Shown here: positions 1-64,000 of the stretch, in pieces
How positions within the stretch are numbered: the first letter of the stretch is position 1
Layout of the letters: every line of letters starts with the position of its first letter
Assembly: GCA_029862045.1 (NCBI GenBank)
Contig: JAOTYE010000002.1
Coordinates: 186,001-250,000, forward strand
Source of the DNA: Gammaproteobacteria bacterium
Lineage (GTDB): Bacteria > Pseudomonadota > Gammaproteobacteria > Steroidobacterales > Woeseiaceae
Direction of reading: 5' to 3'
DNA: 64,000 nt
Program-made: the position numbers and the translations under genes
The notes under the pieces: model-generated
Databases searched by the model: none
What the model saw: the letters and a program-made list of their open reading frames with translations, nothing else
Told to the model about the DNA's origin: nothing

Positions 1-228
1 ACGATACGAGACGATCATGCCGACGATGTCGTACTCGTATTCAGGCTCGATCAGATACTCGACTTCATTAAATACGGCTGTAAAAGGGCGTTGCCGGGTC
101 TCTGTTTGCGCGGGTTCGTTCGTGATTTCCGGCACATAGTCGATGTTTCGCGGCAGGTCATTTCTGTTCCAGAACGAAACGAGCAGCCAAACGAAACTTA
201 CCGCGACAAAGATGTTATTTATTCGCAT
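1..228 (-). CDS. Unrecognised membrane-anchored protein, N-terminal part (cut by window edge)
   Basis: Reading leftward from an ATG at 228, 76 codons stay open to the window edge, so only the N-terminus is visible. Residues 5-20 form one hydrophobic segment (roughly IFVAVSFVWLLVSFW), read as a signal anchor or uncleaved signal peptide. A polar linker follows, then YLIEPEYEYDIVGMIVSYR at the edge, which resembles the start of a folded extracytoplasmic domain. I do not recognise the family. It is divergent from the small topoisomerase-like gene that starts about 100 bases away. The regular amino-acid composition and clean frame support a real gene, but the function is unknown. Confidence 0.55.
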   Translation of the reverse strand, partial: MRINNIFVAVSFVWLLVSFWNRNDLPRNIDYVPEITNEPAQTETRQRPFTAVFNEVEYLIEPEYEYDIVGMIVSYR

Positions 229-329
229 GAACCTATTCAGGACCTGTTCAGAAAAATTTCAGGCTCCATTAAGCCGTCCGGCCATATTCTGACTGCGAGT
301 TACAAAGGAATGTACACGAGGAGGACGCC

Positions 330-533
330 ATGGACATCGTATATGCAGCAGAAAAACCCAGTATCGCCAAGTTATTGAGCGATCACATGCAGTGCCGGGT
401 AGAACCTGAGGACATTCGGGTTACCGAAAACCCGGACGAGACCGGCAGTTTCTGTATCGGCTGGCAGTTCGAGCATTATGTCCTGTCGCCAAACGGTGAG
501 ATTGCATCGGACGGTCTGGAGATCCTCGACTAG
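330..533 (+). CDS. 67-aa protein resembling the N-terminus of DNA topoisomerase III
   Basis: The protein opens with MDIVYAAEKPSIAKLLSDHM. The AEKPS motif is the first motif of the TOPRIM domain in type IA topoisomerase III (TopB). A later CIGWQFEHYVLS segment aligns by eye with the CIGHLLE part of TopB. It then stops after 67 residues, where TopB runs beyond 600, so the TOPRIM acidic pair, the active-site tyrosine and the DNA-binding domains are absent. A strong ribosome site (AGGAGG, 6 bases before the ATG) argues that it is translated. Its stop overlaps the 3' end of the convergent rhomboid gene, leaving no room for a longer product. It may be a topB remnant or a small protein in its own right. 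Confidence 0.6.
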   Translation: MDIVYAAEKPSIAKLLSDHMQCRVEPEDIRVTENPDETGSFCIGWQFEHYVLSPNGEIASDGLEILD

Positions 534-1141
534 CCCTGGCCGAATATCGCCATGAGTCGCGTAAATGCCCCCGGGTCTGTCACCGCCACAAAAGCGATTC
601 CGCTCAACGCCCCACAAAGGTGTGCGTCGTGGTTGATGCGACCGCGTGAATGTATTGAGGCCCAATAGGAGTAGGCCACATAACCCACGGCAAACAACGC
701 CGCCGGGATCGGCACGGGAATCGGCATGATCATCAGCGTCGTGGTCGGGAAATATACGACGTAGGCGAACAGCACGGCCGAAACCGCACCGGACGCGCCC
801 AGCGACGCATATTCCGGATTGTTCCTGTGCTTGTACCAGGTACAGGAATGGCTTGCGACCAAGCCGACGAAATACAGAGCGAGAAAAGGCACAGTACCGA
901 TGTAACGTTCCATCGGAAATGCGAAAAAGTAAAACGTAAACATGTTGAACAGCAGGTGACCGAGATCGGCATGAATGAAGCCACTCATGATCATCGTGTC
1001 GTATTGTCTGGCGCGCAGAAACAAATACGGCCTGAATAAGAATTTGTGAATGATCGCGGGCATGCGATACAGGCCGAGCAGGCTAATCGCGATGGTCAGG
1101 CCCATGATGCCCGGTGCACCTATTTGTCCGTCTGCGAACAT
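530..1141 (-). CDS. Rhomboid-family intramembrane serine protease
   Basis: This 203-residue protein has about six hydrophobic segments and the rhomboid signatures in order. FIHADLGHLLFNM (residues 55-67) carries the conserved His and Asn of TM2. GASG (115-118) gives the nucleophile Ser117. AHLCGALSG (173-181) supplies the catalytic His174 before the GxxxG-like helix. The family cleaves single-pass membrane proteins within the bilayer using a Ser-His dyad. The length fits a minimal six-helix bacterial rhomboid without a cytoplasmic extension. It is divergent from the NYN/PIN-type gene and convergent with the topoisomerase-like small gene. Substrates cannot be predicted from the context. Confidence 0.88.
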   Translation of the reverse strand: MFADGQIGAPGIMGLTIAISLLGLYRMPAIIHKFLFRPYLFLRARQYDTMIMSGFIHADLGHLLFNMFTFYFFAFPMERYIGTVPFLALYFVGLVASHSCTWYKHRNNPEYASLGASGAVSAVLFAYVVYFPTTTLMIMPIPVPIPAALFAVGYVAYSYWASIHSRGRINHDAHLCGALSGIAFVAVTDPGAFTRLMAIFGQG

Positions 1142-1207
1142 GCTTTCAACCTCGTTCTCATCAAGCAGAATTTCTGTACACTGGCACTCTATTGTACGGA
1201 GACCCTC

Positions 1208-1822
1208 TTGCCAACGAATTACGTACTGATCGACTTCGAGAACGTCCAGCCAAAGAACCTGGAGTTACTCGCTGCACACCCGTTCAAGGTGCTCGTCTTC
1301 ATCGGTTCAAATCAGACCCGGTTGCCGCGGCACATCGTCGTTGCAATGCAGATTCTTGGGGACCAGGCCAGGTATGTCGAAATAGAGGGTAGTGGACCCA
1401 ACGCCCTGGACTTTCACATCGCCTATTACATTGGGGAATTGGCGGCGAAGGAGCCGCAGGCGCACTTTCATGTGATCAGCAGAGACAAAGGGTTCGATCC
1501 ACTGATCAGGCATCTCAAGAGCAGGAAGATCCGCGTTCACAGGGAAATAGACGTTGCCGAGATACCGGAACTGCGCATCTCGACGAAGGGGAGTACCGGC
1601 GACATGGTCGATGCGATCGTCAGGAACCTGATTGGGCGGGGTCAATCCCGGCCCAGGAAAGTGAAGACGTTGCAGAACACGATCAGCCACCTCATCAAGG
1701 AGGAGCTTGATGAAAAAGCATTGGCTGCTCTGGTCGAAGACATGAAGAAGCGCAAGCTGATTGTTGTGAAGAACGGCAATGTCAGCTACAAGTTGCCAAA
1801 CCGGGCGAAGAGGAAACGATGA
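1208..1822 (+). CDS. NYN/PIN-like nuclease-fold protein
   Basis: With a TTG start at 1208 the protein is 204 residues and begins MPTNYVLIDFENVQP, the typical first strand of PIN/NYN proteins with its metal-binding Asp. Further acidic positions lie in ALDFHIAYYIGE and HVISRDKGFDPLI, as in other NYN domains, which are predicted metal-dependent RNases. The C-terminal 70 residues are basic and end in a KRKR-rich tail, suggesting nucleic-acid contact. I prefer TTG because GGAG lies 6 bases upstream and the domain starts right there. The frame is open upstream to an ATG at 1046, but that would run into the divergent rhomboid gene and add unrelated residues. The substrate is unknown. Confidence 0.75.
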   Translation: MPTNYVLIDFENVQPKNLELLAAHPFKVLVFIGSNQTRLPRHIVVAMQILGDQARYVEIEGSGPNALDFHIAYYIGELAAKEPQAHFHVISRDKGFDPLIRHLKSRKIRVHREIDVAEIPELRISTKGSTGDMVDAIVRNLIGRGQSRPRKVKTLQNTISHLIKEELDEKALAALVEDMKKRKLIVVKNGNVSYKLPNRAKRKR

Positions 1823-1871
1823 CTACAACTCTCCGTCTGCTTACAGTCGTGCTGTTTTTGGTGGAGGCACA

Positions 1872-2771
1872 ATGACCAATCGACGCGAATTCATTCAATA
1901 TACAGGTGCTGCCGCTCTGGCCACCGCAGCACCGATTTCGGCATTGGCGGAGAGGCGGCGGCCCCTGCCAACACGGCCAATTCCCGGCACGGACGAAAGC
2001 TTACCCGTCATTGGTCTCGGCAACTCAGGCGCGTTTCGCGCAGACGACCAAAGCGTTGCAAGCACGCTGATCGACATTTTCGTCGAACACGGTGGTCGCT
2101 ACATTGACGTTGGTGGGCCGAGTCGCTTCTCGGTCGGCAAACTTGCTGTTGAAAAGGATGTGTCTAGCGCCTTATTCATGGGTAACTACCTCGATCCCAA
2201 AGATGCGTCGACGATGCACAAGGAAGCGGCGATCGTCGCGAGCGCGCAAGGTAAGTCCGCGCTCGACCTGGTTCACACGCGTAACCTGAAAGAGTTCCGT
2301 GCGCAGCACGATCGTTACTACGCGCTAAAAGAAGAAGGGCTGGTGCGGTATATCGGCATTGCCCGATCGGGGCAGCAGAACCATGACGCCATTGGGGGGC
2401 TGGTCGAGAATGGCCTCGTTGATTTCATTCAGACGAACTACTCGATGCTCGAGCCCGAGGCCGTGGATCGCCTGCTACCGCTCGCCAGGGACAATGGCGT
2501 TGCTGTGAACATCAATCGACCGTTTATCAACGGCGACTATTTCTCCGTCGTTCGCGGGAAAGAGCTTCCTGAGTGGGCAGCGGAGTTTGATTGCCAAAGC
2601 TGGGCGCAGTTCTCACTCAAGTTCATACTCGCGCAGCCCGCCGTCAACTGCGTGTTGACTGAGACGTCGAATCCCAAACACGCCATCGATAATCTCGGTG
2701 CCGGCTTCGGACGCCTGCCGGATGAGGCAGAGCAACAGCGCATGCTTGAGCTGTTGAGAAGCTATACCTAG
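1872..2771 (+). CDS. Exported aldo/keto reductase-family protein with altered active site
   Basis: The start at 1872 has GGAGG 4 bases upstream. It gives a 299-residue protein beginning MTNRREFIQYTGAAALATAA, a Tat-type signal (RR then a hydrophobic core). The body follows the AKR barrel: GLGNSGAFRADD early, YIGIARSG, and a late VLTETSNPKHAIDNL that matches the cofactor-binding end of AKRs. The usual catalytic set looks changed. The Asp is kept in YIDVGGPSRFSVGKLA, but the Tyr normally found five residues on is not there, and the strand that normally holds the Lys reads LFMGNYLDP. Either it is a non-catalytic AKR fold or it uses a different mechanism. Its substrate is unknown. Confidence 0.72.
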   Translation: MTNRREFIQYTGAAALATAAPISALAERRRPLPTRPIPGTDESLPVIGLGNSGAFRADDQSVASTLIDIFVEHGGRYIDVGGPSRFSVGKLAVEKDVSSALFMGNYLDPKDASTMHKEAAIVASAQGKSALDLVHTRNLKEFRAQHDRYYALKEEGLVRYIGIARSGQQNHDAIGGLVENGLVDFIQTNYSMLEPEAVDRLLPLARDNGVAVNINRPFINGDYFSVVRGKELPEWAAEFDCQSWAQFSLKFILAQPAVNCVLTETSNPKHAIDNLGAGFGRLPDEAEQQRMLELLRSYT

Positions 2772-2779
2772 GTCACAGA

Positions 2780-3697
2780 CTACCGCAAGTACGAGAGATT
2801 CTCCGGCAAAAAGGGCAACGGCGATCGTCCGGTCAACAATTCGATTTCCGCCGGATCGGCAGTATTGCCCTCAGCAAGCATCGTCAGCTGATCTCGTGTT
2901 GCCGGAAAGAACGGTAGCCAGTCGAACAGTGTCGCACCGAACTTCATGACGCCGATTGGCATCGGCAGAATCCACTTGTTGCAGCCGGTTGCCGTCGCGA
3001 TGCGGTGGATCATCTCTGTCCACGTCAGGACTTCGGGGCCGCCGAGCAGGTAGGTCTTGCCGATGCTCTCGTCATTCGTCAGCGCGGCGACGAAAGCGTC
3101 GGCAACATCCGTTACGTGCACCGGCGACATAACGACACCATTGCCTGTTGGATTCCAGCCCGTATGAAAGCCGACTGCCGGGATTGGTGGTTTGACGAGG
3201 TCGTTATACAACTGGCTCGAGATTTCCTGCAATCCGTGAGAATTGCCAAATATCACCGAGGGTCGAAACACCGTAAATTGCAGGCCACTCTTGTTGACCA
3301 GTTCTTCAGCCCGGAACTTGGTTTCCTGGTACGCCGTTCCAGGTTGTTTTACGCCATTCGAGCTCATCAGCAGAACGCGAGACACATTGCAGCGCTTCGC
3401 CGCATCAATGACGCGCTCTACGCCGCGATACTGCAACTCCTCGAACGTGATGCCTTGTTTTCGATATTCCCTTAGGATCCCGATGTTGTAGATCAGGGCA
3501 TTACAGTCGGTCAGCGTCGACTCGATCGCTGGCTCGGACGAGATGTCGCCGTATGCAAGTCGGCATTTCTCTGCATCGCGTAATTTGCTCGCGCTGCTGT
3601 CTCTGACCAGTAAGGACGGCGTATGACCTGCCGCGATCAGCGCATCAACCAGGTAGCTGCCGACGAAACCGGTGCCGCCAAATAGCGCTACCTGCAT
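2780..3697 (-). CDS. Atypical SDR / NAD(P)-binding epimerase-like protein (NDUFA9-like)
   Basis: The N-terminus MQVALFGGTGFVGSYLVDAL carries the GxxGxxG Rossmann fingerprint of extended and atypical short-chain dehydrogenases. MSSNGVKQPGTAYQETKFRAE follows the nucleotide-binding half, where classical SDRs have YxxxK. Here the spacing is Y-QET-K, which keeps the tyrosine and lysine. FRPSVIFG and the C-terminal VHVTDVADAF are typical of the NDUFA9/complex-I-like group. At 305 residues the length is normal. It is convergent with the aldo/keto reductase gene, 8 bases apart. The substrate is not predictable; such proteins often have structural or quinone-related roles, which is an inference here. 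Confidence 0.8.
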   Translation of the reverse strand: MQVALFGGTGFVGSYLVDALIAAGHTPSLLVRDSSASKLRDAEKCRLAYGDISSEPAIESTLTDCNALIYNIGILREYRKQGITFEELQYRGVERVIDAAKRCNVSRVLLMSSNGVKQPGTAYQETKFRAEELVNKSGLQFTVFRPSVIFGNSHGLQEISSQLYNDLVKPPIPAVGFHTGWNPTGNGVVMSPVHVTDVADAFVAALTNDESIGKTYLLGGPEVLTWTEMIHRIATATGCNKWILPMPIGVMKFGATLFDWLPFFPATRDQLTMLAEGNTADPAEIELLTGRSPLPFLPENLSYLR

Positions 3698-3776
3698 GTA
3701 TCGCGCTCCAGAATGTCGATCTTGAAAATGATGGGCGATGATACCATTGACTAATAAACATAAGCGGCAGACGACG

Positions 3777-4460
3777 ATGCTAACAGTTCATCACCTCGAA
3801 AACTCGCGCTCACAGCGTATCCTGTGGTTGCTCGAGGAGCTGGGTGCCGAATACGAAATCAAGCGATACGGACGCGACAAAGTGACCAGCCTCGCACCAC
3901 CCGAGCTAAGAGCTATTCATCCACTGGGCAAGTCGCCGGTTATAACGGATGGCAATATTACGGTTGCCGAGTCTGGCGCGATTATCGAGTACCTCGTCGC
4001 CAGGTTCGACACCGGCAAGCTATTGCCGTCACACGAAACGCCGGAGCACAGGGCATACGTCTACTGGCTGCATTACGCGGAGGGCACATTTGCACCATTG
4101 ATGCTCCTGTCCGTGGTCCTGGCCCGAATTGAAACCGCGCCAATGCCGTTTTTCCTGAAGCCCGTCGCCAAGGGCATTGCGGGCAAGGTGCGCGAGAGTT
4201 TTCTCGATGCCAACGTCAAACGCAATCTCGATTTCATGGAGTCGACGCTGCAGCACTCGACCTGGTTTTGTGGTGATCAGATGACAGCTGCCGATGTGCA
4301 GATGAGCTTTGCGATTGAGGCTGCTGAAGTACGCACAGACCTCGACGAAAACTACCCGAGGCTCGCCGCGTTTCTCGAACGCGTTCGTGCCAGGCCGGCC
4401 TACAAAAGGGCGCTCGACAGAGGCGGCCACTACGAGCTGATCGGGATTAATAACAAGTAA
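3777..4460 (+). CDS. Glutathione S-transferase family protein
   Basis: Translation from the ATG at 3777 gives 227 residues starting MLTVHHLENSRSQRILWLLEEL, the usual GST N-terminal thioredoxin-like domain, with Ser11 or Ser13 as the candidate thiol-activating residue. SPVITDGNITVAESGAIIEYL (about residues 56-76) holds the cis-Pro and the ESGAI glutathione-binding motif. The C-terminal half is all-helical with MTAADVQMSFAIE, the N-capping motif of GSTs. An upstream in-frame ATG would add 13 basic residues with no conserved character. It stands alone between a divergent SDR and the CoA-transferase cluster. The substrate is not defined. Confidence 0.86.
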   Translation: MLTVHHLENSRSQRILWLLEELGAEYEIKRYGRDKVTSLAPPELRAIHPLGKSPVITDGNITVAESGAIIEYLVARFDTGKLLPSHETPEHRAYVYWLHYAEGTFAPLMLLSVVLARIETAPMPFFLKPVAKGIAGKVRESFLDANVKRNLDFMESTLQHSTWFCGDQMTAADVQMSFAIEAAEVRTDLDENYPRLAAFLERVRARPAYKRALDRGGHYELIGINNK

Positions 4461-4522
4461 CTCAAAGTCCTACCGCGTTTTCCTCGTCATCTACTGACGT
4501 TCTGCAGTGGTTATAAGCCCTA

Positions 4523-4557
4523 TTGTTATATTGACAGGGCGAATAGTACAATATTCG
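4523..4557 (+). promoter_or_regulatory. Candidate promoter with overlapping inverted repeat before the CoA-transferase gene
   Basis: TTGTTA (4523-4528) and TACAAT (4547-4552) are separated by 18 bases and resemble sigma-70 -35 and -10 boxes about 45 bases before the ATG. The -10 box sits inside a perfect inverted repeat, CGAATA-N6-TATTCG (4540-4557), placed as a repressor operator would be. GTTATA occurs at 4510 and 4525, and GTTATAAC occurs before the receptor gene at 10557, so that short motif could be the shared site instead. The GntR/UTRA regulator in the cluster is the obvious candidate ligand sensor. Binding is inference only. Confidence 0.4.
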
Positions 4558-4598
4558 GCGACCGCATCGTACCGCACGCGAAGGACAACAATAAGAAC

Positions 4599-5801
4599 AT
4601 GAGTGATGCATCGGGACGCAAAGGCCCTCTGACCGATATTCGCCTTGTCGAGCTTGGCCAGTTGATCGCGGGTCCATTTTGCGGTCAGCTCATGGCGGAT
4701 ATGGGTGCGGACGTGATTAAAGTGGAGCCGCCCGGTCAGGGTGATCCGATGCGTACCTGGGGTCGCGGCGAATTTCCATTGTGGTGGCAGGTCTGTGCGC
4801 GAAACAAGCGAGTAGTGACTGCAAATTTGCGCGAAGAGCGCGGTCAGGAGCTCGTTCGCAGACTGATTGCCGAAGCGGACATGGTGCTGGAGAATTTTCG
4901 ACCCGGTACGTTGGAGCGTTGGGGACTCAGCTACGAGGACCTCGCCAAAGATAATCCTGGCCTCATTATGATTCGTGTATCGGGATACGGCCAGACCGGG
5001 CCGTACTCGAAGCGCGCCGGATATGCATCCATCGGTGAAGCAATGGGCGGCATGCGCTATCTGTGCGGCGAGCCGGACCGCCAACCGAGTCGCGCCGGCC
5101 TGTCGATCGGTGATTCTCTGGCAGCGACCTACGCTTGCATGGGGGCATTGGCGGCCTTGCATCACCGGGACAAAACGGGCGAAGGACAGGTTATTGACGC
5201 TTCGATTTTCGAGTCAGTGCTGAATGTCATGGAAGCGACCATTCCTGAGTACACAGTCAGCAATTATGTTCGTGAACGCTCCGGAGCAACTCTGCCTAAT
5301 GTTGCGCCATCGAATATTTACGACTGCAAAGACGGCATCTTTCTGGTTGCTGCAAATCAGGACACGGTATTTCGCCGCTTGTGCGCAGTAATAGGTCAAC
5401 CCGAGTTGGCCGAGGATGAACGCTACAAGACGCACACGGCGCGCGGCACGAACATGCAGGAGCTTGATGCGCTTATCACTGATTGGACGAAGACCAGGAC
5501 GGTTGCCGAAGTGGATCAGTTGATGCAGGAAGCTGGTGTACCGGCTGGCCGTATCTACCGTGCGCCGGAGATGCTCGAGGATCCGCAATTCCAGGCGCGT
5601 GAGGCGATTATCGAGACGCCCACCGACGAGTGGCCGGATCTCAAAATGCAAAACGTATTCCCGAAAATGTCCAGGACTCAAGGTGAGGTTCGCTGGACCG
5701 GTGTGATGACATTGGGCGCACATAACGAGGAAATCTTTTGCGGGCTGCTGGGGCTAAGCAGCGAAGAGCTCGCAGAACTACAGGAAAAGTCGATTATTTA
5801 G
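4599..5801 (+). CDS. CaiB/BaiF family (type III) CoA transferase
   Basis: The 400-residue protein matches the family length. It opens with VELGQLIAGPFCGQLMADMG and DVIKVEPPGQGDPMR, both hallmarks of type III CoA transferases, followed by LVLENFRPG-like VLENFRPG (97-103). The expected catalytic aspartate is Asp172 in GLSIGDSLAA, which forms the glutamyl/aspartyl-CoA-type intermediate in the family. The enzyme moves CoA from a donor thioester to a carboxylic acid. It is the first gene of the cluster, 10 bases before hyuA, so its acceptor acid is likely a substrate or product of the hydantoinase-type enzyme. Which acid cannot be told from sequence. Confidence 0.9.
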   Translation: MSDASGRKGPLTDIRLVELGQLIAGPFCGQLMADMGADVIKVEPPGQGDPMRTWGRGEFPLWWQVCARNKRVVTANLREERGQELVRRLIAEADMVLENFRPGTLERWGLSYEDLAKDNPGLIMIRVSGYGQTGPYSKRAGYASIGEAMGGMRYLCGEPDRQPSRAGLSIGDSLAATYACMGALAALHHRDKTGEGQVIDASIFESVLNVMEATIPEYTVSNYVRERSGATLPNVAPSNIYDCKDGIFLVAANQDTVFRRLCAVIGQPELAEDERYKTHTARGTNMQELDALITDWTKTRTVAEVDQLMQEAGVPAGRIYRAPEMLEDPQFQAREAIIETPTDEWPDLKMQNVFPKMSRTQGEVRWTGVMTLGAHNEEIFCGLLGLSSEELAELQEKSII

Positions 5802-5811
5802 GGGAACACAT

Positions 5812-7872
5812 ATGACGTTTCGGCTGGGAGTTGACGTTGGCGGTACGTTCACCGACCTGTTACTGGTCGATGAGGGCTCCGGCCACACTTACATGGCCAA
5901 GGTGTTGTCCACACCGGAAGATTCATCCATCGGTGTGTTGAACGGCATCGATCGCATTTGCGACGAGTCGGATATCGATGCGAAGCAGGTCAACCAGGTC
6001 ATGCACGGCACGACCGTCGCGACCAACGCGGTGTTGACACGCAAGGGCGCCAAGGTGGGTTTGATAACCACGAAAGGCTACCGGCAGGTGTTGCAGGTCG
6101 CTCGCTCATTCTGCCCGGGCGGCCTTGGCGGCTGGGTCAGCTACATGAAAGCGCCGCTACTGGCGCCGCTTGAATTGACGATTGAAGCCGATGAACGTAT
6201 GGATGCTGAGGGTAACGCCGTCAAACCGCTTGATGTTGATGCATTGCGTCGCGACGTCAAGGCGCTGGCCGGCACCGGTGAAGTTGAAGCCCTGACGATT
6301 TGCCTGTTGAACTCTTACGTCAACGGTGAGCACGAGGCGCAGACGCGGGAGGTCGCACAGGAGTACTTCGGCGACATTCCGATTTCGATCAGTAGTGATG
6401 TCGTGCCCGAGATGCAGGAATACGAGCGTACGGAAACGACAGTCGTGAATTCTTATGTGCGCCCACAAGTATCCAAGTACGTGCAAAACCTGCAGACATC
6501 GCTCGAAGAACGTCTGGGCGATGATGTCAATCTTGCGATATTGCGTTCGGACGGCGGCCTGGCATCTTCGCGTGCATCGAGTGAATCGCCCGTGAACATG
6601 CTGTTGTCAGGTCCGGCCGGTGGCGTTTCGGGCGCGATGTACTTCTGCACGCGTGGGGGCTTCGAGAATATCCTGACGTTCGATATGGGCGGAACGTCGA
6701 CCGACGTTGCCCTTATACAGAACGGCCAGGCACGCATTCGTCGAGAGACACGCGTCAGTGATATTACGGTGCGTGCGCCATCCGTTGACGTACGTACGAT
6801 CGGCGCCGGTGGCGGTTCAATCGCTTTTAGTCCAGAACTCACGAAAGCTCTGCGCGTCGGCCCGGATTCCGCAGGCGCAGACCCTGGTCCCGCTGCCTAT
6901 ATGAAAGGCGGTGACAAACCGACCGTCTGCGACGCGAACGTGCTGCTCGGCTATCTGCCGTCCGATGTAAAACTCGGCGGTGCCATGACAATTAATCGCG
7001 ATGCCGCCGAAACTGCGGTACAGACGGTTGCCGATGCGATGGGTATCGAATTGATGGCTGCCGCAGAGGGCATCATCAAAATCGTGAATGAGTCGATGCT
7101 TGGGGCTTTGCGACTTGTATCGGTTGAGCAGGGCTATGATCCGCGGGACTTTGCGCTTGTAGGTTTTGGTGGTGCAGGCCCGTTGCATGCAAACGCGCTT
7201 GGAATTCTCAGTGGTTCGTGGCCGGTCATCATACCGCCAGGCCCAGGGGTGCTTTGTGCCTATGGTGATGCAACAACACGGATTCAGGACGAGGCGTCGC
7301 AAACGTATGTGGCACGTGTGGATGGACTCACGACTAAGGATTTCATTCGACAGCTCGATACGCTGCGCGCGCGGGCAAGCGAATCGTTCGAAGCGGATGG
7401 TATTCCGTCCGATCAGCAAGAAGTCAGCTACCAGGCAGATATTCGGTACGGCGGTCAGGCCTTCCAGCTGTCACTCGCTGTCACGACTGACGAATTGAAA
7501 AGTCAGGGCCTCGCAGTACTAACGGATGAGTTCGATCGTCAGCACGAGCAACTGTTTACGTTCGCACACGGCAAGGATCATGAAATCGTCATGATTCGAG
7601 CGATTGTGAAAGCAAAGAGCACTCTCGCGGCTGACCTAAAAGAAGTCAGCGACGTCAAGACCAGGCTCGAGGACGCGAAATTTCACGACACCAGGTTCTA
7701 TTACGAACAAGAGTGGCACGAGGCTGTTATCTACGATCGCGGCAAGCTCGGTATCGGAACGGTTGTCCCCGGACCGGCAATCGTTGTTGAGATGGATTCG
7801 ACGACTTTGGTTCTGCCCGGACATGCCGCCGCTGTCGACGAAGTTGGCAACCTTCTGATTAATCCGGTTTAA
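5812..7872 (+). CDS. Hydantoinase/oxoprolinase family protein, subunit A (HyuA-like)
   Basis: Residues 1-20 (MTFRLGVDVGGTFTDLLLVD) form the ASKHA-type phosphate-binding loop of the HyuA family, followed by VMHGTTVATNAVL. The middle has LSGPAGGVSGA and ILTFDMGGTSTDVALI, the second phosphate site. IGAGGGSIAF and GPDSAGADPGPA are also family signatures. At 686 residues it is full length. The family includes ATP-dependent N-methylhydantoinase, 5-oxoprolinase and the carboxylating acetophenone/acetone carboxylases, so the reaction could be ring hydrolysis or ATP-driven carboxylation. It pairs with the B subunit 14 bases downstream. The N-carbamoylsarcosine amidase-like gene in the cluster favours hydrolysis of a ureide. 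Confidence 0.92.
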   Translation: MTFRLGVDVGGTFTDLLLVDEGSGHTYMAKVLSTPEDSSIGVLNGIDRICDESDIDAKQVNQVMHGTTVATNAVLTRKGAKVGLITTKGYRQVLQVARSFCPGGLGGWVSYMKAPLLAPLELTIEADERMDAEGNAVKPLDVDALRRDVKALAGTGEVEALTICLLNSYVNGEHEAQTREVAQEYFGDIPISISSDVVPEMQEYERTETTVVNSYVRPQVSKYVQNLQTSLEERLGDDVNLAILRSDGGLASSRASSESPVNMLLSGPAGGVSGAMYFCTRGGFENILTFDMGGTSTDVALIQNGQARIRRETRVSDITVRAPSVDVRTIGAGGGSIAFSPELTKALRVGPDSAGADPGPAAYMKGGDKPTVCDANVLLGYLPSDVKLGGAMTINRDAAETAVQTVADAMGIELMAAAEGIIKIVNESMLGALRLVSVEQGYDPRDFALVGFGGAGPLHANALGILSGSWPVIIPPGPGVLCAYGDATTRIQDEASQTYVARVDGLTTKDFIRQLDTLRARASESFEADGIPSDQQEVSYQADIRYGGQAFQLSLAVTTDELKSQGLAVLTDEFDRQHEQLFTFAHGKDHEIVMIRAIVKAKSTLAADLKEVSDVKTRLEDAKFHDTRFYYEQEWHEAVIYDRGKLGIGTVVPGPAIVVEMDSTTLVLPGHAAAVDEVGNLLINPV

Positions 7873-7886
7873 GTGAGGAGTTCGTC

Positions 7887-9740
7887 ATGACAGCAAATAT
7901 CATTGAAACAAACTCCACGCCGTTTAAGACTGTTGACGTTGACACAGTAACGGTAGACATCATCGAAAACGCGCTCAAAAACGTGCGCGTCGAAATGGAT
8001 GCGGTGCTATTTCGTACGGCAATGAGTCCCGGCATTCGCGAGCAAGGCGACTGCTTCCCGATGGTCGCGAATCGCGACGGCAAGATGGTCGTTGGTCAGT
8101 TCGGTTCTTTCATTCGCGGCTTCATGGATGCCTACGAGGGTGATATCGAAGAGGGCGACATCATTCTGACGAACGATCCGTACATGTGTAATGCGGCAGT
8201 GTCGCACTTGCCGGACTGGATCGTGCTCGTGCCAATTTTCAAAGATGGCCGTCATATGGCGTGGTCCGCGATGTTCGGTCACATGTCCGATAACGGCGGC
8301 ATGGTGCCCGGATCAATTCCGATCAGTGCGGAAACGATCTACCAGGAAGGTATTCGCATTCCGCCGACCAAACTCTACAAGAAAGGCGAGTTGCAGGCCG
8401 ATCTGCTCGAACTAATCTTGCACAACGTGCGGACCTCCGAGTGGAACCGTTTTGACTTGAACGCGCTGGTCGCGGCATGCCGTACGGCTGGCAAACGCTG
8501 CGTCGAGATCGCCGAGCGTTTCGGCGACGATACGTTTTACACGACCATGCAGATCATGCTTGATCGAAACCTCGAGGCGATGCGCGCCATCATCAACATG
8601 ATCGTTCCCGAAGAGCCGCAGTACTTCGAGGATTACGTCTGCGACGACGGTGTCGGCAAAGGACCGTACAAGATCGCGTGCAAGCTTTGGCGTGAAGGGG
8701 ATGTTGCGATCTTCGATTTCGCGGGTACTGATCCGCAGGCCAAGAGTTCGATCAATTTCTATCTCAGTGAAGATATGTTCAAGATGTTCTTCGGGTCGTT
8801 CACGATCAATCTGTTCGATCCGCATATTCTCTTTAATGATGGCTTCTACGAGCTCGTCGATGTGCGCATCCCGGAAGGCAGCCTTTTGAAGCCGAACTTT
8901 CCGGCGGCACTTTCCGGCCGGACTCACGCATTGGGGCGGATATTCGACGTCATGGGTGGCGTGTTGGGCCAAGGGGCGCCGGACGCAATGAATGCGGCAG
9001 GCTTTTCTGACAGCCCGCACTTGTTCTTCTCCGGTTACGACAAGAAGGGCGAGTGGTTCCAGTTGTTCCAAATCGGATTTGGCGGTATTCCTGGCCGGCC
9101 GGTCGGCGACGGTCCGGACGGACACTCGCTGTGGCCGGGGTTTACCAATGTACCGAACGAATTTATCGAAGCTTACTTTCCACTGCGCATCGTCAAGTAC
9201 GAGCCTATCGCCGATTCAGGAGGCGCTGGGTTACACAGAGGCGGTAATGGCCTTTCGGTGGCCTATGAGTTCCTCGTTGACGGGCAGATCGGCATTCATG
9301 ACGAACGCTGGTTGACCTATCCATGGGGCGTGCGCGGTGGCGACCCGGGCATGCGTTCGACGAAGAAACTGGTACGTGCAGACGGGAATGAAGAGTGGCT
9401 GCCGGCCAAGTGCGACGGGGTCGACGTTAAGGAGGGCGATGTCCTGTACTTCAATACCTGGGGAGGCGGTGGCTGGGGAGATCCACTGGAACGTGATCCG
9501 GAGCTCGTGCAGGTCGACGTCGCCCGTGGTCTCGTGTCTCGTGACGGTGCGCAACGTTATGGCGTTGTCATCGATGACAACGGTAGTGTCAATACAGCGG
9601 CGACCGAGAGATTGCGCGACAAGATGCGCGGTGATCGCGGTGAGACAGGCTTATTCAGTTTTGGTGGCACGATCGATGAGATCAAGGCACGTTCACTGGA
9701 AGAGACGCACCTCCCGGCGCCGGAGGCACCGAATGCCTGA
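7887..9740 (+). CDS. Hydantoinase B/oxoprolinase family protein (HyuB-like)
   Basis: The 617-residue protein has the usual HyuB layout. It begins with VDIIENALKNVRVEMDAVLFRTAMSPGIRE (split here as ENALKNVRVEMD and FRTAMSPGIRE), then a glycine-rich metal-site region, LTNDPYMCNAAVSHLPDW and GHMSDNGGMVPGSIP. The end has GGAGLHRGGNGLSVAYEF and TWGGGGWGDPLERDP, typical of the family C-terminus. It is expected to form the catalytic complex with HyuA, which supplies ATP-dependent activation. A good ribosome site (GTGAGGAG) precedes the ATG. Its last codons overlap the start of the GntR gene by 8 bases, indicating one transcript. The substrate is unknown. Confidence 0.92.
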   Translation: MTANIIETNSTPFKTVDVDTVTVDIIENALKNVRVEMDAVLFRTAMSPGIREQGDCFPMVANRDGKMVVGQFGSFIRGFMDAYEGDIEEGDIILTNDPYMCNAAVSHLPDWIVLVPIFKDGRHMAWSAMFGHMSDNGGMVPGSIPISAETIYQEGIRIPPTKLYKKGELQADLLELILHNVRTSEWNRFDLNALVAACRTAGKRCVEIAERFGDDTFYTTMQIMLDRNLEAMRAIINMIVPEEPQYFEDYVCDDGVGKGPYKIACKLWREGDVAIFDFAGTDPQAKSSINFYLSEDMFKMFFGSFTINLFDPHILFNDGFYELVDVRIPEGSLLKPNFPAALSGRTHALGRIFDVMGGVLGQGAPDAMNAAGFSDSPHLFFSGYDKKGEWFQLFQIGFGGIPGRPVGDGPDGHSLWPGFTNVPNEFIEAYFPLRIVKYEPIADSGGAGLHRGGNGLSVAYEFLVDGQIGIHDERWLTYPWGVRGGDPGMRSTKKLVRADGNEEWLPAKCDGVDVKEGDVLYFNTWGGGGWGDPLERDPELVQVDVARGLVSRDGAQRYGVVIDDNGSVNTAATERLRDKMRGDRGETGLFSFGGTIDEIKARSLEETHLPAPEAPNA

Positions 9741-10506
9741 GCTGTTGCATTCGCTAAAGTCGGATTGGCAACTGGCGCAGCATGGCGCCATGTTGCGGGT
9801 TCCGCTCTATCACCAGTTGTACTCGGTGCTCAAGGCCGCGATCCTCGACGGCACGATACCGCATGACGCGCAAATGCCGACTGAGCAACAACTTACGGAG
9901 ACGTTTGACGTGTCGCGAATCACGGCGAAGCGTGCGATGGATGAGCTTGCTGCAGAGAAATTGATCTCAAGGTTTCGCGGCAAGGGGTCTCATGTTACAT
10001 ACCACTACACACCCAAACCGGTGCGTGGACCGCTCGTCGGCATGCTCGAGAGCCTTATCGACATGGGAGAGCACAGCATCGTCCGTGTCCTATCAATCGA
10101 GAAAGTCGTGCCGCCCGTCGATATTCGTGAGCGGCTAAATCTGTCCGAAGGTGACTACGTGCACAAGGTCATTCGTGTAAGCAGTAACGAGGAGGGCGAG
10201 CCCTACGCTTACTACGTTAGCTGGACGGTCGGTATTTCCAGGGCGTACACGAAGCGCAAGCTGGAAAGTACGCCGCGTCTGAATCTGCTTCGCGAAAACG
10301 ACATCAGTCTGACCAAGATGGAGCAGGTACTCAGTGCGAAGAACGCATCTGGTCGGATTGCGGCGGAACTCGATGTTGAGCCGGGTGCTGCATTGTTGTC
10401 GGTTCGTCGCTTTAGTTCCACAGAGAGTGGCGTAATCGTTGACGTACTTGAAGCGCTGTACAACCCGGAGCGGTATCAGTTCGCCATGGTAATGGGCATC
10501 GACTAA
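9733..10506 (+). CDS. GntR-family regulator with UTRA ligand domain (HutC type)
   Basis: The protein is 257 residues from the ATG at 9733. An N-terminal winged helix-turn-helix (residues about 20-90: VPLYHQLYSVLKAAILDGTI, TEQQLTETFDVSRITAKRAM, FRGKGSHV) matches GntR. The C-terminal UTRA domain (about 100-255) contains YVHKVIRVSSNEEGEPYAYY and ends DVLEALYNPERYQF, the usual effector-binding fold. HutC-type members usually repress the operon they sit in and release DNA on binding a pathway intermediate. It overlaps the hyuB stop, so it is co-transcribed and could be autoregulated. Likely sites are the repeats before the CoA transferase and the receptor genes. Confidence 0.93.
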   Translation: MPELLHSLKSDWQLAQHGAMLRVPLYHQLYSVLKAAILDGTIPHDAQMPTEQQLTETFDVSRITAKRAMDELAAEKLISRFRGKGSHVTYHYTPKPVRGPLVGMLESLIDMGEHSIVRVLSIEKVVPPVDIRERLNLSEGDYVHKVIRVSSNEEGEPYAYYVSWTVGISRAYTKRKLESTPRLNLLRENDISLTKMEQVLSAKNASGRIAAELDVEPGAALLSVRRFSSTESGVIVDVLEALYNPERYQFAMVMGID

Positions 10507-10529
10507 CGGCGGCAAGAAGCTGTTCAATC

Positions 10530-10564
10530 TTGCCAGTTTGGATGAAAAGAACTAAAGTTATAAC
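10530..10564 (+). promoter_or_regulatory. Candidate promoter and operator before the TonB-dependent receptor
   Basis: TTGCCA (10530-10535), a 17-base spacer and TAAAGT (10553-10558) form a reasonable sigma-70-like promoter. A perfect 8-base palindrome, GTTATAAC (10557-10564), overlaps its -10 end. The same GTTATA core occurs twice before the first gene of the cluster. This supports a second, regulated transcript starting at the receptor gene, probably controlled by the GntR/UTRA protein encoded just upstream. The 95-base gap itself also hints at a promoter. No binding evidence is available. Confidence 0.4.
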
Positions 10565-10601
10565 AAAGAAGCAAAGCACTGCTTAGGAAGGGGGTAATGC
10601 T

Positions 10602-13130
10602 ATGAGAATAGCAACGAGAACGATTGTATTAATCAGCGTGTTATCGATGTTGCCGTTGGCGACGGCAAACGCCCAGCAAGGCGGCGTGTTGGCGATTGAC
10701 GAAGTCGTCGTTACAGCACGTAAGCGCGCAGAGAGTCTGCAGGACGTACCTATTGCGATAACCGCATTCACGGCACAGACGATTGAGCGAGCCGGCATCG
10801 AACGACCGGCCGACTTCATATCGCTGATGCCTAATGTCACGATCGTGGATACAGCAAACGTCGGCGATACACAGGTCAGTATTCGTGGCATCGTTTCAAC
10901 ACGTGACGCGGAGTCGACGTTCGCCTACCTGGTTGACGGCATCCTCAGCACGAACCCGAACAGCTTCAACGAAGAACTCGTTGATGTGCAGCAAATCGAA
11001 GTGCTGAAAGGACCGCAAGGTGCCCTGTACGGCCGCAATGCGGTAGCAGGCGCCATCCTGGTTACGACCAAAGAGCCCGGTGACGAATTCGCCGGCCAGA
11101 TTAAAGTGGGTGGCGGCAGCGACGGCATGGCAAAGGCCTCGCTGCGCTTTAGTGGCCCGCTTGGTGACTCGGTACGAGGCAGCCTGGCTGCCAGCTATCG
11201 CGAATTTGATGGTGTTTATTCCAATATCTACGAGAACGCCGGATCAGACGTTGACTATCTCGAGGACACGACGGTACGCGGGCGCCTGATCATTGAACCG
11301 AATGACAGGCTCACCTGGGACTTACGTGCCGGTTTCTCCGACGTCGAGGGCGGTGCGATCAATTTTAATGCCGTGTTTGCGATACCTGCTTTCGTCGACG
11401 TCTTCGGTTTCGATCAGTCGTACTTCGCAGACGTAAACGAGCACGATTTCACGTTCGCCTTCAACGTTCCCGGCGAGAACAAGCAGGAAACGACTGAGTT
11501 TGCCGTCAAGGGGGATTACGAAACTGACAATGGTGACTGGACCTTTATTGCCTCGTTCAATGATCTCGAGGAGTACCTGTTGTCCGACGGCACGAGCGCG
11601 ACGTTTTATGGTTATGAAGTGACTGCGGCATGCCAGGCCGATCGGGCGACGTTGAATAGTTTCACACGGCCGGATCTGTTCGGTGAGCCTTTCCAGCCGT
11701 TTGGTGTACTGCCCCCGCCTGATGATTTTTTGGGTGTTTATGGACCCTACACGCCAACGGCCTGTGATGGTTACCAGTACCAGGAGCGCAATCAGAAGGA
11801 TTCCAGCGTCGAGATACGCTTCACGTCTCCGCAGGATCAGTCGACCCGCTGGATTGCCGGCATCTATGCGACGGAAATTGATCGCGAGGTCGTCGTCGCG
11901 TACGGCGCCGATCAGGGTCTCGGCTTTCTGCGGCAGCCGTATATCGACCCCACAGGACCCAACCCGACCGATCTGCTGTTCTGGGACGATTTCGATACCA
12001 GCGTGATTGCGGCATTTGGCGAGGTGAGTTTCGATATCGGCGAGAGCAGTGAACTATCACTGGCATTGCGCTGGGACCAGGAGGATCGCAAGGTTCGCAA
12101 CAAGGTGCCGAACGTTGCGGCTTCAGGTCTGAATATCCACACACTCGATCCGATGACGTTTCAGCCAGGCCCGATTAACCCCGGATTTTTGACAAACCCC
12201 AGCGGCATTCCCGATCGTAAAGAGACGTTCGACCAGGTCCAGCCAAAAGTGTCGTGGCGTTGGGCTGCAAGTGATGCGGTCAATGTGTATGCGAGCTGGG
12301 GTATCGGCTTTCGTAGCGGTGGCTTCAACTCGCTCGGCAGCTCTGACCTGCTCGAGCTCTGGTTCAACACCGGCCAGCCGCCGGTGCTAGCCAATCCGAT
12401 TAATGCGCAGCTGGTCATCGAAGATACCTATGACAAGGAAGTCTCGAGCAGTTTCGAGCTGGGAGTCAAAACCCAGTTGTTGGATAATCGCTTGCGACTG
12501 AATGCCGCGGTGTTTAGCACTGACGTCGACGACAACCAGTTTTTCGAGTTCTTCGCTGGTCCTTTTGGCCTCTTGCGCGTCGTCACGACGATTGACGAGA
12601 CCACTATTCAGGGGTTTGAGGTCGACTTTAACTGGCTCGCGTCGGAAAACTTCTCGATCTTCGGTGGTGTCGGTTTCCTGGATTCCGAAATCGAGAAGAA
12701 CATCAATCGGCCGCTGTCGGAAGGTAACGATGTACCACAGGCGCCAGATGAGACCTACAACCTTGGGGCCCAGTTGGAACTCCCAATGGGCAACGACATG
12801 AATATCTATGCGCGAGTGGATTTTCAGCACGTCGGCGAAATGTGGTTCCACACGCTGCAGGGCGAGGCAACGCCGAACATCTGGGACGGCTTGTTCGCCG
12901 GCGGTGGATCCATCACGACGGATTTCTCGAAAACACAGCGTGACGCCTACGACACAGTGAATCTCCGCATTGGCTTTGAAGCAGAGCGTTGGTCTGCCAC
13001 GGTATGGGGCCGTAATATTACGGACGAAGAATATCTGGAAGAAGTGATTCCGGCTGCTGAGTTCGGCGGATCATTCATACACCCAGCCGCGACGGCTACG
13101 TATGGTGCCGACTTTAGTTTCCGCTTCTAA
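10602..13130 (+). CDS. TonB-dependent outer-membrane receptor
   Basis: The 842-residue protein starts with a signal peptide (to about residue 24, ATANAQ). A TonB-box-like IDEVVVTARKR follows, and then the plug domain with VSIRGI, YLVDGI and the motif VLKGPQGALYGRNAVAGAI. The rest is the beta-barrel and ends in Phe (DFSFRF), as outer-membrane barrels do. The group resembles the large family of receptors with TARKR after the signal peptide that import diverse organic compounds, not only siderophores. It lies between the regulator and the amidase gene, so it probably imports the compound degraded by this cluster. An AGGAAGGGGG ribosome site precedes the ATG. Confidence 0.93.
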   Translation: MRIATRTIVLISVLSMLPLATANAQQGGVLAIDEVVVTARKRAESLQDVPIAITAFTAQTIERAGIERPADFISLMPNVTIVDTANVGDTQVSIRGIVSTRDAESTFAYLVDGILSTNPNSFNEELVDVQQIEVLKGPQGALYGRNAVAGAILVTTKEPGDEFAGQIKVGGGSDGMAKASLRFSGPLGDSVRGSLAASYREFDGVYSNIYENAGSDVDYLEDTTVRGRLIIEPNDRLTWDLRAGFSDVEGGAINFNAVFAIPAFVDVFGFDQSYFADVNEHDFTFAFNVPGENKQETTEFAVKGDYETDNGDWTFIASFNDLEEYLLSDGTSATFYGYEVTAACQADRATLNSFTRPDLFGEPFQPFGVLPPPDDFLGVYGPYTPTACDGYQYQERNQKDSSVEIRFTSPQDQSTRWIAGIYATEIDREVVVAYGADQGLGFLRQPYIDPTGPNPTDLLFWDDFDTSVIAAFGEVSFDIGESSELSLALRWDQEDRKVRNKVPNVAASGLNIHTLDPMTFQPGPINPGFLTNPSGIPDRKETFDQVQPKVSWRWAASDAVNVYASWGIGFRSGGFNSLGSSDLLELWFNTGQPPVLANPINAQLVIEDTYDKEVSSSFELGVKTQLLDNRLRLNAAVFSTDVDDNQFFEFFAGPFGLLRVVTTIDETTIQGFEVDFNWLASENFSIFGGVGFLDSEIEKNINRPLSEGNDVPQAPDETYNLGAQLELPMGNDMNIYARVDFQHVGEMWFHTLQGEATPNIWDGLFAGGGSITTDFSKTQRDAYDTVNLRIGFEAERWSATVWGRNITDEEYLEEVIPAAEFGGSFIHPAATATYGADFSFRF

Positions 13131-13138
13131 TCCAGTGG

Positions 13139-13756
13139 ATGACTGACGAGCTTACAGAGAATTATCGCGGGGCTTTTGACGGCAGCCTTGGCTTCGGCGA
13201 AGCGCCCGCGCTAATTCTCGTTGACTTTGTCGCGGCATACTTCGACAAAGACAGTCCTTTGTACGCCGGTGTGGAGGACGCGTTGTCGTCCGCACTGCGT
13301 ATCCGTGATGCAGCCCGAAGTGCCGGTATTCCGGTCATCTACACAAATGTCGTGTATCAGAAGGGCGGCGGGGACGGTGGTGTTTTTTACCGTAAAGTTC
13401 CTGCGCTTGAGGTTTTTGTATCAGGCAACCCTCTGGGTGGATGGCCCGAGGGCCTCGAGCCTGCGGACGGGGAGTTGGTGATTTCCAAGCAGTATCCCAG
13501 TGCGTTTTTTGGCACTTCGCTGGCGGCGACCTTAGAGGCGAAAGGCATTGATACGCTGATAATCACAGGCCTGACGACGAGCGGTTGTGTTCGAGCGACC
13601 TGTGTCGACGCGATGTCATACGGTTTCATACCGATTGTGGTGGCGGATGCATGCGGTGACCGTCACGCGGCACCGCACGAGGCGAACCTGTTCGACATGA
13701 ACGCAAAATACGCTGATGTTGTGGACGAGCACACTGTCATCGAGCATGTTAAGTGA
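13139..13756 (+). CDS. Isochorismatase-family amidohydrolase (N-carbamoylsarcosine amidase-like)
   Basis: The fold is the cysteine-hydrolase (isochorismatase) family of 205 residues. The triad is visible as Asp29 (ALILVDFVAAYF), Lys117 (VISKQYPSAFFGT) and Cys150 (GLTTSGCVRAT). LVDFVAAYFDKDSPLYAG resembles N-carbamoylsarcosine amidohydrolase more than nicotinamidase or isochorismatase. That enzyme splits an N-carbamoyl amino acid into the amine, CO2 and ammonia, the step that follows hydantoinase. Its position 8 bases after the receptor gene in a cluster with HyuA/HyuB supports a carbamoylase role here. The true substrate is not known. Confidence 0.85.
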   Translation: MTDELTENYRGAFDGSLGFGEAPALILVDFVAAYFDKDSPLYAGVEDALSSALRIRDAARSAGIPVIYTNVVYQKGGGDGGVFYRKVPALEVFVSGNPLGGWPEGLEPADGELVISKQYPSAFFGTSLAATLEAKGIDTLIITGLTTSGCVRATCVDAMSYGFIPIVVADACGDRHAAPHEANLFDMNAKYADVVDEHTVIEHVK

Positions 13757-14670
13757 GCAGCAAGAAGATCACATTGGTCGAAGTGGGCCCGCGCGACGGG
13801 CTGCAAAGCGAGCCCGAAATCCTGCCAACGGACAGTAAAGTGGAGTTCATCAACAAGGCGATCGACGCGGGTATTCGGCGCCTGGAGGTTGCGAGCTTTG
13901 TGCATCCGAAGCGCGTGCCACAGATGGCCGATGCCGAAGCGTTGATTGAACGACTGGCCGATCATGACGATGTGTCATACGTCGGATTGATCATGAATGA
14001 GCGCGGTCTTGATCGCGCGCTCGAGACAAAGATCGATGAAATCGGCATGGTTGTCCTCTCTACCGATACCTACAACCGCAAGAACCAGGGCGTAGACATT
14101 GATGAGTCCGTTCGCGTCTGGGGTGAGATCGCAAAGCGCGCGCAGCAAAACGGCTTGCGTGCCAATGTCATGATCTCGTCCGCGTTCGGCTGTCCGTACG
14201 AGGGTGAGGTCAAGGTTGAGCGTATTGTCGAACTCGCCAGGCGGGTCGTTGACGCTAGTCCGGCGGAGCTTGGCATTGCGGACAGCATTGGCGTCGCAGT
14301 TCCGAACCAGGTCACCGAATTGCTCGGACGAGTCCGCGAAGTGATCGGTGATTTGCCGCTGCGATGTCACTTCCACAACACGCGCAACACCGGGCTTGCC
14401 AATGCTCAGGCCGCCGTAGAGTCCGGCGTCACGTATCTCGATGCGAGTATCGGCGGAATCGGCGGTTGCCCTTTTGCACCGGCGGCGACTGGCAACATTC
14501 CCACCGATGACTTGCTTTACATGCTCGACCGATCCGGTGTTGAGACCGGTGTGTCACTCGACAAAATCATCGATATCAGCCGCTGGCTCGAACAGGAACT
14601 CGGGCGCGGCGTGCCTGCCTTGCTGCCCAAGGCCGGCATCTTTCCATCAGGTGATCGCGAGACCGCCTAA
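13753..14670 (+). CDS. Hydroxymethylglutaryl-CoA lyase family protein
   Basis: The GTG start at 13753 overlaps the upstream stop (GTGA), which suggests translational coupling. The 305-residue protein has VGPRDGLQ (residues 11-18; Arg14, Asp15), CHFHNTRNTGLANA (His206, His208) and ASIGGIGGCPFAPAATGN with Cys239. These are the metal-binding and catalytic positions of HMG-CoA lyase. Relatives cleave 3-hydroxy-3-methylglutaryl-CoA or similar acyl-CoAs such as citramalyl-CoA by retro-Claisen chemistry. The type III CoA transferase in the cluster could provide the thioester. The exact acyl-CoA is undetermined; leucine catabolism is possible, but no other leucine-pathway genes are near. Confidence 0.9.
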   Translation: MSSKKITLVEVGPRDGLQSEPEILPTDSKVEFINKAIDAGIRRLEVASFVHPKRVPQMADAEALIERLADHDDVSYVGLIMNERGLDRALETKIDEIGMVVLSTDTYNRKNQGVDIDESVRVWGEIAKRAQQNGLRANVMISSAFGCPYEGEVKVERIVELARRVVDASPAELGIADSIGVAVPNQVTELLGRVREVIGDLPLRCHFHNTRNTGLANAQAAVESGVTYLDASIGGIGGCPFAPAATGNIPTDDLLYMLDRSGVETGVSLDKIIDISRWLEQELGRGVPALLPKAGIFPSGDRETA

Positions 14671-14697
14671 AGGCGGACGGTTGGCGAGAGAGCATTC

Positions 14698-15117
14698 ATG
14701 CCGCCGACACGCATTCATCATGTCAATTTTGTCGTCCACGATCTTGAAGAGGCAATGGCGCGATTCGAACGCGCGCTTGGAGTCGAGCCGTTTGAAATCA
14801 TTGATTACCGGCCACGTGGCGCCCGTGTCGCGCGGACACGCGTCGGTGAAAGCTGGTTGGTGCTCGTTTGTCCTTATGATCCGGCGTCTGTGCCAGGCCG
14901 ACATCTCGCGGAGCACGGCGAAGGATTTTTCCTTATATCATTGGGTTACGAGCATATTGGGCAGCAACTCGAGCAGCTCGAGGCCAGCGGCATCGAAGTA
15001 GTCGACCAGGCACCGCGTGACGGTATTCTCGACTGGCGCGTTGCCGACATAGGTGAGTTACACAGTGCGAAAATTCAGTTGACGCAGGACAATCCTGTAG
15101 ACGACGAACAGGACTAG
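14698..15117 (+). CDS. VOC-superfamily protein (methylmalonyl-CoA epimerase/glyoxalase-like)
   Basis: The 139-residue protein begins RIHHVNFVVHDLEEAMARFER, the opening beta-alpha-beta unit of vicinal-oxygen-chelate proteins with a candidate metal-binding His. A second unit starts near HIGQQLEQLEASGIEVVDQ. The pattern is closest to methylmalonyl-CoA epimerases, which invert an acyl-CoA stereocentre using two glutamates or a bound metal. As the last gene of the cluster after the HMG-CoA lyase homologue, an epimerase or isomerase acting on the acyl-CoA intermediate is plausible. The substrate is unknown, and other VOC functions such as a dioxygenase cannot be ruled out. Confidence 0.8.
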   Translation: MPPTRIHHVNFVVHDLEEAMARFERALGVEPFEIIDYRPRGARVARTRVGESWLVLVCPYDPASVPGRHLAEHGEGFFLISLGYEHIGQQLEQLEASGIEVVDQAPRDGILDWRVADIGELHSAKIQLTQDNPVDDEQD

Positions 15118-15187
15118 ATCGATTATTACGCCGGCATTTACCGCCTACCTGACAGGCTACACACTGGCGTGCGTCGTAGCGGCCATC

Positions 15188-15739
15188 ATGATGGTTCGGG
15201 AACGCAAAACACTGGTCTTGTTCCGGTCCGCTTACCTGAAATTTATGGTGTCAACGTGGAAGCTGTTGACCTTCGCGGTTGCTGCTCTGTCGATGATCGC
15301 CATGGCGCCCTACACCGGTGATCCAACCTGGGATTACGTCGATGCATCGTTCATGTCGATACTCACGTTCCTGACCGCGCCCTGGGCGGTCGGTACTCTT
15401 TATCTGGCGCTGAAGGGGCGGGCCAGATTGATTCACGTCTTCATTGCTGTTTGCGTCTGGATGTTTTCTGTCAGTTGGGCCTACGACGTCTACATTCTCC
15501 TCAAGCACGGTTACTATCCGCCGACCTGGTTGCCGAATATCGTGCTTTCCTCGATTCTGTACTTCGCAGCAGGACTGATGTGGAATCTGCAGCGCAAAGA
15601 AGGCAGGGGCGTTGTATTCGGATTCATGGAGCCGGACTGGCCTAATCCCGCCTATGAACTCGGTTTCCGGCAGATCATCTGGTTCGCGCTGCCGATCATG
15701 ATTCTCGTTACATTCATGATTGTTCCGTTTCTGTTATGA
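15188..15739 (+). CDS. Unrecognised multi-pass inner-membrane protein
   Basis: The protein of 183 residues from the first ATG has about four hydrophobic segments (near residues 25-45, 58-75, 84-105 and 115-135) plus one at the C-terminus (165-183). WDYVDASFMSILTFLTAPW and EPDWPNPAYELGFRQIIW are the most distinctive stretches. The reading frame stays open and hydrophobic upstream (LTGYTLACVVAAI) back to about 15122 without an ATG, GTG or TTG. A start there would need an ATT or CTG codon but would complete a further membrane helix. The next gene overlaps its stop by 4 bases. I do not recognise the family. Confidence 0.7.
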   Translation: MMVRERKTLVLFRSAYLKFMVSTWKLLTFAVAALSMIAMAPYTGDPTWDYVDASFMSILTFLTAPWAVGTLYLALKGRARLIHVFIAVCVWMFSVSWAYDVYILLKHGYYPPTWLPNIVLSSILYFAAGLMWNLQRKEGRGVVFGFMEPDWPNPAYELGFRQIIWFALPIMILVTFMIVPFLL

Positions 15740-16257
15740 ATGCGAAGAAGAAACGCAGCGTCGGTTGCCTGCTCGCGCTGGCGATTTACATACCAGTGAT
15801 CATCATCATGTACTTCATTACGGTGCCTGATGAAGTGACGAAGGACTTTACCGGCAAGAACGCCAGGGTATTTTCAATAGCAATTGTGCATGAGGGCGAC
15901 AATGGCAACGAATACAGCCGTACTACCCTGGAAGTGATTGGGGATGCCGATCCGGATCGACCGACGCCGCAGTTTCTGCTTCCCGAGCCGAAAGTTGTAA
16001 TGTCTGCGCACAACACTTACCGGGTGAATGTCCTGGAGGACCATGGCGACTGGCAACTTATTGAGTTCAACTATTCGAATACGTACACGTCCAGGTCTGT
16101 CTACAGAGCCTATGCCGATCGGGTCGAACCTGTGTCATTCCAGCTGACGTCACACGTAGGCCAGGCCATGATGGCGCTGATGCTCATCATTCCCGTGTAC
16201 TTCATAGCCTGGCTGATTACGTTTATCAGAAACCGCCGCGCGAACAAAGTCGCCTAG
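15736..16257 (+). CDS. Unrecognised membrane protein with extracytoplasmic middle domain
   Basis: The start overlaps the previous stop (ATGA), so the two are translated together. The 173 residues show one N-terminal helix (about 9-28, after MNAKKKRS), a hydrophilic domain of about 110 residues, and one C-terminal helix (about 143-163) followed by RNRRANKVA. The positive-inside rule puts both termini in the cytoplasm and the middle domain outside. That domain includes VFSIAIVHEGDNGNEYSRTT and ends DRVEPVSFQLTSHVG. No family is recognised. Together with the preceding gene it may form a small two-protein membrane complex. Confidence 0.72.
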   Translation: MNAKKKRSVGCLLALAIYIPVIIIMYFITVPDEVTKDFTGKNARVFSIAIVHEGDNGNEYSRTTLEVIGDADPDRPTPQFLLPEPKVVMSAHNTYRVNVLEDHGDWQLIEFNYSNTYTSRSVYRAYADRVEPVSFQLTSHVGQAMMALMLIIPVYFIAWLITFIRNRRANKVA

Positions 16258-16271
16258 GCAGCGATGGCTTA

Positions 16272-16664
16272 TCAACCGAGGATCACATCCTCAAGTACAT
16301 CGTGAATCACCTGCGTGGCAACTTCGACGAGCAGCACCTTGCCAGACAATACGACGCGCTCGAATCCGCGCCGTGGTGGCGGTAGCAGATCAATCAGTCC
16401 TGAAGGCAGTGCTCGTTTTGCGATTCCGGGTGGTAGTGGCTTGCCGCGTTGAAGATTCTTGGCGATACCCGGCGGTAGTCCTTGCTTGCCTTTTTTCTTG
16501 CTTTTTTGTGGTGCGCTGTGGTCACGGTAGTAGGCGCGAATAATCGAGGCTTCTCCGTCGGAGAAAACAACTTGCACGCCGAACTCGCGGGCTGTTGCCG
16601 TCGTGGAAAGCACGAGCATCAGCAGTGCTGCAAATCCAAATAGAATCGGTCTGGTCATCGTCAT
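16272..16664 (-). CDS. CigR-like secreted/periplasmic protein
   Basis: The 130-residue protein has a signal peptide (to about residue 25, STTATA). A basic stretch (KSKKKGKQ) is then followed by the repeat-like LPPGIAKNLQRGKPLPPGIAKR (shown as LPPGIAKN and LPPGIAKR). This double LPPGIAK motif is characteristic of proteins annotated as the anti-virulence regulator CigR family. The C-terminus (VVLSGKVLLVEVATQVIHDV) matches the small RcnB-like beta fold that ends those proteins. CigR was named for a Salmonella SPI-3 protein; the role in environmental bacteria is not known. It is convergent with the membrane-protein pair and stands alone. Confidence 0.75.
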   Translation of the reverse strand: MTMTRPILFGFAALLMLVLSTTATAREFGVQVVFSDGEASIIRAYYRDHSAPQKSKKKGKQGLPPGIAKNLQRGKPLPPGIAKRALPSGLIDLLPPPRRGFERVVLSGKVLLVEVATQVIHDVLEDVILG

Positions 16665-16779
16665 TGCTCAAGCTAGGGATTTTTCACACCGTAAGCCGCG
16701 ACAGGGCTTCTGGCCGTGATCGGGCTCACAGTAGTGCAACTGGGTTTGCGTTATGTCAAACCAGTAACGATCCCGAGCT

Positions 16780-17865
16780 TCAGGTCGCGACGTGGATGGG
16801 GCGCCGGCGTGCGCCCCAGGTACCGGCTTGCGCCTCGAAAACACCGGCAACTTCTGTGCCGCAGCTTGCACACGCGGCTTCCGGGCCGTCGATTTTGAGA
16901 TTCCAGGTCGAGAGCTCGTACCAGTCACGGCCGATCAGGACCTCGCCGCAGTTACTGCAGTAGGTGCTTCCGCCGGCGTAGTCGTGAACGTTGCCCGTGT
17001 AGACGTGATGCATACCGTTGCTGATCGCAATCTCGCGTGATTTCGTTAATGTCTCGATCGGTGTGCTCGGTGTATCCAGCATCTTCCAGTCGGGGTGGAA
17101 GGCCGTAAAATGCAATGGCACGTCGGGGCCGAGATGCCCGACGATCCACCGCGTCATGGCATCGATCTCGGCTGGGGAGTCGTTCTCGCCCGGTATCAGC
17201 AGGGTCGTCAGCTCGAACCAGATATCCGTATCGTTCTTCAGATAAACAAGTGTGTCGAGCACGGGCTCGAGGTGGCCGCCGCAGACCTTCCAGTAGAAGC
17301 GGTCGGTGAAGGCCTTGAGATCGACGTTTGCACCATCGATATGCTCGAAAAACTCACCGCATGCAGCCGCAGTGATATAGCCGGCTGTGACCGCGACGTT
17401 CTTGATGTTGCGGTCGTGGCAGGCTTTCGCGACATCAACGGCGTACTCGAGAAAGATCACCGGGTCGTTATAGGTGTAGGCGACGCTGCGGCTGCCCGTC
17501 TCGACAGCGGCCTGGGCAATTGCCTCCGGCGAGGCGCTGTCCTGCAACCGGTCGAATTCGCGCGATTTCGAGATATCCCAGTTTTGACAGAACTTGCAGG
17601 CGAGGTTGCAGCCCGCCGTACCGAATGACAACACGGGTGTGCCCGGCAGGAAATGATTGAGCGGCTTCTTCTCGATGGGATCGACGCAAAAACCGGATGA
17701 GCGGCCGTAGGTCGTCAGGACGATCTCGTCACCGGCGCGACCGCGCACGAAGCACAGACCGCGTTGTCCATCGCGAAGCTTGCAGAAACGCGGACAGACG
17801 TCGCACTGCAGCCGCCCATCATCGAGGCGCTGCCAGTATTTCGTGCTGTGGCCTTGTAGTGTCAT
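16780..17865 (-). CDS. amrS: AmmeMemoRadiSam system radical SAM enzyme
   Basis: The protein of 361 residues is typical of AmrS. The N-terminus has a Cys set, CDVCPRFC (21-28) and Cys38 in RGLCFVRG. The radical SAM motif is GCNLACKFC with Cys86, Cys90 and Cys93. The C-terminus has CSNCG and CASCG knuckles for an additional metal or cluster. The family shares ancestry with pyruvate formate-lyase activases and always travels with MEMO1-like and often AMMECR1-like proteins; its reaction is unknown. Here it is divergent from the MEMO1-like gene across 77 bases. The AMMECR1-like partner is not in the window. Confidence 0.93.
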   Translation of the reverse strand: MTLQGHSTKYWQRLDDGRLQCDVCPRFCKLRDGQRGLCFVRGRAGDEIVLTTYGRSSGFCVDPIEKKPLNHFLPGTPVLSFGTAGCNLACKFCQNWDISKSREFDRLQDSASPEAIAQAAVETGSRSVAYTYNDPVIFLEYAVDVAKACHDRNIKNVAVTAGYITAAACGEFFEHIDGANVDLKAFTDRFYWKVCGGHLEPVLDTLVYLKNDTDIWFELTTLLIPGENDSPAEIDAMTRWIVGHLGPDVPLHFTAFHPDWKMLDTPSTPIETLTKSREIAISNGMHHVYTGNVHDYAGGSTYCSNCGEVLIGRDWYELSTWNLKIDGPEAACASCGTEVAGVFEAQAGTWGARRRPIHVAT

Positions 17866-17942
17866 TCGTCACCGTACACCTACTTATATAAACCTTGGTT
17901 CAGAGGACTACAATTACAATATGTAGGAGGGGGCACGGTGCC

Positions 17943-18734
17943 ATGACTGTGATCCGCGAACCCGCTGTCGCCGGGCAGTTCTACCCGGGCGATGCAAAAG
18001 AACTCGGCAGGACGGTGGAATTCCTGCTCGATGAGGTGAAAAGCGGTGTGGGCGATGCGCCAAAAGCGCTGATCGTGCCACACGCCGGCTACATCTACTC
18101 CGGGCCGGTCGCTGCAGTAGCTTACGCCCGCCTGCGACCTTATCGGGATCAGTATCAACGCGTGATATTGCTCGGGCCATGCCACCGCGTGCCCGTGCGG
18201 GGCCTCGCACTTTCCAGTGCCGATGTATTCCGCACGCCACTTGGCGATGTGCCGCTCGATAAGAGGGCAATCGCGACTATCGACTCACCACGAGTCACGG
18301 TCTTCGATCAGAGTCACGAGTTCGAACACAGCCTCGAGGTACACCTGCCGTTTCTGCAGTCCGTGCTCGGCTCGTTCACGCTCGTGCCGATCGTGGTCGG
18401 CAATACAACATACGACCGCGTTGCCGACGTTCTCGATACCCTTTGGGGTGGGCCCGAGACGCTGATCGTCATCAGTTCTGACCTGAGCCACTACCTGAGC
18501 TACGACCAGGCTCGTGCGACCGATGGGGCAACACGGGAAGCGATTGAGGGTTTCGAAGTGCGGGGCATCGATCATGACGTCGCTTGCGGCGCCACGCCGA
18601 TCGGCGGACTGCTGATCGCAGCGAAGCGGCGCGGTATGAAAGTCACGACGCTCGCTTTGAAGAATTCGGGAGACACCGCCGGTGACAGGCGCAACGTTGT
18701 CGGCTATGGATCATGGGAGTTTCTGGAACAATGA
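17943..18734 (+). CDS. amrB: AmmeMemoRadiSam system protein B (MEMO1-like)
   Basis: From the ATG at 17943 the protein is 263 residues and begins MTVIREPAVAGQFYPGDAKE, the family signature. His47 (VPHAGYIYSGP), His81 (LGPCHRVPV) and Cys215 (DVACGATPIGGLL) correspond to the metal-binding triad of human MEMO1, and SSDLSHYLSYD is also conserved. The fold is related to extradiol dioxygenases, but the bacterial function is unknown. The ATG is preceded by AGGAGG about 14 bases upstream; an earlier in-frame ATG adds 16 non-conserved residues. It shares a 4-base overlap with pcm downstream. Confidence 0.92.
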   Translation: MTVIREPAVAGQFYPGDAKELGRTVEFLLDEVKSGVGDAPKALIVPHAGYIYSGPVAAVAYARLRPYRDQYQRVILLGPCHRVPVRGLALSSADVFRTPLGDVPLDKRAIATIDSPRVTVFDQSHEFEHSLEVHLPFLQSVLGSFTLVPIVVGNTTYDRVADVLDTLWGGPETLIVISSDLSHYLSYDQARATDGATREAIEGFEVRGIDHDVACGATPIGGLLIAAKRRGMKVTTLALKNSGDTAGDRRNVVGYGSWEFLEQ

Positions 18735-19447
18735 GGCGGGCGCTCTGTAGTTTGCTGTTGTTTGCAGTCGTCGCCCAGGGCGATGAGGTGGACTACTCCG
18801 CGCTGCGAGCCGAGTTGGTGGCCGAGGTCGAGTACTACGCAAAGCTGGCCTGGGACAGCGACGAGGCCACATTGAGTGCCGATGTGATCAGATCTTTGAG
18901 TACCGTTGAACGGCACAAGTTCGTGCCCGCGAGCGAGAGGCGCGATGCGTACGAGAATCGTCCCCTCTCGATTGGCCACGGGCAGACGATTTCGCAACCG
19001 TACATCGTCGCGTTGATGACCGACCTGATTGCGCCCGAGACCAGTGATGTTGTGCTCGAGATCGGCACGGGATCGGGATACCAGGCCGCTGTCCTTGCCG
19101 AGCTCGTCGATCACGTGTACACGATCGAGATCATCGAACCACTATTCAGCAGCGCAACCGCGCGCCTCGATCGCCTCGGCTACGACAACGTCACGACGCA
19201 ACTTGGTGACGGGTACTATGGTTGGGAGCAACATGCTCCATTTGATGCGATTGTTGTCACGGCTGCCGCAAGTCATGTGCCACCGCCGCTGATTCAGCAA
19301 CTCAAACCTGGTGGGCGCATGGTCATCCCGGTCGGCGGCCGCTGGATGACACAACAGTTGCTCCTGATCGAGAAGACCGAGCAGGACAAGATCATCACGA
19401 AACAGGTCGCTGCCGTTAGATTCGTGCCGTTGACCGGCGAACACTGA
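18731..19447 (+). CDS. pcm: Protein-L-isoaspartate O-methyltransferase with signal peptide
   Basis: The 238-residue protein matches Pcm: ERHKFVPASERRDAYENRPL, IGHGQTISQPYIVALM (catalytic region) and VLEIGTGSGYQAAVLAEL, the SAM-binding motif. The family transfers methyl from SAM to isoaspartyl residues to start protein repair. Unlike most bacterial Pcm, this one starts with a hydrophobic stretch (MRRALCSLLLFAVVAQG), which looks like a signal peptide and implies a periplasmic or membrane location. The ATG overlaps the upstream stop (ATGA). SAM supply in the periplasm is unclear, so the location needs checking. The next gene starts 5 bases after its stop. Confidence 0.87.
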   Translation: MRRALCSLLLFAVVAQGDEVDYSALRAELVAEVEYYAKLAWDSDEATLSADVIRSLSTVERHKFVPASERRDAYENRPLSIGHGQTISQPYIVALMTDLIAPETSDVVLEIGTGSGYQAAVLAELVDHVYTIEIIEPLFSSATARLDRLGYDNVTTQLGDGYYGWEQHAPFDAIVVTAAASHVPPPLIQQLKPGGRMVIPVGGRWMTQQLLLIEKTEQDKIITKQVAAVRFVPLTGEH

Positions 19448-19452
19448 TCGCC

Positions 19453-21840
19453 TTGCGTCGCCTGTTGTTTGCAACGCTATTCGTCTCGGCCGCCGCGATC
19501 GGCTACGAGATCCTGCTGATGCGCGTGTTGTCGATCGTACAATGGCATCATTTCGCGTACATGATCATCAGCCTCGCTCTGTTGGGCTACGGTGCGAGCG
19601 GCACTTTTATTGCGCTATTCAGGAAATCGCTCGAGCGGCATTTCGCAGCGGCGTTTGCGACCAGTGCGCTGTTATTCAGCATCGCGATGCTCGTGTGTTT
19701 CGTACTTGGCCAGCGCGTTCCGTTCAACGCGCTTGAGGTGGTCTGGGACCGGCGCCAGTTTCTGAACCTCAGCATCATCTACCTGATTTTTTTCGTGCCA
19801 TTTTTCTTTGCCGCGTGCTGTATCGGGCTGGCTTTCACGTGCCGCCAGGCCTACATCAGCCGTATCTATTTTTTTGATTTACTGGGCGCGGGGCTGGGCG
19901 CGATCTTGATCATCGCCACACTATTCGTGCTGGCCCCACAGAATGCGCTGCTGGTGTTGATCGGTCTGGCTGTTATCGCCTCAGCATTGGCGGGATTCGG
20001 GTCGGCGATACAACGACCGCTTGTGGCGCTGCAGGTCGTGTGGCTCGCGTTCGTTCTGTTCGGCATGCCTGAGCAGTGGCTCGGCTTGCGCCTGTCCGAG
20101 TACAAAGGCCTGAGCCAGGCCATGCAGGTTATCGATAGCAGGACCGTGGCCGTGTCGTCGAGCCCACTCGGCCTGTTGACCGTAGTCGAGAGCCCGACGA
20201 TACCGTTTCGCCACGCGCCCGGGCTGAGCTTTGGCACACGCCATGTGCCGCCCGAGCAGCTTGGCGTGTTCACCGATGGTGATGCGCTGAGTGTGATTAC
20301 GCGCTACGACGGAGACATGTCGAAGCTTGGCTACCTCGGCGAAGTCACAGCTGCGTTACCGTATGGGCTGCTCGACCGGCCGCAAGTTCTCGTGCTTGGC
20401 GCCGGCGGTGGCAGCGACGTTTTGCTTGCACTGCACAACGGCGCAAGTCACGTTGATGCTGTCGAGCTCAATCCACAGATGATCGAGCTCGTTCGCGGCA
20501 CTTACGCGGACTTCAGCGGCCGCGTGTATGAGGATCCTCGCGTAACCGTGTACCGGCGTGAGGCGCGCGGCTTTGTTGCGCAACGTAAGCAGCGCTACGA
20601 CCTGATACAAATCGGGCTCCTCGATTCGTTCGGCGCATCAGGTACCGGCGTGCAGTCATTGCATGAAAGTTATCTCTACACGGTTGAGGGATTACAGGAG
20701 TACCTCGCGCACCTCGAACCCAATGGTATGCTTGCGATCACGCGCTGGCTCAAATTACCGCCGCGCGACAGCCTCAAGTTATTTGCGACGGCGGTCGAGG
20801 CGCTGCGCGTATCCGGCATCGATGAGTCCGGCCGGCGTCTTGCGGTGATTCGCAGCTGGAACACGAGCACGCTGCTGATCAAGAACAATGAATTCACGCA
20901 TCAGGACATCGCTGCTGTACATGAATTCGCAGAGACGCATTCGTTCGACACCGTCTACTACCCAGGCATGCCGAAAGCTGATGCCAATCGCTTCAACCAA
21001 CTCGAGCAGCCGTATCTTTATAATGGCGCCATGGCGTTGCTTGGAGGCAAGGCCGACGACCTGCTCGAACGCTACAAGTTTCACATCGCGCCTGCGACAG
21101 ACAATCAACCGTACTTCTTTCACTTCTTCAAATGGGACTCGATGCGCGAGGTCATGGCGCTGCGCAAGCGCGGCGGGGCAGGGCTGATCGAGTGGGGCTA
21201 CCTGATCCTTGTCTCTACAGTGATACAAGCCGTGATCGCCGGCTTCGTGCTGATATTGATGCCACTCGCCCGCATCAAACGCACCTGGCCCGCCGGAACC
21301 GGCGCGCGTATGGGCAGCTACTTCTTTTTGCTCGGGCTCGCATTCCTGTTTGTCGAAATGGCGTTCATCCAGAAATTCATTCTGTTCCTGAGCCATCCGC
21401 TGTATTCGGTTGCGGTCGTCTTGAGCGGCTTCCTCGTGTTCGCAGGGATTGGTAGTGCGTTGTCAGCCAGGCTGACGCGTCGCTCGCCTGTAGCGTACGT
21501 CGCCGGCGCAATTGCCGCCATAACGATTATCTATGTGTTGCTGCTGCCGCTGGTTTTTCGCCAGTTCATGGGGCTCGCAGACGTGGCGAAAATTATCCTT
21601 TCGATCGTGCTGATCGCACCACTCGCGTTCTGTATGGGTATGCCGTTTCCGCTCGGGCTGAAACGCCTTGCGGACCGTGCGCCTGATTTTGTTCCGTGGG
21701 CCTGGGGCATCAACGGCTTCGCCTCGGTGATAAGTGCAGCGCTCGCGACCTTGCTTGCGATCGAGTTTGGCTTCACAGCCGTGCTATTGCTTGCACTGTT
21801 GTTCTACGCAAGTGCCGCTGTTGCGATACGAAGTTGGTAG
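19453..21840 (+). CDS. Polytopic membrane protein with spermidine-synthase-like domain
   Basis: The TTG start at 19453 gives 795 residues. Residues 1-215 contain about six hydrophobic helices. The middle (about 300-460) is a Rossmann methyltransferase-like domain with VLVLGAGGGSDVLLAL and VDAVELNPQMIELV, as in spermidine synthases. The C-terminal third (about 580-795) again has six or more helices. These proteins are often annotated as fused MFS/spermidine synthase and belong to the SpeE-like superfamily; polyamine synthesis is unproven. Here it is translationally linked to pcm and MEMO1, so it may act with them on membrane or exported substrates. Confidence 0.83.
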   Translation: MRRLLFATLFVSAAAIGYEILLMRVLSIVQWHHFAYMIISLALLGYGASGTFIALFRKSLERHFAAAFATSALLFSIAMLVCFVLGQRVPFNALEVVWDRRQFLNLSIIYLIFFVPFFFAACCIGLAFTCRQAYISRIYFFDLLGAGLGAILIIATLFVLAPQNALLVLIGLAVIASALAGFGSAIQRPLVALQVVWLAFVLFGMPEQWLGLRLSEYKGLSQAMQVIDSRTVAVSSSPLGLLTVVESPTIPFRHAPGLSFGTRHVPPEQLGVFTDGDALSVITRYDGDMSKLGYLGEVTAALPYGLLDRPQVLVLGAGGGSDVLLALHNGASHVDAVELNPQMIELVRGTYADFSGRVYEDPRVTVYRREARGFVAQRKQRYDLIQIGLLDSFGASGTGVQSLHESYLYTVEGLQEYLAHLEPNGMLAITRWLKLPPRDSLKLFATAVEALRVSGIDESGRRLAVIRSWNTSTLLIKNNEFTHQDIAAVHEFAETHSFDTVYYPGMPKADANRFNQLEQPYLYNGAMALLGGKADDLLERYKFHIAPATDNQPYFFHFFKWDSMREVMALRKRGGAGLIEWGYLILVSTVIQAVIAGFVLILMPLARIKRTWPAGTGARMGSYFFLLGLAFLFVEMAFIQKFILFLSHPLYSVAVVLSGFLVFAGIGSALSARLTRRSPVAYVAGAIAAITIIYVLLLPLVFRQFMGLADVAKIILSIVLIAPLAFCMGMPFPLGLKRLADRAPDFVPWAWGINGFASVISAALATLLAIEFGFTAVLLLALLFYASAAVAIRSW

Positions 21841-21842
21841 CA

Positions 21843-21860
21843 ATCCAAAGTCATTTGGAT
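21843..21860 (+). terminator. Small hairpin just after the AmmeMemo operon, weak terminator candidate
   Basis: ATCCAAA-gtca-TTTGGAT forms a perfect 7-base-pair stem with a 4-base loop, starting 2 bases after the stop of the membrane spermidine-synthase-like gene. It lacks a U-run, so it is at best a weak or Rho-assisted terminator or an mRNA 3' stabiliser. Confidence 0.3.
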
Positions 21861-21947
21861 ATCCGCTTTCGGCCCAAAACGCTGGCTTCTCCGCCACCGT
21901 CTGGGGAGTTGATCATACAATTGCCGATCGACGGGTCCTTCTCACGA

Positions 21948-21953
21948 TATAAT
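21948..21953 (+). promoter_or_regulatory. Consensus -10 box before the 2OG-oxygenase gene
   Basis: A perfect TATAAT lies 37 bases before the ATG of the oxygenase gene. No convincing -35 hexamer is present 16-18 bases upstream, so this is an incomplete promoter assignment; an activator might compensate. Confidence 0.35.
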
Positions 21954-21990
21954 ACCGGTTCCGCTCTGTCATAGATGAGATCACACAGAA

Positions 21991-22584
21991 ATGACCGCTG
22001 GATTTGTTCGCGAGTTCCCCAACGCCCGGCCGATGGTGGAAAATGTTTATCTTTCCCTCATCGCGTATCTTCCCAAACATTTTTCTGCAGAAGAATGTCA
22101 CAAGATAGTTGGACTGGCTAATGCCGAAGAAAAGAGTGAGGGCCAGATAGGTCGTGGTCAAGATCTTCAAATCAGAGACTCAAAGGTCAGCTACATAAAG
22201 GTTGGTGATGAGAGCGCGTGGATCTACGAAAAGCTGGAACAGATTCTTTTCGATCTTAACAAGGAGTACAAATTCGAATTAAACGGATTCCATGAAGGGC
22301 TTCAGATTGCCGAGTACACAAGCCCTGGTGGTCACTACACGTGGCATAACGATCTTGGTGCCGGCATTTTCTCAGCACGAAAGCTGAGCATGAGTGTTCA
22401 ACTCAGCGACACCGGCGACTATGAGGGCGGCGAGTTGGAGTTCATGGATAGCTCGGCACCGGCACCCAAGGAAATTGGCTCATTAATCGTATTTCCTTCC
22501 TACCTGCAGCACCGGGTCAAGCCTGTGGCCTCCGGTCTAAGAAGATCACTGGTGTGTTGGGCATCCGGTCCAGCTTTCAAATAG
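21991..22584 (+). CDS. 2-oxoglutarate/Fe(II)-dependent oxygenase (prolyl-4-hydroxylase-like)
   Basis: The 197-residue protein carries the double-stranded beta-helix metal site: His119 and Asp121 in YTWHNDLG, the distal His174 in YLQHRV, and Arg184 or Arg185 (GLRRSLV) for the 2-oxoglutarate carboxylate. EYTSPGGHYTWHND and YEGGELEF match the P4Hc-type hydroxylases (PiuC/PKHD-like). It would hydroxylate a peptide or small molecule with O2 and 2-oxoglutarate. The region is somewhat less GC-rich than its neighbours. It stands alone with its own -10 box. The substrate is unknown. Confidence 0.87.
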   Translation: MTAGFVREFPNARPMVENVYLSLIAYLPKHFSAEECHKIVGLANAEEKSEGQIGRGQDLQIRDSKVSYIKVGDESAWIYEKLEQILFDLNKEYKFELNGFHEGLQIAEYTSPGGHYTWHNDLGAGIFSARKLSMSVQLSDTGDYEGGELEFMDSSAPAPKEIGSLIVFPSYLQHRVKPVASGLRRSLVCWASGPAFK

Positions 22585-22762
22585 AAAAGGCGCGGCCTGT
22601 CCTTCGGCAGACAATCTAACCCGCTGTCCGATGAGATTGCGAATCTGTGATCTGATTCCTGCAAATCGGAGTGAGCCAACACACTATTGCCTGTAACTGG
22701 TAACTGACCGCGGCCCTCGAGTGGCCATGGACAGGTAATCGCAGACCTTTGAGGAGCCCCAA

Positions 22763-23386
22763 ATGAAACGCTGGATTCTGTTTGTATCTCTCCTGATTCT
22801 TGCTGTGCCGGTAGTGGGCTCCGCCGAATCCCAGGAAAGGAAGGGGCAGCGGCTCTTTGCCGGCTGTGTCAAAAAGGTCGATGACAAGGCGACACTCAAG
22901 ACCGGACAGTTCGTTTGCAAGGGGGACAGAGACCCCGCGCCGTTCGGCGGCAACGGCAGGGCCTGCGGGGATTGCCACGTACCGGGGGACAATTTCGGGA
23001 TATCGACAAAGCGCATCGCCAGTTTGCGGCGCAACAATCCGTTCTTCTTCCCGGGCCTCGACGAAGATCAGAAATTATTGCGGACTCACGGTCTTGTCCA
23101 CGTCATTGTTCCGGGCAGCATTGACGAGTTTCGGCAGACGCCGAAGCTGGTTCATTTGCAGTCCTTGTGCGATAAGAGGGGAAACTGTGATGCGCTGGGA
23201 CTCAACGCTGACCGGGTCACGAACCTCTGCGCCTTCTCGATTCAGGCTATCAGTAACCACATGGCCAAAACCGTCAAGCGGGTACCGGGAAAGGATTTCA
23301 GAGTGCCGACCGAAAAAGAGTGCAAGTGGTTGGTGGCATACATGGTGTCCGATCTGGTCGCCGATCAGGACGAAAGAAACAGGTAA
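22763..23386 (+). CDS. Secreted c-type cytochrome-like protein, single haem motif
   Basis: A clear signal peptide (MKRWILFVSLLILAVPVVGS) leads a 207-residue protein. Its haem motif is CGDCH within GGNGRACGDCHVPGDNF (residues about 67-83). Other cysteines (Cys31, Cys51, Cys134, Cys140 and later) may form disulfides. ISNHMAKTVKRVPGKDFRVPT resembles a segment of the larger cytochrome encoded at 28.3-29.6 kb (FPKTLNRVADVDFRLPT), which also shares the GNGRxCGxCH motif, so the two belong to one family. A ribosome site (TTTGAGGAG) precedes the ATG. The redox partner and function are unknown. Confidence 0.78.
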   Translation: MKRWILFVSLLILAVPVVGSAESQERKGQRLFAGCVKKVDDKATLKTGQFVCKGDRDPAPFGGNGRACGDCHVPGDNFGISTKRIASLRRNNPFFFPGLDEDQKLLRTHGLVHVIVPGSIDEFRQTPKLVHLQSLCDKRGNCDALGLNADRVTNLCAFSIQAISNHMAKTVKRVPGKDFRVPTEKECKWLVAYMVSDLVADQDERNR

Positions 23387-23439
23387 ACGCTTGCTTTTTT
23401 GTGGCTGAGCGATGCGTTGTCAGACCCGTCGTTAATCTC

Positions 23440-24015
23440 CTAGGGCAGATTTTCGAGCATGTTCAACGCGGACTGCCGGATCGATTCATCGCTGCCGATC
23501 TGCGTCGCGGTTGTCAGCGCAGTGCGAGCTTCCTCGGTATTGCCGAGTTCGCTATTGACATACCCCAGTGTCAACCAAATCCTCTGATTTGAACGGTCCA
23601 CGGCGATGCCGTCATTGAGCCTGCGAAGGGCTTCCGTTGATCTACCAAGATAATGCAGCGTGAGGCCCAGGTTGTTGTGGATCTCCGCATTGTTCGGGCT
23701 GAACACCAATAGCCGTTCGTACAAGTCCGCAGCCCTGTCATATTGCCTGTTGGAGAAATACTCATCAGCCTGACGAGACATGTCGGCCGGGTTTTGAACA
23801 GTTGGCTGACTCAGCGCCGACGAACTCAGTCGTGCGATGTCGTTTTCCGTGATGTTGTTCGGCCATACGGGCACGGATCGGTCCGCTGTCACTGTATGGG
23901 CGCTGACGCTATCCGTGTCTTGAACGTAGTAGTCGCGGGTGACGGCAAAAATCGCAAGTCCAAAGAGGACCTGGAATACGGTCATCGAAATCCAGAATCT
24001 AGCATCACGAATCAT
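23440..24015 (-). CDS. Membrane-anchored TPR protein
   Basis: One N-terminal transmembrane helix (about residues 8-25, ISMTVFQVLFGLAIFAVT) is followed by a variable linker and about three TPR motifs (residues 82-185). These include ADEYFSNRQYDRAADLYERL, AEIHNNLGLTLHYLGRSTEA and IWLTLGYVNSELGNTEEART. TPRs give a protein-binding solenoid, here facing the periplasm. It is convergent with the cytochrome-like gene. No specific family beyond TPR is recognised. Confidence 0.78.
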   Translation of the reverse strand: MIRDARFWISMTVFQVLFGLAIFAVTRDYYVQDTDSVSAHTVTADRSVPVWPNNITENDIARLSSSALSQPTVQNPADMSRQADEYFSNRQYDRAADLYERLLVFSPNNAEIHNNLGLTLHYLGRSTEALRRLNDGIAVDRSNQRIWLTLGYVNSELGNTEEARTALTTATQIGSDESIRQSALNMLENLP

Positions 24016-24397
24016 AGTCGCCGCCTGTTACGGTTGTCTTGTTGGAGGAGGTACACCGCAATCTTTATTACAACAGCTCACGCTGCCGTGCAACACGATT
24101 GCTGATCATTGACGATCCAGGATCAGGCGGTCGCTTGGTGCCGTATATGGTCGCCGTAGCGGGACTGCGCGGACCGTCCGCGGCCGATGTCCTGCATCGC
24201 AACACGCAAACTCGCGAAATAGAACAAGTCTAATCGACCTCAACACTCCTTATATGCGTTGGAAAAACCATTTCAGCGCGAAAATGAAACGAACGACGAT
24301 CACAGATGATTCGACCTTTGAGGTCATCTATACTGCGGCGCGAAATGATACGAATGCAAAATTAATCATTCGTTGATCCGCTGATAGGGAGAGCAGT
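24016..24397. other. 382-base gap between divergent genes, without a supported gene
   Basis: No open frame here has a ribosome site, family resemblance or sensible composition. The right part looks regulatory. TATACT (24328-24333) could be a -10 box for the GAF-GGDEF gene, with a GACCT-N3-AGGTC repeat just before it. An inverted repeat with 7-base arms (ACGAATG-N10-CATTCGT, 24350-24373) sits between that box and the start codon. The left part, next to the TPR gene, shows nothing notable. Confidence 0.5.
24350..24373. repeat. Inverted repeat before the diguanylate cyclase gene
   Basis: ACGAATG-caaaattaat-CATTCGT has perfect 7-base arms and an AT-rich 10-base spacer, 24 bases before the ATG. 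It could be an operator or a 5' leader hairpin that limits translation. No similar repeat was noticed elsewhere in the window. Confidence 0.4.
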
Positions 24398-25468
24398 ATG
24401 TCGACAGATGAAGATTCCTTAGGGCTAAGCCAGACGCTCTCCGGCACGGCTACCATGCGCATCGCCGGGCTCCACAAGATTGATAGTTTTTATACGCCGC
24501 TGGAAGAGCGTTTCGAGCGCATCAGCCGTCTCGGCAAGAACGTTTTGGGAGTTCGTGCTACCGGCGTCACCCTGATTGCAAATGAGACACTGTGGTTCAA
24601 GTCCGTCGTCGGCTGGCGCGTCAATGAGCTGCCGATAAAAGATAGCCTCGCGCAGCCGATGCTGGATAGTGGCAAGCCCCTGATAGTCCCGGACACGCAC
24701 AACGACGTGCGCTACGTGAAATTGCCGCTGGTTACCGGGAAACCGAAGTTTCGGTTTTATGCGGGTTTCCCGCTACGGGACGGCGACGGCGAGATCATTG
24801 GTACGTTCTGTGCCTTCGATACTAAACCGAAAAAGGCCGACCACGGGTTGGATGAAATGTTGTCAGACCTGGGGCAACTGGCCGAGCGTGAATTGCTGAC
24901 CACCGATTTGTGGAATGCGCAGAGCCAACTGGTTGGCAAACTGGATACCGCGCGACGCCAGGCTCTTTTGGACCCGCTGACTCGGGTCTGGAACCGCAGG
25001 GGCGGTATTGAAATGCTGGAAATGGTGCTGCAGGAATCTAGCTCCAGCCGCGAGCAGTTTGCGGTTTGCCTCGTGGATATCGATCACTTCAAAGAGATTA
25101 ATGATGAGCACGGACACGGGACGGGCGACCAGGCGCTGAGAAAAATTGCCGCGAGCATTACTGCGTCAGTTCGGCCCGAAGATGTGGTGTCGCGGCACGG
25201 CGGTGATGAATTCCTCGTGATATTGCGCGACGCAACGCCGAGCGTATGCAAGTTGGTTGCCGAACGGATTTGCGGCAGAATCGAAGAAACACGGGTGCGA
25301 ACCGATGACGGCAGCGTGGCTGTGACGGTCAGCCTTGGTGTGGCAGTCAGCGACCCCGGTGAAACGCTATCGGCTGAGCAGTTCGTCGAACGCGCGGACA
25401 AGGCTTTGTACCAGACCAAGCGCCAGGGGCGAAACGCGGCAACCATCTGGCAGGACGACGCTAGCTAG
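24398..25468 (+). CDS. Diguanylate cyclase with GAF sensor domain
   Basis: The protein of 356 residues has an N-terminal GAF domain (about 25-170; FAVC-type strands with FYAGFPLRDGDGEIIGTFCA) and a GGDEF domain (about 185-350). The active-site motif is intact as HGGDEF, with an RxxD inhibitory site (RPED) exactly 5 residues before it. The signature DPLTRVWNRRGG opens the domain. It should make cyclic di-GMP from two GTP, with product inhibition through the I-site, in response to a ligand or redox cue sensed by GAF. There is no membrane segment, so it is cytoplasmic. A GGGAGAGCAGT leader gives a ribosome site. Confidence 0.93.
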   Translation: MSTDEDSLGLSQTLSGTATMRIAGLHKIDSFYTPLEERFERISRLGKNVLGVRATGVTLIANETLWFKSVVGWRVNELPIKDSLAQPMLDSGKPLIVPDTHNDVRYVKLPLVTGKPKFRFYAGFPLRDGDGEIIGTFCAFDTKPKKADHGLDEMLSDLGQLAERELLTTDLWNAQSQLVGKLDTARRQALLDPLTRVWNRRGGIEMLEMVLQESSSSREQFAVCLVDIDHFKEINDEHGHGTGDQALRKIAASITASVRPEDVVSRHGGDEFLVILRDATPSVCKLVAERICGRIEETRVRTDDGSVAVTVSLGVAVSDPGETLSAEQFVERADKALYQTKRQGRNAATIWQDDAS

Positions 25469-25563
25469 CATAAGGATCAACCGCCGCGGCCGTCGCCAAT
25501 GCTGTGTTTTCGGCAACGGGTCAGCAGCTGCGGCGATCGCCATTACGCGTCGCCTAGCGGTTG

Positions 25564-25577
25564 AATAACGCGTTATT
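25564..25577. repeat. Perfect 14-base palindrome before the TolB/TPR membrane protein gene
   Basis: AATAACGCGTTATT is a perfect palindrome with no spacer, about 90 bases before the next start codon, in a gene-free stretch of about 200 bases. It could be a transcription-factor site. Function is unknown. Confidence 0.4.
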
Positions 25578-25665
25578 TGTACTTCGCGATGGAAACCTTT
25601 ACCCCCGGTCGCGCATCTAAATATCGTGTAATCTTCGTCTCCACGCCCTAGCGCAGAGTACCTGA

Positions 25666-27870
25666 ATGTCCCTGGTTGCCGAACTCAAACGCCGCAACGT
25701 TTTTCGCGTTGCTGCCGCCTATCTGGTTGTTGGCTGGCTGCTAACCGAAGTCCTGACCACGATCCTGCCGACACTTGGCGCGCCGGAGTGGGCGGCGCGA
25801 GCGGTCATTCTGGTTTTCGCTTTGGGTTTCATTCCGGCGGTGGTCTTTTCGTGGTTTTACGAACTGACCCCGGAGGGCATCAAGCGGGAGCACGATGTCG
25901 ATCGTGATGACACGGACACGACACCAACCAGGAAAAAACTGGATTACGTGACGGTTGCGTCAGTCGTAATTCTCATTGTGTTCATTGGCTTGTTCAGCGC
26001 GCAGAAAACCGGCGATGACACTGCACCGGTCGAGGCCATCAGTGATGCGTCGGTCGCCGTGTTGCCGTTCGTTAACATGTCCAACGACGACGACAACGAG
26101 TACTTTTCCGACGGTTTGACTGAAACGCTGTTGCACATGCTCACACAGGTACCCGACCTCAAGGTCGCCGCACGAACGTCGAGCTTTGCGTTCAAAGGCA
26201 AGAACCTCAGCGTCCAGGAGATTGCCGCTGCGCTCGAGGTGGCTCATATCCTGGAGGGCAGCGTCCAGAAAGTCGGCGACCGCGTGCGAATTACGGCGCA
26301 GCTTATTCGGGCCAGCGACGGCTTTCACATCTGGTCGTCGAGCTACGATCGCACGCTTGACGACATTTTCGGCATGCAGGATGAGATCGCCGAGAAAGTC
26401 GGTTACGCATTATCCGATTCATTGCTCGGTGCCGCCGGAGGCGACAAGCTCTCTGGTGTCAACACGACGGACCCGGATGCGTATGACCTCTATCTGCAGG
26501 CACGCAAGGAGCGGGTGACATACTCCTACGGCGGCCTGCAAGCAGCTGAAAACCTGTTAAAGGGCGCGTTGATGATCGACCCGGGCTTTCTGGATGCGAA
26601 GACGGAGCTCGCAGCCAACTATATATCTCAGAGTGAGACCGGATTGATGGACACTCGTGACGCCAATATGGAGGTCATTGTGTTGTCGGACCAGGTGCTC
26701 GCCGAACGTCCTGACGATGTCGTCGCACGAGCAATCAATCTGTATGCAAAGGCTATGCTGCAGGCGACTGAGGGTAATCTGGAGGGCGTGTCAGCGTTGG
26801 CAGGACAGTTGGAGGCTATCGTCGCCGAAGCGCCCGGCGAGCTGCAGCCACGCCTGCTGCTGGTCCGCGCCCAGCAGGGAACGCAGGAATTCGAAAACTC
26901 CCTGCCGATACTGCGTGACGCGCTGCGGCGCGATCCGTTCAATCCGCAAATTCATTACGAGCTTGGCACGCTGTTTGAGCGACTCGAAGACTGGGACAAC
27001 GCAAAGGCTTCGCTCGAGAAATCACTTGAGATAGAGCCGGCACAGCCGAATGCCTACCTGCATCTTGGAAGAGTAAGTCTGCAGTTGGGAGATGGTGTCA
27101 GTTCCGTACAGAATTTTCTGCGAGCCCTCGAGACGGATCCCAAAGATCATGAACTCCCCGGCATGCTTGCCGCATTTCTGTATCAGCTGGAATTGTTCGA
27201 AGCCGGCGATGACTTTCGTGATCGCGTCATGGCAATTGCGCCGACGAGCGAGGTGGCCTACCGAATTGAATTGTTGCGCGCGATCAACAACGGTAACGAG
27301 GAGGCCAGCATCGGGAGCGCACGCCGAGCGATCGAGGACGACATCGACAATCGGCAATTCGCCTACTGCGGAGCGGTGCAGCACTTGCTGAGGGTTGCCG
27401 TCACTCGCGGCACGGTTGATGAGGAAATCGCATATCTCGAAGAGCACGCCCCTGGTATCCTGGACTTCAGGGCCGAGTCTGTATCGCTCAAATTCCGCTG
27501 CGCACAATTCATTGCATTCGATGCCTGGTTCGTATCGTTGCCAAGTGAGGAACTGCTACGTCGGCTTGATCTGATGTTAGGCGTAGCCTCGTCATACGGT
27601 TTCGATCTTGAGAAAAATCCGGCGACGCGACTCGACATACTGGCCTTGCGAGGTGAGGTGGAACAGGCGATTGAACTCGCGCTAACCGGTGTCTTCACAC
27701 GTTCAGTTGCGATGCACCTGGACTGGAAACAGACCCTTGCACTGCCGCAGTACCGGGAGATAGTCGCAGACTCGCGCGTGCAGGCCGCTATGCAGCGCTG
27801 GGAAGAGGAAGAAACGGCGTTGCGAGGGCAGGTACAGACCTATCTCGCCGATTTGCGGGCAGCGACCTGA
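25666..27870 (+). CDS. Membrane protein with TolB-like domain and TPR repeats
   Basis: The 734-residue protein begins MSLVAELKRRNVFRVAAAYL, the common start of a gammaproteobacterial family often annotated as adenylate-cyclase-like, TolB-like TPR proteins. Two or three hydrophobic helices lie in residues 15-65 and one near 100-115. A SVAVLPFVNMSNDDDNEYFS block (about 128-147) and GLTETLLHMLTQVPDLKVAA form the FlgO/TolB-N-like domain. About ten TPR-like helix pairs fill residues 270-600. There is no adenylate cyclase catalytic domain here. It is likely a membrane-bound scaffold; the partner is unknown. Confidence 0.85.
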   Translation: MSLVAELKRRNVFRVAAAYLVVGWLLTEVLTTILPTLGAPEWAARAVILVFALGFIPAVVFSWFYELTPEGIKREHDVDRDDTDTTPTRKKLDYVTVASVVILIVFIGLFSAQKTGDDTAPVEAISDASVAVLPFVNMSNDDDNEYFSDGLTETLLHMLTQVPDLKVAARTSSFAFKGKNLSVQEIAAALEVAHILEGSVQKVGDRVRITAQLIRASDGFHIWSSSYDRTLDDIFGMQDEIAEKVGYALSDSLLGAAGGDKLSGVNTTDPDAYDLYLQARKERVTYSYGGLQAAENLLKGALMIDPGFLDAKTELAANYISQSETGLMDTRDANMEVIVLSDQVLAERPDDVVARAINLYAKAMLQATEGNLEGVSALAGQLEAIVAEAPGELQPRLLLVRAQQGTQEFENSLPILRDALRRDPFNPQIHYELGTLFERLEDWDNAKASLEKSLEIEPAQPNAYLHLGRVSLQLGDGVSSVQNFLRALETDPKDHELPGMLAAFLYQLELFEAGDDFRDRVMAIAPTSEVAYRIELLRAINNGNEEASIGSARRAIEDDIDNRQFAYCGAVQHLLRVAVTRGTVDEEIAYLEEHAPGILDFRAESVSLKFRCAQFIAFDAWFVSLPSEELLRRLDLMLGVASSYGFDLEKNPATRLDILALRGEVEQAIELALTGVFTRSVAMHLDWKQTLALPQYREIVADSRVQAAMQRWEEEETALRGQVQTYLADLRAAT

Positions 27871-27918
27871 AGATGCAGTCTGCGTGACCGTTAGAGGGCG
27901 TTCACTCAACCGGCTAAG

Positions 27919-28287
27919 CTAATCCGATTCGATCTTGACCCAGTCGACGGTGCCATCGGCATAGAATTTGACCTCGACTTTGCGCCCGACTCTGCAGTCT
28001 TGTACCGTCGCGGACTGATTCGAGCGCTTGTAATGCGTCCGATCCAGATAGTATCGAGTGGACGCAATCATCCGAACGGTCTTGAGTCCTTCAGAATCTC
28101 GGACTTGCATACTGCGTGTTTCGTAGTCGACGTCGTTAATTTCGCCGACGACCGTTTCTTCATCGACAACACCAGGAGATTCGCCGATCGGAATATACCG
28201 TTCCGTCGATTGTTGCGAGTAAACACTTCCAGACAAGACGAGTAGGCAAGTGACAAAGAAGCAGTCTCTGAAAAATCGATTGCTCAT
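27919..28287 (-). CDS. Small secreted protein, unrecognised
   Basis: A signal peptide (about 1-25, VLSGSVYSQ) precedes a roughly 97-residue domain that looks all-beta (VVGEINDVDYETRSMQVRD, VRMIASTRYYLDR). The strand pattern is like small OB- or DUF5666-type domains, also suspected in the large lipoprotein at 29.9-31.8 kb. Its ATG overlaps the stop of the upstream cytochrome gene (ATGA), so the two are translated together and may share a function in the periplasm. No family assignment is certain. Confidence 0.72.
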   Translation of the reverse strand: MSNRFFRDCFFVTCLLVLSGSVYSQQSTERYIPIGESPGVVDEETVVGEINDVDYETRSMQVRDSEGLKTVRMIASTRYYLDRTHYKRSNQSATVQDCRVGRKVEVKFYADGTVDWVKIESD

Positions 28288-29648
28288 AGTTCGACCATCC
28301 GTATTTGTGCATTGGTAAGCTGCGCCCGGGCGTCATCAACGAGTTGTCGGCGTCGGTCACCGCTGTATTTTAAAGATTCATTTGCGAGCGCATGGGCCTT
28401 GCGAAGCAGTGCGACCGCTGCGGCGTGCAGCCCGGCACCAGCGAGGACTTCGACACTATCCTCGATTTCAAAACCGGCCCTCTTGATCAGTGACGTTTGG
28501 CGTGCGCGGTCAATTCGAAATACCGGAAAGGCCCGGTCAAGCAGTTCGTCACTGGCGCGGATATTCTCAAGCGCATTTATCACACGCAAGAATGCGGCCA
28601 CGGCGACGACTTGCGTGGCATCCAGGTTGATACCGCTGCCCGTTGCGCCAGCCAACAATTGCCCGGCCGGTGAATTGTTAAATGCATCACCGTTGTAGAA
28701 AGCCACGGCGCCTTCGATTGTCTCGACCGAATTGTTGTGAAAGAACGGCCCGGTATCCGCAGCCTCGACGACGGGCGGTGTATTGAATTCGCCGCTGCCT
28801 GGGCTGCCGAGACCGTCGTCGGGCGGTACGGCTTCGCCGGTCAAATCCGCGGGCTGATCCGGAAGGTCCTCGACGCCCGTGTTGAAGTTCAAATTACCGG
28901 CGGTAGGGCCAAACAGCTCCGGGTCTCCGTTCGCTCCGGCATTGAAGTGGCAGGCGTTGCATTTTCCCAGTGTCCGATCCATGAATACTTCCTGGCCTCT
29001 CGCGGCGACTGTTCCTTTGAGCGGCAATGGCAACAACAGATCTTCCTGCCGGCCGAGAGATAGCTGAAACGCCTCGAGTGCGTCCAGTTCGTCGTCCGTC
29101 GGCAGTCTGAAATCCACATCCGCGACACGATTCAGCGTTTTCGGGAAATGCTGGATGACAGCCCCGACCGCGAAGGAGCGCAATGACCCGTCGCCGGGCG
29201 ACCCGTCACCCGACCAACCCGTCTGCGGCCCTGTGGCGCTGTTTATCGAATTGCCTAACGCCAGCGTATGCGGAATGCCGCGCATGTTGAAATCGTTCGC
29301 CAAATCATCAAAGCCGTCCTGGTTTTCGAGAATCAGCGCCAGCTCGCGAATCAATCGCGGGTTTTCGAAATTCTCCGCAAGATTTGGGTTGAATTCCGCG
29401 ACAAATAACGCGTCATCGGACGGCAATGTCGCGATGAAGCCCGGTGACAGCGCGAAATTGTCTTCAGCACGGTGGCAGGTTCCGCAGGTACGGCCATTGC
29501 CGGCGAACGTCTCATTGAAGAATAGTCGTTCGCCCCTGAGGATAAGAGTCTCTTCAGGTGGAACGGTGGGCGTGGCCGGACACGCCGCAACTACGACTGT
29601 CGCCAGCAGCACCGTCCAAACATGCTTTAGTCGCCAAACGAAGTGCAT
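28284..29648 (-). CDS. Di-haem c-type cytochrome lipoprotein (MauG/peroxidase-like)
   Basis: From the ATG at 29648 (GGGAG 7 bases upstream) the product is 454 residues. It starts with a lipoprotein signal whose lipobox ends VVVAAC, so it is anchored to a membrane. Two haem motifs are visible: CGTCH in GNGRTCGTCHRAEDNF and CNACH in LGKCNACHFNAG. This matches the di-haem cytochrome c peroxidase/MauG layout, which performs peroxide reduction or oxidative protein modification. The C-terminal 100 residues are helical without a haem motif. It shares the GNGRxCGxCH block with the small cytochrome at 22.8 kb. The activity is unproven. Confidence 0.83.
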   Translation of the reverse strand: MHFVWRLKHVWTVLLATVVVAACPATPTVPPEETLILRGERLFFNETFAGNGRTCGTCHRAEDNFALSPGFIATLPSDDALFVAEFNPNLAENFENPRLIRELALILENQDGFDDLANDFNMRGIPHTLALGNSINSATGPQTGWSGDGSPGDGSLRSFAVGAVIQHFPKTLNRVADVDFRLPTDDELDALEAFQLSLGRQEDLLLPLPLKGTVAARGQEVFMDRTLGKCNACHFNAGANGDPELFGPTAGNLNFNTGVEDLPDQPADLTGEAVPPDDGLGSPGSGEFNTPPVVEAADTGPFFHNNSVETIEGAVAFYNGDAFNNSPAGQLLAGATGSGINLDATQVVAVAAFLRVINALENIRASDELLDRAFPVFRIDRARQTSLIKRAGFEIEDSVEVLAGAGLHAAAVALLRKAHALANESLKYSGDRRRQLVDDARAQLTNAQIRMVEL

Positions 29649-29730
29649 TTCGAATCTCCCGGATCCGAGGACACACACATTGTCCGCAAATTACCGCAGA
29701 AATCAATCTGTCGCTGATCGCCGACTCGCG

Positions 29731-29748
29731 TTTGACCAAACGGTCAAA
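29731..29748. promoter_or_regulatory. Operator-like inverted repeat before the di-haem cytochrome operon
   Basis: TTTGACC-aaac-GGTCAAA has perfect 7-base arms around a 4-base spacer. It lies 83 bases before the cytochrome start on the minus strand. Sites with TTGACC...GGTCAA symmetry are common for TetR-type repressors. No such regulator gene is in the window, so the binding protein is unknown. Confidence 0.45.
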
Positions 29749-29809
29749 ACCCAAGTTTGAACCGGTATCACACACCTCAACGGCGTTTCGTAACAACAAT
29801 GAACAAGGC

Positions 29810-29841
29810 AAAAAAAAGCCCCGCATCTTTCGATGCGGGGC
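29810..29841 (-). terminator. Rho-independent terminator of the large lipoprotein gene
   Basis: On the minus strand GCCCCGCATC-GAAA-GATGCGGGGC forms a perfect 10-base-pair GC-rich stem with a stable GAAA tetraloop, followed by eight T residues. It lies about 50 bases after the stop of the lipoprotein gene transcribed in the same direction. This is the clearest intrinsic terminator in the window. Confidence 0.9.
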
Positions 29842-29893
29842 CGAGCCAGTAAAGTGAAACCGCGGGGGGATTCAATGAGGCTTCACTTCGTTA

Positions 29894-31801
29894 TCAGGGC
29901 TCCAGAAGGAAGATGCCAAGTTTGACGGCAGTAAACGTGTTGCTGTCAACGTCGTACTTGCCGTAGGCATACATTGATCGTGCCGTCGTTGCGCCGTCGA
30001 GGCTATTGATCAGGTCGCCAACGAAGTCGTCCCAGTGTGAGTAGAGACGCAGGCTGTCTTGCGACTTGATCGAGAACAACATGCGGCCGGTCTCGCGCGG
30101 TACGATCGCCGTGTATGAATCAAGCGTCGTCAGGTCGATAAGGACCGGACCCTGCTTGATGTAGTGACGCTGATCGATGTCGCCGTTCTGGTTGTCGAGT
30201 ACCAGGCCGTCAGTGCCCATGCTAATGAACGGTGCCAGCGTGCCTAGTGCGCCCCAGCCGACGCCCAGTGCACTACGAACGTCCGTGTAGTCGATGACAG
30301 AGCGACCGGTGAAATCAGGCGGTGCCATGCCAAAAGCAGTCGGGAAACCCCAGACAACGATTGGCTTGCCGGTGGAAAAGTCCGCCAATGACAGACTAAC
30401 TGTCCGAACCTGGTAGTTGTCCGGATCGGCATCCAGGTCCGCAGACTGTCCCGTGCCCGAGAAGTCGAAGATTCCAACACGACGACGGTCGATCGAGTGC
30501 AGCGTAATGTCAGTCTCACCGTTCATTACCGTATTGACGATGCCCGACAGGTGTGTGACGTGCATGCGCACAGCGCCGTGTGTTGCATCGAACAGGATCT
30601 GCGGCGCCAATGCGTCAGTTGTCGGTGTTGGCTGGTTGCCACGGATCGTGACGCGCTGACCAATCGAGAGTGCATCAATGGTCAGGTTTGACAGGTCTGA
30701 CAGGCGATCAACGTCCTTGAACACCTTCGTGTCAGGACCGACCTCGACCACAACGTCGTCATGGAAGTGCACGCGACGATCGACTGCAACTGCATGCGGG
30801 ATGATTGTCGCACCACGGATCGTCAGAAAGTTGCCGTCCCGCTTGATGATGTTGCCGACAATCGCGTCCCTGTCGTGACCCGGCACGCTCGATCCCGCGA
30901 GTACGATATCGGCCGTGAACTCGCGCTCGGTAATATTCAATGTGCCCTTCGCGATCGTTGGCGTTCCCTGGCCGGCGGCATTGAGTGCACGCAGCCCCTC
31001 GACGCCCTCCCACATTACTTCATCGACCTCGAACACGGTCTCATCGGTGACGTTGACCGTGAAACGGCCAAAATCGCTGGCGCGGTCGTGAAACGGACGA
31101 ATCGCGATCGTATAACTCATCTCGTCTTCGCTGACGGCGAGTAGCGGTCCGCGAACGCGGATTTGTTTCTCGTCGACCGGATGTACCTCAGCAACGATGA
31201 ACTGCTCGGAGGCTGCCAGTGCCGGTGTCGGTACGACGTCAACTTTGTGCGAGGCCGCGAGATCGAAATCAAGCTGCAGCAGATGAGCGCGGCGTTTCGC
31301 CACGACCAGCTGGTCGCGATTCGATAGCACGATCTTGAGCTCGGTTTGTCCAAGCTCAACGCCGTCGAGGTCCGTAACGACGGCCTCCTTGGCCACATCT
31401 GCTGCTTCGACAAACACCTCGGCATCGCCATAATCAAGGCTGATGGTGCCGGCAACGTATGTCGCTGGTGGCACAACCGCTGCGGTTACGAGCTCGGTCA
31501 GGTCAACATAGTCGGTGAAGTTCGTGCGGGTCTTGCGCGGCATCACTTCAACGACCCTGCCATCCGCCGTTTCAAGCGTCAGCGACAGGACATCGACCGT
31601 GTAATTAAGAAAATCACCGTCAGCGTCAGTGAAGCCGATCAGCACCGTTCCACACTCGTCGAATGTGGCCGGATCGGTCGGGTCGCAGGTGACAGTTGGG
31701 CCCGGGTCGTTGTTTGACGAGGTGCTTGCACCTCCACCGCAGGCTGTGAGTATCAGGGCGGTCAACAGTAAGGTCGTGCGCCCAAAAGTTGCGAAGTTCA
31801 T
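29894..31801 (-). CDS. Large lipoprotein with DUF4382-like and repeated beta domains
   Basis: A lipoprotein signal (MNFATFGRTTLLLTALILTAC) is followed by a low-complexity GGGASTSSNN linker. Residues about 50-180 (VLIGFTDADGDFLNYTVDVL and later QTELKIVLSNRDQL) resemble DUF4382-type domains. After that come several similar beta modules (VRGPLLAVSEDEMSYTIAIR, VGNIIKRDGNFLTIRGATII) like the DUF5666 fold. The 635-residue protein should sit on the outer side of a membrane. It is monocistronic with its own terminator. The function is unknown; the modular beta-domain build suggests binding to a surface or ligand. Confidence 0.8.
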   Translation of the reverse strand: MNFATFGRTTLLLTALILTACGGGASTSSNNDPGPTVTCDPTDPATFDECGTVLIGFTDADGDFLNYTVDVLSLTLETADGRVVEVMPRKTRTNFTDYVDLTELVTAAVVPPATYVAGTISLDYGDAEVFVEAADVAKEAVVTDLDGVELGQTELKIVLSNRDQLVVAKRRAHLLQLDFDLAASHKVDVVPTPALAASEQFIVAEVHPVDEKQIRVRGPLLAVSEDEMSYTIAIRPFHDRASDFGRFTVNVTDETVFEVDEVMWEGVEGLRALNAAGQGTPTIAKGTLNITEREFTADIVLAGSSVPGHDRDAIVGNIIKRDGNFLTIRGATIIPHAVAVDRRVHFHDDVVVEVGPDTKVFKDVDRLSDLSNLTIDALSIGQRVTIRGNQPTPTTDALAPQILFDATHGAVRMHVTHLSGIVNTVMNGETDITLHSIDRRRVGIFDFSGTGQSADLDADPDNYQVRTVSLSLADFSTGKPIVVWGFPTAFGMAPPDFTGRSVIDYTDVRSALGVGWGALGTLAPFISMGTDGLVLDNQNGDIDQRHYIKQGPVLIDLTTLDSYTAIVPRETGRMLFSIKSQDSLRLYSHWDDFVGDLINSLDGATTARSMYAYGKYDVDSNTFTAVKLGIFLLEP

Positions 31802-31990
31802 GCGTCTCTCCTTAGTTCGCGTTTATCCGTTTACATGGCCTTTAACGGATGCGGCCGCAATCGGTTGACTTCAAAGGGCAAATTCCGAAAGAATATAAAA
31901 AAATACAGCGACTTAGCTTGTATTCCTGCGGTGACATGTCACAATTCACACCCGTACGGCGCAGTCGTTTTGGTACGGGACTTATGTCTA

Positions 31991-34648
31991 GTGAGCAATC
32001 CCCCCGATAACAATGAGACCACCAGCGTCCGGTATCGCCGACCGCGAACCGGAACGCGCACCCGCGGTGGTGCTGACGCGCTGCAAACCAAAATCGCTGT
32101 TGGCGTTCTGAACCTCGATCCCGTTACCTACCAGGAACAGCTGCGAACCAACATCGGTGAATTGCCCGATGCGGCCGATTGCGATGCCGCGTTCGTCGCA
32201 CTGATATCGGCGGACGGTTCCGAATTCGATACAGTCATCTCTACGACGGCCGGTTTCGCTCAGTGCAAGCCAGAGATTCTCAGTGGGGAGGCAATAGACA
32301 ACTGGCCCTGGCTGCGCAAGCGTCTCGGCCATCTGAGAATCATCGAGGTGGCGGACACTCTGCAGGGCTCCAAGAGCTCCAAAGCCGAACTCGAGCGACT
32401 GTCCGAATTGCATATCGGCTCGATTCTGATGATCGGATTCTCGGTGCATGACGAGATAGCCGGTTTCCTCGCGCTTGCCAACGAGCATCCGGTCGAGAAT
32501 TGGGATGCCACCCTGCATCTGCTGCTGAAACTGATCGGCGCTTCGCTGGCCACAGGACTCGAGCGTGCCCAGGACCGTGAACTGCTGGATGAGATGAACG
32601 AGCGTAACGAGCTCGTTGCGGCCACCGCGAATGACGGCATCTGGGATTTTGATGGTGAGTCCAAACGCATCAATCTTTCGAGACGCTGGAAAGCCATGCT
32701 CGGGTATGACGCCGAGGAAGACGACGTGCTACTGGATTGGTATCACCTCGTGCACCCGAACGACATGGCGCGCGTGCAATTCAAGATGCGCGAGCATCTT
32801 GAGGCCAAGTCGCCGTTCTTCGAGTCAGTTCACCGCATGAAGCACCAAAACGGCGATTGGCGCTGGATGAGCAGTCGCGCCAAGGCTGTGCTTGACGAAA
32901 ATGGCCGTCTGTTGAGACTCCTCGGTGTCGAGGTCGACATCACCGAACGCAAGTTATATGAAGAAGCGCTGTTTCGCGAGAAAGAGAGCGCACAGATCAC
33001 ATTGCAGTCTATTGGTGACGGTGTCATTACGACGGACGCGAAGTGCAATGTTGAATACGTCAACCCGGTCGCGGAGGAATTAACCGGCTGGAAGGTCGAT
33101 GATGCAAGTGGTCGTCCGATTGACGAGATTTTCCGCAGCTTCCATGAAGAGACTTGTGAGCCACTCGAAAACCCGCTGTCCGTCTCGATACGTCGCAATC
33201 GCTCAATCAAGTCAGTGCGTCCGACCTTGCTGATTCGTCGTGACGGTAATGAACTCTATATCGAAAGCACAGCGTCCCCGATTCGTGATGGAAAGGGTAC
33301 CGTGACCGGTGGCGTACTCGTCTTCCATGATGTCAGTGAGTCACGTGAACTAAACCGCCGCCTGAGTTATCACGCGAGCCACGATATCCTGACGGGGCTC
33401 GTTAATCGCCGCGAGTTCGAGAACCGGCTGGAACGCGCACTGAAGAGTGCCAAAGCTCGCGAGACGTCGTACGCAGTGTGCTATCTCGATCTCGATCAAT
33501 TCAAAATCGTCAATGATTCTTGTGGTCATAGCGCAGGCGACGCACTCCTTGGGCAACTCGGCGCGTTGCTCAAGTCGAAAATTCGATGGCGCGACACGCT
33601 TGCGCGTCTCGGTGGTGACGAGTTCGGCGTGCTACTCGAGAGCTGTTCGCTCGATGAGGCCATGCAGACGGCCGAGTCGCTGCGTATGGCGATCAGCGAG
33701 TACAAATTCATGTGGGATGATCGCAGCTTCCGCCTGGGTGTCAGTATCGGCGTCGTTCCGATCTCGGCAGACAACGAAGACGTTGCGGCATTGCTTAGCG
33801 CAGCCGACAGTGCATGCGCGGCAGCGAAGGAGGCGGGGCGCAATCGCATCCACAGCTTCCAGGAAAACGATATCGATCTGATGCGCCGTCGTCGGGAAAT
33901 GCAGTGGGCGGCCCGTATCAACAACGCACTCGAAGAAGACCGCTTCGAGCTGTTCCGCCAGACGATTCAGCCGCTGCAGACAGAAGAAGAGGGCGCGCAT
34001 TACGAAATTCTGCTGCGCATGCGCGATGAGACCGGCGGCATCATCTCGCCTGGACTCTTCATTGAGGCAGCCGAGCGATACGGCATTACCCCGGGCATCG
34101 ATCGCTGGGTGATCCGCAGCGCTTTTCGCTGGCTGGTCTCCGAGGCCGACGAGCGCGAACGCCTGGCACTGTGCTCGATCAACTTGTCGGGTCAGAGTCT
34201 CGGCGACGAGAAATTCTTGCCGTTTGTCGTCGATCAATTCCAGATGAGTGGCCTGGATGCGACCAAGATCTGCTTCGAGATTACGGAGACTGCGGCGATC
34301 GCGAGCTACTCGCAGGCAAACCGTTTTATCAATGCGCTCAAGGAACTCGGCTGCAAATTTGCGCTGGATGATTTTGGCACAGGCCTGTCATCATTCGGTT
34401 ACCTCAAGCACTTTCCCGTCGACTATCTCAAGATCGACGGCAGCTTCGTCAAGGAAATACTACATGATCCGATCGACCGGGAGATGGTGCGGTCAATTAA
34501 CGAAATTGGGCACCTTACCGGCAAGCAGACGATCGCTGAGTTCGCCGAGAATGAAGAAATCATTACAATGTTGCGCGGCATGGGAATCGACTACGCACAG
34601 GGCTACGGCGTCTCGGAGCCCAAACGCGTTACGCGCGCCGTCGCCTGA
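31991..34648 (+). CDS. GAF/PAS-GGDEF-EAL cyclic di-GMP protein
   Basis: I choose the GTG at 31991 (885 residues), because the open frame before it reads as non-coding. Domains in order are a GAF-like region (about 40-190), two PAS domains (about 200-325 and 330-450), GGDEF (about 455-620) and EAL (about 630-885). GGDEF is intact (LARLGGDEF) with an RWRD I-site 5 residues before it. The EAL part has EILLR in place of EALLR, NLSG, EITETA, DDFGTG, KIDGSF and EFAENEE, so the metal and catalytic residues look kept. Both synthesis and breakdown of cyclic di-GMP are possible. No membrane segment is seen. Confidence 0.9.
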   Translation: MSNPPDNNETTSVRYRRPRTGTRTRGGADALQTKIAVGVLNLDPVTYQEQLRTNIGELPDAADCDAAFVALISADGSEFDTVISTTAGFAQCKPEILSGEAIDNWPWLRKRLGHLRIIEVADTLQGSKSSKAELERLSELHIGSILMIGFSVHDEIAGFLALANEHPVENWDATLHLLLKLIGASLATGLERAQDRELLDEMNERNELVAATANDGIWDFDGESKRINLSRRWKAMLGYDAEEDDVLLDWYHLVHPNDMARVQFKMREHLEAKSPFFESVHRMKHQNGDWRWMSSRAKAVLDENGRLLRLLGVEVDITERKLYEEALFREKESAQITLQSIGDGVITTDAKCNVEYVNPVAEELTGWKVDDASGRPIDEIFRSFHEETCEPLENPLSVSIRRNRSIKSVRPTLLIRRDGNELYIESTASPIRDGKGTVTGGVLVFHDVSESRELNRRLSYHASHDILTGLVNRREFENRLERALKSAKARETSYAVCYLDLDQFKIVNDSCGHSAGDALLGQLGALLKSKIRWRDTLARLGGDEFGVLLESCSLDEAMQTAESLRMAISEYKFMWDDRSFRLGVSIGVVPISADNEDVAALLSAADSACAAAKEAGRNRIHSFQENDIDLMRRRREMQWAARINNALEEDRFELFRQTIQPLQTEEEGAHYEILLRMRDETGGIISPGLFIEAAERYGITPGIDRWVIRSAFRWLVSEADERERLALCSINLSGQSLGDEKFLPFVVDQFQMSGLDATKICFEITETAAIASYSQANRFINALKELGCKFALDDFGTGLSSFGYLKHFPVDYLKIDGSFVKEILHDPIDREMVRSINEIGHLTGKQTIAEFAENEEIITMLRGMGIDYAQGYGVSEPKRVTRAVA

Positions 34649-34652
34649 GACG

Positions 34653-35048
34653 ATGTTTCGACGTGCGGCGCATCTCCTTGTTTCTGCATTGCTATTGCTG
34701 CCGGCATTGACCTATTCGGCCGGTGACTATCGCGATTGTTCGTCCAGCGAACGGGCAACCTATACGAGTTCGCTGCGACAGGCGGTGATTTCGAGTTGGC
34801 TTTTTCCCGAGTACGCGCGGGATGTCCAATGCACGGTAATAATCGCGCAGAACTTCAGGGGGGAGGTCCTAAATGCCGGCGTCGAGGATTGCGGCGATGA
34901 TCTCAAACTCATCAAGTCTGCCGAGGACGCGGCGTACCGGGCGTCGCCATTGCCGAGGCCGGCAAATCGCGCCTGTTTCGTCAGGAAATTTCAGGTTCGA
35001 CTCACGCGGTCCGGCACGAGTGCCGGACCACGCACTGATTCAGACTGA
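34653..35048 (+). CDS. Secreted TolA C-terminal-like (TonB_C) small protein
   Basis: The ATG at 34653 starts 5 bases after the EAL gene stop and gives 131 residues with a signal peptide (to about residue 23, LTYSAG). The mature part, YTSSLRQAVISSWLFPEYAR then CTVIIAQNFRGEVLNAGVED and RASPLPRPANRACFVRKFQV, follows the TolA domain III pattern. TolA proteins share the W, ECxV, GEV, C and SPLP positions. Full TolA spans the periplasm; here only the terminal domain is present as a free secreted protein. It may bind TolB- or colicin-like partners, but this is an inference. Confidence 0.75.
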   Translation: MFRRAAHLLVSALLLLPALTYSAGDYRDCSSSERATYTSSLRQAVISSWLFPEYARDVQCTVIIAQNFRGEVLNAGVEDCGDDLKLIKSAEDAAYRASPLPRPANRACFVRKFQVRLTRSGTSAGPRTDSD

Positions 35049-35054
35049 TATCAC

Positions 35055-35669
35055 TTACATCACAAAGCCGTGATGGGCGCCAACCATGCTCATTACCATC
35101 GGGATGGACATGAGCGTGTTGGAGCGAGAAGCCATGAACGCGACATTACGGGCTTTGGCGATTTGCTCGGCACTCGCTTCAACCATGCCGAGAATCTTCT
35201 TCTGGGCAGGCCAGATCAGTATCCACACGTTAAACAGCATAAACGTACCCAGCCAGGCGCCGATGCCGATCGTCAATGCGTAACTGTTGATCGGGTCAGT
35301 CAGCATGCCTAGCGCAAATGCGTCATCAAGCTGGCCGGTATGCGCCAGGTATGAGGCGCCCGTGAGCCACGTAACCAACGCGCCCCAGCGGAACCACCAG
35401 AGTGCTCGCGGTGCCACGTATTTCGTGATGCCGGCACCGCCCGGGCCACCTTCATCCGCGGCCGCATCGCCAAGTGCAGGGACTTGCACAAAGTTGAAGT
35501 AATACAGGAGACCAATCCAGGTGATGCCGGCAAGCACATGCAGCCAGATGATCAGTGAGTTCGCAACGGGTGCAAAGACGAGATGGTTGCCTTTGGACAC
35601 CAATACGAGAATGACGGCGAGGACTACACCGCCGATGATCGTGCCAGCGACGCTTTTTAGAGGGTTCAT
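35055..35669 (-). CDS. PuuD-like urate-hydroxylase membrane domain protein without the cytochrome part
   Basis: The 204 residues contain about four transmembrane helices. IIWLHVLAGITWIGLLYYFNFVQVPAL (seen as WLHVLAGITWIGLLYYFNFV) is the signature of the PuuD family membrane domain, with histidines suited to metal or haem binding. WWFRWGALVTWLTGASYLA and ILIWPAQKKILG also fit. Full-length PuuD adds a C-terminal cytochrome c domain and oxidises urate to 5-hydroxyisourate; that domain is missing here and no purine genes are near. So the role could be different, for instance a quinone- or haem-related membrane protein. Confidence 0.78.
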   Translation of the reverse strand: MNPLKSVAGTIIGGVVLAVILVLVSKGNHLVFAPVANSLIIWLHVLAGITWIGLLYYFNFVQVPALGDAAADEGGPGGAGITKYVAPRALWWFRWGALVTWLTGASYLAHTGQLDDAFALGMLTDPINSYALTIGIGAWLGTFMLFNVWILIWPAQKKILGMVEASAEQIAKARNVAFMASRSNTLMSIPMVMSMVGAHHGFVM

Positions 35670-35808
35670 TCCTGGTTCTCCCTGATGATGTTGTCGTTAT
35701 TAGTGACTATTTTAGAACAATTGGCGAATTTATCCCAAAATCTCTCAAGGCCATGCGGGATTCCGGGGAAATAACTGGGTACAATCGCGGCAGCTAGGGA
35801 GCTTATCG

Positions 35809-35949
35809 ATGCGATTACTGGTATTACTCGTCATGATAGTGACATTATCGGGCTGCACGGCAATGCTGGTTAGTGGTTCAGCCGATTCCGGCAAACAGAC
35901 CAATTGTTCAGAAAGCGAAAAAGAGGCACAAAAACGTGGATGTGAATAG
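35809..35949 (+). CDS. 46-residue small lipoprotein
   Basis: The ATG at 35809 starts a 46-residue protein with a textbook lipoprotein signal: MRLLVLLVMIVTLSGC, cleaved before Cys16. The mature part is only 31 residues (CTAMLVSGSADSGKQTNC and a charged tail ending RGCE) and has two more cysteines. TAGGGAG is found about 9 bases upstream and a weak TACAAT box at 35780. The 3' end overlaps the start of the glutaredoxin gene by 14 bases, so the two are co-transcribed. It is too short for the usual gene callers. The function is unknown. Confidence 0.6.
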   Translation: MRLLVLLVMIVTLSGCTAMLVSGSADSGKQTNCSESEKEAQKRGCE

Positions 35950-36265
35950 CAAGATTGAAGAGCAACTGAAGTCGCACGACGTTCTGTTATACATGAAAGG
36001 AACGCCGGATTTTCCGCAATGCGGATTCTCCGGGCAGACAGTTGCTGCTCTGAATGCAATTGGCAGGCCATTCGCCTTCGTGAACATTTTTGAAGACGAG
36101 GAAATTCGCGAGGGTCTGAAGACCTATTCGAGTTGGCCAACGTTTCCGCAACTCTACGTCAAGGGTGAGCTGATCGGTGGGAGTGACATCGTCGTCGAGA
36201 TGTATCACTCAGGCGAACTGCAGGAATTGCTGGACAGCGTCGACGATCAGACAGTCGTCTCGTAG
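35936..36265 (+). CDS. grxD: Monothiol glutaredoxin 4 (Grx4/GrxD)
   Basis: The GTG at 35936 gives 109 residues beginning MDVNSKIEEQLKSHDVLLYM, with the active-site motif QCGFSGQ and a WPTFPQLYVKGELIGGSDIV block. CGFS glutaredoxins bind a [2Fe-2S] cluster with glutathione and deliver iron-sulfur clusters. The GTG has AGAGG about 9 bases upstream; the GTG two codons later would remove two residues. The frame is open for about 20 codons before the start, but that part lies over the small lipoprotein gene. The gene is convergent with rnt and shares 19 bases at the 3' ends, a common gammaproteobacterial arrangement. Confidence 0.93.
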   Translation: MDVNSKIEEQLKSHDVLLYMKGTPDFPQCGFSGQTVAALNAIGRPFAFVNIFEDEEIREGLKTYSSWPTFPQLYVKGELIGGSDIVVEMYHSGELQELLDSVDDQTVVS

Positions 36266-36867
36266 ACCGACTGAAACCGGTTTACGATCTCACAAAACAA
36301 GTCACAGGTAATCTCGGCGTCGTAAGCGGCCGAGTGCGCTGATTCCTCGTCCCATTCGAAACCCGCAGCAGCAACCGCGCGTGCAAGGACTGTTTGCCCA
36401 AATGCGACGCCACACAGCGTGGCTGTGTCAAAACAACTGAACGGATGAAACGGGTTGCGCTTGATCTCCGAGCGTTCCAGCGCTTCGTTCAGAAAGGCGA
36501 GGTCAAACGCCGCGTTGTGGCCGACGAGAATGGCCCGCTGACACCGGTTGTCGCGCACGGCACGTCGAACTTCACGAAAAATCCGTTGTAGCGCATCACG
36601 TTCATCGATGGCGGGGCGCAACGGATGATGGGGATCGATTCGATTCACCGCGAGCGAGGCCGGATCCATGTTCGCGCCCTCGAATGGCTTGACGTGATAA
36701 CGAATCGTCTCGCCGCGTGTGAGTATTCCACCGTCACCATAGTCGATCATCACAGCGGCGATTTCGAGCAGCGCATCGGTCTTTGCGTTGAAGCCGCCTG
36801 TCTCGACATCGACGACCACGGGCAGAAAACCTCGAAAGCGGTCCGCCATTGACGACTGGTCATTCAC
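36247..36867 (-). CDS. rnt: Ribonuclease T
   Basis: The 206-residue protein has the DEDD exonuclease motifs: VVVDVETGGFN (Asp, Glu), VGHNAAFDLAFL (Asp), and HSAAYDAEITCDLF (His, Asp). GETIRYHVKPFEGANMDPAS and FHPFSCFDTATLCGVAFGQT are typical of RNase T, which trims tRNA and other small stable RNA 3' ends. The GTG start overlaps the aminopeptidase stop by one base; an ATG six codons later is also possible. Convergence with grxD is typical. Confidence 0.94.
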   Translation of the reverse strand: MNDQSSMADRFRGFLPVVVDVETGGFNAKTDALLEIAAVMIDYGDGGILTRGETIRYHVKPFEGANMDPASLAVNRIDPHHPLRPAIDERDALQRIFREVRRAVRDNRCQRAILVGHNAAFDLAFLNEALERSEIKRNPFHPFSCFDTATLCGVAFGQTVLARAVAAAGFEWDEESAHSAAYDAEITCDLFCEIVNRFQSVYETTV

Positions 36868-38375
36868 TAATGGGTTGCCTGCAGAATGTGATCGTCGAGG
36901 AGCAGGCTCATCGTATAACGCACGCCGAAGCCGGTCACCTCAGTCGGTACGTGCGCCAGTCCGCCCTTGTGATTGCTGGCCGCAAGGTCGACGTGAACCC
37001 AGGGCGTGTCGTTCTCGATAAACTCCGCAAGAAAACTGCCAGCGTGAATATGATCGCCTGGCGCCTTCGCCGCGCATTGCTGGATATCGGCCGTGTCGCT
37101 CTTCAGGTCCTCAAGGAATTCTTTGCCGATCGGGAACGGCCAGACGCGCTCGCCACAATGACGCCCGGTTCGCTTGAGTCGTGGATGCCAATCCGCACGA
37201 TTAGTGAATACGCCGCTGTATCGTGTCGTGAGCGCACCGATCACCGAACCGGTTAGCGTCGCGTAGTCGATAATGAGGTTGGGTTTTTCGCGACTCGCGA
37301 ATGTGAGCGTATCGGCGAGCACCATGCGGCCTTCAGCATCGGTGTGAATTGTCTGAATCGTCTTGCCATTTGCCGCGGTTACAACGTCCTGAGACTTGTA
37401 CGCGCTCGGTCCGGTTCGATTCTCGGTAATCGCGAACCAGGCATCAACTGGCACCGGTAGTTTCAGATCGGAAATAGCCAGCAGTAATCCTGCTACCACG
37501 GCGCTGCCTTGCATGTCGCCGTGCATGTTGAGCATCGACGCAAACGGTTTGAGGTTCGTGCCTCCCGTGTCGAATATGACGCCTTTGCCAACCAGGCTGA
37601 GTGTTGGCGACACATCCTTCTTTAGCGGGCGATAGCGAAGGCGAACGATCGACGCACTGTCATCGTCGTTACCTTGCGCAACGGCGAGAAACGCGCCAGC
37701 GCCGAGCTTCTCGAGGTCCTTCGTTGAGAAGCGTTTGTATTGCCAGCCATGGTCTTTGGCGAGTTCCTTGAGCATCGTGGCGTAACTGGCAGCATCGAGT
37801 ATGTTCGGTGGTAGTGCCGTCAGCCAGCGAGCGAGGTTGTTGCCCTTGGCCTCTGCAATCGTTCGACTCAGGTTGATCTTTTTGTCGAGGCCGAGAACAC
37901 GGATGCTGCGGATTTTCGGCGGCGCTGACTCGCTCTTGAACTCCGGGAGGTTGAAACCTGCTGCGAGAGCTGCGGCTACTGCGGCATCGCACAACGCGTG
38001 CTGCTCGTCAGTCTCGAAGCCCATGACGAGGATGCCCAAAGTACCGGCTTTCTCTGCCGTCGCGGCGGCAACGAGCTTGCGGGCCAGCGTCAACCGGTCG
38101 AAAGCGTCAGCATCCGCGGCGATCTTGGCGGCCACGACCAGGGTCTGGCGCTTGTTCGCAAGACGCGTTGTAAGCAGAGGAACGGCACCAGCCGGACTCT
38201 TCCTGACAAGCCCCTGCAGTTTGCCGCCCTGCGGAATCTTGCGCCAGAGCGCCGTTGGCGTCCGTTTGGGTAGTATCAGCAATAACTGATCTATGGGCTC
38301 AAGTGCCTTAGAATCAGCTCTGCCGAGACGTTGCGTGCAGCGAATCTCGTGAGAGTCCGGCAAAGTGTTGTGCAT
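36867..38375 (-). CDS. Leucyl aminopeptidase family (M17) protein
   Basis: From the ATG at 38375 the product is 502 residues. The M17 metal site is visible in LVGKGVIFDTGGTNLKP, NMHGDMQGSAVV and HTDAEGRMVLADTL, and the catalytic Lys and Arg are in place. The enzyme would remove N-terminal residues from peptides using two metal ions. Motifs differ a little from PepA (for instance FDTGG for FDTGG[IL] and HTDAEG for NTDAEG), so it belongs to the PepA-like branch without XerC/Arg-type DNA-binding features. A 30-residue upstream extension has no conserved character. It is divergent from aceE and one base from rnt. Confidence 0.88.
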   Translation of the reverse strand: MHNTLPDSHEIRCTQRLGRADSKALEPIDQLLLILPKRTPTALWRKIPQGGKLQGLVRKSPAGAVPLLTTRLANKRQTLVVAAKIAADADAFDRLTLARKLVAAATAEKAGTLGILVMGFETDEQHALCDAAVAAALAAGFNLPEFKSESAPPKIRSIRVLGLDKKINLSRTIAEAKGNNLARWLTALPPNILDAASYATMLKELAKDHGWQYKRFSTKDLEKLGAGAFLAVAQGNDDDSASIVRLRYRPLKKDVSPTLSLVGKGVIFDTGGTNLKPFASMLNMHGDMQGSAVVAGLLLAISDLKLPVPVDAWFAITENRTGPSAYKSQDVVTAANGKTIQTIHTDAEGRMVLADTLTFASREKPNLIIDYATLTGSVIGALTTRYSGVFTNRADWHPRLKRTGRHCGERVWPFPIGKEFLEDLKSDTADIQQCAAKAPGDHIHAGSFLAEFIENDTPWVHVDLAASNHKGGLAHVPTEVTGFGVRYTMSLLLDDHILQATH

Positions 38376-38493
38376 GGGATACAAACTCAGGTTAAGTGCT
38401 TGACCGGCAAGGCGTAAACGTCGAATATGACGCCCCCGACGGCCGCATTGCACGGTCCGGTGCAAATCTCGGTGCCCCTATTGTGAAGGATTT

Positions 38494-41157
38494 ATGAGCC
38501 GATTCAATCCATTTGATGACATCGATCCGATCGAGACGAGCGAATGGCTCGAGTCGATCGATTCGGTGCTTGGCCAGCACGGTCCCGAGCGGGCACATTT
38601 TCTGCTGAACAAAATGATCGATTTCGCCCGTCGTTCCGGAGCGTATCTGCCGTACAGCCCAAATACGGCTTACCTCAATACGATCGCCACGGGCCGGCAG
38701 CCCGAGTATCCGGGTGACCGCTCGCTGGAGCGCCGCATCGAGGCCTATATTCGCTGGAATGCGATGGCGATGGTCGTGCAAGCGAACCGTAAAAGCACCG
38801 AGTATGGCGGTCATATTTCAAGTTATGCATCGTCGGCAACGCTGTATGAGGTCGGATTTAATCACTTCTGGCGTGCACCGAGTGCCGATCACGGCGGGGA
38901 TATGGTGTTCATGCAGGGGCATTCGTCGCCAGGTGTATACGCGCGGGCGTACCTGGAAGGGCGACTGAACGAAAACGACCTGAATCGTTTCCGGCGTGAA
39001 GTCGGGGGCGGCGGCCTGTCTTCCTACCCGCATCCCTGGCTAATGCCGGATTTCTGGCAGTTTCCGACCGTATCGATGGGCCTCGGCCCGATGATGGCGA
39101 TCTACCAGGCACGCTTCATGCGCTATATGGAGCATCGTGAGCTCATCGTTCCGTCAGACCGGAAAGTGTGGGCGTTCCTTGGCGACGGTGAGATGGACGA
39201 GCCCGAGTCGATGGGCGCGATCACGATGCCGGTCCGGGAAGGTCTCGATAACCTCGTATTTGTCGTTAACTGCAATCTGCAGCGGCTTGACGGTCCTGTA
39301 CGCGGCAACGGCAAGGTGATTCAGGAACTCGAAGCGGCTTTCGGTGGCGCGGGATGGAATGTCATCAAGGTGGTCTGGGGCGGCCGGTGGGATCCACTGC
39401 TTGCCAGGGATCAGCACGGACACCTGCGCCGGATCATGGAAGAGACCGTCGATGGTGAGTATCAGAACTACAAGTCGAAAGACGGCGCGTACGTTCGTAA
39501 AGAGTTTTTTGGCAAACATCCCGAGACCGCGGAGATGGTCGCTAACCTATCGGATGATGAAATCTGGCATCTGAATCGGGGCGGGCACGATCCTCTCAAG
39601 GTCTACGCCGCCTATGACGCGGCAACGCGTCACACGGGCCAGCCGACGATCATTCTTGCCAAGACGGTCAAGGGCTACGGCATGGGCGCGGCTGGTGAGG
39701 GGCAGAACACCGCACACCAGCAGAAGAAGCTCGACCTCGAGGCGCTCAAAGACATGCGTGATCGATTCAATATTCCGGTGTCCGACAAGGATATCGAGGG
39801 CGTTCCTTACTACAAGCCCGCTGCGGACAGTACTGAACTCGAGTACCTGCAAGAGCGGCGCCAGTCCCTGGGTGGTTACCTGCCGCAACGGCGCAGGAAG
39901 GCGGCGGCTCTCCCGGTGCCGGGCCTTGAGCTCTTTCAGACGCAGCTCGATGGCACAGGCGAGCGTGAAGTGTCAACGACGATGGCATTCGTGCGTATAT
40001 TGACGGCGCTTGCCAGGGACAAACAAATCGGTAAGCACATCGTACCTATCGTTCCCGACGAAGCGCGCACGTTCGGCATGGAAGGCATGTTCCGCCAGTT
40101 CGGTATCTACGCATCGAAAGGCCAGTTGTACACACCCGAGGACGCGGGCGAGCTCATGTATTACCGCGAGGACAAGCAAGGACAGATCCTCGAGGAAGGC
40201 ATAAATGAAGGCGGTGCATTCTGTTCGTGGCTCGCCGCCGGTACGTCATACTCGAATCACAACGAGCAGATGGTGCCGTTCTATATCTATTACTCGATGT
40301 TCGGTTTTCAGCGTATTGGCGACTTTATCTGGGCCGGCGGTGACTTGCAGTCGCGTGGCTTCCTGATGGGCGGCACGGCCGGGCGTACGACACTGGCAGG
40401 CGAAGGTCTGCAACATCAGGACGGGCACAGTCTGGTAAACGCGTCTACGGTGCCGAACTGCGTATCCTACGATCCGACTTATGCGTATGAGCTTGCGGTG
40501 ATCATTCAGGATGGACTGCGTCGCATGATCGGCGAGCAGGAAGATGTTTTTTATTACATCACCTGCATGAACGAAAACTACGTGCACCCGCCGATGCCGG
40601 CTGGCGTCGAGGACGGTATTCTCAAAGGCATGTACCTGCTGCAGGTTGGCGGGCAGGGCAAGATACGTGCGCAGCTCATGGGCTCCGGCACGATCCTGCG
40701 TGAAGTATTGGGTGCCGCCGAGTTGCTGTTCAAGGACTTCGGTATTCCGGCCGATGTCTGGTCGGTAACGAGCTTTAACGAACTACGGCGCGACGCACTC
40801 GAAGTGGAGCGCTGGAATCACCTGCATCCCGAGGCCGAGCCGCGCAAGTGCTACATCGAGCAGAAATTCGCCGATCGGCCCGGCCCTTATATCGCTGCGA
40901 CCGACTACATGAAGATTGTGGCCGATCAGATTCAGCGCTGGATTCCCGGCGAGTTCATATCGCTGGGCACGGATGGCTATGGTCGCAGCGATGCTCGGCA
41001 GGCGCTACGGCAGCATTTTGAAGTCGACAAGCGATTCATTGCAGTCTCCGCGCTCAAAGCTCTGGCCGATGAAGGCGTGCTCGATCAGAAAACCGTCACA
41101 CAGGCTATTGAGAAATACGGCATCGACCCGGATCGACCGGATCCGGTGACGCTCTAG
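38494..41157 (+). CDS. aceE: Pyruvate dehydrogenase E1 component (homodimeric type)
   Basis: The 887-residue protein has the AceE fingerprint: ETSEWLESIDSVL at the start, GDGEMDEPESMGA for the thiamine-diphosphate motif (GDG...), FQRIGDFIWAGGD and GTAGRTTLAGEGLQHQDGHS. It decarboxylates pyruvate and transfers the acetyl group to E2 lipoyl lysine. The gene is first in the aceE-aceF-lpdA operon, 12 bases before aceF, and is divergent from the aminopeptidase across 118 bases. A GAAGGATTT ribosome site precedes the ATG. No pdhR regulator is near. Confidence 0.97.
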   Translation: MSRFNPFDDIDPIETSEWLESIDSVLGQHGPERAHFLLNKMIDFARRSGAYLPYSPNTAYLNTIATGRQPEYPGDRSLERRIEAYIRWNAMAMVVQANRKSTEYGGHISSYASSATLYEVGFNHFWRAPSADHGGDMVFMQGHSSPGVYARAYLEGRLNENDLNRFRREVGGGGLSSYPHPWLMPDFWQFPTVSMGLGPMMAIYQARFMRYMEHRELIVPSDRKVWAFLGDGEMDEPESMGAITMPVREGLDNLVFVVNCNLQRLDGPVRGNGKVIQELEAAFGGAGWNVIKVVWGGRWDPLLARDQHGHLRRIMEETVDGEYQNYKSKDGAYVRKEFFGKHPETAEMVANLSDDEIWHLNRGGHDPLKVYAAYDAATRHTGQPTIILAKTVKGYGMGAAGEGQNTAHQQKKLDLEALKDMRDRFNIPVSDKDIEGVPYYKPAADSTELEYLQERRQSLGGYLPQRRRKAAALPVPGLELFQTQLDGTGEREVSTTMAFVRILTALARDKQIGKHIVPIVPDEARTFGMEGMFRQFGIYASKGQLYTPEDAGELMYYREDKQGQILEEGINEGGAFCSWLAAGTSYSNHNEQMVPFYIYYSMFGFQRIGDFIWAGGDLQSRGFLMGGTAGRTTLAGEGLQHQDGHSLVNASTVPNCVSYDPTYAYELAVIIQDGLRRMIGEQEDVFYYITCMNENYVHPPMPAGVEDGILKGMYLLQVGGQGKIRAQLMGSGTILREVLGAAELLFKDFGIPADVWSVTSFNELRRDALEVERWNHLHPEAEPRKCYIEQKFADRPGPYIAATDYMKIVADQIQRWIPGEFISLGTDGYGRSDARQALRQHFEVDKRFIAVSALKALADEGVLDQKTVTQAIEKYGIDPDRPDPVTL

Positions 41158-41169
41158 GCGACCTGGAAC

Positions 41170-42816
41170 GTGGCGACGACGATCGATATTATCGTTCCCG
41201 ACCTCGGTGACTTCGAGGACGTCGAAGTCATTGAAGTGCTCGTCTCGGCCGGTGATACGGTTGCAAGGGAAGACGGGCTCATCACGATCGAAACCGACAA
41301 GGCCGCGATGGATGTGCCGTCACCCGAGAACGGTGTCATCGAGGAGCTAACGACGGCCGTAGGCGACAAGGTGTCGGCAGGATCCGTGATCGGTAAGCTC
41401 AAAGTCGAAGTCAGCGACACCGTCGTCATCACGCCGGCCCTGCAGCATGAGCCGACCGGCGACACGACTGTGCTCGCGACACCCGCAAAACCCGAAGGCG
41501 AAGCGCAAAGATCCGGTGGCGTACAAACGCTCGTTGTTCCCGATCTCGGTGATTTTGATCATGTTGAAGTTATCGAAGTCCACATTTCCAACGGTGACCA
41601 GGTCAAGGTCGAAGATCCGCTCGTCACGCTTGAGACGGATAAAGCTGCGATGGACGTACCGGCGATTGTCGGTGGTCGCATCGAATCGGTACTTGTCAAG
41701 GTAGGCGATAAGGTGTCGAAAGGATCGTCGCTCGCAATCATCGAGGCGGTAGCCGCGCCCGTCACGCCGCCTGCAGAAGCGAAGGCAGCGCCAGCGGATG
41801 CGACACAGACATTCGCTGCAAGACCTGCAGAAAAACCCGAGCCGCCAAAGCAACAACAAGCCCCATCGATACCACGCGATTTGCCCCCGATCAATGAAGC
41901 CGGTTTTTCACGCGCGCACGCGAGTCCATCGGTCAGAAAACTCGCGCGTGAACTCGGTGTGGACCTTGCACAGGTCAATGGCAACGGCCTCAAGAACCGC
42001 ATTCTGCATGACGACGTCAAGGCGTTCGTCAAGGCGATACTCAGCGGGCAGGCTGCCGGGCCAGCCGGCGGCGGACTGCCGAAGACACCAAGCATCGATT
42101 TCTCGAAGTTTGGTGAGATCGAAACGCAGCCGCTTACGCGGATTCAAAAGATCTCGGGTCCGCGGCTGCAGGCAAGCTGGATCAACTTGCCACACGTTAC
42201 GCAGCATGACCTTGCTGATATTACCGATCTCGAGGCGAAGCGTCAGGAACTCAAAGGACCGGCCAAAAAGCGCGGCATTTCGCTGACACCGCTTGCATTC
42301 ATTATGAAAGCCGTTGTCGCGGCATTGCGGGAATTCCCCAAAGTCAATGCCTCACTGGCTGATGACGGTGAGAGCCTGGTCTTCAAGAAGTACATTCACA
42401 TCGGTTTCGCAGCCGACACTGACCAGGGACTCGTGGTGCCTGTCATTCGCGATGCCGATCAGAAAGATGTCTACGAGCTCGCGAATGAGCTCGGCGAACT
42501 CTCTGCGGCTGCACGTGACGGCAAACTCAAGGTGCCGCAACTACAAGGGGCGTCTTTCACAATCTCGAGTCTGGGCGGCATCGGAGGCACGGCATTTACT
42601 CCGATTGTGAATGCGCCGGAAGTCGCGATCCTCGGTGTCTCTCGTTCGTCGATGCAACCGGTCTGGAATGGATCCGGGTTCGAGCCGCGGCTGATGCTGC
42701 CGGTATCGCTTTCCTACGACCATCGCGTCATCGATGGCGCGTCCGCTGTTCGCTTCACGACATTCCTCGGGCAGCAACTGGCTGACGTCGAGGGCCTGCT
42801 TCAGGCGTCCCCGTAG
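41170..42816 (+). CDS. aceF: Pyruvate dehydrogenase E2, dihydrolipoyl acetyltransferase
   Basis: This 548-residue protein has two tandem lipoyl domains (about 4-75 and 120-195), each with ETDKAAMDVP carrying the lipoylated lysine. An Ala/Pro-rich linker follows, then a subunit-binding domain (ASPSVRKLARELGVDLAQVN, about 255-290). The catalytic domain ends in SYDHRVIDGASAVRF, with the His and Asp of CoA acetyltransfer. E. coli AceF has three lipoyl domains; two is a usual variant. The start is GTG. The stop overlaps lpdA's GTG by one base. Confidence 0.96.
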   Translation: MATTIDIIVPDLGDFEDVEVIEVLVSAGDTVAREDGLITIETDKAAMDVPSPENGVIEELTTAVGDKVSAGSVIGKLKVEVSDTVVITPALQHEPTGDTTVLATPAKPEGEAQRSGGVQTLVVPDLGDFDHVEVIEVHISNGDQVKVEDPLVTLETDKAAMDVPAIVGGRIESVLVKVGDKVSKGSSLAIIEAVAAPVTPPAEAKAAPADATQTFAARPAEKPEPPKQQQAPSIPRDLPPINEAGFSRAHASPSVRKLARELGVDLAQVNGNGLKNRILHDDVKAFVKAILSGQAAGPAGGGLPKTPSIDFSKFGEIETQPLTRIQKISGPRLQASWINLPHVTQHDLADITDLEAKRQELKGPAKKRGISLTPLAFIMKAVVAALREFPKVNASLADDGESLVFKKYIHIGFAADTDQGLVVPVIRDADQKDVYELANELGELSAAARDGKLKVPQLQGASFTISSLGGIGGTAFTPIVNAPEVAILGVSRSSMQPVWNGSGFEPRLMLPVSLSYDHRVIDGASAVRFTTFLGQQLADVEGLLQASP

Positions 42817-44222
42817 TGGCAGACCACCAGGCGCAACTCGTTGTAATTGGTTCGGGGCCCGGCGGCTATACGGCTGCGTTTCGGGCTGCGGACCTGGGCA
42901 TGGACGTCATTTTGATCGAACGATTCGACTCGCTCGGCGGCGTTTGTCTCAATGTCGGTTGCATCCCCTCAAAAGCGCTGCTGCACGCGGCGAAGGTCAT
43001 CGATGATGCGGAGGCAATGGCCGATCATGGTGTGGCCTTCGGTAAGCCCAAGATCGATGCGCTCAAGCTTCGCGGCTGGAAGAACGAGGTTGTCGACAAG
43101 CTGACCGGTGGCCTGACGCAGCTCGCGAAGCAACGCAAGGTCCGCGTGGTTCACGGCACCGCGAAGTTCGAATCGGCAAATTCCCTACGTCTCGACAACG
43201 ACGAAACCGTCGCTTTCGAGAAATGCATCATTGCCGCCGGCTCCGAAAGCATCATGTTGCCCGGTTTGCCGGATGATCCACGCATTATCGATTCAACTGG
43301 CGCGTTGGAACTCGATCCGCTGCCGAAACGCTTGCTGGTCGTTGGCGGTGGCATCATCGGCCTCGAAATGGCCTGCGTATACAGTGCGCTTGGCACGGAA
43401 GTCAGCGTCGTCGAATTGATGGATTCGCTGATGCCCGGGACTGACAAGGACTTGTTGCGTCCGTTCCTGAAAGTGGTCAAACCTCGCTACGAAGCGATCA
43501 TGACGTCGACCAAGGTAACTGGCATGCGGCCAACCGTGCCAGGCATAGCGGTGTCGTTCGAAGGCAAGGATGCGCCGGAGATTGGTGTCTACGATCGCGT
43601 ACTGGTTGCTGTGGGCAGACGCGCCAACGGTGACCGGCTTGACGCTGATAAAGCAGGTATTGAAGTCAGCGATCGCGGTGTTATCGCGGTTGACAAGCAA
43701 ATGCGCACCAACGTGTCGCACATCTTCGCGATCGGCGATGTTGTTCCCGGACCGATGCTCGCGCATAAGGCGACGCATGAGGGCAAAGTCGCTGCCGAGG
43801 TTGCCGCAGGCGAGAAGAGCTACTTCGACGCCAGGACGATTCCGTCGGTTGCCTATACTGATCCGGAGATCGCATGGGTCGGCCTGACCGAGACTGACGC
43901 GAAAGAGCAGGGTATCGAGTACGACAAGACACAGATTCCGTGGGCAGCGAGTGGCAGGGCGCTGTCACTCGGCCGACCCGAAGGATTCACGAAGCTCTTG
44001 TGGGACAAGAAAACTGAACGCGTGCTGGGCGGCGCGATCGTTGGCCCGAATGCCGGTGATTTGATTGCTGAAGTCGGCCTCGCCATCGAAATGGGCGCCG
44101 ATACGCATGACATCGGACTCACCATACACCCACACCCGACACTTTCCGAAACGGTTGCGTTCGCAGCCGAAGCCTATGCAGGTACGCTCACCGATCTGTA
44201 CATGCCTAAGAAGCATAAATAA
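42816..44222 (+). CDS. lpdA: Dihydrolipoamide dehydrogenase (E3)
   Basis: The 468-residue flavoprotein starts from a GTG that overlaps the aceF stop. The N-terminal FAD site is VIGSGPGGYTAAFRAADLG, and the redox disulfide is GGVCLNVGCIPSKALLH. The NAD site reads VVGGGIIGLEMACVY. The C-terminal interface with the catalytic His is TIHPHPTLSETV. It reoxidises dihydrolipoamide on E2 with NAD+. Being in the pyruvate dehydrogenase operon, it probably serves that complex; other 2-oxoacid complexes may share it. Confidence 0.97.
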   Translation: MADHQAQLVVIGSGPGGYTAAFRAADLGMDVILIERFDSLGGVCLNVGCIPSKALLHAAKVIDDAEAMADHGVAFGKPKIDALKLRGWKNEVVDKLTGGLTQLAKQRKVRVVHGTAKFESANSLRLDNDETVAFEKCIIAAGSESIMLPGLPDDPRIIDSTGALELDPLPKRLLVVGGGIIGLEMACVYSALGTEVSVVELMDSLMPGTDKDLLRPFLKVVKPRYEAIMTSTKVTGMRPTVPGIAVSFEGKDAPEIGVYDRVLVAVGRRANGDRLDADKAGIEVSDRGVIAVDKQMRTNVSHIFAIGDVVPGPMLAHKATHEGKVAAEVAAGEKSYFDARTIPSVAYTDPEIAWVGLTETDAKEQGIEYDKTQIPWAASGRALSLGRPEGFTKLLWDKKTERVLGGAIVGPNAGDLIAEVGLAIEMGADTHDIGLTIHPHPTLSETVAFAAEAYAGTLTDLYMPKKHK

Positions 44223-44238
44223 CTAGTTACACTAGTTA
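44220..44238. repeat. Palindrome overlapping the lpdA stop codon
   Basis: TAACTAGT-tac-ACTAGTTA is a perfect inverted repeat with 8-base arms; the lpdA stop TAA is its first three bases. The following bases (GTTAAAG) have no T-run, so it is not a classical terminator. It may be an mRNA 3' hairpin or a binding site. The 231-base gap after it holds no supported gene. Confidence 0.5.
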
Positions 44239-44453
44239 GTTAAAGTAGATTCGAGAGCTAGCACGTCGAGATTACTTGCGTTCTGGTCGCGCGGTGTCAG
44301 TCCCGTAACGGCCAGAAGCGGAAATACGGCATCAATTCCGGGACGTCCCTTGAAAAGTCTGCTAGCTATCGGCTAAGTACTTACACCAGTTGTACTATCT
44401 GCGGCATTCGGTACCGTGATGGGTCAGGGTCCTCCTTACTTCGGGAGACATAA

Positions 44454-44864
44454 GTGAAGCGAGAACTGACCGTCATGTGCATCATGGCTTGCCTGGCGGC
44501 ATGCTCATCAACTCCCGAGCAAATCGAAGCCGCTAACGTATCTGCTCTAAAGTATAAGGATTACACATGCGACGAAATCGAAACGGCGGGCGGAAAAATA
44601 AAAGAGAGGATGCTCGCAGGTGACGGGCTTGAAGCTCACGAGCTGGCACAGCTTAAGGCCGACTTTGAAGCACTGCGTGAGAACTCCACTTACAAAGAAT
44701 GCAAAAATGATGTCTTTTTGCCTGAAGAGACAAGGGCTGTTGAGCACGAACAAGCAATTCGAGAATGGAAGACAAAGCGAAATCTCGCTTGTCCCAGACG
44801 AATGGTGTCTCGTGGCCTTTGCCGGCACGATTGGGAACTCACCCACCCCAAGCCCGTCCCGTAA
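44454..44864 (+). CDS. Lipoprotein of unknown function
   Basis: The GTG start has CGGGAGA about 6 bases upstream. The 136-residue protein opens with a lipoprotein signal ending CLAAC (mature Cys17), followed by a charged, probably helical region (KYKDYTCDEIETAGGKIKER). Cysteines 39, 82, 111 and 121 are spread through the rest and could form disulfides. The gene is AT-richer than its neighbours, a possible sign of recent acquisition. No family is recognised. Confidence 0.68.
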   Translation: MKRELTVMCIMACLAACSSTPEQIEAANVSALKYKDYTCDEIETAGGKIKERMLAGDGLEAHELAQLKADFEALRENSTYKECKNDVFLPEETRAVEHEQAIREWKTKRNLACPRRMVSRGLCRHDWELTHPKPVP

Positions 44865-45218
44865 ATCGCGAAAAGTGCTTCTGTCAGTACTTTTAGAAGA
44901 GCCAGTTGGGTTATATCCGGCCGTTCAAGGCTCTACCACCTCGATGTCTGCTTTGGGTCGAGGCGCGTCTCGGTATATCGTTCCGCGACCGTTGCGTAGG
45001 AGAAGTCCTCCTGCGATCGTGACGCTAGCGGCAGGCCAAGCAGGACGACCAGCAACAGGAACTTGAAGAAGCGTACCCAGGTCATCTCACACCCCCTTTT
45101 TGGCACATTGGCGAACTCAACTATGCCTCTTTGGACATGGTGTCTGGTTCACCGGGGAACACTGGGGAAACTACGTAGCGAGAAAACCCCGGTCGGTAAG
45201 CGTATTACGATCGATGTT
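44865..45218. other. 354-base stretch between convergent genes, with one small candidate gene
   Basis: The only credible coding unit here is the 50-residue frame on the minus strand listed separately. Around 44874-44898 there is a short AAAAGT...ACTTTT repeat and next to it CTTCT...AGAAG, too weak to call a terminator. The rest, including 45086-45218, shows no gene, tRNA or clear regulatory element. Confidence 0.5.
44933..45085 (-). CDS. 50-residue secreted or membrane small protein (candidate)
   Basis: On the minus strand an ATG at 45085 opens 50 codons. The N-terminus MTWVRFFKFLLLVVLLGLPL is an obvious signal peptide, with a plausible cleavage after ALAS-like LPLASRS. The mature part (QEDFSYATVAERYTETRLDP) is hydrophilic. 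GGGGG lies about 7 bases before the start. The frame and composition look like a real small protein, but it is short and has no recognised family. It would be the last gene of the minus-strand group starting with the cfa gene. Confidence 0.5.
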   Translation of the reverse strand: MTWVRFFKFLLLVVLLGLPLASRSQEDFSYATVAERYTETRLDPKQTSRW

Positions 45219-45758
45219 TCAGAAGGACTTGCCCAGCGCGCGTGCGAAATCCGCGTCCGTCAGCTGCCGAAAAGCGTAGCGATATCCGAAGTACACGGCG
45301 ATACCGTAGAACAGGATGTCCATCGGTTCAAACGTGGCTGTCATGATCTCTATTGCGACATCCAGGTTCAGCTGGGACAGGATCTCCAGGTAAGGAATGC
45401 CCTCGGCATCGGCTATGAAATACGTCATCGTAAGCAGGTTACCCAGCGCACATCCGATCAATGACAGTACTGCACCGGCAACGCCATAAATCTGATCCAT
45501 TCCCTTGCCGACTATGCGTATAGTAAATCCGACAGCAAAGCCGATGCCAATGGCGATCCAGCCGATCTGGTAACCCGAAGCTACAGTCACCGCCGCCCAG
45601 ATACCCGCGCCAACCACAGCTGCGACCAATCCGGCCAGAACGGCCATGACCAGATTCTGCTCGGAACGCAGTTGTTCCAGGGCCATCTGGAGCTCCGGTT
45701 CGGAAATGTTCGCCGCCTGATTCGACGTCGTTTGCTCGTTCGAGTCGTCGTTGTCCAT
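45219..45758 (-). CDS. Unrecognised inner-membrane protein
   Basis: The 179-residue protein has a polar N-terminus (MDNDDSNEQTTSNQAANISE) and about four hydrophobic segments between residues 38 and 155 (LVMAVLAGLVAAVVGAGIW, WIAIGIGFAVGFTIRIVG, VAGAVLSLIGCALGNLLTM and a last one near ILFYGIAVYFGYRYAF). These proteins are sometimes annotated as generic membrane proteins with a C4-type or Yip1-like name, but I cannot assign a family. It starts 18 bases after the cfa gene ends, same strand, so the two may be co-transcribed. Confidence 0.75.
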   Translation of the reverse strand: MDNDDSNEQTTSNQAANISEPELQMALEQLRSEQNLVMAVLAGLVAAVVGAGIWAAVTVASGYQIGWIAIGIGFAVGFTIRIVGKGMDQIYGVAGAVLSLIGCALGNLLTMTYFIADAEGIPYLEILSQLNLDVAIEIMTATFEPMDILFYGIAVYFGYRYAFRQLTDADFARALGKSF

Positions 45759-45776
45759 GATCGATTTCCTAGATTG

Positions 45777-46919
45777 TCACGCTATGACACGCGCATACAC
45801 AGAATCACGCATTCCCATTTTGGACATGACGAGCTGCCACAGCAACAGGTCCTCGACATCAAAAGCCGCCTTGCAGGAGAGCAGGTAATAGTTCCACATG
45901 CGCCGGAACTTCTCATCGAACCGATGTTGCCCTTTCAGCGCTTTGATGGCCTCCCAGTTTTTTTCGAAGTTGGCCTGCCATGCGGCCAGTGTCTTCGAGT
46001 AGAAGCGGCCGTAGTTTTCCCAGTCGTGGACGACGAACAGGCCCTGAATCGCTTTTGCCAGTTGTGGCATCGACGGCGCCATCGAATTGCGGAAGATGTA
46101 TTTCTCAATCCACGGGTCGACGATGGTCGTACTTTCGCTATTGCCGATCGTGTGCAGCAGGAACAGCCCATCGTCATCGAGTAGTCGATGAACGACTTGC
46201 ATGATCTTGCCGTAGTTCTTGTACCCGACATGCTCGATCATGCCGCAAATCAATATCTTGTCGTAGCGGGTCTCGAGCTTATTCGGAAGATCCCGATAAT
46301 CCGATGGCACGATATCGACGGGTAGTCCTGCCGTGTGATCGCGCGCGAACCTGGCCTGCTCGTTCGATAGCGTCACACCCGTAACCTCGCAGCCGCGTGT
46401 CGTGGCCGCATATTTGGCAAAGCCTCCCCAGCCACAGCCGATGTCCAGCAACCGGTCGTCGCCATTCAGTTCGAGTTTTTCGCACAGCATCTCGAGTTTG
46501 TTGATCTCAGCTTGTTGCAGATCGTCAGTATCATTGAAAAAGCAGCACGTGTACTGATTGTAGGGACCGAGGAACTGTTCGTACATGCGGTGATCGAGGT
46601 CGTAGTGCTGTTCTGCAACCGCTACTGCCCGTTTCTTGCTCTGCAGGTTCGACAACTTGGATTTAAGGTCAAGGAAGATGCGGTTGATCCGTGACAACTG
46701 GCTATTGTGCGTATCGGCACCAATCAAGCGCCGGAAAAGAGCGTCGAGCGACGCCACATCCCAGTCACCATCAATGTAGGCCTCCCCGAGACCGACCGAG
46801 CCGCGGGCCGTACGGCGAAAAAACCGCTCCCGGTTTACCTGAATATCCCACGGCCTGTCGCCATTAATGGCTACGTCTGCCCTGGCAAGCGTGTTTGTCA
46901 CAATGCGCTTAAAAGCCAT
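45777..46919 (-). CDS. cfa: Cyclopropane-fatty-acyl-phospholipid synthase family protein
   Basis: From the ATG at 46919 (CGGAG 6 bases upstream) the protein is 380 residues. GSVGLGEAYIDGDWDVASLD is the N-terminal CFA-synthase mark; LLDIGCGWGGFAKYAAT is the SAM-binding loop; MIEHVGYKNYGKIMQ and HTIGNS carry conserved active-site residues. It adds a methylene from SAM across a double bond of membrane phospholipid acyl chains, usually in stationary phase or acid stress. It is divergent from the OsmC gene. An upstream ATG adds six residues only. Confidence 0.93.
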   Translation of the reverse strand: MAFKRIVTNTLARADVAINGDRPWDIQVNRERFFRRTARGSVGLGEAYIDGDWDVASLDALFRRLIGADTHNSQLSRINRIFLDLKSKLSNLQSKKRAVAVAEQHYDLDHRMYEQFLGPYNQYTCCFFNDTDDLQQAEINKLEMLCEKLELNGDDRLLDIGCGWGGFAKYAATTRGCEVTGVTLSNEQARFARDHTAGLPVDIVPSDYRDLPNKLETRYDKILICGMIEHVGYKNYGKIMQVVHRLLDDDGLFLLHTIGNSESTTIVDPWIEKYIFRNSMAPSMPQLAKAIQGLFVVHDWENYGRFYSKTLAAWQANFEKNWEAIKALKGQHRFDEKFRRMWNYYLLSCKAAFDVEDLLLWQLVMSKMGMRDSVYARVIA

Positions 46920-47053
46920 GATTACTCCGCGTGTCACATCCGCCAGTTATAGTGAAATCGGGCGAAAAACTGGATTTTCAGCCTGTGTTAAATACGTATT
47001 GCCGCGTGGTCCCTGGCGTTCGAATCTAACATTGCGTAACCGGAGGAGTAACG

Positions 47054-47500
47054 GTGCAAGACTTTCCCCACCACTATGTCGTCGCAGCATCAGCCCGAAG
47101 CGATAGCAATGTCCAACTGGCGAGCCCCGGCGTTGACAACATCGAATCGGCAGGACCGGCTGAATTCGGCGGGCCCGGCGATCAATGGTCGCCTGAGACC
47201 CTGCTCGTGGCTTCTGTCGCGGACTGTTTTATTCTGTCGTTCAAGGCAATCGCTCGGGCGTCGAGGTTGGAGTGGAGCGCACTGACCTGTGACGTCGTCG
47301 GCGACCTGAATCGGGTGGATCGGGTCACGCAATTCACCGCTTTTAGCATTCGCGCAACGCTCGAGGTGCCGGATAGCACGAACGAGAGCAAGGCGCTGCG
47401 CCTGTTGGAAAAGGCGGAGAAGTCCTGCCTGATCACGAACTCCCTGATCGCGGATTCGCAGCTCGAGGCCGAGGTTCGGGTTGCGGGCATGGCAGCCTGA
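47054..47500 (+). CDS. OsmC/Ohr family protein
   Basis: The GTG start has an excellent ribosome site (CGGAGGAG, 5 bases upstream). The 148-residue protein shows the OsmC pattern: QWSPETLLVASVADCFILSF with the first redox Cys, and EKSCLITNSL with the second. Ohr/OsmC proteins reduce organic hydroperoxides through this cysteine pair. The short N-terminal domain fits the YhfA/OsmC-like subgroup. It is divergent from cfa and convergent with the DoxX gene. Confidence 0.88.
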   Translation: MQDFPHHYVVAASARSDSNVQLASPGVDNIESAGPAEFGGPGDQWSPETLLVASVADCFILSFKAIARASRLEWSALTCDVVGDLNRVDRVTQFTAFSIRATLEVPDSTNESKALRLLEKAEKSCLITNSLIADSQLEAEVRVAGMAA

Positions 47501-47520
47501 TCGTCAGGTGCCCGCCACAA

Positions 47521-48018
47521 CTACCTGAAACGCTTGGCGAGGACGTGGTCGATGCTGAGCTTGCCGGCACCTTTGAAGACGAGCGGCACGAGCATCGCCA
47601 GGAACAATAGCGGGATACGGTAATTGCCGAAGCCTTTGTTCGAAACCGAATAGCCCTTCCAGAGTTCGGCGAAGCTCGAATAATCGTCGGGCCAGTGAAC
47701 GCCGGAGATTGCAACAATCGTCAGTATCACGAGACTGAAGGCCCAGAATCTTGTGAACAATCCAAGCACCAATCCAGCGGCGCCGAGAATTTCGGACCAT
47801 GTCGCGATGAACCAGCTTATTTCAACGGGAACTACGTTGAACGGAAACGGAAAATTGTCCTGTACATTTGCAAACCAGTTATTGCCGTTGAGTTTCATCA
47901 TGCCGGCTTTACCGAATTCGTATGCCATCAACAGGCGAATCGGCAAAAGCGCGACCCAGTCGCCGGCCGGATCAAGAACGTTTACCACGCGTTTCCAGAA
48001 TTGATGTAGCTTGTCCAT
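47521..48018 (-). CDS. DoxX-family membrane protein (HvfX-like)
   Basis: The 165-residue protein has four transmembrane helices (about residues 18-40, 66-88, 90-108 and 140-155). PIRLLMAYEFGKAGMMKLNG and ATWSEILGAAGLVLGLFTRF are typical of DoxX. The NWFANVQDNFPFPFNVVP loop matches the HvfX-type DoxX proteins in MNIO operons. It is the last gene of the three-gene minus-strand operon with HvfC- and HvfB-like genes, 10 bases from HvfC. It probably acts at the membrane on the modified peptide or on metal. The function is inferred from context. Confidence 0.85.
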   Translation of the reverse strand: MDKLHQFWKRVVNVLDPAGDWVALLPIRLLMAYEFGKAGMMKLNGNNWFANVQDNFPFPFNVVPVEISWFIATWSEILGAAGLVLGLFTRFWAFSLVILTIVAISGVHWPDDYSSFAELWKGYSVSNKGFGNYRIPLLFLAMLVPLVFKGAGKLSIDHVLAKRFR

Positions 48019-48028
48019 TGCTAACTCC

Positions 48029-48802
48029 TTAGTCTGGCGATCGTGTGCCAGTTAGAATTTCAAGTTGTCTCATTTCCTCGAGTGCCGCAGCGCCGTGTTG
48101 AATCAGTGCGTCGACATCCGTGTAATTGATTTCCTCGGCGACCGATCGCAGCAGTGCTTCGCCGGATTTCTGTGAGTCGTTTTCATCGATTATTTCGAGC
48201 AGTCGTGCTGTGATCGGATTAAGTTCGAGAAATCCGACCTTGTCGTCGCTGCGGCGATAAACGGCGAGGAAGACTGGCTGTTCGGCAGGTTCTGCCGGCA
48301 TGTAGTCGTTCGATATGCGGTGTACCGGATATTGATACGCATACACCCACGCCAGCTCCGACCTAACGGGGATGTTTGCGAGCAAATCTCCGTTGGGGTC
48401 GATATCTGTCAAATCATTGCTGGCTTCCGAAATCGAAAGTGCCAACTCGATGTACTCGTAATGCGCGAGCTCGAGCAGAAACGGAAAATCGTCTTCTTGT
48501 AATTCGTATTCATGCTGCAGAAAAGCGAGAAACTCCTCAGGCAGTTGTAGAAAATAAGGCGTCTCGGCGCGGTGTCGTTGCATGAACTGACGAATCAAGC
48601 TTTTCCACTTTGTGTCTGAGTGCAACTTCTTCAAGACAGGGAACATATTCGATAACAGGTTGCGCAAATTATTGAAAAATAACTCGCGATAGATTGCCAT
48701 GCGGCGATCCTCGACACCTTCGGGTGGCGACACGTGTTCGGGGTCGCGAATATGCGCCGCGAAGGCAATCTGCTTTTTCTGGAAGTCAGGCAGTTCAGCC
48801 AT
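48029..48802 (-). CDS. HvfC-like MNIO partner protein (DUF2063)
   Basis: The 257-residue protein begins with the DUF2063 N-terminal domain: DRRMAIYRELFFNNLRNLLS and FPVLKKLHSDTKWKSLIRQF, followed by FLQLPEEFLAFL. The C-terminal part is a helical and beta domain ending in SPD. These proteins are recognition partners of MNIO (DUF692) enzymes and bind the leader of small metal-binding RiPP precursors. The start overlaps the HvfB-like stop by 8 bases. No precursor gene is next to it. Confidence 0.87.
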   Translation of the reverse strand: MAELPDFQKKQIAFAAHIRDPEHVSPPEGVEDRRMAIYRELFFNNLRNLLSNMFPVLKKLHSDTKWKSLIRQFMQRHRAETPYFLQLPEEFLAFLQHEYELQEDDFPFLLELAHYEYIELALSISEASNDLTDIDPNGDLLANIPVRSELAWVYAYQYPVHRISNDYMPAEPAEQPVFLAVYRRSDDKVGFLELNPITARLLEIIDENDSQKSGEALLRSVAEEINYTDVDALIQHGAAALEEMRQLEILTGTRSPD

Positions 48803-49649
48803 TGGCAGCCTCCCTTGTCGCGGCTTCAGTCTGAAGCTTCCGGATGTGAGTCAGCTCATCAAGCAATTCTTCGATAGGTGGGAAGTTGAAATCACGTTCG
48901 AGCAATGTTGGTACGGCACCAAAGTGTGCGTAGGCGTCAGCAAGCAGTTGCCAGGCCTGATCATCGACCGGTGCGCCATGCGTGTCGATGCGCAGGTCCT
49001 CGGCTTCGATATAGTGTCCCGCCAGATGAAAATACCGAATCCGGTCGGCAGGCATCTTGAGCATGAACTCGTGCGCGTCATAGTTGTGATTGATGCTGTT
49101 GACGACAATATTGTTGATGTCGAGCATCAGGTCGCAATCGGCCTCGTCGAGAACGGCAAGCGTGAATTCCGCCTCGTTCATCGACGTGTCGGTCGGTGCG
49201 TAGTAGGAGACGTTTTCGAGCGCGATGCGTTGCTCGAGAATGTCCTGTACTCGCCGGACCCGGTCAGCGACGTATTTGACCGCATCTTCGGTAAAAGGAA
49301 TTGGCATCAGGTCATACAGTTGCCCGTCGTCGCCGCAGTAACTCAAGTGCTCCGAGTACATGCGAATTTTGTGCTCCGCCATGAAATCCTTGATATCGCG
49401 AACGAGCTGCTCATCGAGTGGAGCAGGGGAGCCGATAGACAACGACAAGCCATGAATCAAGAACGGATACCGCTCGGTAAACCAGCGTAGTTTCTTGCCG
49501 AGCGCGCCGCCGACGTGAATCCAGTTCTCCGGCGCGATCTCCATGAAATCGATGCTACCGGGCGACACCTGCTTCAGCTTGTCCGCCAATGGACGCCTGA
49601 AACCAAGGCCAGCGCCCGATACCGGGTATTGTGGGTTTGGATCGCTCAT
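48795..49649 (-). CDS. HvfB-like MNIO enzyme (DUF692), multinuclear non-haem iron oxidase
   Basis: From the ATG at 49649 the product is 284 residues. The DUF692 TIM-barrel metal ligands are present: His in FLIHGLSLSIG, SEHLSYCGDD, ALENVSYYAP, MLDINNIVVN, RYFHLAGHYI and RIDTHGAPVDDQ. The family uses two or three irons to convert cysteines of small peptides into oxazolone/thioamide or similar groups that bind copper. It heads the minus-strand operon with the HvfC-like and DoxX genes. The region upstream (49650-49728) is too short for a precursor gene. Confidence 0.92.
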   Translation of the reverse strand: MSDPNPQYPVSGAGLGFRRPLADKLKQVSPGSIDFMEIAPENWIHVGGALGKKLRWFTERYPFLIHGLSLSIGSPAPLDEQLVRDIKDFMAEHKIRMYSEHLSYCGDDGQLYDLMPIPFTEDAVKYVADRVRRVQDILEQRIALENVSYYAPTDTSMNEAEFTLAVLDEADCDLMLDINNIVVNSINHNYDAHEFMLKMPADRIRYFHLAGHYIEAEDLRIDTHGAPVDDQAWQLLADAYAHFGAVPTLLERDFNFPPIEELLDELTHIRKLQTEAATREAANG

Positions 49650-49728
49650 TTCAGTCCCGTTCATGAGTTACAACACAAGACCACACGATGGTCGCATTTA
49701 TTACACTGCAAAGCCCTGTACGTATGGC

Positions 49729-50145
49729 CTAAAGCTGCCTCAAGCGTTCAAGATACTGCGATTCATCGGGCGCTCGATTCTGGCGCTGTGCTTCCCACAA
49801 CGTCTCAGCCAGGCAATCGATCATGCGATGCTCGGTGCTGTGGGCATCGCCGCTCTGTGCGGCGAGATCGCGAAAAATTGCCGCGATCCCCGCGGGCCGG
49901 TCCGTGGCCACCTGTTCACGGATGCCAAGGTGCAGGCCCATATGCAGAAACGGATTCGTTTCGCCCCCCTCAACGCTAAAGTTACGCTCGAGATCGCCCG
50001 TGACCGTGTCCTGGTATTCCGGGTGATCCGCGATAACCGCCGCGATCTGCGCCTCAAGCGGCGAGAGCATCTGCTTGTCGCATTGCTTGCGCCAGGTAGA
50101 TGCATACATCTTGCGTAACTCGTCACGGTCCTGACCGAAGATCAT
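49729..50145 (-). CDS. DUF1841 family protein
   Basis: The real start is probably the ATG at 50145, which overlaps the nth stop (ATGA) and gives 138 residues beginning MIFGQDRDELRKMYASTWRK. EAQIAAVIADHPEYQ, ERNFSVEGGETNPFLHMGLH and REQVATDRPAGIAAIF are the DUF1841 hallmarks. The family is conserved in gamma- and betaproteobacteria, often next to nth and rnf, but its function is unknown. A longer frame exists upstream but only covers nth. Confidence 0.87.
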   Translation of the reverse strand: MIFGQDRDELRKMYASTWRKQCDKQMLSPLEAQIAAVIADHPEYQDTVTGDLERNFSVEGGETNPFLHMGLHLGIREQVATDRPAGIAAIFRDLAAQSGDAHSTEHRMIDCLAETLWEAQRQNRAPDESQYLERLRQL

Positions 50146-50777
50146 GAGAATTGCTTGCGCCGGTACTCGCACGATTCGACGATCGGACACGCGCCACAGA
50201 GCGGTTTGCGAGCTTTGCAGATGTAGCGACCATGCAGGATTAGCCAATGATGTGCATTTTTCCTGAATTCGTCGGGCGTCAGGCGCACGAGACGCTTTTC
50301 GACCTCGAGCGGCGTCTTGCCCCGGGCAATACCGGTCCGGTTCGAAACGCGAAAGATGTGCGTATCGACCGCGATCGTCGGTTCGCCGAATGCCGTGTTC
50401 AGAACGACGTTCGCCGTTTTACGGCCCACTCCCGGTAGTTTTTCAAGTTCTTCGCGAGACTGGGGGACCTTGCTGCCATGCTCATCGATCAGAATTCGGC
50501 AGGTCTTGATAATGTTCCCGGCTTTGCTGTTGAACAGACCAATCGTCCTTATGTAGGGCTTGAGTCCGGAGACGCCGAGTTCGAATATCTTCTCAGGCGT
50601 ATTGGCGACCGGATAAAGCATGTCCGTCGCCTTGTTGACGCTGATGTCGGTCGCCTGCGCCGACAGAATCACCGCGATGAGCAACTCGAACGGACTGTCA
50701 TAGTGAAGTTCAGTGTCGGGACTCGGATCGAGCTCACGCAACTTCGCATAGATAGCCGTACGGATTTCCTTGTTCAT
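50142..50777 (-). CDS. nth: Endonuclease III
   Basis: The 211-residue protein has the helix-hairpin-helix and catalytic Lys in LPGVGRKTANVVLN, the catalytic Asp in IAVDTHIFRV, and the [4Fe-4S] ligands CKARKPLCGACPIVESC (spacing C-x6-C-x2-C-x5-C). It removes oxidised pyrimidines and cleaves the strand. The ATG overlaps the rnfE stop by one base, matching the rnfABCDGE-nth order of other gammaproteobacteria. Confidence 0.97.
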   Translation of the reverse strand: MNKEIRTAIYAKLRELDPSPDTELHYDSPFELLIAVILSAQATDISVNKATDMLYPVANTPEKIFELGVSGLKPYIRTIGLFNSKAGNIIKTCRILIDEHGSKVPQSREELEKLPGVGRKTANVVLNTAFGEPTIAVDTHIFRVSNRTGIARGKTPLEVEKRLVRLTPDEFRKNAHHWLILHGRYICKARKPLCGACPIVESCEYRRKQFS

Positions 50778-51445
50778 CAGCGAGACTGTCGCAGGCTGCG
50801 CTGCATGCCCGCATTGCGGCGCTTTTGATCGATGTAATTTTTGAGTGCAACAGCGATTGCGAGGCTGAAGAAAGCGCCGGGTGGCAGAATTGCAAGTAAC
50901 AATCCGCTGTCGGCGAATGAAAATCCGTGAAATGGCTCGCCGCCCGTAATCATATCGAGTCGCGACAGGATGGATGCTTGCCCAACAAGCTCGCGAAACG
51001 CGCCTATCCCCATGAGTAGCATCGCGAAGCCTGCTCCCATGCCAATTCCATCAGCAATGCTCGCGCCAATCGGGTTTCGAGACGCAAATATCTCTGCGCG
51101 CGCAACGATCGCGCAGTTTGTCACGATAAGCGGTATGAAAATGCCGAGCGAGCGGTCGAGCGTTGGAAACCAGGCTTTGAAAACGAGTTCGATGCACGTA
51201 ACAAGACTTGCGATGATCAATACGTATATAGGAATACGTATTTCCTGCCTGATCCAGCGTCGCGTCGCTGAGACAAGTGCATTCGAGAAGGTCAAGACAA
51301 ATAGTGTGGCAACCCCAAGCCCCAGGCCATTTACAAAAGTCGTGGTCACCGCCAACAGCGGGCACAGGCCGAGCAGCTGCACAAGCCCCGGGTTCTCCTC
51401 CCACAGGCCGGTTTGCAGTCTCTCGATGAATCCGCCCGATGTCAT
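50777..51445 (-). CDS. rnfE: Rnf electron transport complex subunit E
   Basis: This 222-residue integral membrane protein has six helices. The N-terminus LWEENPGLVQLLGLCPLLAV and IPLIVTNCAIVARAEIFASR are conserved in RnfE/RsxE/NqrD, the latter containing the Cys that helps form the membrane [2Fe-2S] site with RnfA. It pairs with RnfA as an inverted-topology homologue. Its C-terminus ends in a basic tail. Same-strand overlap with rnfG. Confidence 0.95.
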   Translation of the reverse strand: MTSGGFIERLQTGLWEENPGLVQLLGLCPLLAVTTTFVNGLGLGVATLFVLTFSNALVSATRRWIRQEIRIPIYVLIIASLVTCIELVFKAWFPTLDRSLGIFIPLIVTNCAIVARAEIFASRNPIGASIADGIGMGAGFAMLLMGIGAFRELVGQASILSRLDMITGGEPFHGFSFADSGLLLAILPPGAFFSLAIAVALKNYIDQKRRNAGMQRSLRQSR

Positions 51446-52077
51446 TCGGTTTCCTCTGTCGCCGGAAGGGAGAAAATCTCGTCACGATGCGCGTCGAAGT
51501 ATATCAAGGTGTCACGAATCGCCTTGATGACGGCGCGCGGCGTAATCGACGCACCTGTGAGTTGATCAAACTCGCCACCATCGCCCTTGATACCCCACGC
51601 CGTAACAACCGGGTCACCCATGGAGCGACCGTCGAACTGAAATACCCAATCGGATCGTGTCGAATCTATCTTGTCGCCGAGTCCCGGGGTTTCGCGATGC
51701 TGAAGGATCCGCACGCCGGTCACCGTGCCGTCGAAGCCGACACCTACCAGGATGCGGATCGCGCCTGAGAAGCCATCTCGCGCGGTGACAACGAACAGAA
51801 CCGCGACCGGTTGCTCGGCGGAAAATACCCGGTAGATGATGGCAGCGTCATTGCCAGGCAGATCGTGTGGTGGTTGCAGGACAAGACGTGACTCGCTGAC
51901 GCTACTGTCATAAAACACGCCGGCGAGCGCGGGTTGCAAGCTCTTTTCGAGGAGCGCTTTTTCATTGGCGGCGATGCGATCTTCGGTTAGCTGGTAGGTT
52001 GCGGCGACCAACGCTGTACAAATCGCCGCAATCACTGCGAGGGTCATGCCGGTCTTGATGACGGTCTGATCAGTCAC
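51442..52077 (-). CDS. rnfG: Rnf electron transport complex subunit G
   Basis: The 211 residues start with one transmembrane helix (about 10-28), then a periplasmic FMN-binding domain. FSGAIRILVGVGFDGTVTGV and HRETPGLGDKID are conserved. The flavinylation motif is DQLTGASITPRAV, with Ser in the position where Thr is more usual ([ST]GA[ST]); FMN would be attached there by ApbE, which is not in the window. The gene overlaps rnfD and rnfE by 4 bases each. Confidence 0.94.
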   Translation of the reverse strand: MTDQTVIKTGMTLAVIAAICTALVAATYQLTEDRIAANEKALLEKSLQPALAGVFYDSSVSESRLVLQPPHDLPGNDAAIIYRVFSAEQPVAVLFVVTARDGFSGAIRILVGVGFDGTVTGVRILQHRETPGLGDKIDSTRSDWVFQFDGRSMGDPVVTAWGIKGDGGEFDQLTGASITPRAVIKAIRDTLIYFDAHRDEIFSLPATEETE

Positions 52078-53126
52078 TGTCTGTCAGCGCGCCGTGGATG
52101 TCCGACGATGTGCGGTCGAGTGATGTAGTCGATCGCCGGCGTTGCCATGTTCATAAGCAATACCGCAAACGCTACTCCGTCAGCGAATGAGCCCCATTTT
52201 CGAATCGCGAAGATCAGGAAGCCGATGCCACAACCGTATACAAAGCGACCTTTTGGGCTCGTGGCGGCGGATACGGGGTCGGTCGCGATGAAGAACGCGC
52301 ACAGAATCGTTGCGCCCGAAAAAAGATGAAAGCCGGGACTCGCGTTCGCTCCCGGAGCAATGATGTACATCAGGCCAGCCGGGATCAGCAAGCCCGCGAA
52401 CACGCCTGCCGGAATTTGCCAGCGAATGATTTTCTTGACGAGTAGCCAGAATCCGCCGAACGCAAAGAAATTGCCGATCCACTCCCAGCCACGACCGCCG
52501 AAGTCACCCATCATCGGGTTGGTTCGTATCTCAGCATAGGTGCGCATGCCGCGGAGACCCGATTGCATCGCGTCGAGCGGCGTCGCACGGCTAATCGCGT
52601 CAAATGTCAGGGTATCCGGAAGCGATCCGGTCAGCGTATAACTGACGGTCTGGAGAACGGTCAGGCCGATGTAGTCGATGTCCCCCATGCGCGGCGCAAC
52701 CCACAGGTTCATCTCCATCGGAAACGCGACGAGTATGACAACATAGCCGGCCATGGCCGGATTGAAGACGTTAAAGCCAATGCCGCCATAAAGATGCTTC
52801 GCCACGACCACGGCGAACAAAGACCCGGTCGCCGTAACCCACCATGGCGTTAACGATGGTAACGCGAAGGCGAGTAGTGCCGCAGTAACCAGTGCGCTGT
52901 AATCGGCGAGGGCGGCTTCAGGGGCGCGGCTGCGGGCGCGCATCATCAATGCTTCGCCGCCGATGCAAAATGCTGACGCGACAAGCAGGTTGAACAGGAA
53001 TCCAGGCCCGAAATACCACACATGTGCAAGGGCAGCCGGAATCAGCGCGGCGAGAACCTGCAACATCATTGCTGCGACATCGGCCTTCGGTGCCAGATAG
53101 GGCGCTTCTCGTCTGACGAATTCCAC
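52074..53126 (-). CDS. rnfD: Rnf electron transport complex subunit D
   Basis: The 350-residue protein has about nine transmembrane helices and resembles NqrB. The covalent FMN site is in the region DAISRATPLDAM. In RnfD the residue before the ATP-L part is commonly Gly or Ser, so the Arg here is a small departure. HLYGGIGFNVFNPAMAGYV and ATDPVSAATSPKGRFVYGCG are the family's best-conserved parts. It lies 2 bases after rnfC. Confidence 0.94.
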   Translation of the reverse strand: MEFVRREAPYLAPKADVAAMMLQVLAALIPAALAHVWYFGPGFLFNLLVASAFCIGGEALMMRARSRAPEAALADYSALVTAALLAFALPSLTPWWVTATGSLFAVVVAKHLYGGIGFNVFNPAMAGYVVILVAFPMEMNLWVAPRMGDIDYIGLTVLQTVSYTLTGSLPDTLTFDAISRATPLDAMQSGLRGMRTYAEIRTNPMMGDFGGRGWEWIGNFFAFGGFWLLVKKIIRWQIPAGVFAGLLIPAGLMYIIAPGANASPGFHLFSGATILCAFFIATDPVSAATSPKGRFVYGCGIGFLIFAIRKWGSFADGVAFAVLLMNMATPAIDYITRPHIVGHPRRADRQ

Positions 53127-53128
53127 CG

Positions 53129-54646
53129 CTAGTCCTCGTCCGGCTTTTCTTGCTTGCGTTTCATGATCTCGGCGATCGTGTCCGGGGCCGCTGATTTTGC
53201 CGCTTCTTTTTGTAGCGAAAGCTCCGCTTCGCGTGCCTGTTGCTCTTTCTCGAGACGTTCATTGCGTGCCTCAAACCGCACACGGGCACGGTCGGCACGG
53301 GCTTTCTCGTCGGCTTGCTCGCGTATGCGGGCTTTGGCCGTGCGAAAATCTGCGGTCAGAGGAATATGGCTCGGGCAAACAAGATCGCAGCAACCACATT
53401 CGATGCAGTCAACGAGACCGTAACTCCGCATCTTTGTTTCATCGTCGGCGCACGCATACCAGAACAACTGTTGCGGCAGCAATTGTATGGGGCAGACAGC
53501 AGCACATTCACCACACCGGATACATGGCATTTCGGCAGCCGCTGAAGGCACCTCTGATAAGACCAAAATGCAATTCGTCGCCTTGACGAGTGGCACACGA
53601 TCGGTCGTGACGGATTTTCCGGTCATTGGCCCGCCAATGATCAGCTGTTCCGCGCGTTCGGTGTAACCGCCGACAAAATTGATGATGTCGGATATCGTCG
53701 TACCGAGTCGCGCTTCGACGTTCATTGGCTGTGTGACGCCGTCCCCGGTCACCGTCGTGATTCGCGATACAAGCGGTTCGTTATCGGTGATCCAGTTGTA
53801 GATGGCGGCAGCTGTGCCTACGTTCTGCACAAGGCAGCCAACATCGGTCGGTAACCCACCTGTGGGCACTTCCAGGTTCGTGACGAGTTGTACCAATTGA
53901 TCCTCACCGCCCGACGGGTAAATAGTCGGTACTTGCTTGAGGACAATGCGCTCATCGTTGAGTTCGGCCAATACTTCGCCGAGCCGATGAATGGCTTCGG
54001 GCTTGTCGCTCTCCACAGCGATGTAGCAGACGTCGACTTCGAGGGCGTGCAAGAGTATTTGCGCGCCGCCAATTACCTCGCGTGCGTACTCGCGCATGAG
54101 CATGTCATCACAACTGATGTAGGGTTCGCACTCGACACCGTTCAGAATCACGTAGTCGAGCTCGCATGTAATCGCTTGCATCAGTTTTTGTGCCGTTGGA
54201 AATACGGCACCGCCAAGCCCGACGATCCCGCCCTGCAGGACTTTCGTTAGCAGCACATCGGCAGGCAACGTGTCATAAGCCGGCAGTATTTCGGCAGCTT
54301 CAATGGCGCGGTCTTCACCGTCGCATTCGATGACAATACACGGTGCGTTATCACCATGACGGCGTGAAACAGGCCATGGCTCAATCGCGATGACCTTACC
54401 GGATGATGACGCATGCACTGGTGCGCCAAGCGAGCCTTCCGGATCGGCGATCAATTGGCCCTTGAGTACGCGCTCGCCGATCCCGACGATGGGTTGCGCC
54501 GGATCACCGGCGTGTTGTGTGATCGGCAAAACGAGTTGTCCCGGAACCGGAATTTTTCGGATTGGTTCGGCGGTCGAGATGTTTTTGTGCGCCTCCAGCC
54601 GCAGCCCGCCGTGCAACTTGCCGAGATCATAGGTTGGCGCACTCAT
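53129..54646 (-). CDS. rnfC: Rnf electron transport complex subunit C
   Basis: This 505-residue protein contains the NADH/FMN-binding domain (GGLPTDVGCLVQNVGTAAAI) and the SLBB-type segment. The two [4Fe-4S] sites are CIRCGECAAVCP and CIECGCCDLVCP. RnfC in enterobacteria has a long Ala/Lys-rich C-terminal extension; here the tail after the clusters is only about 80 residues of charged coiled coil. RnfC takes electrons from NADH. The gene overlaps rnfB by 4 bases. Confidence 0.96.
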   Translation of the reverse strand: MSAPTYDLGKLHGGLRLEAHKNISTAEPIRKIPVPGQLVLPITQHAGDPAQPIVGIGERVLKGQLIADPEGSLGAPVHASSSGKVIAIEPWPVSRRHGDNAPCIVIECDGEDRAIEAAEILPAYDTLPADVLLTKVLQGGIVGLGGAVFPTAQKLMQAITCELDYVILNGVECEPYISCDDMLMREYAREVIGGAQILLHALEVDVCYIAVESDKPEAIHRLGEVLAELNDERIVLKQVPTIYPSGGEDQLVQLVTNLEVPTGGLPTDVGCLVQNVGTAAAIYNWITDNEPLVSRITTVTGDGVTQPMNVEARLGTTISDIINFVGGYTERAEQLIIGGPMTGKSVTTDRVPLVKATNCILVLSEVPSAAAEMPCIRCGECAAVCPIQLLPQQLFWYACADDETKMRSYGLVDCIECGCCDLVCPSHIPLTADFRTAKARIREQADEKARADRARVRFEARNERLEKEQQAREAELSLQKEAAKSAAPDTIAEIMKRKQEKPDED

Positions 54647-55131
54647 GACAGGCTTCGCATGCTAATACAGTCGACCGGGCAGGGCGCGACGCAGAGCTCG
54701 CAACCTGTGCACTCGGCTTCGATAATCGTATGCATTAGCTGATGGGCGCCGACGATCGCGTCAACAGGACATGCGCTGCGGCAATGCGTGCAGCCGATGC
54801 AGAGCGATTCATCAATAACGGCGGCAGCACGTTCCAGCATCGGCTGTGCAGCCAATGGGAGGACCTCTTTGCCGAGTTTTGCGGCCAGGCGCCGAATCGT
54901 ATCGACTCCCCCAGGAGGGCACAGATTGATTTCCGCAGTGCCGGCGACGATTGCTTTTGCATAGGGCCGGCAACCCGGGTAGCCGCATTGCGCACACTGT
55001 GTTTGCGGCAGCAGTTCATTGACCTGCTCAACAAGTGCGCCGGAGTCGGAAGGCAGCGTGCGGGACGCGTAACTCAACGCCAGTCCGGCGAGCAGGGCGA
55101 TTACGGCAATTGTCAGGATGGCCGTCCACAT
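54643..55131 (-). CDS. rnfB: Rnf electron transport complex subunit B
   Basis: The 162-residue protein has one N-terminal membrane helix (about 3-22). It is followed by the 4Fe-4S domain CAQCGYPGCRPYAKAIV ending NLCPPGG, and a ferredoxin domain with two clusters: CIGCTHCRSACPVDA and CTGCELCVAPCPVDC. At 162 residues it is about 30 shorter than E. coli RsxB, mostly at the C-terminus after the last cluster. It accepts electrons from the RnfC side of the complex. Its start is 15 bases after the rnfA stop. Confidence 0.95.
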   Translation of the reverse strand: MWTAILTIAVIALLAGLALSYASRTLPSDSGALVEQVNELLPQTQCAQCGYPGCRPYAKAIVAGTAEINLCPPGGVDTIRRLAAKLGKEVLPLAAQPMLERAAAVIDESLCIGCTHCRSACPVDAIVGAHQLMHTIIEAECTGCELCVAPCPVDCISMRSLS

Positions 55132-55146
55132 ATCCGGTCACACAGG

Positions 55147-55728
55147 TCACGGCCGGGCCATGCCCGAGAACCCCATGAAGGCCAGCGACATGATACCGGC
55201 GGTCATCAGCGCAATTGCTGTGCCGCGAAATGGCGCAGGAATATCAGCGGCATCAAGACGCTCGCGAATCGTTGCGAACATGACGAGCACCAAAGCGAAA
55301 CCCGCTGAGGCGCCGAATCCGAAGAACACGGACTGCACGAATCCCTTCGACTGTTGCACATTAAGCAATGCAACGCCGAGCACGGCACAGTTTGTGGCAA
55401 TCAGCGGAATGTAGATGCCCAGCACCTGATTCAGCAATGGACTCAGGCGGCGCACCATGATCTCTGTGAATTGTACGCTTGCGGCAATCACGAGAATAAA
55501 ACTGATCGTGCGCAGGTACTCGAGGTCCAGGGGTACGAGAACGTACTCGTGTATCAGATAGGCAGTCGCCGACGACAGCGTCAGTACGAATGCTGTGGCG
55601 AGCGACATACCGGTTGCCGCTTCGAGATTACGGGATACACCCATGAACGGACACAGGCCGAGGAACCGCACCAGCACGAAGTTGTTGACGAGAACCGTGC
55701 CAACAAGGATGACGATGAGTTCTGTCAT
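55147..55728 (-). CDS. rnfA: Rnf electron transport complex subunit A
   Basis: The 193 residues form six transmembrane helices. [20 protein letters not shown] and [18 protein letters not shown] carry the conserved cysteines that coordinate the membrane iron-sulfur centre with RnfE. It is the first rnf gene and lies only 11 bases after the metG stop on the same strand, so metG and rnf may share a transcript. The complex couples electron flow between ferredoxin and NAD to ion movement. Confidence 0.96.
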
Positions 55729-55739
55729 AGTCTGCCTGT

Positions 55740-57746
55740 TTACTTGACGCGCATTCCAGGTTCGGCACCGTCATCAGGTGCTAGCAGGAAAATGTCTTTG
55801 CCTCCGGGTCCCGCCGCGAGCACCATGCCTTCGGATACGCCAAACCGCATTTTTCGAGGTGCGAGATTGGCGACGACAATTACATGCCGCCCGACGAGGC
55901 TCTCAGGCTCGTAGGCTTCCTTGATTCCGGCAAAGACACTACGCGTCGAATCGCCAAGATTGAGAGTCAATGCGAGGAGCTTGTCCGCGCCTTCGACGGA
56001 TTCGGCTTTATCGATCCGCGCAATGCGCAGGTCCACCTTGGTGAAGTCATCAATGCTGATGTAGTCGTCGTCGGCCACGGTCTCGGGCTCCTTAGTGCTT
56101 TCTTTTGACTGCTCAACTATGTCGTTGACCTGTTGTGGTTCGACACGCGTCAACAGCGGCTTGAATTTGCTAATGGTCGTCCCAAGCAGTGGCTCGGTCG
56201 CCGCGTCCCAGTTCCACTCTGCCTCACCAAGAAACGCGCGAGCGTCATCAGCGACAGTCGGAATTACCGGGGTTAAATAGATCATGAGGCTGCGGAACAT
56301 GTTCAGTCCCTGAGTACAGACAGCCTGCACTTCGTCGAGTCGTTCGTCGTGCTTTATCATGACCCAGGGTTTTTTCTCGTCTATGTAACGATTTGCCGTA
56401 TCGGCGAGACTCATGATCATTCGCATCGCTTTGGAATATTCCCGGCGTTCGAAATGCTCGGCAATTTTCTCCGATGCATCTGCAAACTCGGCAAATAGCT
56501 CGGGTTCGGGAAGGGCATTTGCAAGCTGGCCCTTAAATCGTTTACCGATGAATCCGGCACAGCGACTCGCAATATTAATCAGCTTGCCGACAAGGTCGGA
56601 ATTCACACGAGCCGTGAAGTCGTCGAGGTTGAGGTCGATGTCTTCGATTGTCGGCCCGAGCTTCGCCGCGTAGTAGTAACGCAGGTATGCGGGGCTCAGG
56701 TTATCCAGATACGTGCGCGCTTTTATGAACGTGCCGCGCGACTTGGACATTTTTTGCCCGTTAACCGTCAGGAAGCCATGCGCGAAGACACTTGTCGGTG
56801 TCCGAAAGCCCGCCCCCTGCAAGACAGCGGGCCAGAACAAGGTATGAAAATACATTATGTCCTTGCCGATGAAGTGGTACACCTCCGTGTCATGGCCGGG
56901 GCGCCAGTATTCGTCGAAGTCGAGGTCGTCGCGGCGCGCGCACAAATGCTTGAAGCTCGCGGGATAGCCAACCGGCGCATCGAGCCAGACATAAAAATAC
57001 TTGTCCTCGGTGTCAGGAATACGAAAACCGAAATAAGGTGCATCGCGTGAGATATCCCAGTCCCGCAAGCCGGCCTCAAACCACTCTTCGAGTTTGGCGA
57101 GTACGTTCTTGTCAAGCGTTGCATGTTTCATCCAGTCGCGCAGCCGTTTCTCGTATTCGCTGAGCTTGAAGAAATAGTGCTCCGACTCTCGTTTGATCGG
57201 GGCGGTACCTGACAATACCGATATCGGGTCGATCAGATCGGCAGGCGTGTAAGTCGCTCCGCAAACCTCGCAGGCATCGCCGTACTGGTCTTCGCTCTTG
57301 CAGCGGGGACAGGTGCCGCGGACGAAGCGATCCGGCAGGAACATACCCTCTTTCTCATCGTAAGATTGCTCGATCGTGCGCGTATAGATGTCCCCTGTGT
57401 CACGCAGCGCCTCGTACATCTCGACCGTAAGCGCCTCGTTCTCCGGTGAGTGCGTTGTGTGAAAGTTGTCGAAATCGACGCCAAATCCAGCGAAGTCGCG
57501 GACAAATTCCTGACTGACTTTTTCTGTAAGTTCTTCAGGCGAAACGCCCAATTCGCGCGCCTTGAGCATGATCGGAGTGCCGTGCGAGTCGCTCGCGCAA
57601 ACGTACGTGCATTTGTGGCCGCGGAGCTTCTGGAAGCGGACCCAAAGGTCGGTCTGCAGATATTCGACGAGATGACCCATGTGGAGTGACCCACTTGCAT
57701 ACGGCAAGGCACTCGTAACGAGGATTTTTCTTGGTTTTCGGGCCAT
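55740..57746 (-). CDS. metG: Methionyl-tRNA synthetase
   Basis: The 668-residue protein has the class I motifs [12 protein letters not shown] (HIGH) and [11 protein letters not shown] (KMSKS), plus two zinc knuckles ([17 protein letters not shown]). The C-terminal 110 residues, [20 protein letters not shown], are the tRNA-binding EMAP/dimerisation domain. It charges tRNA-Met. It is the first gene of the minus-strand run into rnf. mrp and dcd, frequent metG neighbours, are about 5 kb away on the other strand. Confidence 0.97.
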
Positions 57747-57827
57747 GCGTGGCAGTCAGAATCTACTTGGGTTCAAAGGCCGCGATTATGCCACGTGTCG
57801 CCCGTTACGATGGGATTTATCGCTGTA

Positions 57828-58889
57828 TCAGACTTCGTCCTTGAAGCGTTCGAACTTGGACTTGTTGTTAGCCTGTTGGTAGGCCTCGCGGCCAGAGACA
57901 AATGCTTTTTCGACGAGCTCCATCAGGGCGGCGTCCATGGTCTGCATGCCAACATTGCCGCCCGACTGCATCGCCGTCTCGAGCTGGTCGAGCTTGCCCT
58001 GGCGGATAAGGTTGGAGACCGCCGAAGTATTGATCAGGACCTCAAGCGCGGCGATACGGCCGGGCTTGCCCTTGGTCGGTAGCAATTGCTGCGACACGAC
58101 GCCTCGCAAGGAAGTGGAGATCATCGTTCGAATGTGGTCCTGCTTGTTTGACGGGAACGAGTTGATGATGCGATCCACGGTTGGAGCTGCGCCGTTCGTG
58201 TGCAACGTGCCCAAGACGAGAATACCCATCTCGGCAGCAGTGACCGCGACACTGATGGTCTCAAGATCACGCATTTCGCCGACGAGAACGACATCGGGGT
58301 CTTCACGCAATGCCGAATGCAGTGCTTCGGCAAACGTCGTGGTGTGTACGCCGATTTCGCGCTGGCTGACCAGGCTGTTCTGCGTTTTGTGAACGAACTC
58401 AACCGGGTCTTCAATCGTCAGAATATGACCCTTCATGGTCTTGTTAATCTGGTCGATCATCGCGGCAAGTGTGGTCGACTTTCCCGACCCCGTCTTGCCC
58501 GTGACGAGGATCATTCCCGATGTCTGCTTGCACATATCGTGAATCACCTTCGGCATGTCGAGTTCCTGGAGCGTTAGCGCTTTGGAAGGAATCGCACGAA
58601 AGATCGCGCCGATACCATTCAGGTGACGAAACACATTAACGCGAAATCGTGACACATCCGGAATTTCGTAGGCGAAATCGGCTGCTTCGTCTCTCTCAAA
58701 GGCACGCTGCGTTGTGCCGTCCATGATCTCGTACATGGCTTCCTGGAGCGTCTCGGTCACTATTCGTTCTTCCATCATGATCTGCAGGATCCCATGCACG
58801 CGTATACGTACGGGATCGCCCGACACCATGTGCAAATCGGAAGAATTGCGCTTTAACGCCTCTTGCAAATAATGATCGATCTTGTTCAT
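57828..58889 (-). CDS. PilT/PilU-type ATPase, second copy
   Basis: The 353-residue protein has the PilT ATPase core: GKTGSGKSTTLAAM (Walker A), HILTIEDPVEFVH and ALREDPDVVLVGEMRDLET (Walker B region), and TLHTNGAAPTVDRI. The C-terminal AIRNLIRE motif of PilT, required for retraction, here reads AVSNLIRQ, close but not identical. PilT/PilU power retraction of type IV pili. Its ATG overlaps the preceding PilT-like gene's stop by 4 bases. No pilin or other pil genes are in the window. Confidence 0.92.
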   Translation of the reverse strand: MNKIDHYLQEALKRNSSDLHMVSGDPVRIRVHGILQIMMEERIVTETLQEAMYEIMDGTTQRAFERDEAADFAYEIPDVSRFRVNVFRHLNGIGAIFRAIPSKALTLQELDMPKVIHDMCKQTSGMILVTGKTGSGKSTTLAAMIDQINKTMKGHILTIEDPVEFVHKTQNSLVSQREIGVHTTTFAEALHSALREDPDVVLVGEMRDLETISVAVTAAEMGILVLGTLHTNGAAPTVDRIINSFPSNKQDHIRTMISTSLRGVVSQQLLPTKGKPGRIAALEVLINTSAVSNLIRQGKLDQLETAMQSGGNVGMQTMDAALMELVEKAFVSGREAYQQANNKSKFERFKDEV

Positions 58890-59998
58890 TGATTCATTAA
58901 TTTCTCATTACCGCCAGTATCGATGACCGGCACCAGCTCCGTGTCGGTGACGAAGCGTGCGAATTTGCGCTTGTCATTCGCGAATCGATACGCATCGTCG
59001 GGGTCTACTTGTTTGCGGTTGATGGCATCGAGCAGCGACTGGTCCATGAGCTGCATGCCCAGGTCTCTTCCGGTTTGCAGTTGCGACGGAATTTGATGGG
59101 TTTGATCCGTCGATATCAGTTTCGAAATAGCGCGGTTGTTCACAAGTATTTCGAGCACCGCTCGTCGCCCGCGACCGTCAGGCGTCTTGCACAGTACCTG
59201 CGTTACGACGGCTTTCAGGCTCATGGAGAGAAATGCTTTAGTTTGTTCGCGCAGCTCGCCAGGCAACGCATCGATTACGCGGTCGATGGTTTTGACGGCG
59301 CTGGTTGTATGCAATGTTCCGAGTACGAGGTGGCCTGTCTCGGCGGCGGTCATCGCCATTGAAATCGTTTCAGCATCACGCAACTCGCCGACGAGAATGA
59401 CGTCCGGATCCTCGCGCATTGCAGAGCGGACACCATCGGCGAACGATGTAAGATGCGTACCGAGCTCGCGTTGCACAACCTGGCATTTCTTGCTCGGGTG
59501 CACAAACTCGATTGGATCTTCGAGGCTGATGATGTTTACCGCGCGCGTTTGGTTGAGGTGATTGATCATCGCTGCGAGCGTTGTCGACTTACCCGTTCCG
59601 GTCGAGCCGGTAACGAGCACCATGCCCTGATGAAAGTCGCAAAAGTCAGTAAGTATTTTCGGTACGTCGAGCTGTTCGAGCGTAGGGACCTCGCCGGGGA
59701 TAAACCGGAACACGGCACCGTAGCCGGTCAGCTTGCGAAACACGTTAACGCGAAAGCGACCCCCTTCCTCACCGACGTATGAAAAGTCGAGATCGTGGCC
59801 CCCCTCGAGCTTCTCTTTTTGATTGCTGGTCAAGATTTCGAGGATGTAGGTCTCGAGTTCCGTGTCCGACAACTCGCGGAACTTGATGGGCATCAGATCG
59901 CCGTTCATACGCAGCATGGGAGGTACACCGACCGAGAGGTGTACATCAGAACAACCCTGCGCGAGACCGAGCTTTAAAAACGAGTCGATACGAGCCAT
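58886..59998 (-). CDS. PilT/PilU-type ATPase, first copy
   Basis: The 370-residue protein shares the core with the next gene: GSTGTGKSTTLAAM, NIISLEDPIEFVHPSKKCQV, AMREDPDVILVGELRDAET and TLHTTSAVKTIDRV. The AIRNLIRE-equivalent reads AISKLIST, so it departs more from PilT and resembles PilU or an auxiliary motor. It is the first of two tandem PilT-type genes on the minus strand, following a HEAT/kinase gene by about 100 bases. An ATP-driven regulator of pili or of a related secretion machine is likely. Confidence 0.91.
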   Translation of the reverse strand: MARIDSFLKLGLAQGCSDVHLSVGVPPMLRMNGDLMPIKFRELSDTELETYILEILTSNQKEKLEGGHDLDFSYVGEEGGRFRVNVFRKLTGYGAVFRFIPGEVPTLEQLDVPKILTDFCDFHQGMVLVTGSTGTGKSTTLAAMINHLNQTRAVNIISLEDPIEFVHPSKKCQVVQRELGTHLTSFADGVRSAMREDPDVILVGELRDAETISMAMTAAETGHLVLGTLHTTSAVKTIDRVIDALPGELREQTKAFLSMSLKAVVTQVLCKTPDGRGRRAVLEILVNNRAISKLISTDQTHQIPSQLQTGRDLGMQLMDQSLLDAINRKQVDPDDAYRFANDKRKFARFVTDTELVPVIDTGGNEKLMNQ

Positions 59999-60051
59999 TT
60001 AGGCCTGAACTCCAACAAATCAGACAGTTGCGTCTATCCTAGGCCGAAATT

Positions 60052-60073
60052 ATGTCGCATGCCAGAGCGACAT
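60052..60073. repeat. Inverted repeat between the kinase and PilT-type genes
   Basis: ATGTCGC-N8-GCGACAT has perfect 7-base arms in the 104-base gap between the kinase stop and the first PilT-type gene. It lacks a T-run, so it may be a weak terminator, an mRNA hairpin or a regulator site next to the CATAAT-like box on the minus strand. Confidence 0.4.
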
Positions 60074-60102
60074 CACACTTTTGGAATTTGGCAGCGCTGT
60101 GC

Positions 60103-62544
60103 TCAGAGAAGGTCCAGCGCCTCTGTCAGCTCGTCCATGGACTGGTAGCGCTTGGTCTTGTCCACTGACATGGCTTTGGCGATGATCGCGGCGTACTCAT
60201 CCGGAATCTCGGGATTGACCTCCTGGCACATCTTGGCCTTGCCCTGTACGTGCTGATACATGACGGACATGTGATCGCCGCGGCTGTATGGTGGAATGCC
60301 TGTCGCCATTTCGTACATGATGACGCCAATACTGTAGACGTCGGCCGTCTCGTCTACTTTCTTACCCAGGATTTGCTCGGGCGCCATGTACTTGGGTGAG
60401 CCGATCACATAGCCCGTCTTCGTCAGCTGTGTATCGCCACTCGATGCGGCCGCCGCGACGCCAAAGTCCACGATCTTCAGCAGGCCTTCCTCGTTGACGA
60501 GGATATTTGCCGGCTTGAGATCACGGTGAATCACACCGGCCTGATGAGCAACATTCATGCCCGTAGCCATGTCGCGCGAAAACTGCAGGGCCTTTTCGAT
60601 ATCCATCGGCTTGTTATTCGGAATCTCGCCACTCAATGTGTGTGACGGGAAGTATTCCATCGAGATCGCATAGGCGCCCTGCAAATTCAGGAAGTCATAA
60701 ATTCGAATGACATTACGGTGCGTGATCTTGCGCGAGTAGCGCAGTTCGTGCACGAAGCGTTTCATCATCTCTTCGTCAGATGAGACATTCGGGTTCAGGA
60801 ACTTGAGGATCAGGCGCTCGTCGACCACTTCGTCTTGCATCAGGAGGACGGTGCCGAATGCGCCTTTGCCAATTTTCTCGATGTACTTGTAACGGCCTTC
60901 GAGGACGTCACCCGGATTGAGCTTGGAGATATCGAGCATCGGAGATTGTGCTGCGGCTGTCGCTGCGGGTGCCCCTTGCGCTGTGGCTTCCCTGGCCTTT
61001 TCCTGGGCTTGGGCTTGCGCGTCGAGCAACTTATTAAGGTCCTCGTCGTCGAGCAGTAATGTCTTCGTGTGCGCGCCAATTTTCTTCGCGCGCTCGTTTT
61101 CGGCAAGCACCGTTTCAGAGAAGCGCGCATCCAGGGACTTGAGAGCTTTGTCGGCGCTATTGATGATCGTCGGTTCGTCGGTTTGCTTGATCTTCAGCAG
61201 TACGCCGCGAACTGTATCGGCATGCGATTCGTCGGCAAGGGCCGATATCGCCTTGATGGCCTCGACCTGAACTTCTCGCTCCGGGCGATTGAGCATCGGT
61301 ACAAGAACCGTGATGTGATTCTGGTTGCCAATCTTGCCGAGCGCTCGAATGATCACGGTATCGGTTTTCGCATCATTGCCGAGCATATCGAGGAGTTTTG
61401 GCAACGCTTTGGGGCTGCCGATTTTCGATAGGGCGTCGATGGCACGCTCGCGCACCCACCAGTCGGAGTCGTCAGCCGCCTTGATCAGGTGGTCGACAGC
61501 GCGTTCGTCCTTGGTCGAATTGAGAATCTCGATGGCCGTGCGGCGAATCTCTTCATCTTTGTCCCCGATAAGGGAGACAACCGCGTCCACGACTTTGGGC
61601 CCACCGATTTCAGCGAGCGCATCGCCGGCACGTGAACGCACCCACCAGTCGTCATCTTTGATCGCGTTGAACAGCTCCTTGACCGAGTCCGGGTTGCCGA
61701 TTTCATTGAGTACCTCGACCGCCGAACGGCGTGAGTACTCTGACTCATCCTTCAAGGCCGCCGTAAGGTACTTCACCGTTTCGGGGTGATTGATCTGCAC
61801 AATCATGTCGACGGCCTTGTTTTGCACGTCGATATCAGGGTCCTGCAGCAATTTGGCGACAGCCTCGATATTGACGGCGTTGCCGCGTGTTGCCAGCGCG
61901 CTCAGGGCAGCGCTGCGGACCATTTTGTTGGGGTCTTTGAGTTGTATTTCGAGCGCGTGATTCACTTCCGGTTGCTTAAACCGGCTGACCAGCTGGATCA
62001 GGTGAACCTTGATGACCGGGTCGCGTCCACCCATGCGCGAGATCAGGTCGGGCAGCATCTCGGGCCGTATCGTCTCTTCAATAATCTTGAACAGGGCGGC
62101 GGATTCCTTAGGGTCAGACTCATAGGCACGCTGCAACAGTTCGTGAACGCTCAGATCCTGTTTGTGTACGCGCAGGATTTCGATCAGGGCAGGCTTGGAT
62201 ATCTCCGGATCGTCAAACCAGTCCAGCAGCTTGCCGGCACGGTAGTCGGTGCTGCTCGACAGCGCCCAGGAGGTACCCGAGACAACCCGTTCATTGCCGT
62301 CCGTGAGGCCTTCTTTGTAGAGTTCGAGCGTCTTGTCATTGAGCAGGCTCGTCAGGATGTCGACGAATACCATCGTATGTGACTTGTCAGACAGGGCGAG
62401 GGCGTCGATGGCTTTAGGAACGACCTTGGGGCCGACTTTCTTGATCCGATTGATGAGCCGTTTCGCAGATGGCGAATCTGGTTTTTCCTCAGCGACGAGC
62501 TGATTGACCAGTTGGTCTGCGCGGAAGCCGCCGAGAAGACTCAT
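60103..62544 (-). CDS. HEAT-repeat protein with C-terminal Ser/Thr protein kinase domain
   Basis: From the ATG at 62544 the protein is 813 residues. Residues about 20-480 are a run of about 12 HEAT-like helix pairs with a repeated pattern (VRSRAGDALAEIGGPKVVDA, VRERAIDALSKIGSPKALPK). A charged linker (about 485-555) leads to the kinase: GKGAFGTVLL (glycine loop), LILKFL (Lys), VIHRDLKPANIL, VDFG, and YMAPEQIL, so all catalytic motifs are intact. The start has no strong ribosome site, so it is tentative. It precedes two PilT-type genes on the same strand, which makes them the likely targets or partners. Confidence 0.88.
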   Translation of the reverse strand: MSLLGGFRADQLVNQLVAEEKPDSPSAKRLINRIKKVGPKVVPKAIDALALSDKSHTMVFVDILTSLLNDKTLELYKEGLTDGNERVVSGTSWALSSSTDYRAGKLLDWFDDPEISKPALIEILRVHKQDLSVHELLQRAYESDPKESAALFKIIEETIRPEMLPDLISRMGGRDPVIKVHLIQLVSRFKQPEVNHALEIQLKDPNKMVRSAALSALATRGNAVNIEAVAKLLQDPDIDVQNKAVDMIVQINHPETVKYLTAALKDESEYSRRSAVEVLNEIGNPDSVKELFNAIKDDDWWVRSRAGDALAEIGGPKVVDAVVSLIGDKDEEIRRTAIEILNSTKDERAVDHLIKAADDSDWWVRERAIDALSKIGSPKALPKLLDMLGNDAKTDTVIIRALGKIGNQNHITVLVPMLNRPEREVQVEAIKAISALADESHADTVRGVLLKIKQTDEPTIINSADKALKSLDARFSETVLAENERAKKIGAHTKTLLLDDEDLNKLLDAQAQAQEKAREATAQGAPAATAAAQSPMLDISKLNPGDVLEGRYKYIEKIGKGAFGTVLLMQDEVVDERLILKFLNPNVSSDEEMMKRFVHELRYSRKITHRNVIRIYDFLNLQGAYAISMEYFPSHTLSGEIPNNKPMDIEKALQFSRDMATGMNVAHQAGVIHRDLKPANILVNEEGLLKIVDFGVAAAASSGDTQLTKTGYVIGSPKYMAPEQILGKKVDETADVYSIGVIMYEMATGIPPYSRGDHMSVMYQHVQGKAKMCQEVNPEIPDEYAAIIAKAMSVDKTKRYQSMDELTEALDLL

Positions 62545-62856
62545 GGGCGCACGCCAGGGCGGGGGCTGCCAGTGTCCGGCATCCCTGCACACGACTCGTC
62601 TGCGAGTGTCTTAAATCCAGTCAATCGAAGTTTCGCTATAGCCCAAACGAAGCGAGATATACGCCATTGTGGCGCGTACCCCAAGCCGCTCTAATCCACG
62701 ATGCGGCATTATGCCACATCGCCTCTGCACATACGGTCGCCCGAGCCCTTGAAAACCAATGCTTGGCTCTCGCTTCAGCTCCGTTACAATGTGCGCGCGC
62801 GGGCCGCCGTCAGGAGACCTCAGCGACCGATTTTACCTAATACAGAAGCCGAAAAT
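62545..62856. other. 312-base gap between the kinase and mrp genes
   Basis: This divergent gap probably holds both promoters. An open frame extends leftward from mrp to an ATG at 62701, but its translation is Arg/Pro-rich and unlike Mrp N-termini, so I regard it as non-coding. No tRNA or clear repeat was seen. Confidence 0.45.
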
Positions 62857-63951
62857 GTGACGTTGTCAACAGAATCAGATGTGAATAAATTCCTCGAATC
62901 CATTGAGTTACCGGGCATTGGCCGGACAATTGCCGAAGTTGGCCGCATTATCGGGGCCAAGGCGTCTGCAGGGGCGGTCCAGGCCCAGATCGAACTCGGT
63001 TTTCCGGCGCACAGCCGCATCGATGACTATCGTGCGCATATCGCGGCGGCCATCAGCGCCGAAACAGGCAGTGATGACATCAACATAGTGCTGTCGACCA
63101 AAATTGTTGCGCACGGTGTGCAGCGCAATCTGAAACCGCTGGGCAATGTGCGCAACATCATCGCGATTGCGTCTGGAAAGGGTGGTGTCGGCAAATCGAC
63201 TGTGGCGGTCAACGTCGCGCTTGCACTCGCGGCCGAGGGCGCATCTGTTGGCCTGCTCGACGCCGATATTTATGGTCCGAGTCAGCCGCACATGGTCGGC
63301 CTGGCCGGCAAACAGCCGCAAAGCGAGGACGGCAAGACCATGCGGCCTCTTGTGGCGCACGGTCTGCAAGTCATGTCGATTGGTTTCCTGATCGATCCCG
63401 ACCAGCCGATGGTGTGGCGCGGTCCGATGGTGACATCGGCGCTGCAGCAGCTGCTGCATCAGACCACCTGGCAAGATCTCGACTACCTGATTGTCGATAT
63501 GCCGCCGGGAACCGGTGACATTCAGCTGACCTTGTCGCAGCAGGTACCGGTCAGCGGCGCCGTGATTGTGACGACACCACAAAATATCGCCACGCTCGAT
63601 GCGCGCAAGGGTCTGGCGATGTTCCGCAAGGTGTCCGTGCCCGTGCTCGGCGTCATTGAGAACATGAGTACGCACGTGTGCTCCGAGTGCGGCCATGAGG
63701 AGCCGATCTTCGGCGCAGGCGGCGGAGAACAAATGGCCGGAGATTTCGATGTTGAGCTGCTGGGTCAACTACCGCTGGATGCCAGGATTCGTGAGCAGAC
63801 CGATAGTGGTGAGCCCACGGTGTTGGCAGATCCGGATTCGGTAGCAGCAACCGCATATCGCAATGCCGCCCTCAGGATGGCTGCTGCGCAAGCCGCTCAA
63901 GGTCGCGATTACGCCAGTAAATTCCCGAAGATCGTCATCGAGGAGAGTTGA
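62857..63951 (+). CDS. mrp: Mrp/NBP35-family iron-sulfur cluster carrier ATPase
   Basis: With the GTG at 62857 the protein is 364 residues. An N-terminal MIP18-like domain (about 5-85) is followed by the ParA-type ATPase with the deviant Walker A IAIASGKGGVGKSTVAVN, LLDADIYGPSQPHMVG, and IVDMPPGTGDIQLTL. The C-terminal CSECG motif provides the cysteines for a bridging cluster. The family loads and transfers [4Fe-4S] clusters. A TTG two codons later is also possible; the exact start is uncertain. Its stop overlaps dcd by one base (TGATG). Confidence 0.93.
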   Translation: MTLSTESDVNKFLESIELPGIGRTIAEVGRIIGAKASAGAVQAQIELGFPAHSRIDDYRAHIAAAISAETGSDDINIVLSTKIVAHGVQRNLKPLGNVRNIIAIASGKGGVGKSTVAVNVALALAAEGASVGLLDADIYGPSQPHMVGLAGKQPQSEDGKTMRPLVAHGLQVMSIGFLIDPDQPMVWRGPMVTSALQQLLHQTTWQDLDYLIVDMPPGTGDIQLTLSQQVPVSGAVIVTTPQNIATLDARKGLAMFRKVSVPVLGVIENMSTHVCSECGHEEPIFGAGGGEQMAGDFDVELLGQLPLDARIREQTDSGEPTVLADPDSVAATAYRNAALRMAAAQAAQGRDYASKFPKIVIEES

Positions 63952-64000
63952 TGAGTCTCAAGTCGGATCGCTGGATCCGTCGCATGGCGGACGAGCATGG
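63951..64000 (+). CDS. dcd: dCTP deaminase, N-terminal fragment (cut by window edge)
   Basis: The first 16 full codons read MSLKSDRWIRRMADEH, with G next. This matches the highly conserved Dcd start MxxKSDKWIRRMAxxxG. The GAGAG ribosome site and one-base overlap with mrp fit the common mrp-dcd pair of gammaproteobacteria. Dcd converts dCTP to dUTP for thymidylate supply. The rest lies beyond the window. Confidence 0.88.
   Translation, partial: MSLKSDRWIRRMADEH

Follow-up and report, generated by a model that had tools for sequence, protein, structure and literature searches.

Here, we describe an eight-gene cluster in a 64,000-nucleotide stretch of Woeseiaceae DNA (the window) that is, on balance, probably an operon for the breakdown of the cyclic imide, or a related cyclic amide, of a substituted C4 dicarboxylic acid, for example an alkylmaleimide or alkylsuccinimide. 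The enzyme families are all known; their combination would make up a pathway that we did not find in the open-access literature, in agreement with the initial annotation, which knew of no described pathway with this exact gene set.

All eight genes were found on the + strand at 4599-15117, where the initial annotation had placed eight same-strand genes with small gaps (10, 14, -8, 95, 8, -4 and 27 nt in gene order). They encode a family III (CaiB/BaiF) CoA transferase (4599-5801, 400 aa; PF02515, 2.2e-126), HyuA and HyuB, the alpha and beta subunits of a predicted ATP-dependent cyclic-amide hydrolase (5812-7872, 686 aa; PF05378, PF01968, PF19278, and 7887-9740, 617 aa; PF02538, 1.3e-144), a GntR-family regulator with a UTRA effector domain (9733-10506; PF00392, 2.8e-15; PF07702, 1.1e-20), a TonB-dependent outer-membrane receptor (10602-13130, 842 aa; PF00593, 3e-33; PF07715, 1.1e-18), an isochorismatase-fold cysteine amidohydrolase (13139-13756, 205 aa; PF00857, 4e-35), an HMG-CoA-lyase-like lyase (13753-14670, 305 aa, GTG start; PF00682, 2.6e-44) and a VOC-fold protein (14698-15117, 139 aa; PF13669, 1.1e-14). 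The GntR gene, with its ATG at 9733, starts before the HyuB stop and overlaps HyuB by 8 nt (the profile search took the sequence from 9736), and the amidase and lyase genes overlap by 4 nt. Motif reading finds the expected catalytic residues, whose roles we in part presume, in the cluster enzymes; with the families, they support the earlier assignment of ring opening, amide or carbamoyl hydrolysis, CoA activation and C-C cleavage as predicted functions. Upstream, CTATTGTTATATTGAYARG (4520-4538, + strand, 61-79 nt 5' of the CoA-transferase start) occurs with 0 mismatches, against a chance expectation of 0.01 at up to 3 mismatches. It is exact in 5 of 25 related loci scanned (L028, L035, L037, L039, L122) and has 1-2 mismatches in 4 (L021, L023, L026, L029), each time upstream of CaiB, and is absent or at 4 mismatches only in 16, upstream DNA being missing for some; it is a candidate operator or promoter element.

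HyuA has the three ATP motifs of its family (DVGGTFTD at residue 8, DMGGTSTD at 291, GADPGP at 355), HyuB has an Asp-His-Asp-His metal tetrad (D55/H107/D110/H132, assigned by motif and not from a structure) of the kind given for HyuAB-type hydrolases in excerpts of PMC8453981, and the two genes stand in hydAB order. Solved relatives are N-methylhydantoinase 7hk5 (1.2e-132 for HyuA, 7.4e-72 for HyuB) and 6yra (5.5e-117; 6yra_B, 1.6e-54). We propose that HyuAB is an ATP-dependent cyclic-amide hydrolase of the hydantoinase/oxoprolinase/lactamase family. Assignment as the caprolactamase CapAB was rejected, with NCBIfam scores of 530.8 (alpha) and 195.2 bits below the cut-off of 1000 each. Carboxylation, which had been offered as the alternative to ring opening, is disfavoured because there are two hyu genes without a third subunit. 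An ATP-dependent carboxylase of acetone/acetophenone type, in a cluster that degrades a ketone, would share the superfamily and account for NCBIfam matches to acetophenone carboxylase subunits, but is highly improbable: according to excerpts of PMC5214803, carboxylase clusters have a third subunit gene and hydrolases two genes only, and the cluster has no gamma subunit gene; scores are far below carboxylase cut-offs (286.7 of 1500 bits), and the amidase would be superfluous.

The amidase carries a D29/K117/C150 triad and a TTSGCVRA motif. Its top three solved relatives are N-carbamoylsarcosine amidohydrolase 26st (6.8e-47), 3ot4/3uao (1.5e-40; record title 'putative isochorismatase'), which we take to be the Bordetella maleamate amidohydrolase NicF, and 1nba (1e-34). 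Triad and nearest structures place it in the N-carbamoylsarcosine / maleamate amidohydrolase group, the carbamoylsarcosine-type 26st scoring ahead of the maleamate-type 3ot4, and we propose that it is a half-amide hydrolase. For the type-B amidase of locus L063, 26st is best, 4l07 second and 3ot4 lower. With 26st nearest to the amidases of both cluster types and 7hk5 nearest to HyuA and HyuB, a ureide could be envisaged: HyuAB would open a hydantoin and so yield an N-carbamoyl acid, from which the isochorismatase-fold enzyme would strip the carbamoyl moiety before the acid passes into a CoA branch of its own. This is quite unlikely, as a hydantoin yields an amino acid, yet the cluster shows no recognisable ammonia-lyase or aminotransferase; the amidase is also near the presumed maleamate amidohydrolase, and LeuCD, RipC-like and PrpB-like dicarboxylate enzymes recur in relatives.

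The CaiB-type transferase (presumed catalytic Asp172) has as solved relatives the CaiB/BaiF protein 4ed9 (8.2e-79), 10uh (7.5e-67) and succinate-hydroxymethylglutarate CoA-transferase 9br6 (2.2e-58). It falls below every listed NCBIfam cut-off, and its 293.6 bits with the succinate-glutarate CoA-transferase model are likewise too low; two CaiB lineages, about 28% alike, occur among cluster loci. Its proposed role is to load CoA onto a substituted C4 dicarboxylate, and the lyase would then cleave a substituted malyl-CoA. The lyase falls in the HMG-CoA lyase subfamily both by score (NCBIfam PRK05692, 305.3 bits, cut-off 246; solved relative 1ydo, 2.3e-70) and by residues R14/D15/H206/H208/C239/N248, presumably catalytic, all six >95% conserved in 82 rows. 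That it is simply the HMG-CoA lyase of leucine degradation, the case set beforehand against a dedicated pathway, did not materialise: family and catalytic residues are the same, but clade and neighbours differ. In the tree, the cluster lyases split into at least two lineages (20 rows at 100/100 support, 24 rows at 97/94), and presumed leucine-operon lyases form a separate clade (8 rows, 100/99), a label based on gene sizes that we take to be those of the leucine operon. Genomes G373, G121 and G394 carry a second lyase of this kind, within such a gene run, besides the cluster copy. No leucine-operon genes were found among the window cluster and neighbour proteins scanned. The window genome has a single such lyase gene (E 1e-10), so the enzyme may also serve leucine degradation there.

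The AlphaFold2 model of the VOC protein (pLDDT 90.8) retrieved the hypothetical protein 3oa4 at rank 1 of a PDB fold search (TM 0.80) and agreed in overall fold with methylmalonyl-CoA epimerases among ranks 2-20 (query-normalised TM 0.73-0.78). It was rejected as a methylmalonyl-CoA epimerase, with an equivalog score of 40.4 of 114.95 and an alignment that keeps only the first His of what we take to be the metal-ligand set. The protein apparently has a methylmalonyl-CoA-epimerase-like fold without that enzyme's metal ligands.

The same gene set, which the initial annotation had suggested seeking in other genomes, was found in gammaproteobacteria and other families of the phylum, and this recurrence supports its claim that the genes are one functional unit. 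Among 73 distinct related loci of at least 15 kb, the HMGL was recognised in 65, CaiB in 65, the amidase in 58 and all three in 53; 15 lack a recognised amidase, 8 a lyase and 8 a CoA transferase, some perhaps at stretch ends. Control loci of other HyuAB paralogues (25) had 0 CoA transferases, 0 lyases and 2 amidases (partner genes recognised at E 1e-12), and the cluster is therefore not a chance array. Fisher values (lyase 1e-16, CaiB 1e-16, amidase 2e-10) are overstated because the genomes lack independence, and the counting profiles were built from cluster loci, where matches arise partly by construction. In an even sample of the phylum, the 14 loci other than the window carried HMGL in 12, amidase in 12, CaiB in 10 and LeuC in 7. 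Across 107 family genomes (HyuB E 1e-100, lyase 1e-85, amidase 1e-60), the lyase was present in 22/31 with HyuB and 2/76 without, and the amidase in 25/31 and 3/76, respectively; this co-occurrence holds also when the cluster halves are split between contigs (G072, G047) or separated by about 40 kb (G062). In the named loci among the matches listed (the best 80 of 230), HyuB is at least 77% identical and is carried by Woeseiaceae, Glaciecola, Alteromonas and other Alteromonadaceae, Halieaceae, SAR86, Porticoccaceae and Arenicella. As the cluster is spread over many marine lineages, its substrate is likely common in the sea or its sediments, and the hypothesis is testable, as the carriers include several named strains (Alteromonas sediminis U0105, Paraglaciecola polaris LMG 21857, Aestuariibacter salexigens DSM 15300, Seongchinamella unica GH4-78).

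Partner enzymes in relatives bear on the substrate. LeuC, of a LeuCD-type hydratase, adjoins 14/73 cluster loci and is not much commoner there than in control paralogue loci (2/25), both LeuC-bearing controls belonging to a parallel HyuAB system; it was gained beside the cluster repeatedly, as well-supported tree branches require at least 6 label changes. The window cluster contains no hydratase, and a single LeuC scoring above the family cut-off lies elsewhere in the window genome. PrpR-like regulators were found by profile in 26/73 loci, some of which are no more than 35-38% alike and may be generic sigma-54 activators, and an AllB-type cyclic amidohydrolase in 3/73. In genome G070, the genes after HyuAB and amidase encode a lyase like RipC, a protein like mesaconyl-CoA hydratase, an acyl-CoA dehydrogenase and two more CaiB. 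This itaconate-like set adds to the window-type enzymes, for a 75% CaiB comes after it and a 70% HMGL starts about 9.5 kb after HyuB. The parallel HyuAB subfamily (30 genomes found, 20 loci compared) has a PrpB (methylisocitrate)/dimethylmalate-lyase-family gene in 20/20 loci, LeuC in 19, amidase in 17 and a flavocytochrome-c/tricarballylate-dehydrogenase-like gene in 15, with HMGL in 0/20 and no CaiB in 19/20. Most of the scores behind the partner family names fall short of NCBIfam cut-offs (RipC 224.7 of 375, PrpB 288.1 of 354.4, TcuA 147.5 of 369); parallel locus L205 has a LeuD/DmdB-family gene over its cut-off (158.8, cut-off 108.95) and a lyase whose relatives include 2,3-dimethylmalate lyase 3fa3 (4.5e-53).

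Since HyuAB and amidase are joined in relatives by LeuCD, an itaconate-type set and a methylisocitrate/dimethylmalate-lyase-family enzyme, the imide of a substituted C4 diacid is preferred to a ureide, which modifies the ureide or cyclic amide first suggested. By analogy with the 2-oxoindoleacetyl-CoA lactamase of indoleacetate degradation, CaiB, the first gene, might instead load CoA before HyuAB hydrolyses the CoA-borne lactam and the amidase cuts a side amide. This order is improbable, since it leaves the amidase of 58/73 loci unexplained and the parallel system keeps its amidase while nearly always dispensing with CaiB. Equally doubtful is a six-membered imide (glutaconimide, 2,6-dihydroxypyridine type) degraded through 3-hydroxy-3-methylglutarate and HMG-CoA to acetyl-CoA and acetoacetate: a lyase over the HMG-CoA lyase subfamily cut-off and a CaiB like succinate-hydroxymethylglutarate CoA-transferase would suit it, but LeuCD-type enzymes are known for maleate-type acids, not for glutaconates, and the RipC-like and PrpB-like partners come from families handling malate-type skeletons.

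For the favoured C4-diacid imide, substrates and reactions are those suggested by the observed families, catalytic residues, conservation and co-occurrence, and by the pairing of HyuAB and amidase with other dicarboxylate enzymes. The TonB-dependent receptor is proposed to take up the substrate, HyuAB would activate a ring carbonyl with ATP and open the ring to a half-amide, and the isochorismatase-fold enzyme would release dicarboxylate and ammonia. A LeuCD-type hydratase, adjoining the cluster in some relatives, could convert an alkylmaleate to an alkylmalate; in the window genome, its single LeuCD elsewhere, presumably of leucine synthesis, or another enzyme may do so. The CaiB-type transferase would form the CoA thioester and the lyase would cleave it to pyruvate (or another 2-oxoacid) and acyl-CoA, with the VOC protein in an isomerase, epimerase or lactonase step and GntR regulating the operon. 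The C-C cleavage foreseen earlier is thus retained, and strictly acetyl-CoA plus a ketoacid appears less likely than these products.

A more specific suggestion, tentative and rather unlikely, concerns chlorophyll and heme: the operon would be a bacterial route, so far missing, by which their last fragments (hematinic acid and methyl-ethyl or methyl-vinyl maleimide) are degraded. Hematinic acid would be turned by HyuAB and amidase into methyl(2-carboxyethyl)maleate, one carbon longer than its homologue 2-methyl-cis-aconitate, and hydration, CoA loading and lyase cleavage would give pyruvate and glutaryl-CoA. The PrpR-like regulators, the LeuCD recruits, the PrpB-like lyase of the parallel system and the likeness of CaiB to succinate-glutarate CoA-transferase would thereby be explained together; no tetrapyrrole-breakdown genes were recognised among about 60 neighbour proteins scanned. 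If a tetrapyrrole maleimide is the substrate, a gap in the fate of chlorophyll and heme would be filled, with many marine bacteria recycling tetrapyrrole nitrogen and carbon; if another imide is, the cluster would still represent an undescribed form of nitrogen-ring catabolism, solved in two parallel ways, with CoA and without it.

Nicotinate fermentation ends with dimethylmaleate hydratase DmdAB and then 2,3-dimethylmalate lyase. The proposed pathway would share this logic, in which a substituted maleate is hydrated and cleaved by a lyase, but the window version would be CoA-dependent and would begin with the ATP-driven opening of a nitrogen ring. The amidase has the D-K-C triad in common with NicF (3ot4/3uao) and N-carbamoylsarcosine amidohydrolase (26st, 1nba), a likeness by sequence, and its context is CoA-thioester chemistry where theirs is nicotinate or creatinine breakdown. 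ATP-dependent caprolactamase and N-methylhydantoinase likewise have two subunits, ATP motifs and the metal tetrad (excerpts of PMC8453981), and window HyuAB differs by its linkage to CoA-dependent C-C cleavage. Finally, the itaconate/methylsuccinate cluster (ich, mcd, PA0880, mmgE, ict, ccl; PA0878-PA0883), as outlined in excerpts of PMC12290011 and PMC9875883, uses a CoA transferase and a C-C lyase to reach pyruvate and acetyl-CoA and includes PA0880, a 2-hydroxyparaconate lactonase gene named as a glyoxalase family protein. Itaconate degradation (ict-ich-ccl) was rejected for the window cluster, where the MaoC-type hydratase and CitE-type lyase are absent (similar genes occur in relative L119); its lyase is of the HMGL type, and HyuAB, amidase and TonB receptor are added.

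The eight genes at 4599-15117 lie on the forward strand with a largest gap of 95 nt and two overlaps, and were assigned by Pfam and NCBIfam to a family III CoA transferase (CaiB), HyuA, HyuB, a GntR/UTRA regulator, a TonB-dependent receptor, an isochorismatase-fold hydrolase (amidase), an HMG-CoA-lyase-like enzyme (HMGL) and a VOC protein, in agreement with the initial annotation, which had placed the same set on one strand. Only the lyase among the eight proteins passes an NCBIfam cut-off (HMG-CoA lyase subfamily). Expected residues are present in HyuA (ATP motifs), HyuB (metal tetrad), the amidase (triad D29/K117/C150), the CoA transferase (Asp172) and the lyase (R14/D15/H206/H208/C239/N248). 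Solved relatives of the window amidase are headed by N-carbamoylsarcosine amidohydrolase, followed by a Bordetella enzyme (3ot4/3uao) that we take to be maleamate amidohydrolase, and the relatives of CaiB include succinate-hydroxymethylglutarate CoA-transferase. No inner-membrane transporter gene is found in the window cluster; at one related locus (L061) an MFS transporter adjoins HyuB. A glutathione-transferase gene (3738-4460) was rejected as an operon member because most loci of the window's gene order (type A) have no such gene directly before CaiB. Directly 3' of the VOC gene, two membrane-like proteins are encoded on the same strand (15188-16257), and neither matches a Pfam or NCBIfam family at E 0.001. 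Elsewhere in the window are a Radical-SAM-like and a MEMO-like gene in divergent orientation (16780-18734), presumably an AmrS/MEMO pair, a protein apparently of the DUF692 family (48795-49664), a family tied elsewhere to peptide natural products, and a large protein (60103-62592) with, by eye, HEAT-like repeats and a Ser/Thr-kinase-like domain.

A HyuB scan of named genomes yielded 230 relatives, with 77-95% identity in the best 80 of the 230. One hundred HyuB loci (these 80 and 20 fetched besides) were looked at, and locus counts use the 73 that are left after omission of 1 duplicate and 26 loci shorter than 15 kb. Two architectures are seen, so that the gene set recurs in the comparison of gene order that the initial annotation had proposed: type A has the window order and is found mostly in Woeseiaceae, and type B (Alteromonadaceae, Halieaceae and others) typically reads CaiB-HMGL-HyuA-HyuB-amidase, with VOC, TonB and PrpR-like or GntR regulator genes around it, and shares about 28% (CaiB) and about 37% (HMGL) identity with type A. 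Further genomes of the phylum carry window-like enzymes in other gene orders. HyuB was detected in 14 of 398 genomes sampled across the phylum, the window genome among them (E 1e-150); of the 107 genomes in the window's family, 31 have it at E 1e-100. Of the 14 non-window loci from the even phylum sample, 12 hold HMGL, 12 the amidase, 10 CaiB and 7 LeuC. Within the family, the window-type lyase occurs in 22 of the 31 genomes with this HyuB vs 2 of the 76 without, and the amidase in 25/31 vs 3/76, kinship of the genomes inflating the significance of co-occurrence counts here and in the locus comparison. Some genomes keep both halves of the cluster although these lie apart, for instance on separate contigs in G072 and G047 and at a distance of about 40 kb in G062. 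Woeseiaceae-type loci L035, L037, L040 and L122/L192 keep CaiB-HyuA-HyuB-GntR, then have weakly DsbD-like and cupin genes and, further on, a unit of HMGL, CaiB and LeuD (LeuC was seen in L192); GntR is directly followed by an allantoinase-like cyclic amidohydrolase in the first three, and by a 480-aa gene without an assigned family in L122/L192.

All 25 listed loci of other HyuB paralogues (from 14 of 23 genomes searched; two loci shorter than 15 kb) served as control. HMGL and CaiB each occur in 65 of the 73 cluster loci (all at least 15 kb) and in none of the 25 control loci with the same profiles, and although these profiles were built from cluster loci and are biased in their favor, both contrasts are likely far above what such bias would give. 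The amidase (58/73 vs 2/25) and TonB receptor (54/73 vs 5/25) were counted likewise; the contrast for LeuC alone (14/73 vs 2/25) is slight. PrpR-like regulators were found by profile in 26 of the 73 loci, with the PrpR_N domain confirmed in both representatives scanned. A 19-bp element 5' of the CoA transferase gene (4520-4538) is a candidate operator, its consensus being exact in the window (chance expectation 0.01) and in 5 of 25 related loci scanned, with 1-2 mismatches in 4 more of the 25. The gap between the GntR and TonB genes has no palindrome common to the window and its relatives; loci L028, L033 and L041 have palindromes there that resemble one another. The VOC protein, by structure prediction and a fold search, has a methylmalonyl-CoA-epimerase-like fold, but was rejected as that epimerase since it falls short of the cut-off and, by our reading of the alignment, lacks the metal ligands; a possible parallel would be PA0880, given as the lactonase gene of the Pseudomonas itaconate cluster in passages of two papers (PMC9875883, PMC12290011).

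On balance, the operon probably serves the catabolism of a cyclic imide of a substituted C4 dicarboxylic acid. Opening of the imide by HyuAB would give a half-amide, the substrate type of 3ot4/3uao if that enzyme is a maleamate amidohydrolase. Substituted maleates tend to re-close to the ring, and this would explain why ATP is spent. Esters of the 3-hydroxyacyl-CoA type are what HMGL-type enzymes cleave, and cleavage by the lyase would release pyruvate or another 2-oxoacid together with an acyl-CoA. A proposal for HyuAB-type hydrolases, in a passage of PMC8453981, has ATP activating a lactam in the alpha subunit and hydrolysis at the beta-subunit metal site. Carboxylation by HyuAB, offered initially as an alternative to ring opening, was rejected on gene organization and scores: carboxylases of this superfamily are described, in a passage of PMC5214803, as carrying a third subunit gene, which is missing from the window cluster. 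The best solved relatives of the ring opener and the amidase would suit a ureide as well, although we judge a ureide pathway unlikely; the acid skeleton of the favored imide is suggested by LeuC/LeuD genes near the cores, by an itaconate-like gene set in one relative (G070) and by the partners of a second HyuAB subfamily.

The 14 loci with LeuC/LeuD-type hydratase genes near the core include one genome outside the class (L115), and six genomes with a cluster copy (G373, G121, G394, G299, G503 and G498) encode another above-cut-off LeuC at a different site. In the LeuC tree, where "cluster" means HyuB in the same fetched stretch, at least 6 label changes are needed on well-supported branches (a value as low came up in 29 of 500 label shuffles), perhaps an overcount because a few rows without the label (L191, L192) are from loci close to such clusters. 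Cluster LeuC of three named Alteromonadaceae and three other genomes form one group (100/100) with the non-cluster LeuC that the latter three also have, which makes the cluster copies look like recruits from leucine synthesis. A hydratase gene is absent from the window cluster, so the window organism would rely on the genome's LeuC enzyme or a different hydratase, or would start from a substrate that already carries a hydroxyl group; its one LeuC over the family cut-off adjoins LeuD and an HMGL-superfamily gene (24% identity) that is presumably LeuA. Leucine degradation, named initially as a function that would explain the lyase otherwise, was rejected as the main role: the tree separates cluster lyases from presumed leucine-operon copies (labelled by gene-run sizes), and three genomes hold both kinds. 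The window lineage pairs weakly (85/67) with the presumed leucine clade, a third lineage occurs in some loci, and the window genome has one HMGL only, which could therefore do double duty there. Chloroflexus (R)-citramalyl-CoA lyase was set aside as close kin, since the literature passages do not place it.

The two amidase-bearing control loci also carry LeuCD and are of another HyuAB subfamily; its gene run further holds an enzyme of the PrpB/dimethylmalate-lyase family and a flavoprotein that is flavocytochrome-c/tricarballylate-dehydrogenase-like. Most scores behind partner-enzyme names (RipC-, PrpB-, flavoprotein-like) are below NCBIfam cut-offs. In 20 of the 30 genomes with a match among 149 (L221-L240; seed G439 left out), the PrpB-like gene was counted in 20/20 loci, LeuC in 19/20, amidase in 17/20, flavoprotein in 15/20 and CaiB in 1/20, which are lower bounds because gene calling misses some genes (HyuB was recognized in 18/20, though all were fetched for it); HMGL was found by profile in 0/20, with the same misses. 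This subfamily would follow the logic of the proposed imide pathway without CoA: ring opened, ammonia freed, hydration and cleavage. With L205 and L208, these loci form a separate, well-conserved cluster within one family of the phylum (GntR, LeuCD, HyuB-HyuA, isochorismatase-fold amidase, PrpB-like lyase and flavoprotein), for which no paper was found in the open-access literature. Some of them apparently also contain genes of the size expected for a TRAP transporter and a short gene resembling 4-oxalocrotonate tautomerase.

A tetrapyrrole-derived substrate of the hematinic acid type is attractive but doubtful. The product from hematinic acid would be homologous to 2-methyl-cis-aconitate, in keeping with the PrpR-like regulators, LeuCD and PrpB-like lyase. 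Passages of PMC7318184 state that hematinic acid arises by oxidation of chlorophyll a, cite earlier work that found it, and maleimides, in lake sediments and in leaves undergoing senescence, and report leaf samples in which hematinic acid was found and maleimides were not detected. No gene specific to tetrapyrrole breakdown was seen among about 60 neighbor proteins scanned.

The enzyme families of the cluster are known and their combination is new. Neither the gene set nor a maleimide-degrading bacterium was found in the open-access papers searched, which bears out the initial annotation's remark that no pathway with this exact gene set is described. In G070 (locus L119), HyuAB and the amidase are followed by a RipC/citramalyl-CoA-lyase-like enzyme and a mesaconyl-CoA-hydratase-like MaoC protein, with an acyl-CoA dehydrogenase and two CoA transferases in the same run. 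HyuAB of this locus is divergent (HyuB 57%), and the run also holds an amidase-signature enzyme and an AAT-fold protein. A CaiB (75%) and an HMGL (70%) lie further on, so the itaconate-like set is an addition and not a replacement. The G070 set resembles itaconate and methylsuccinate degradation, of which a known cluster is described in a passage of PMC12290011.
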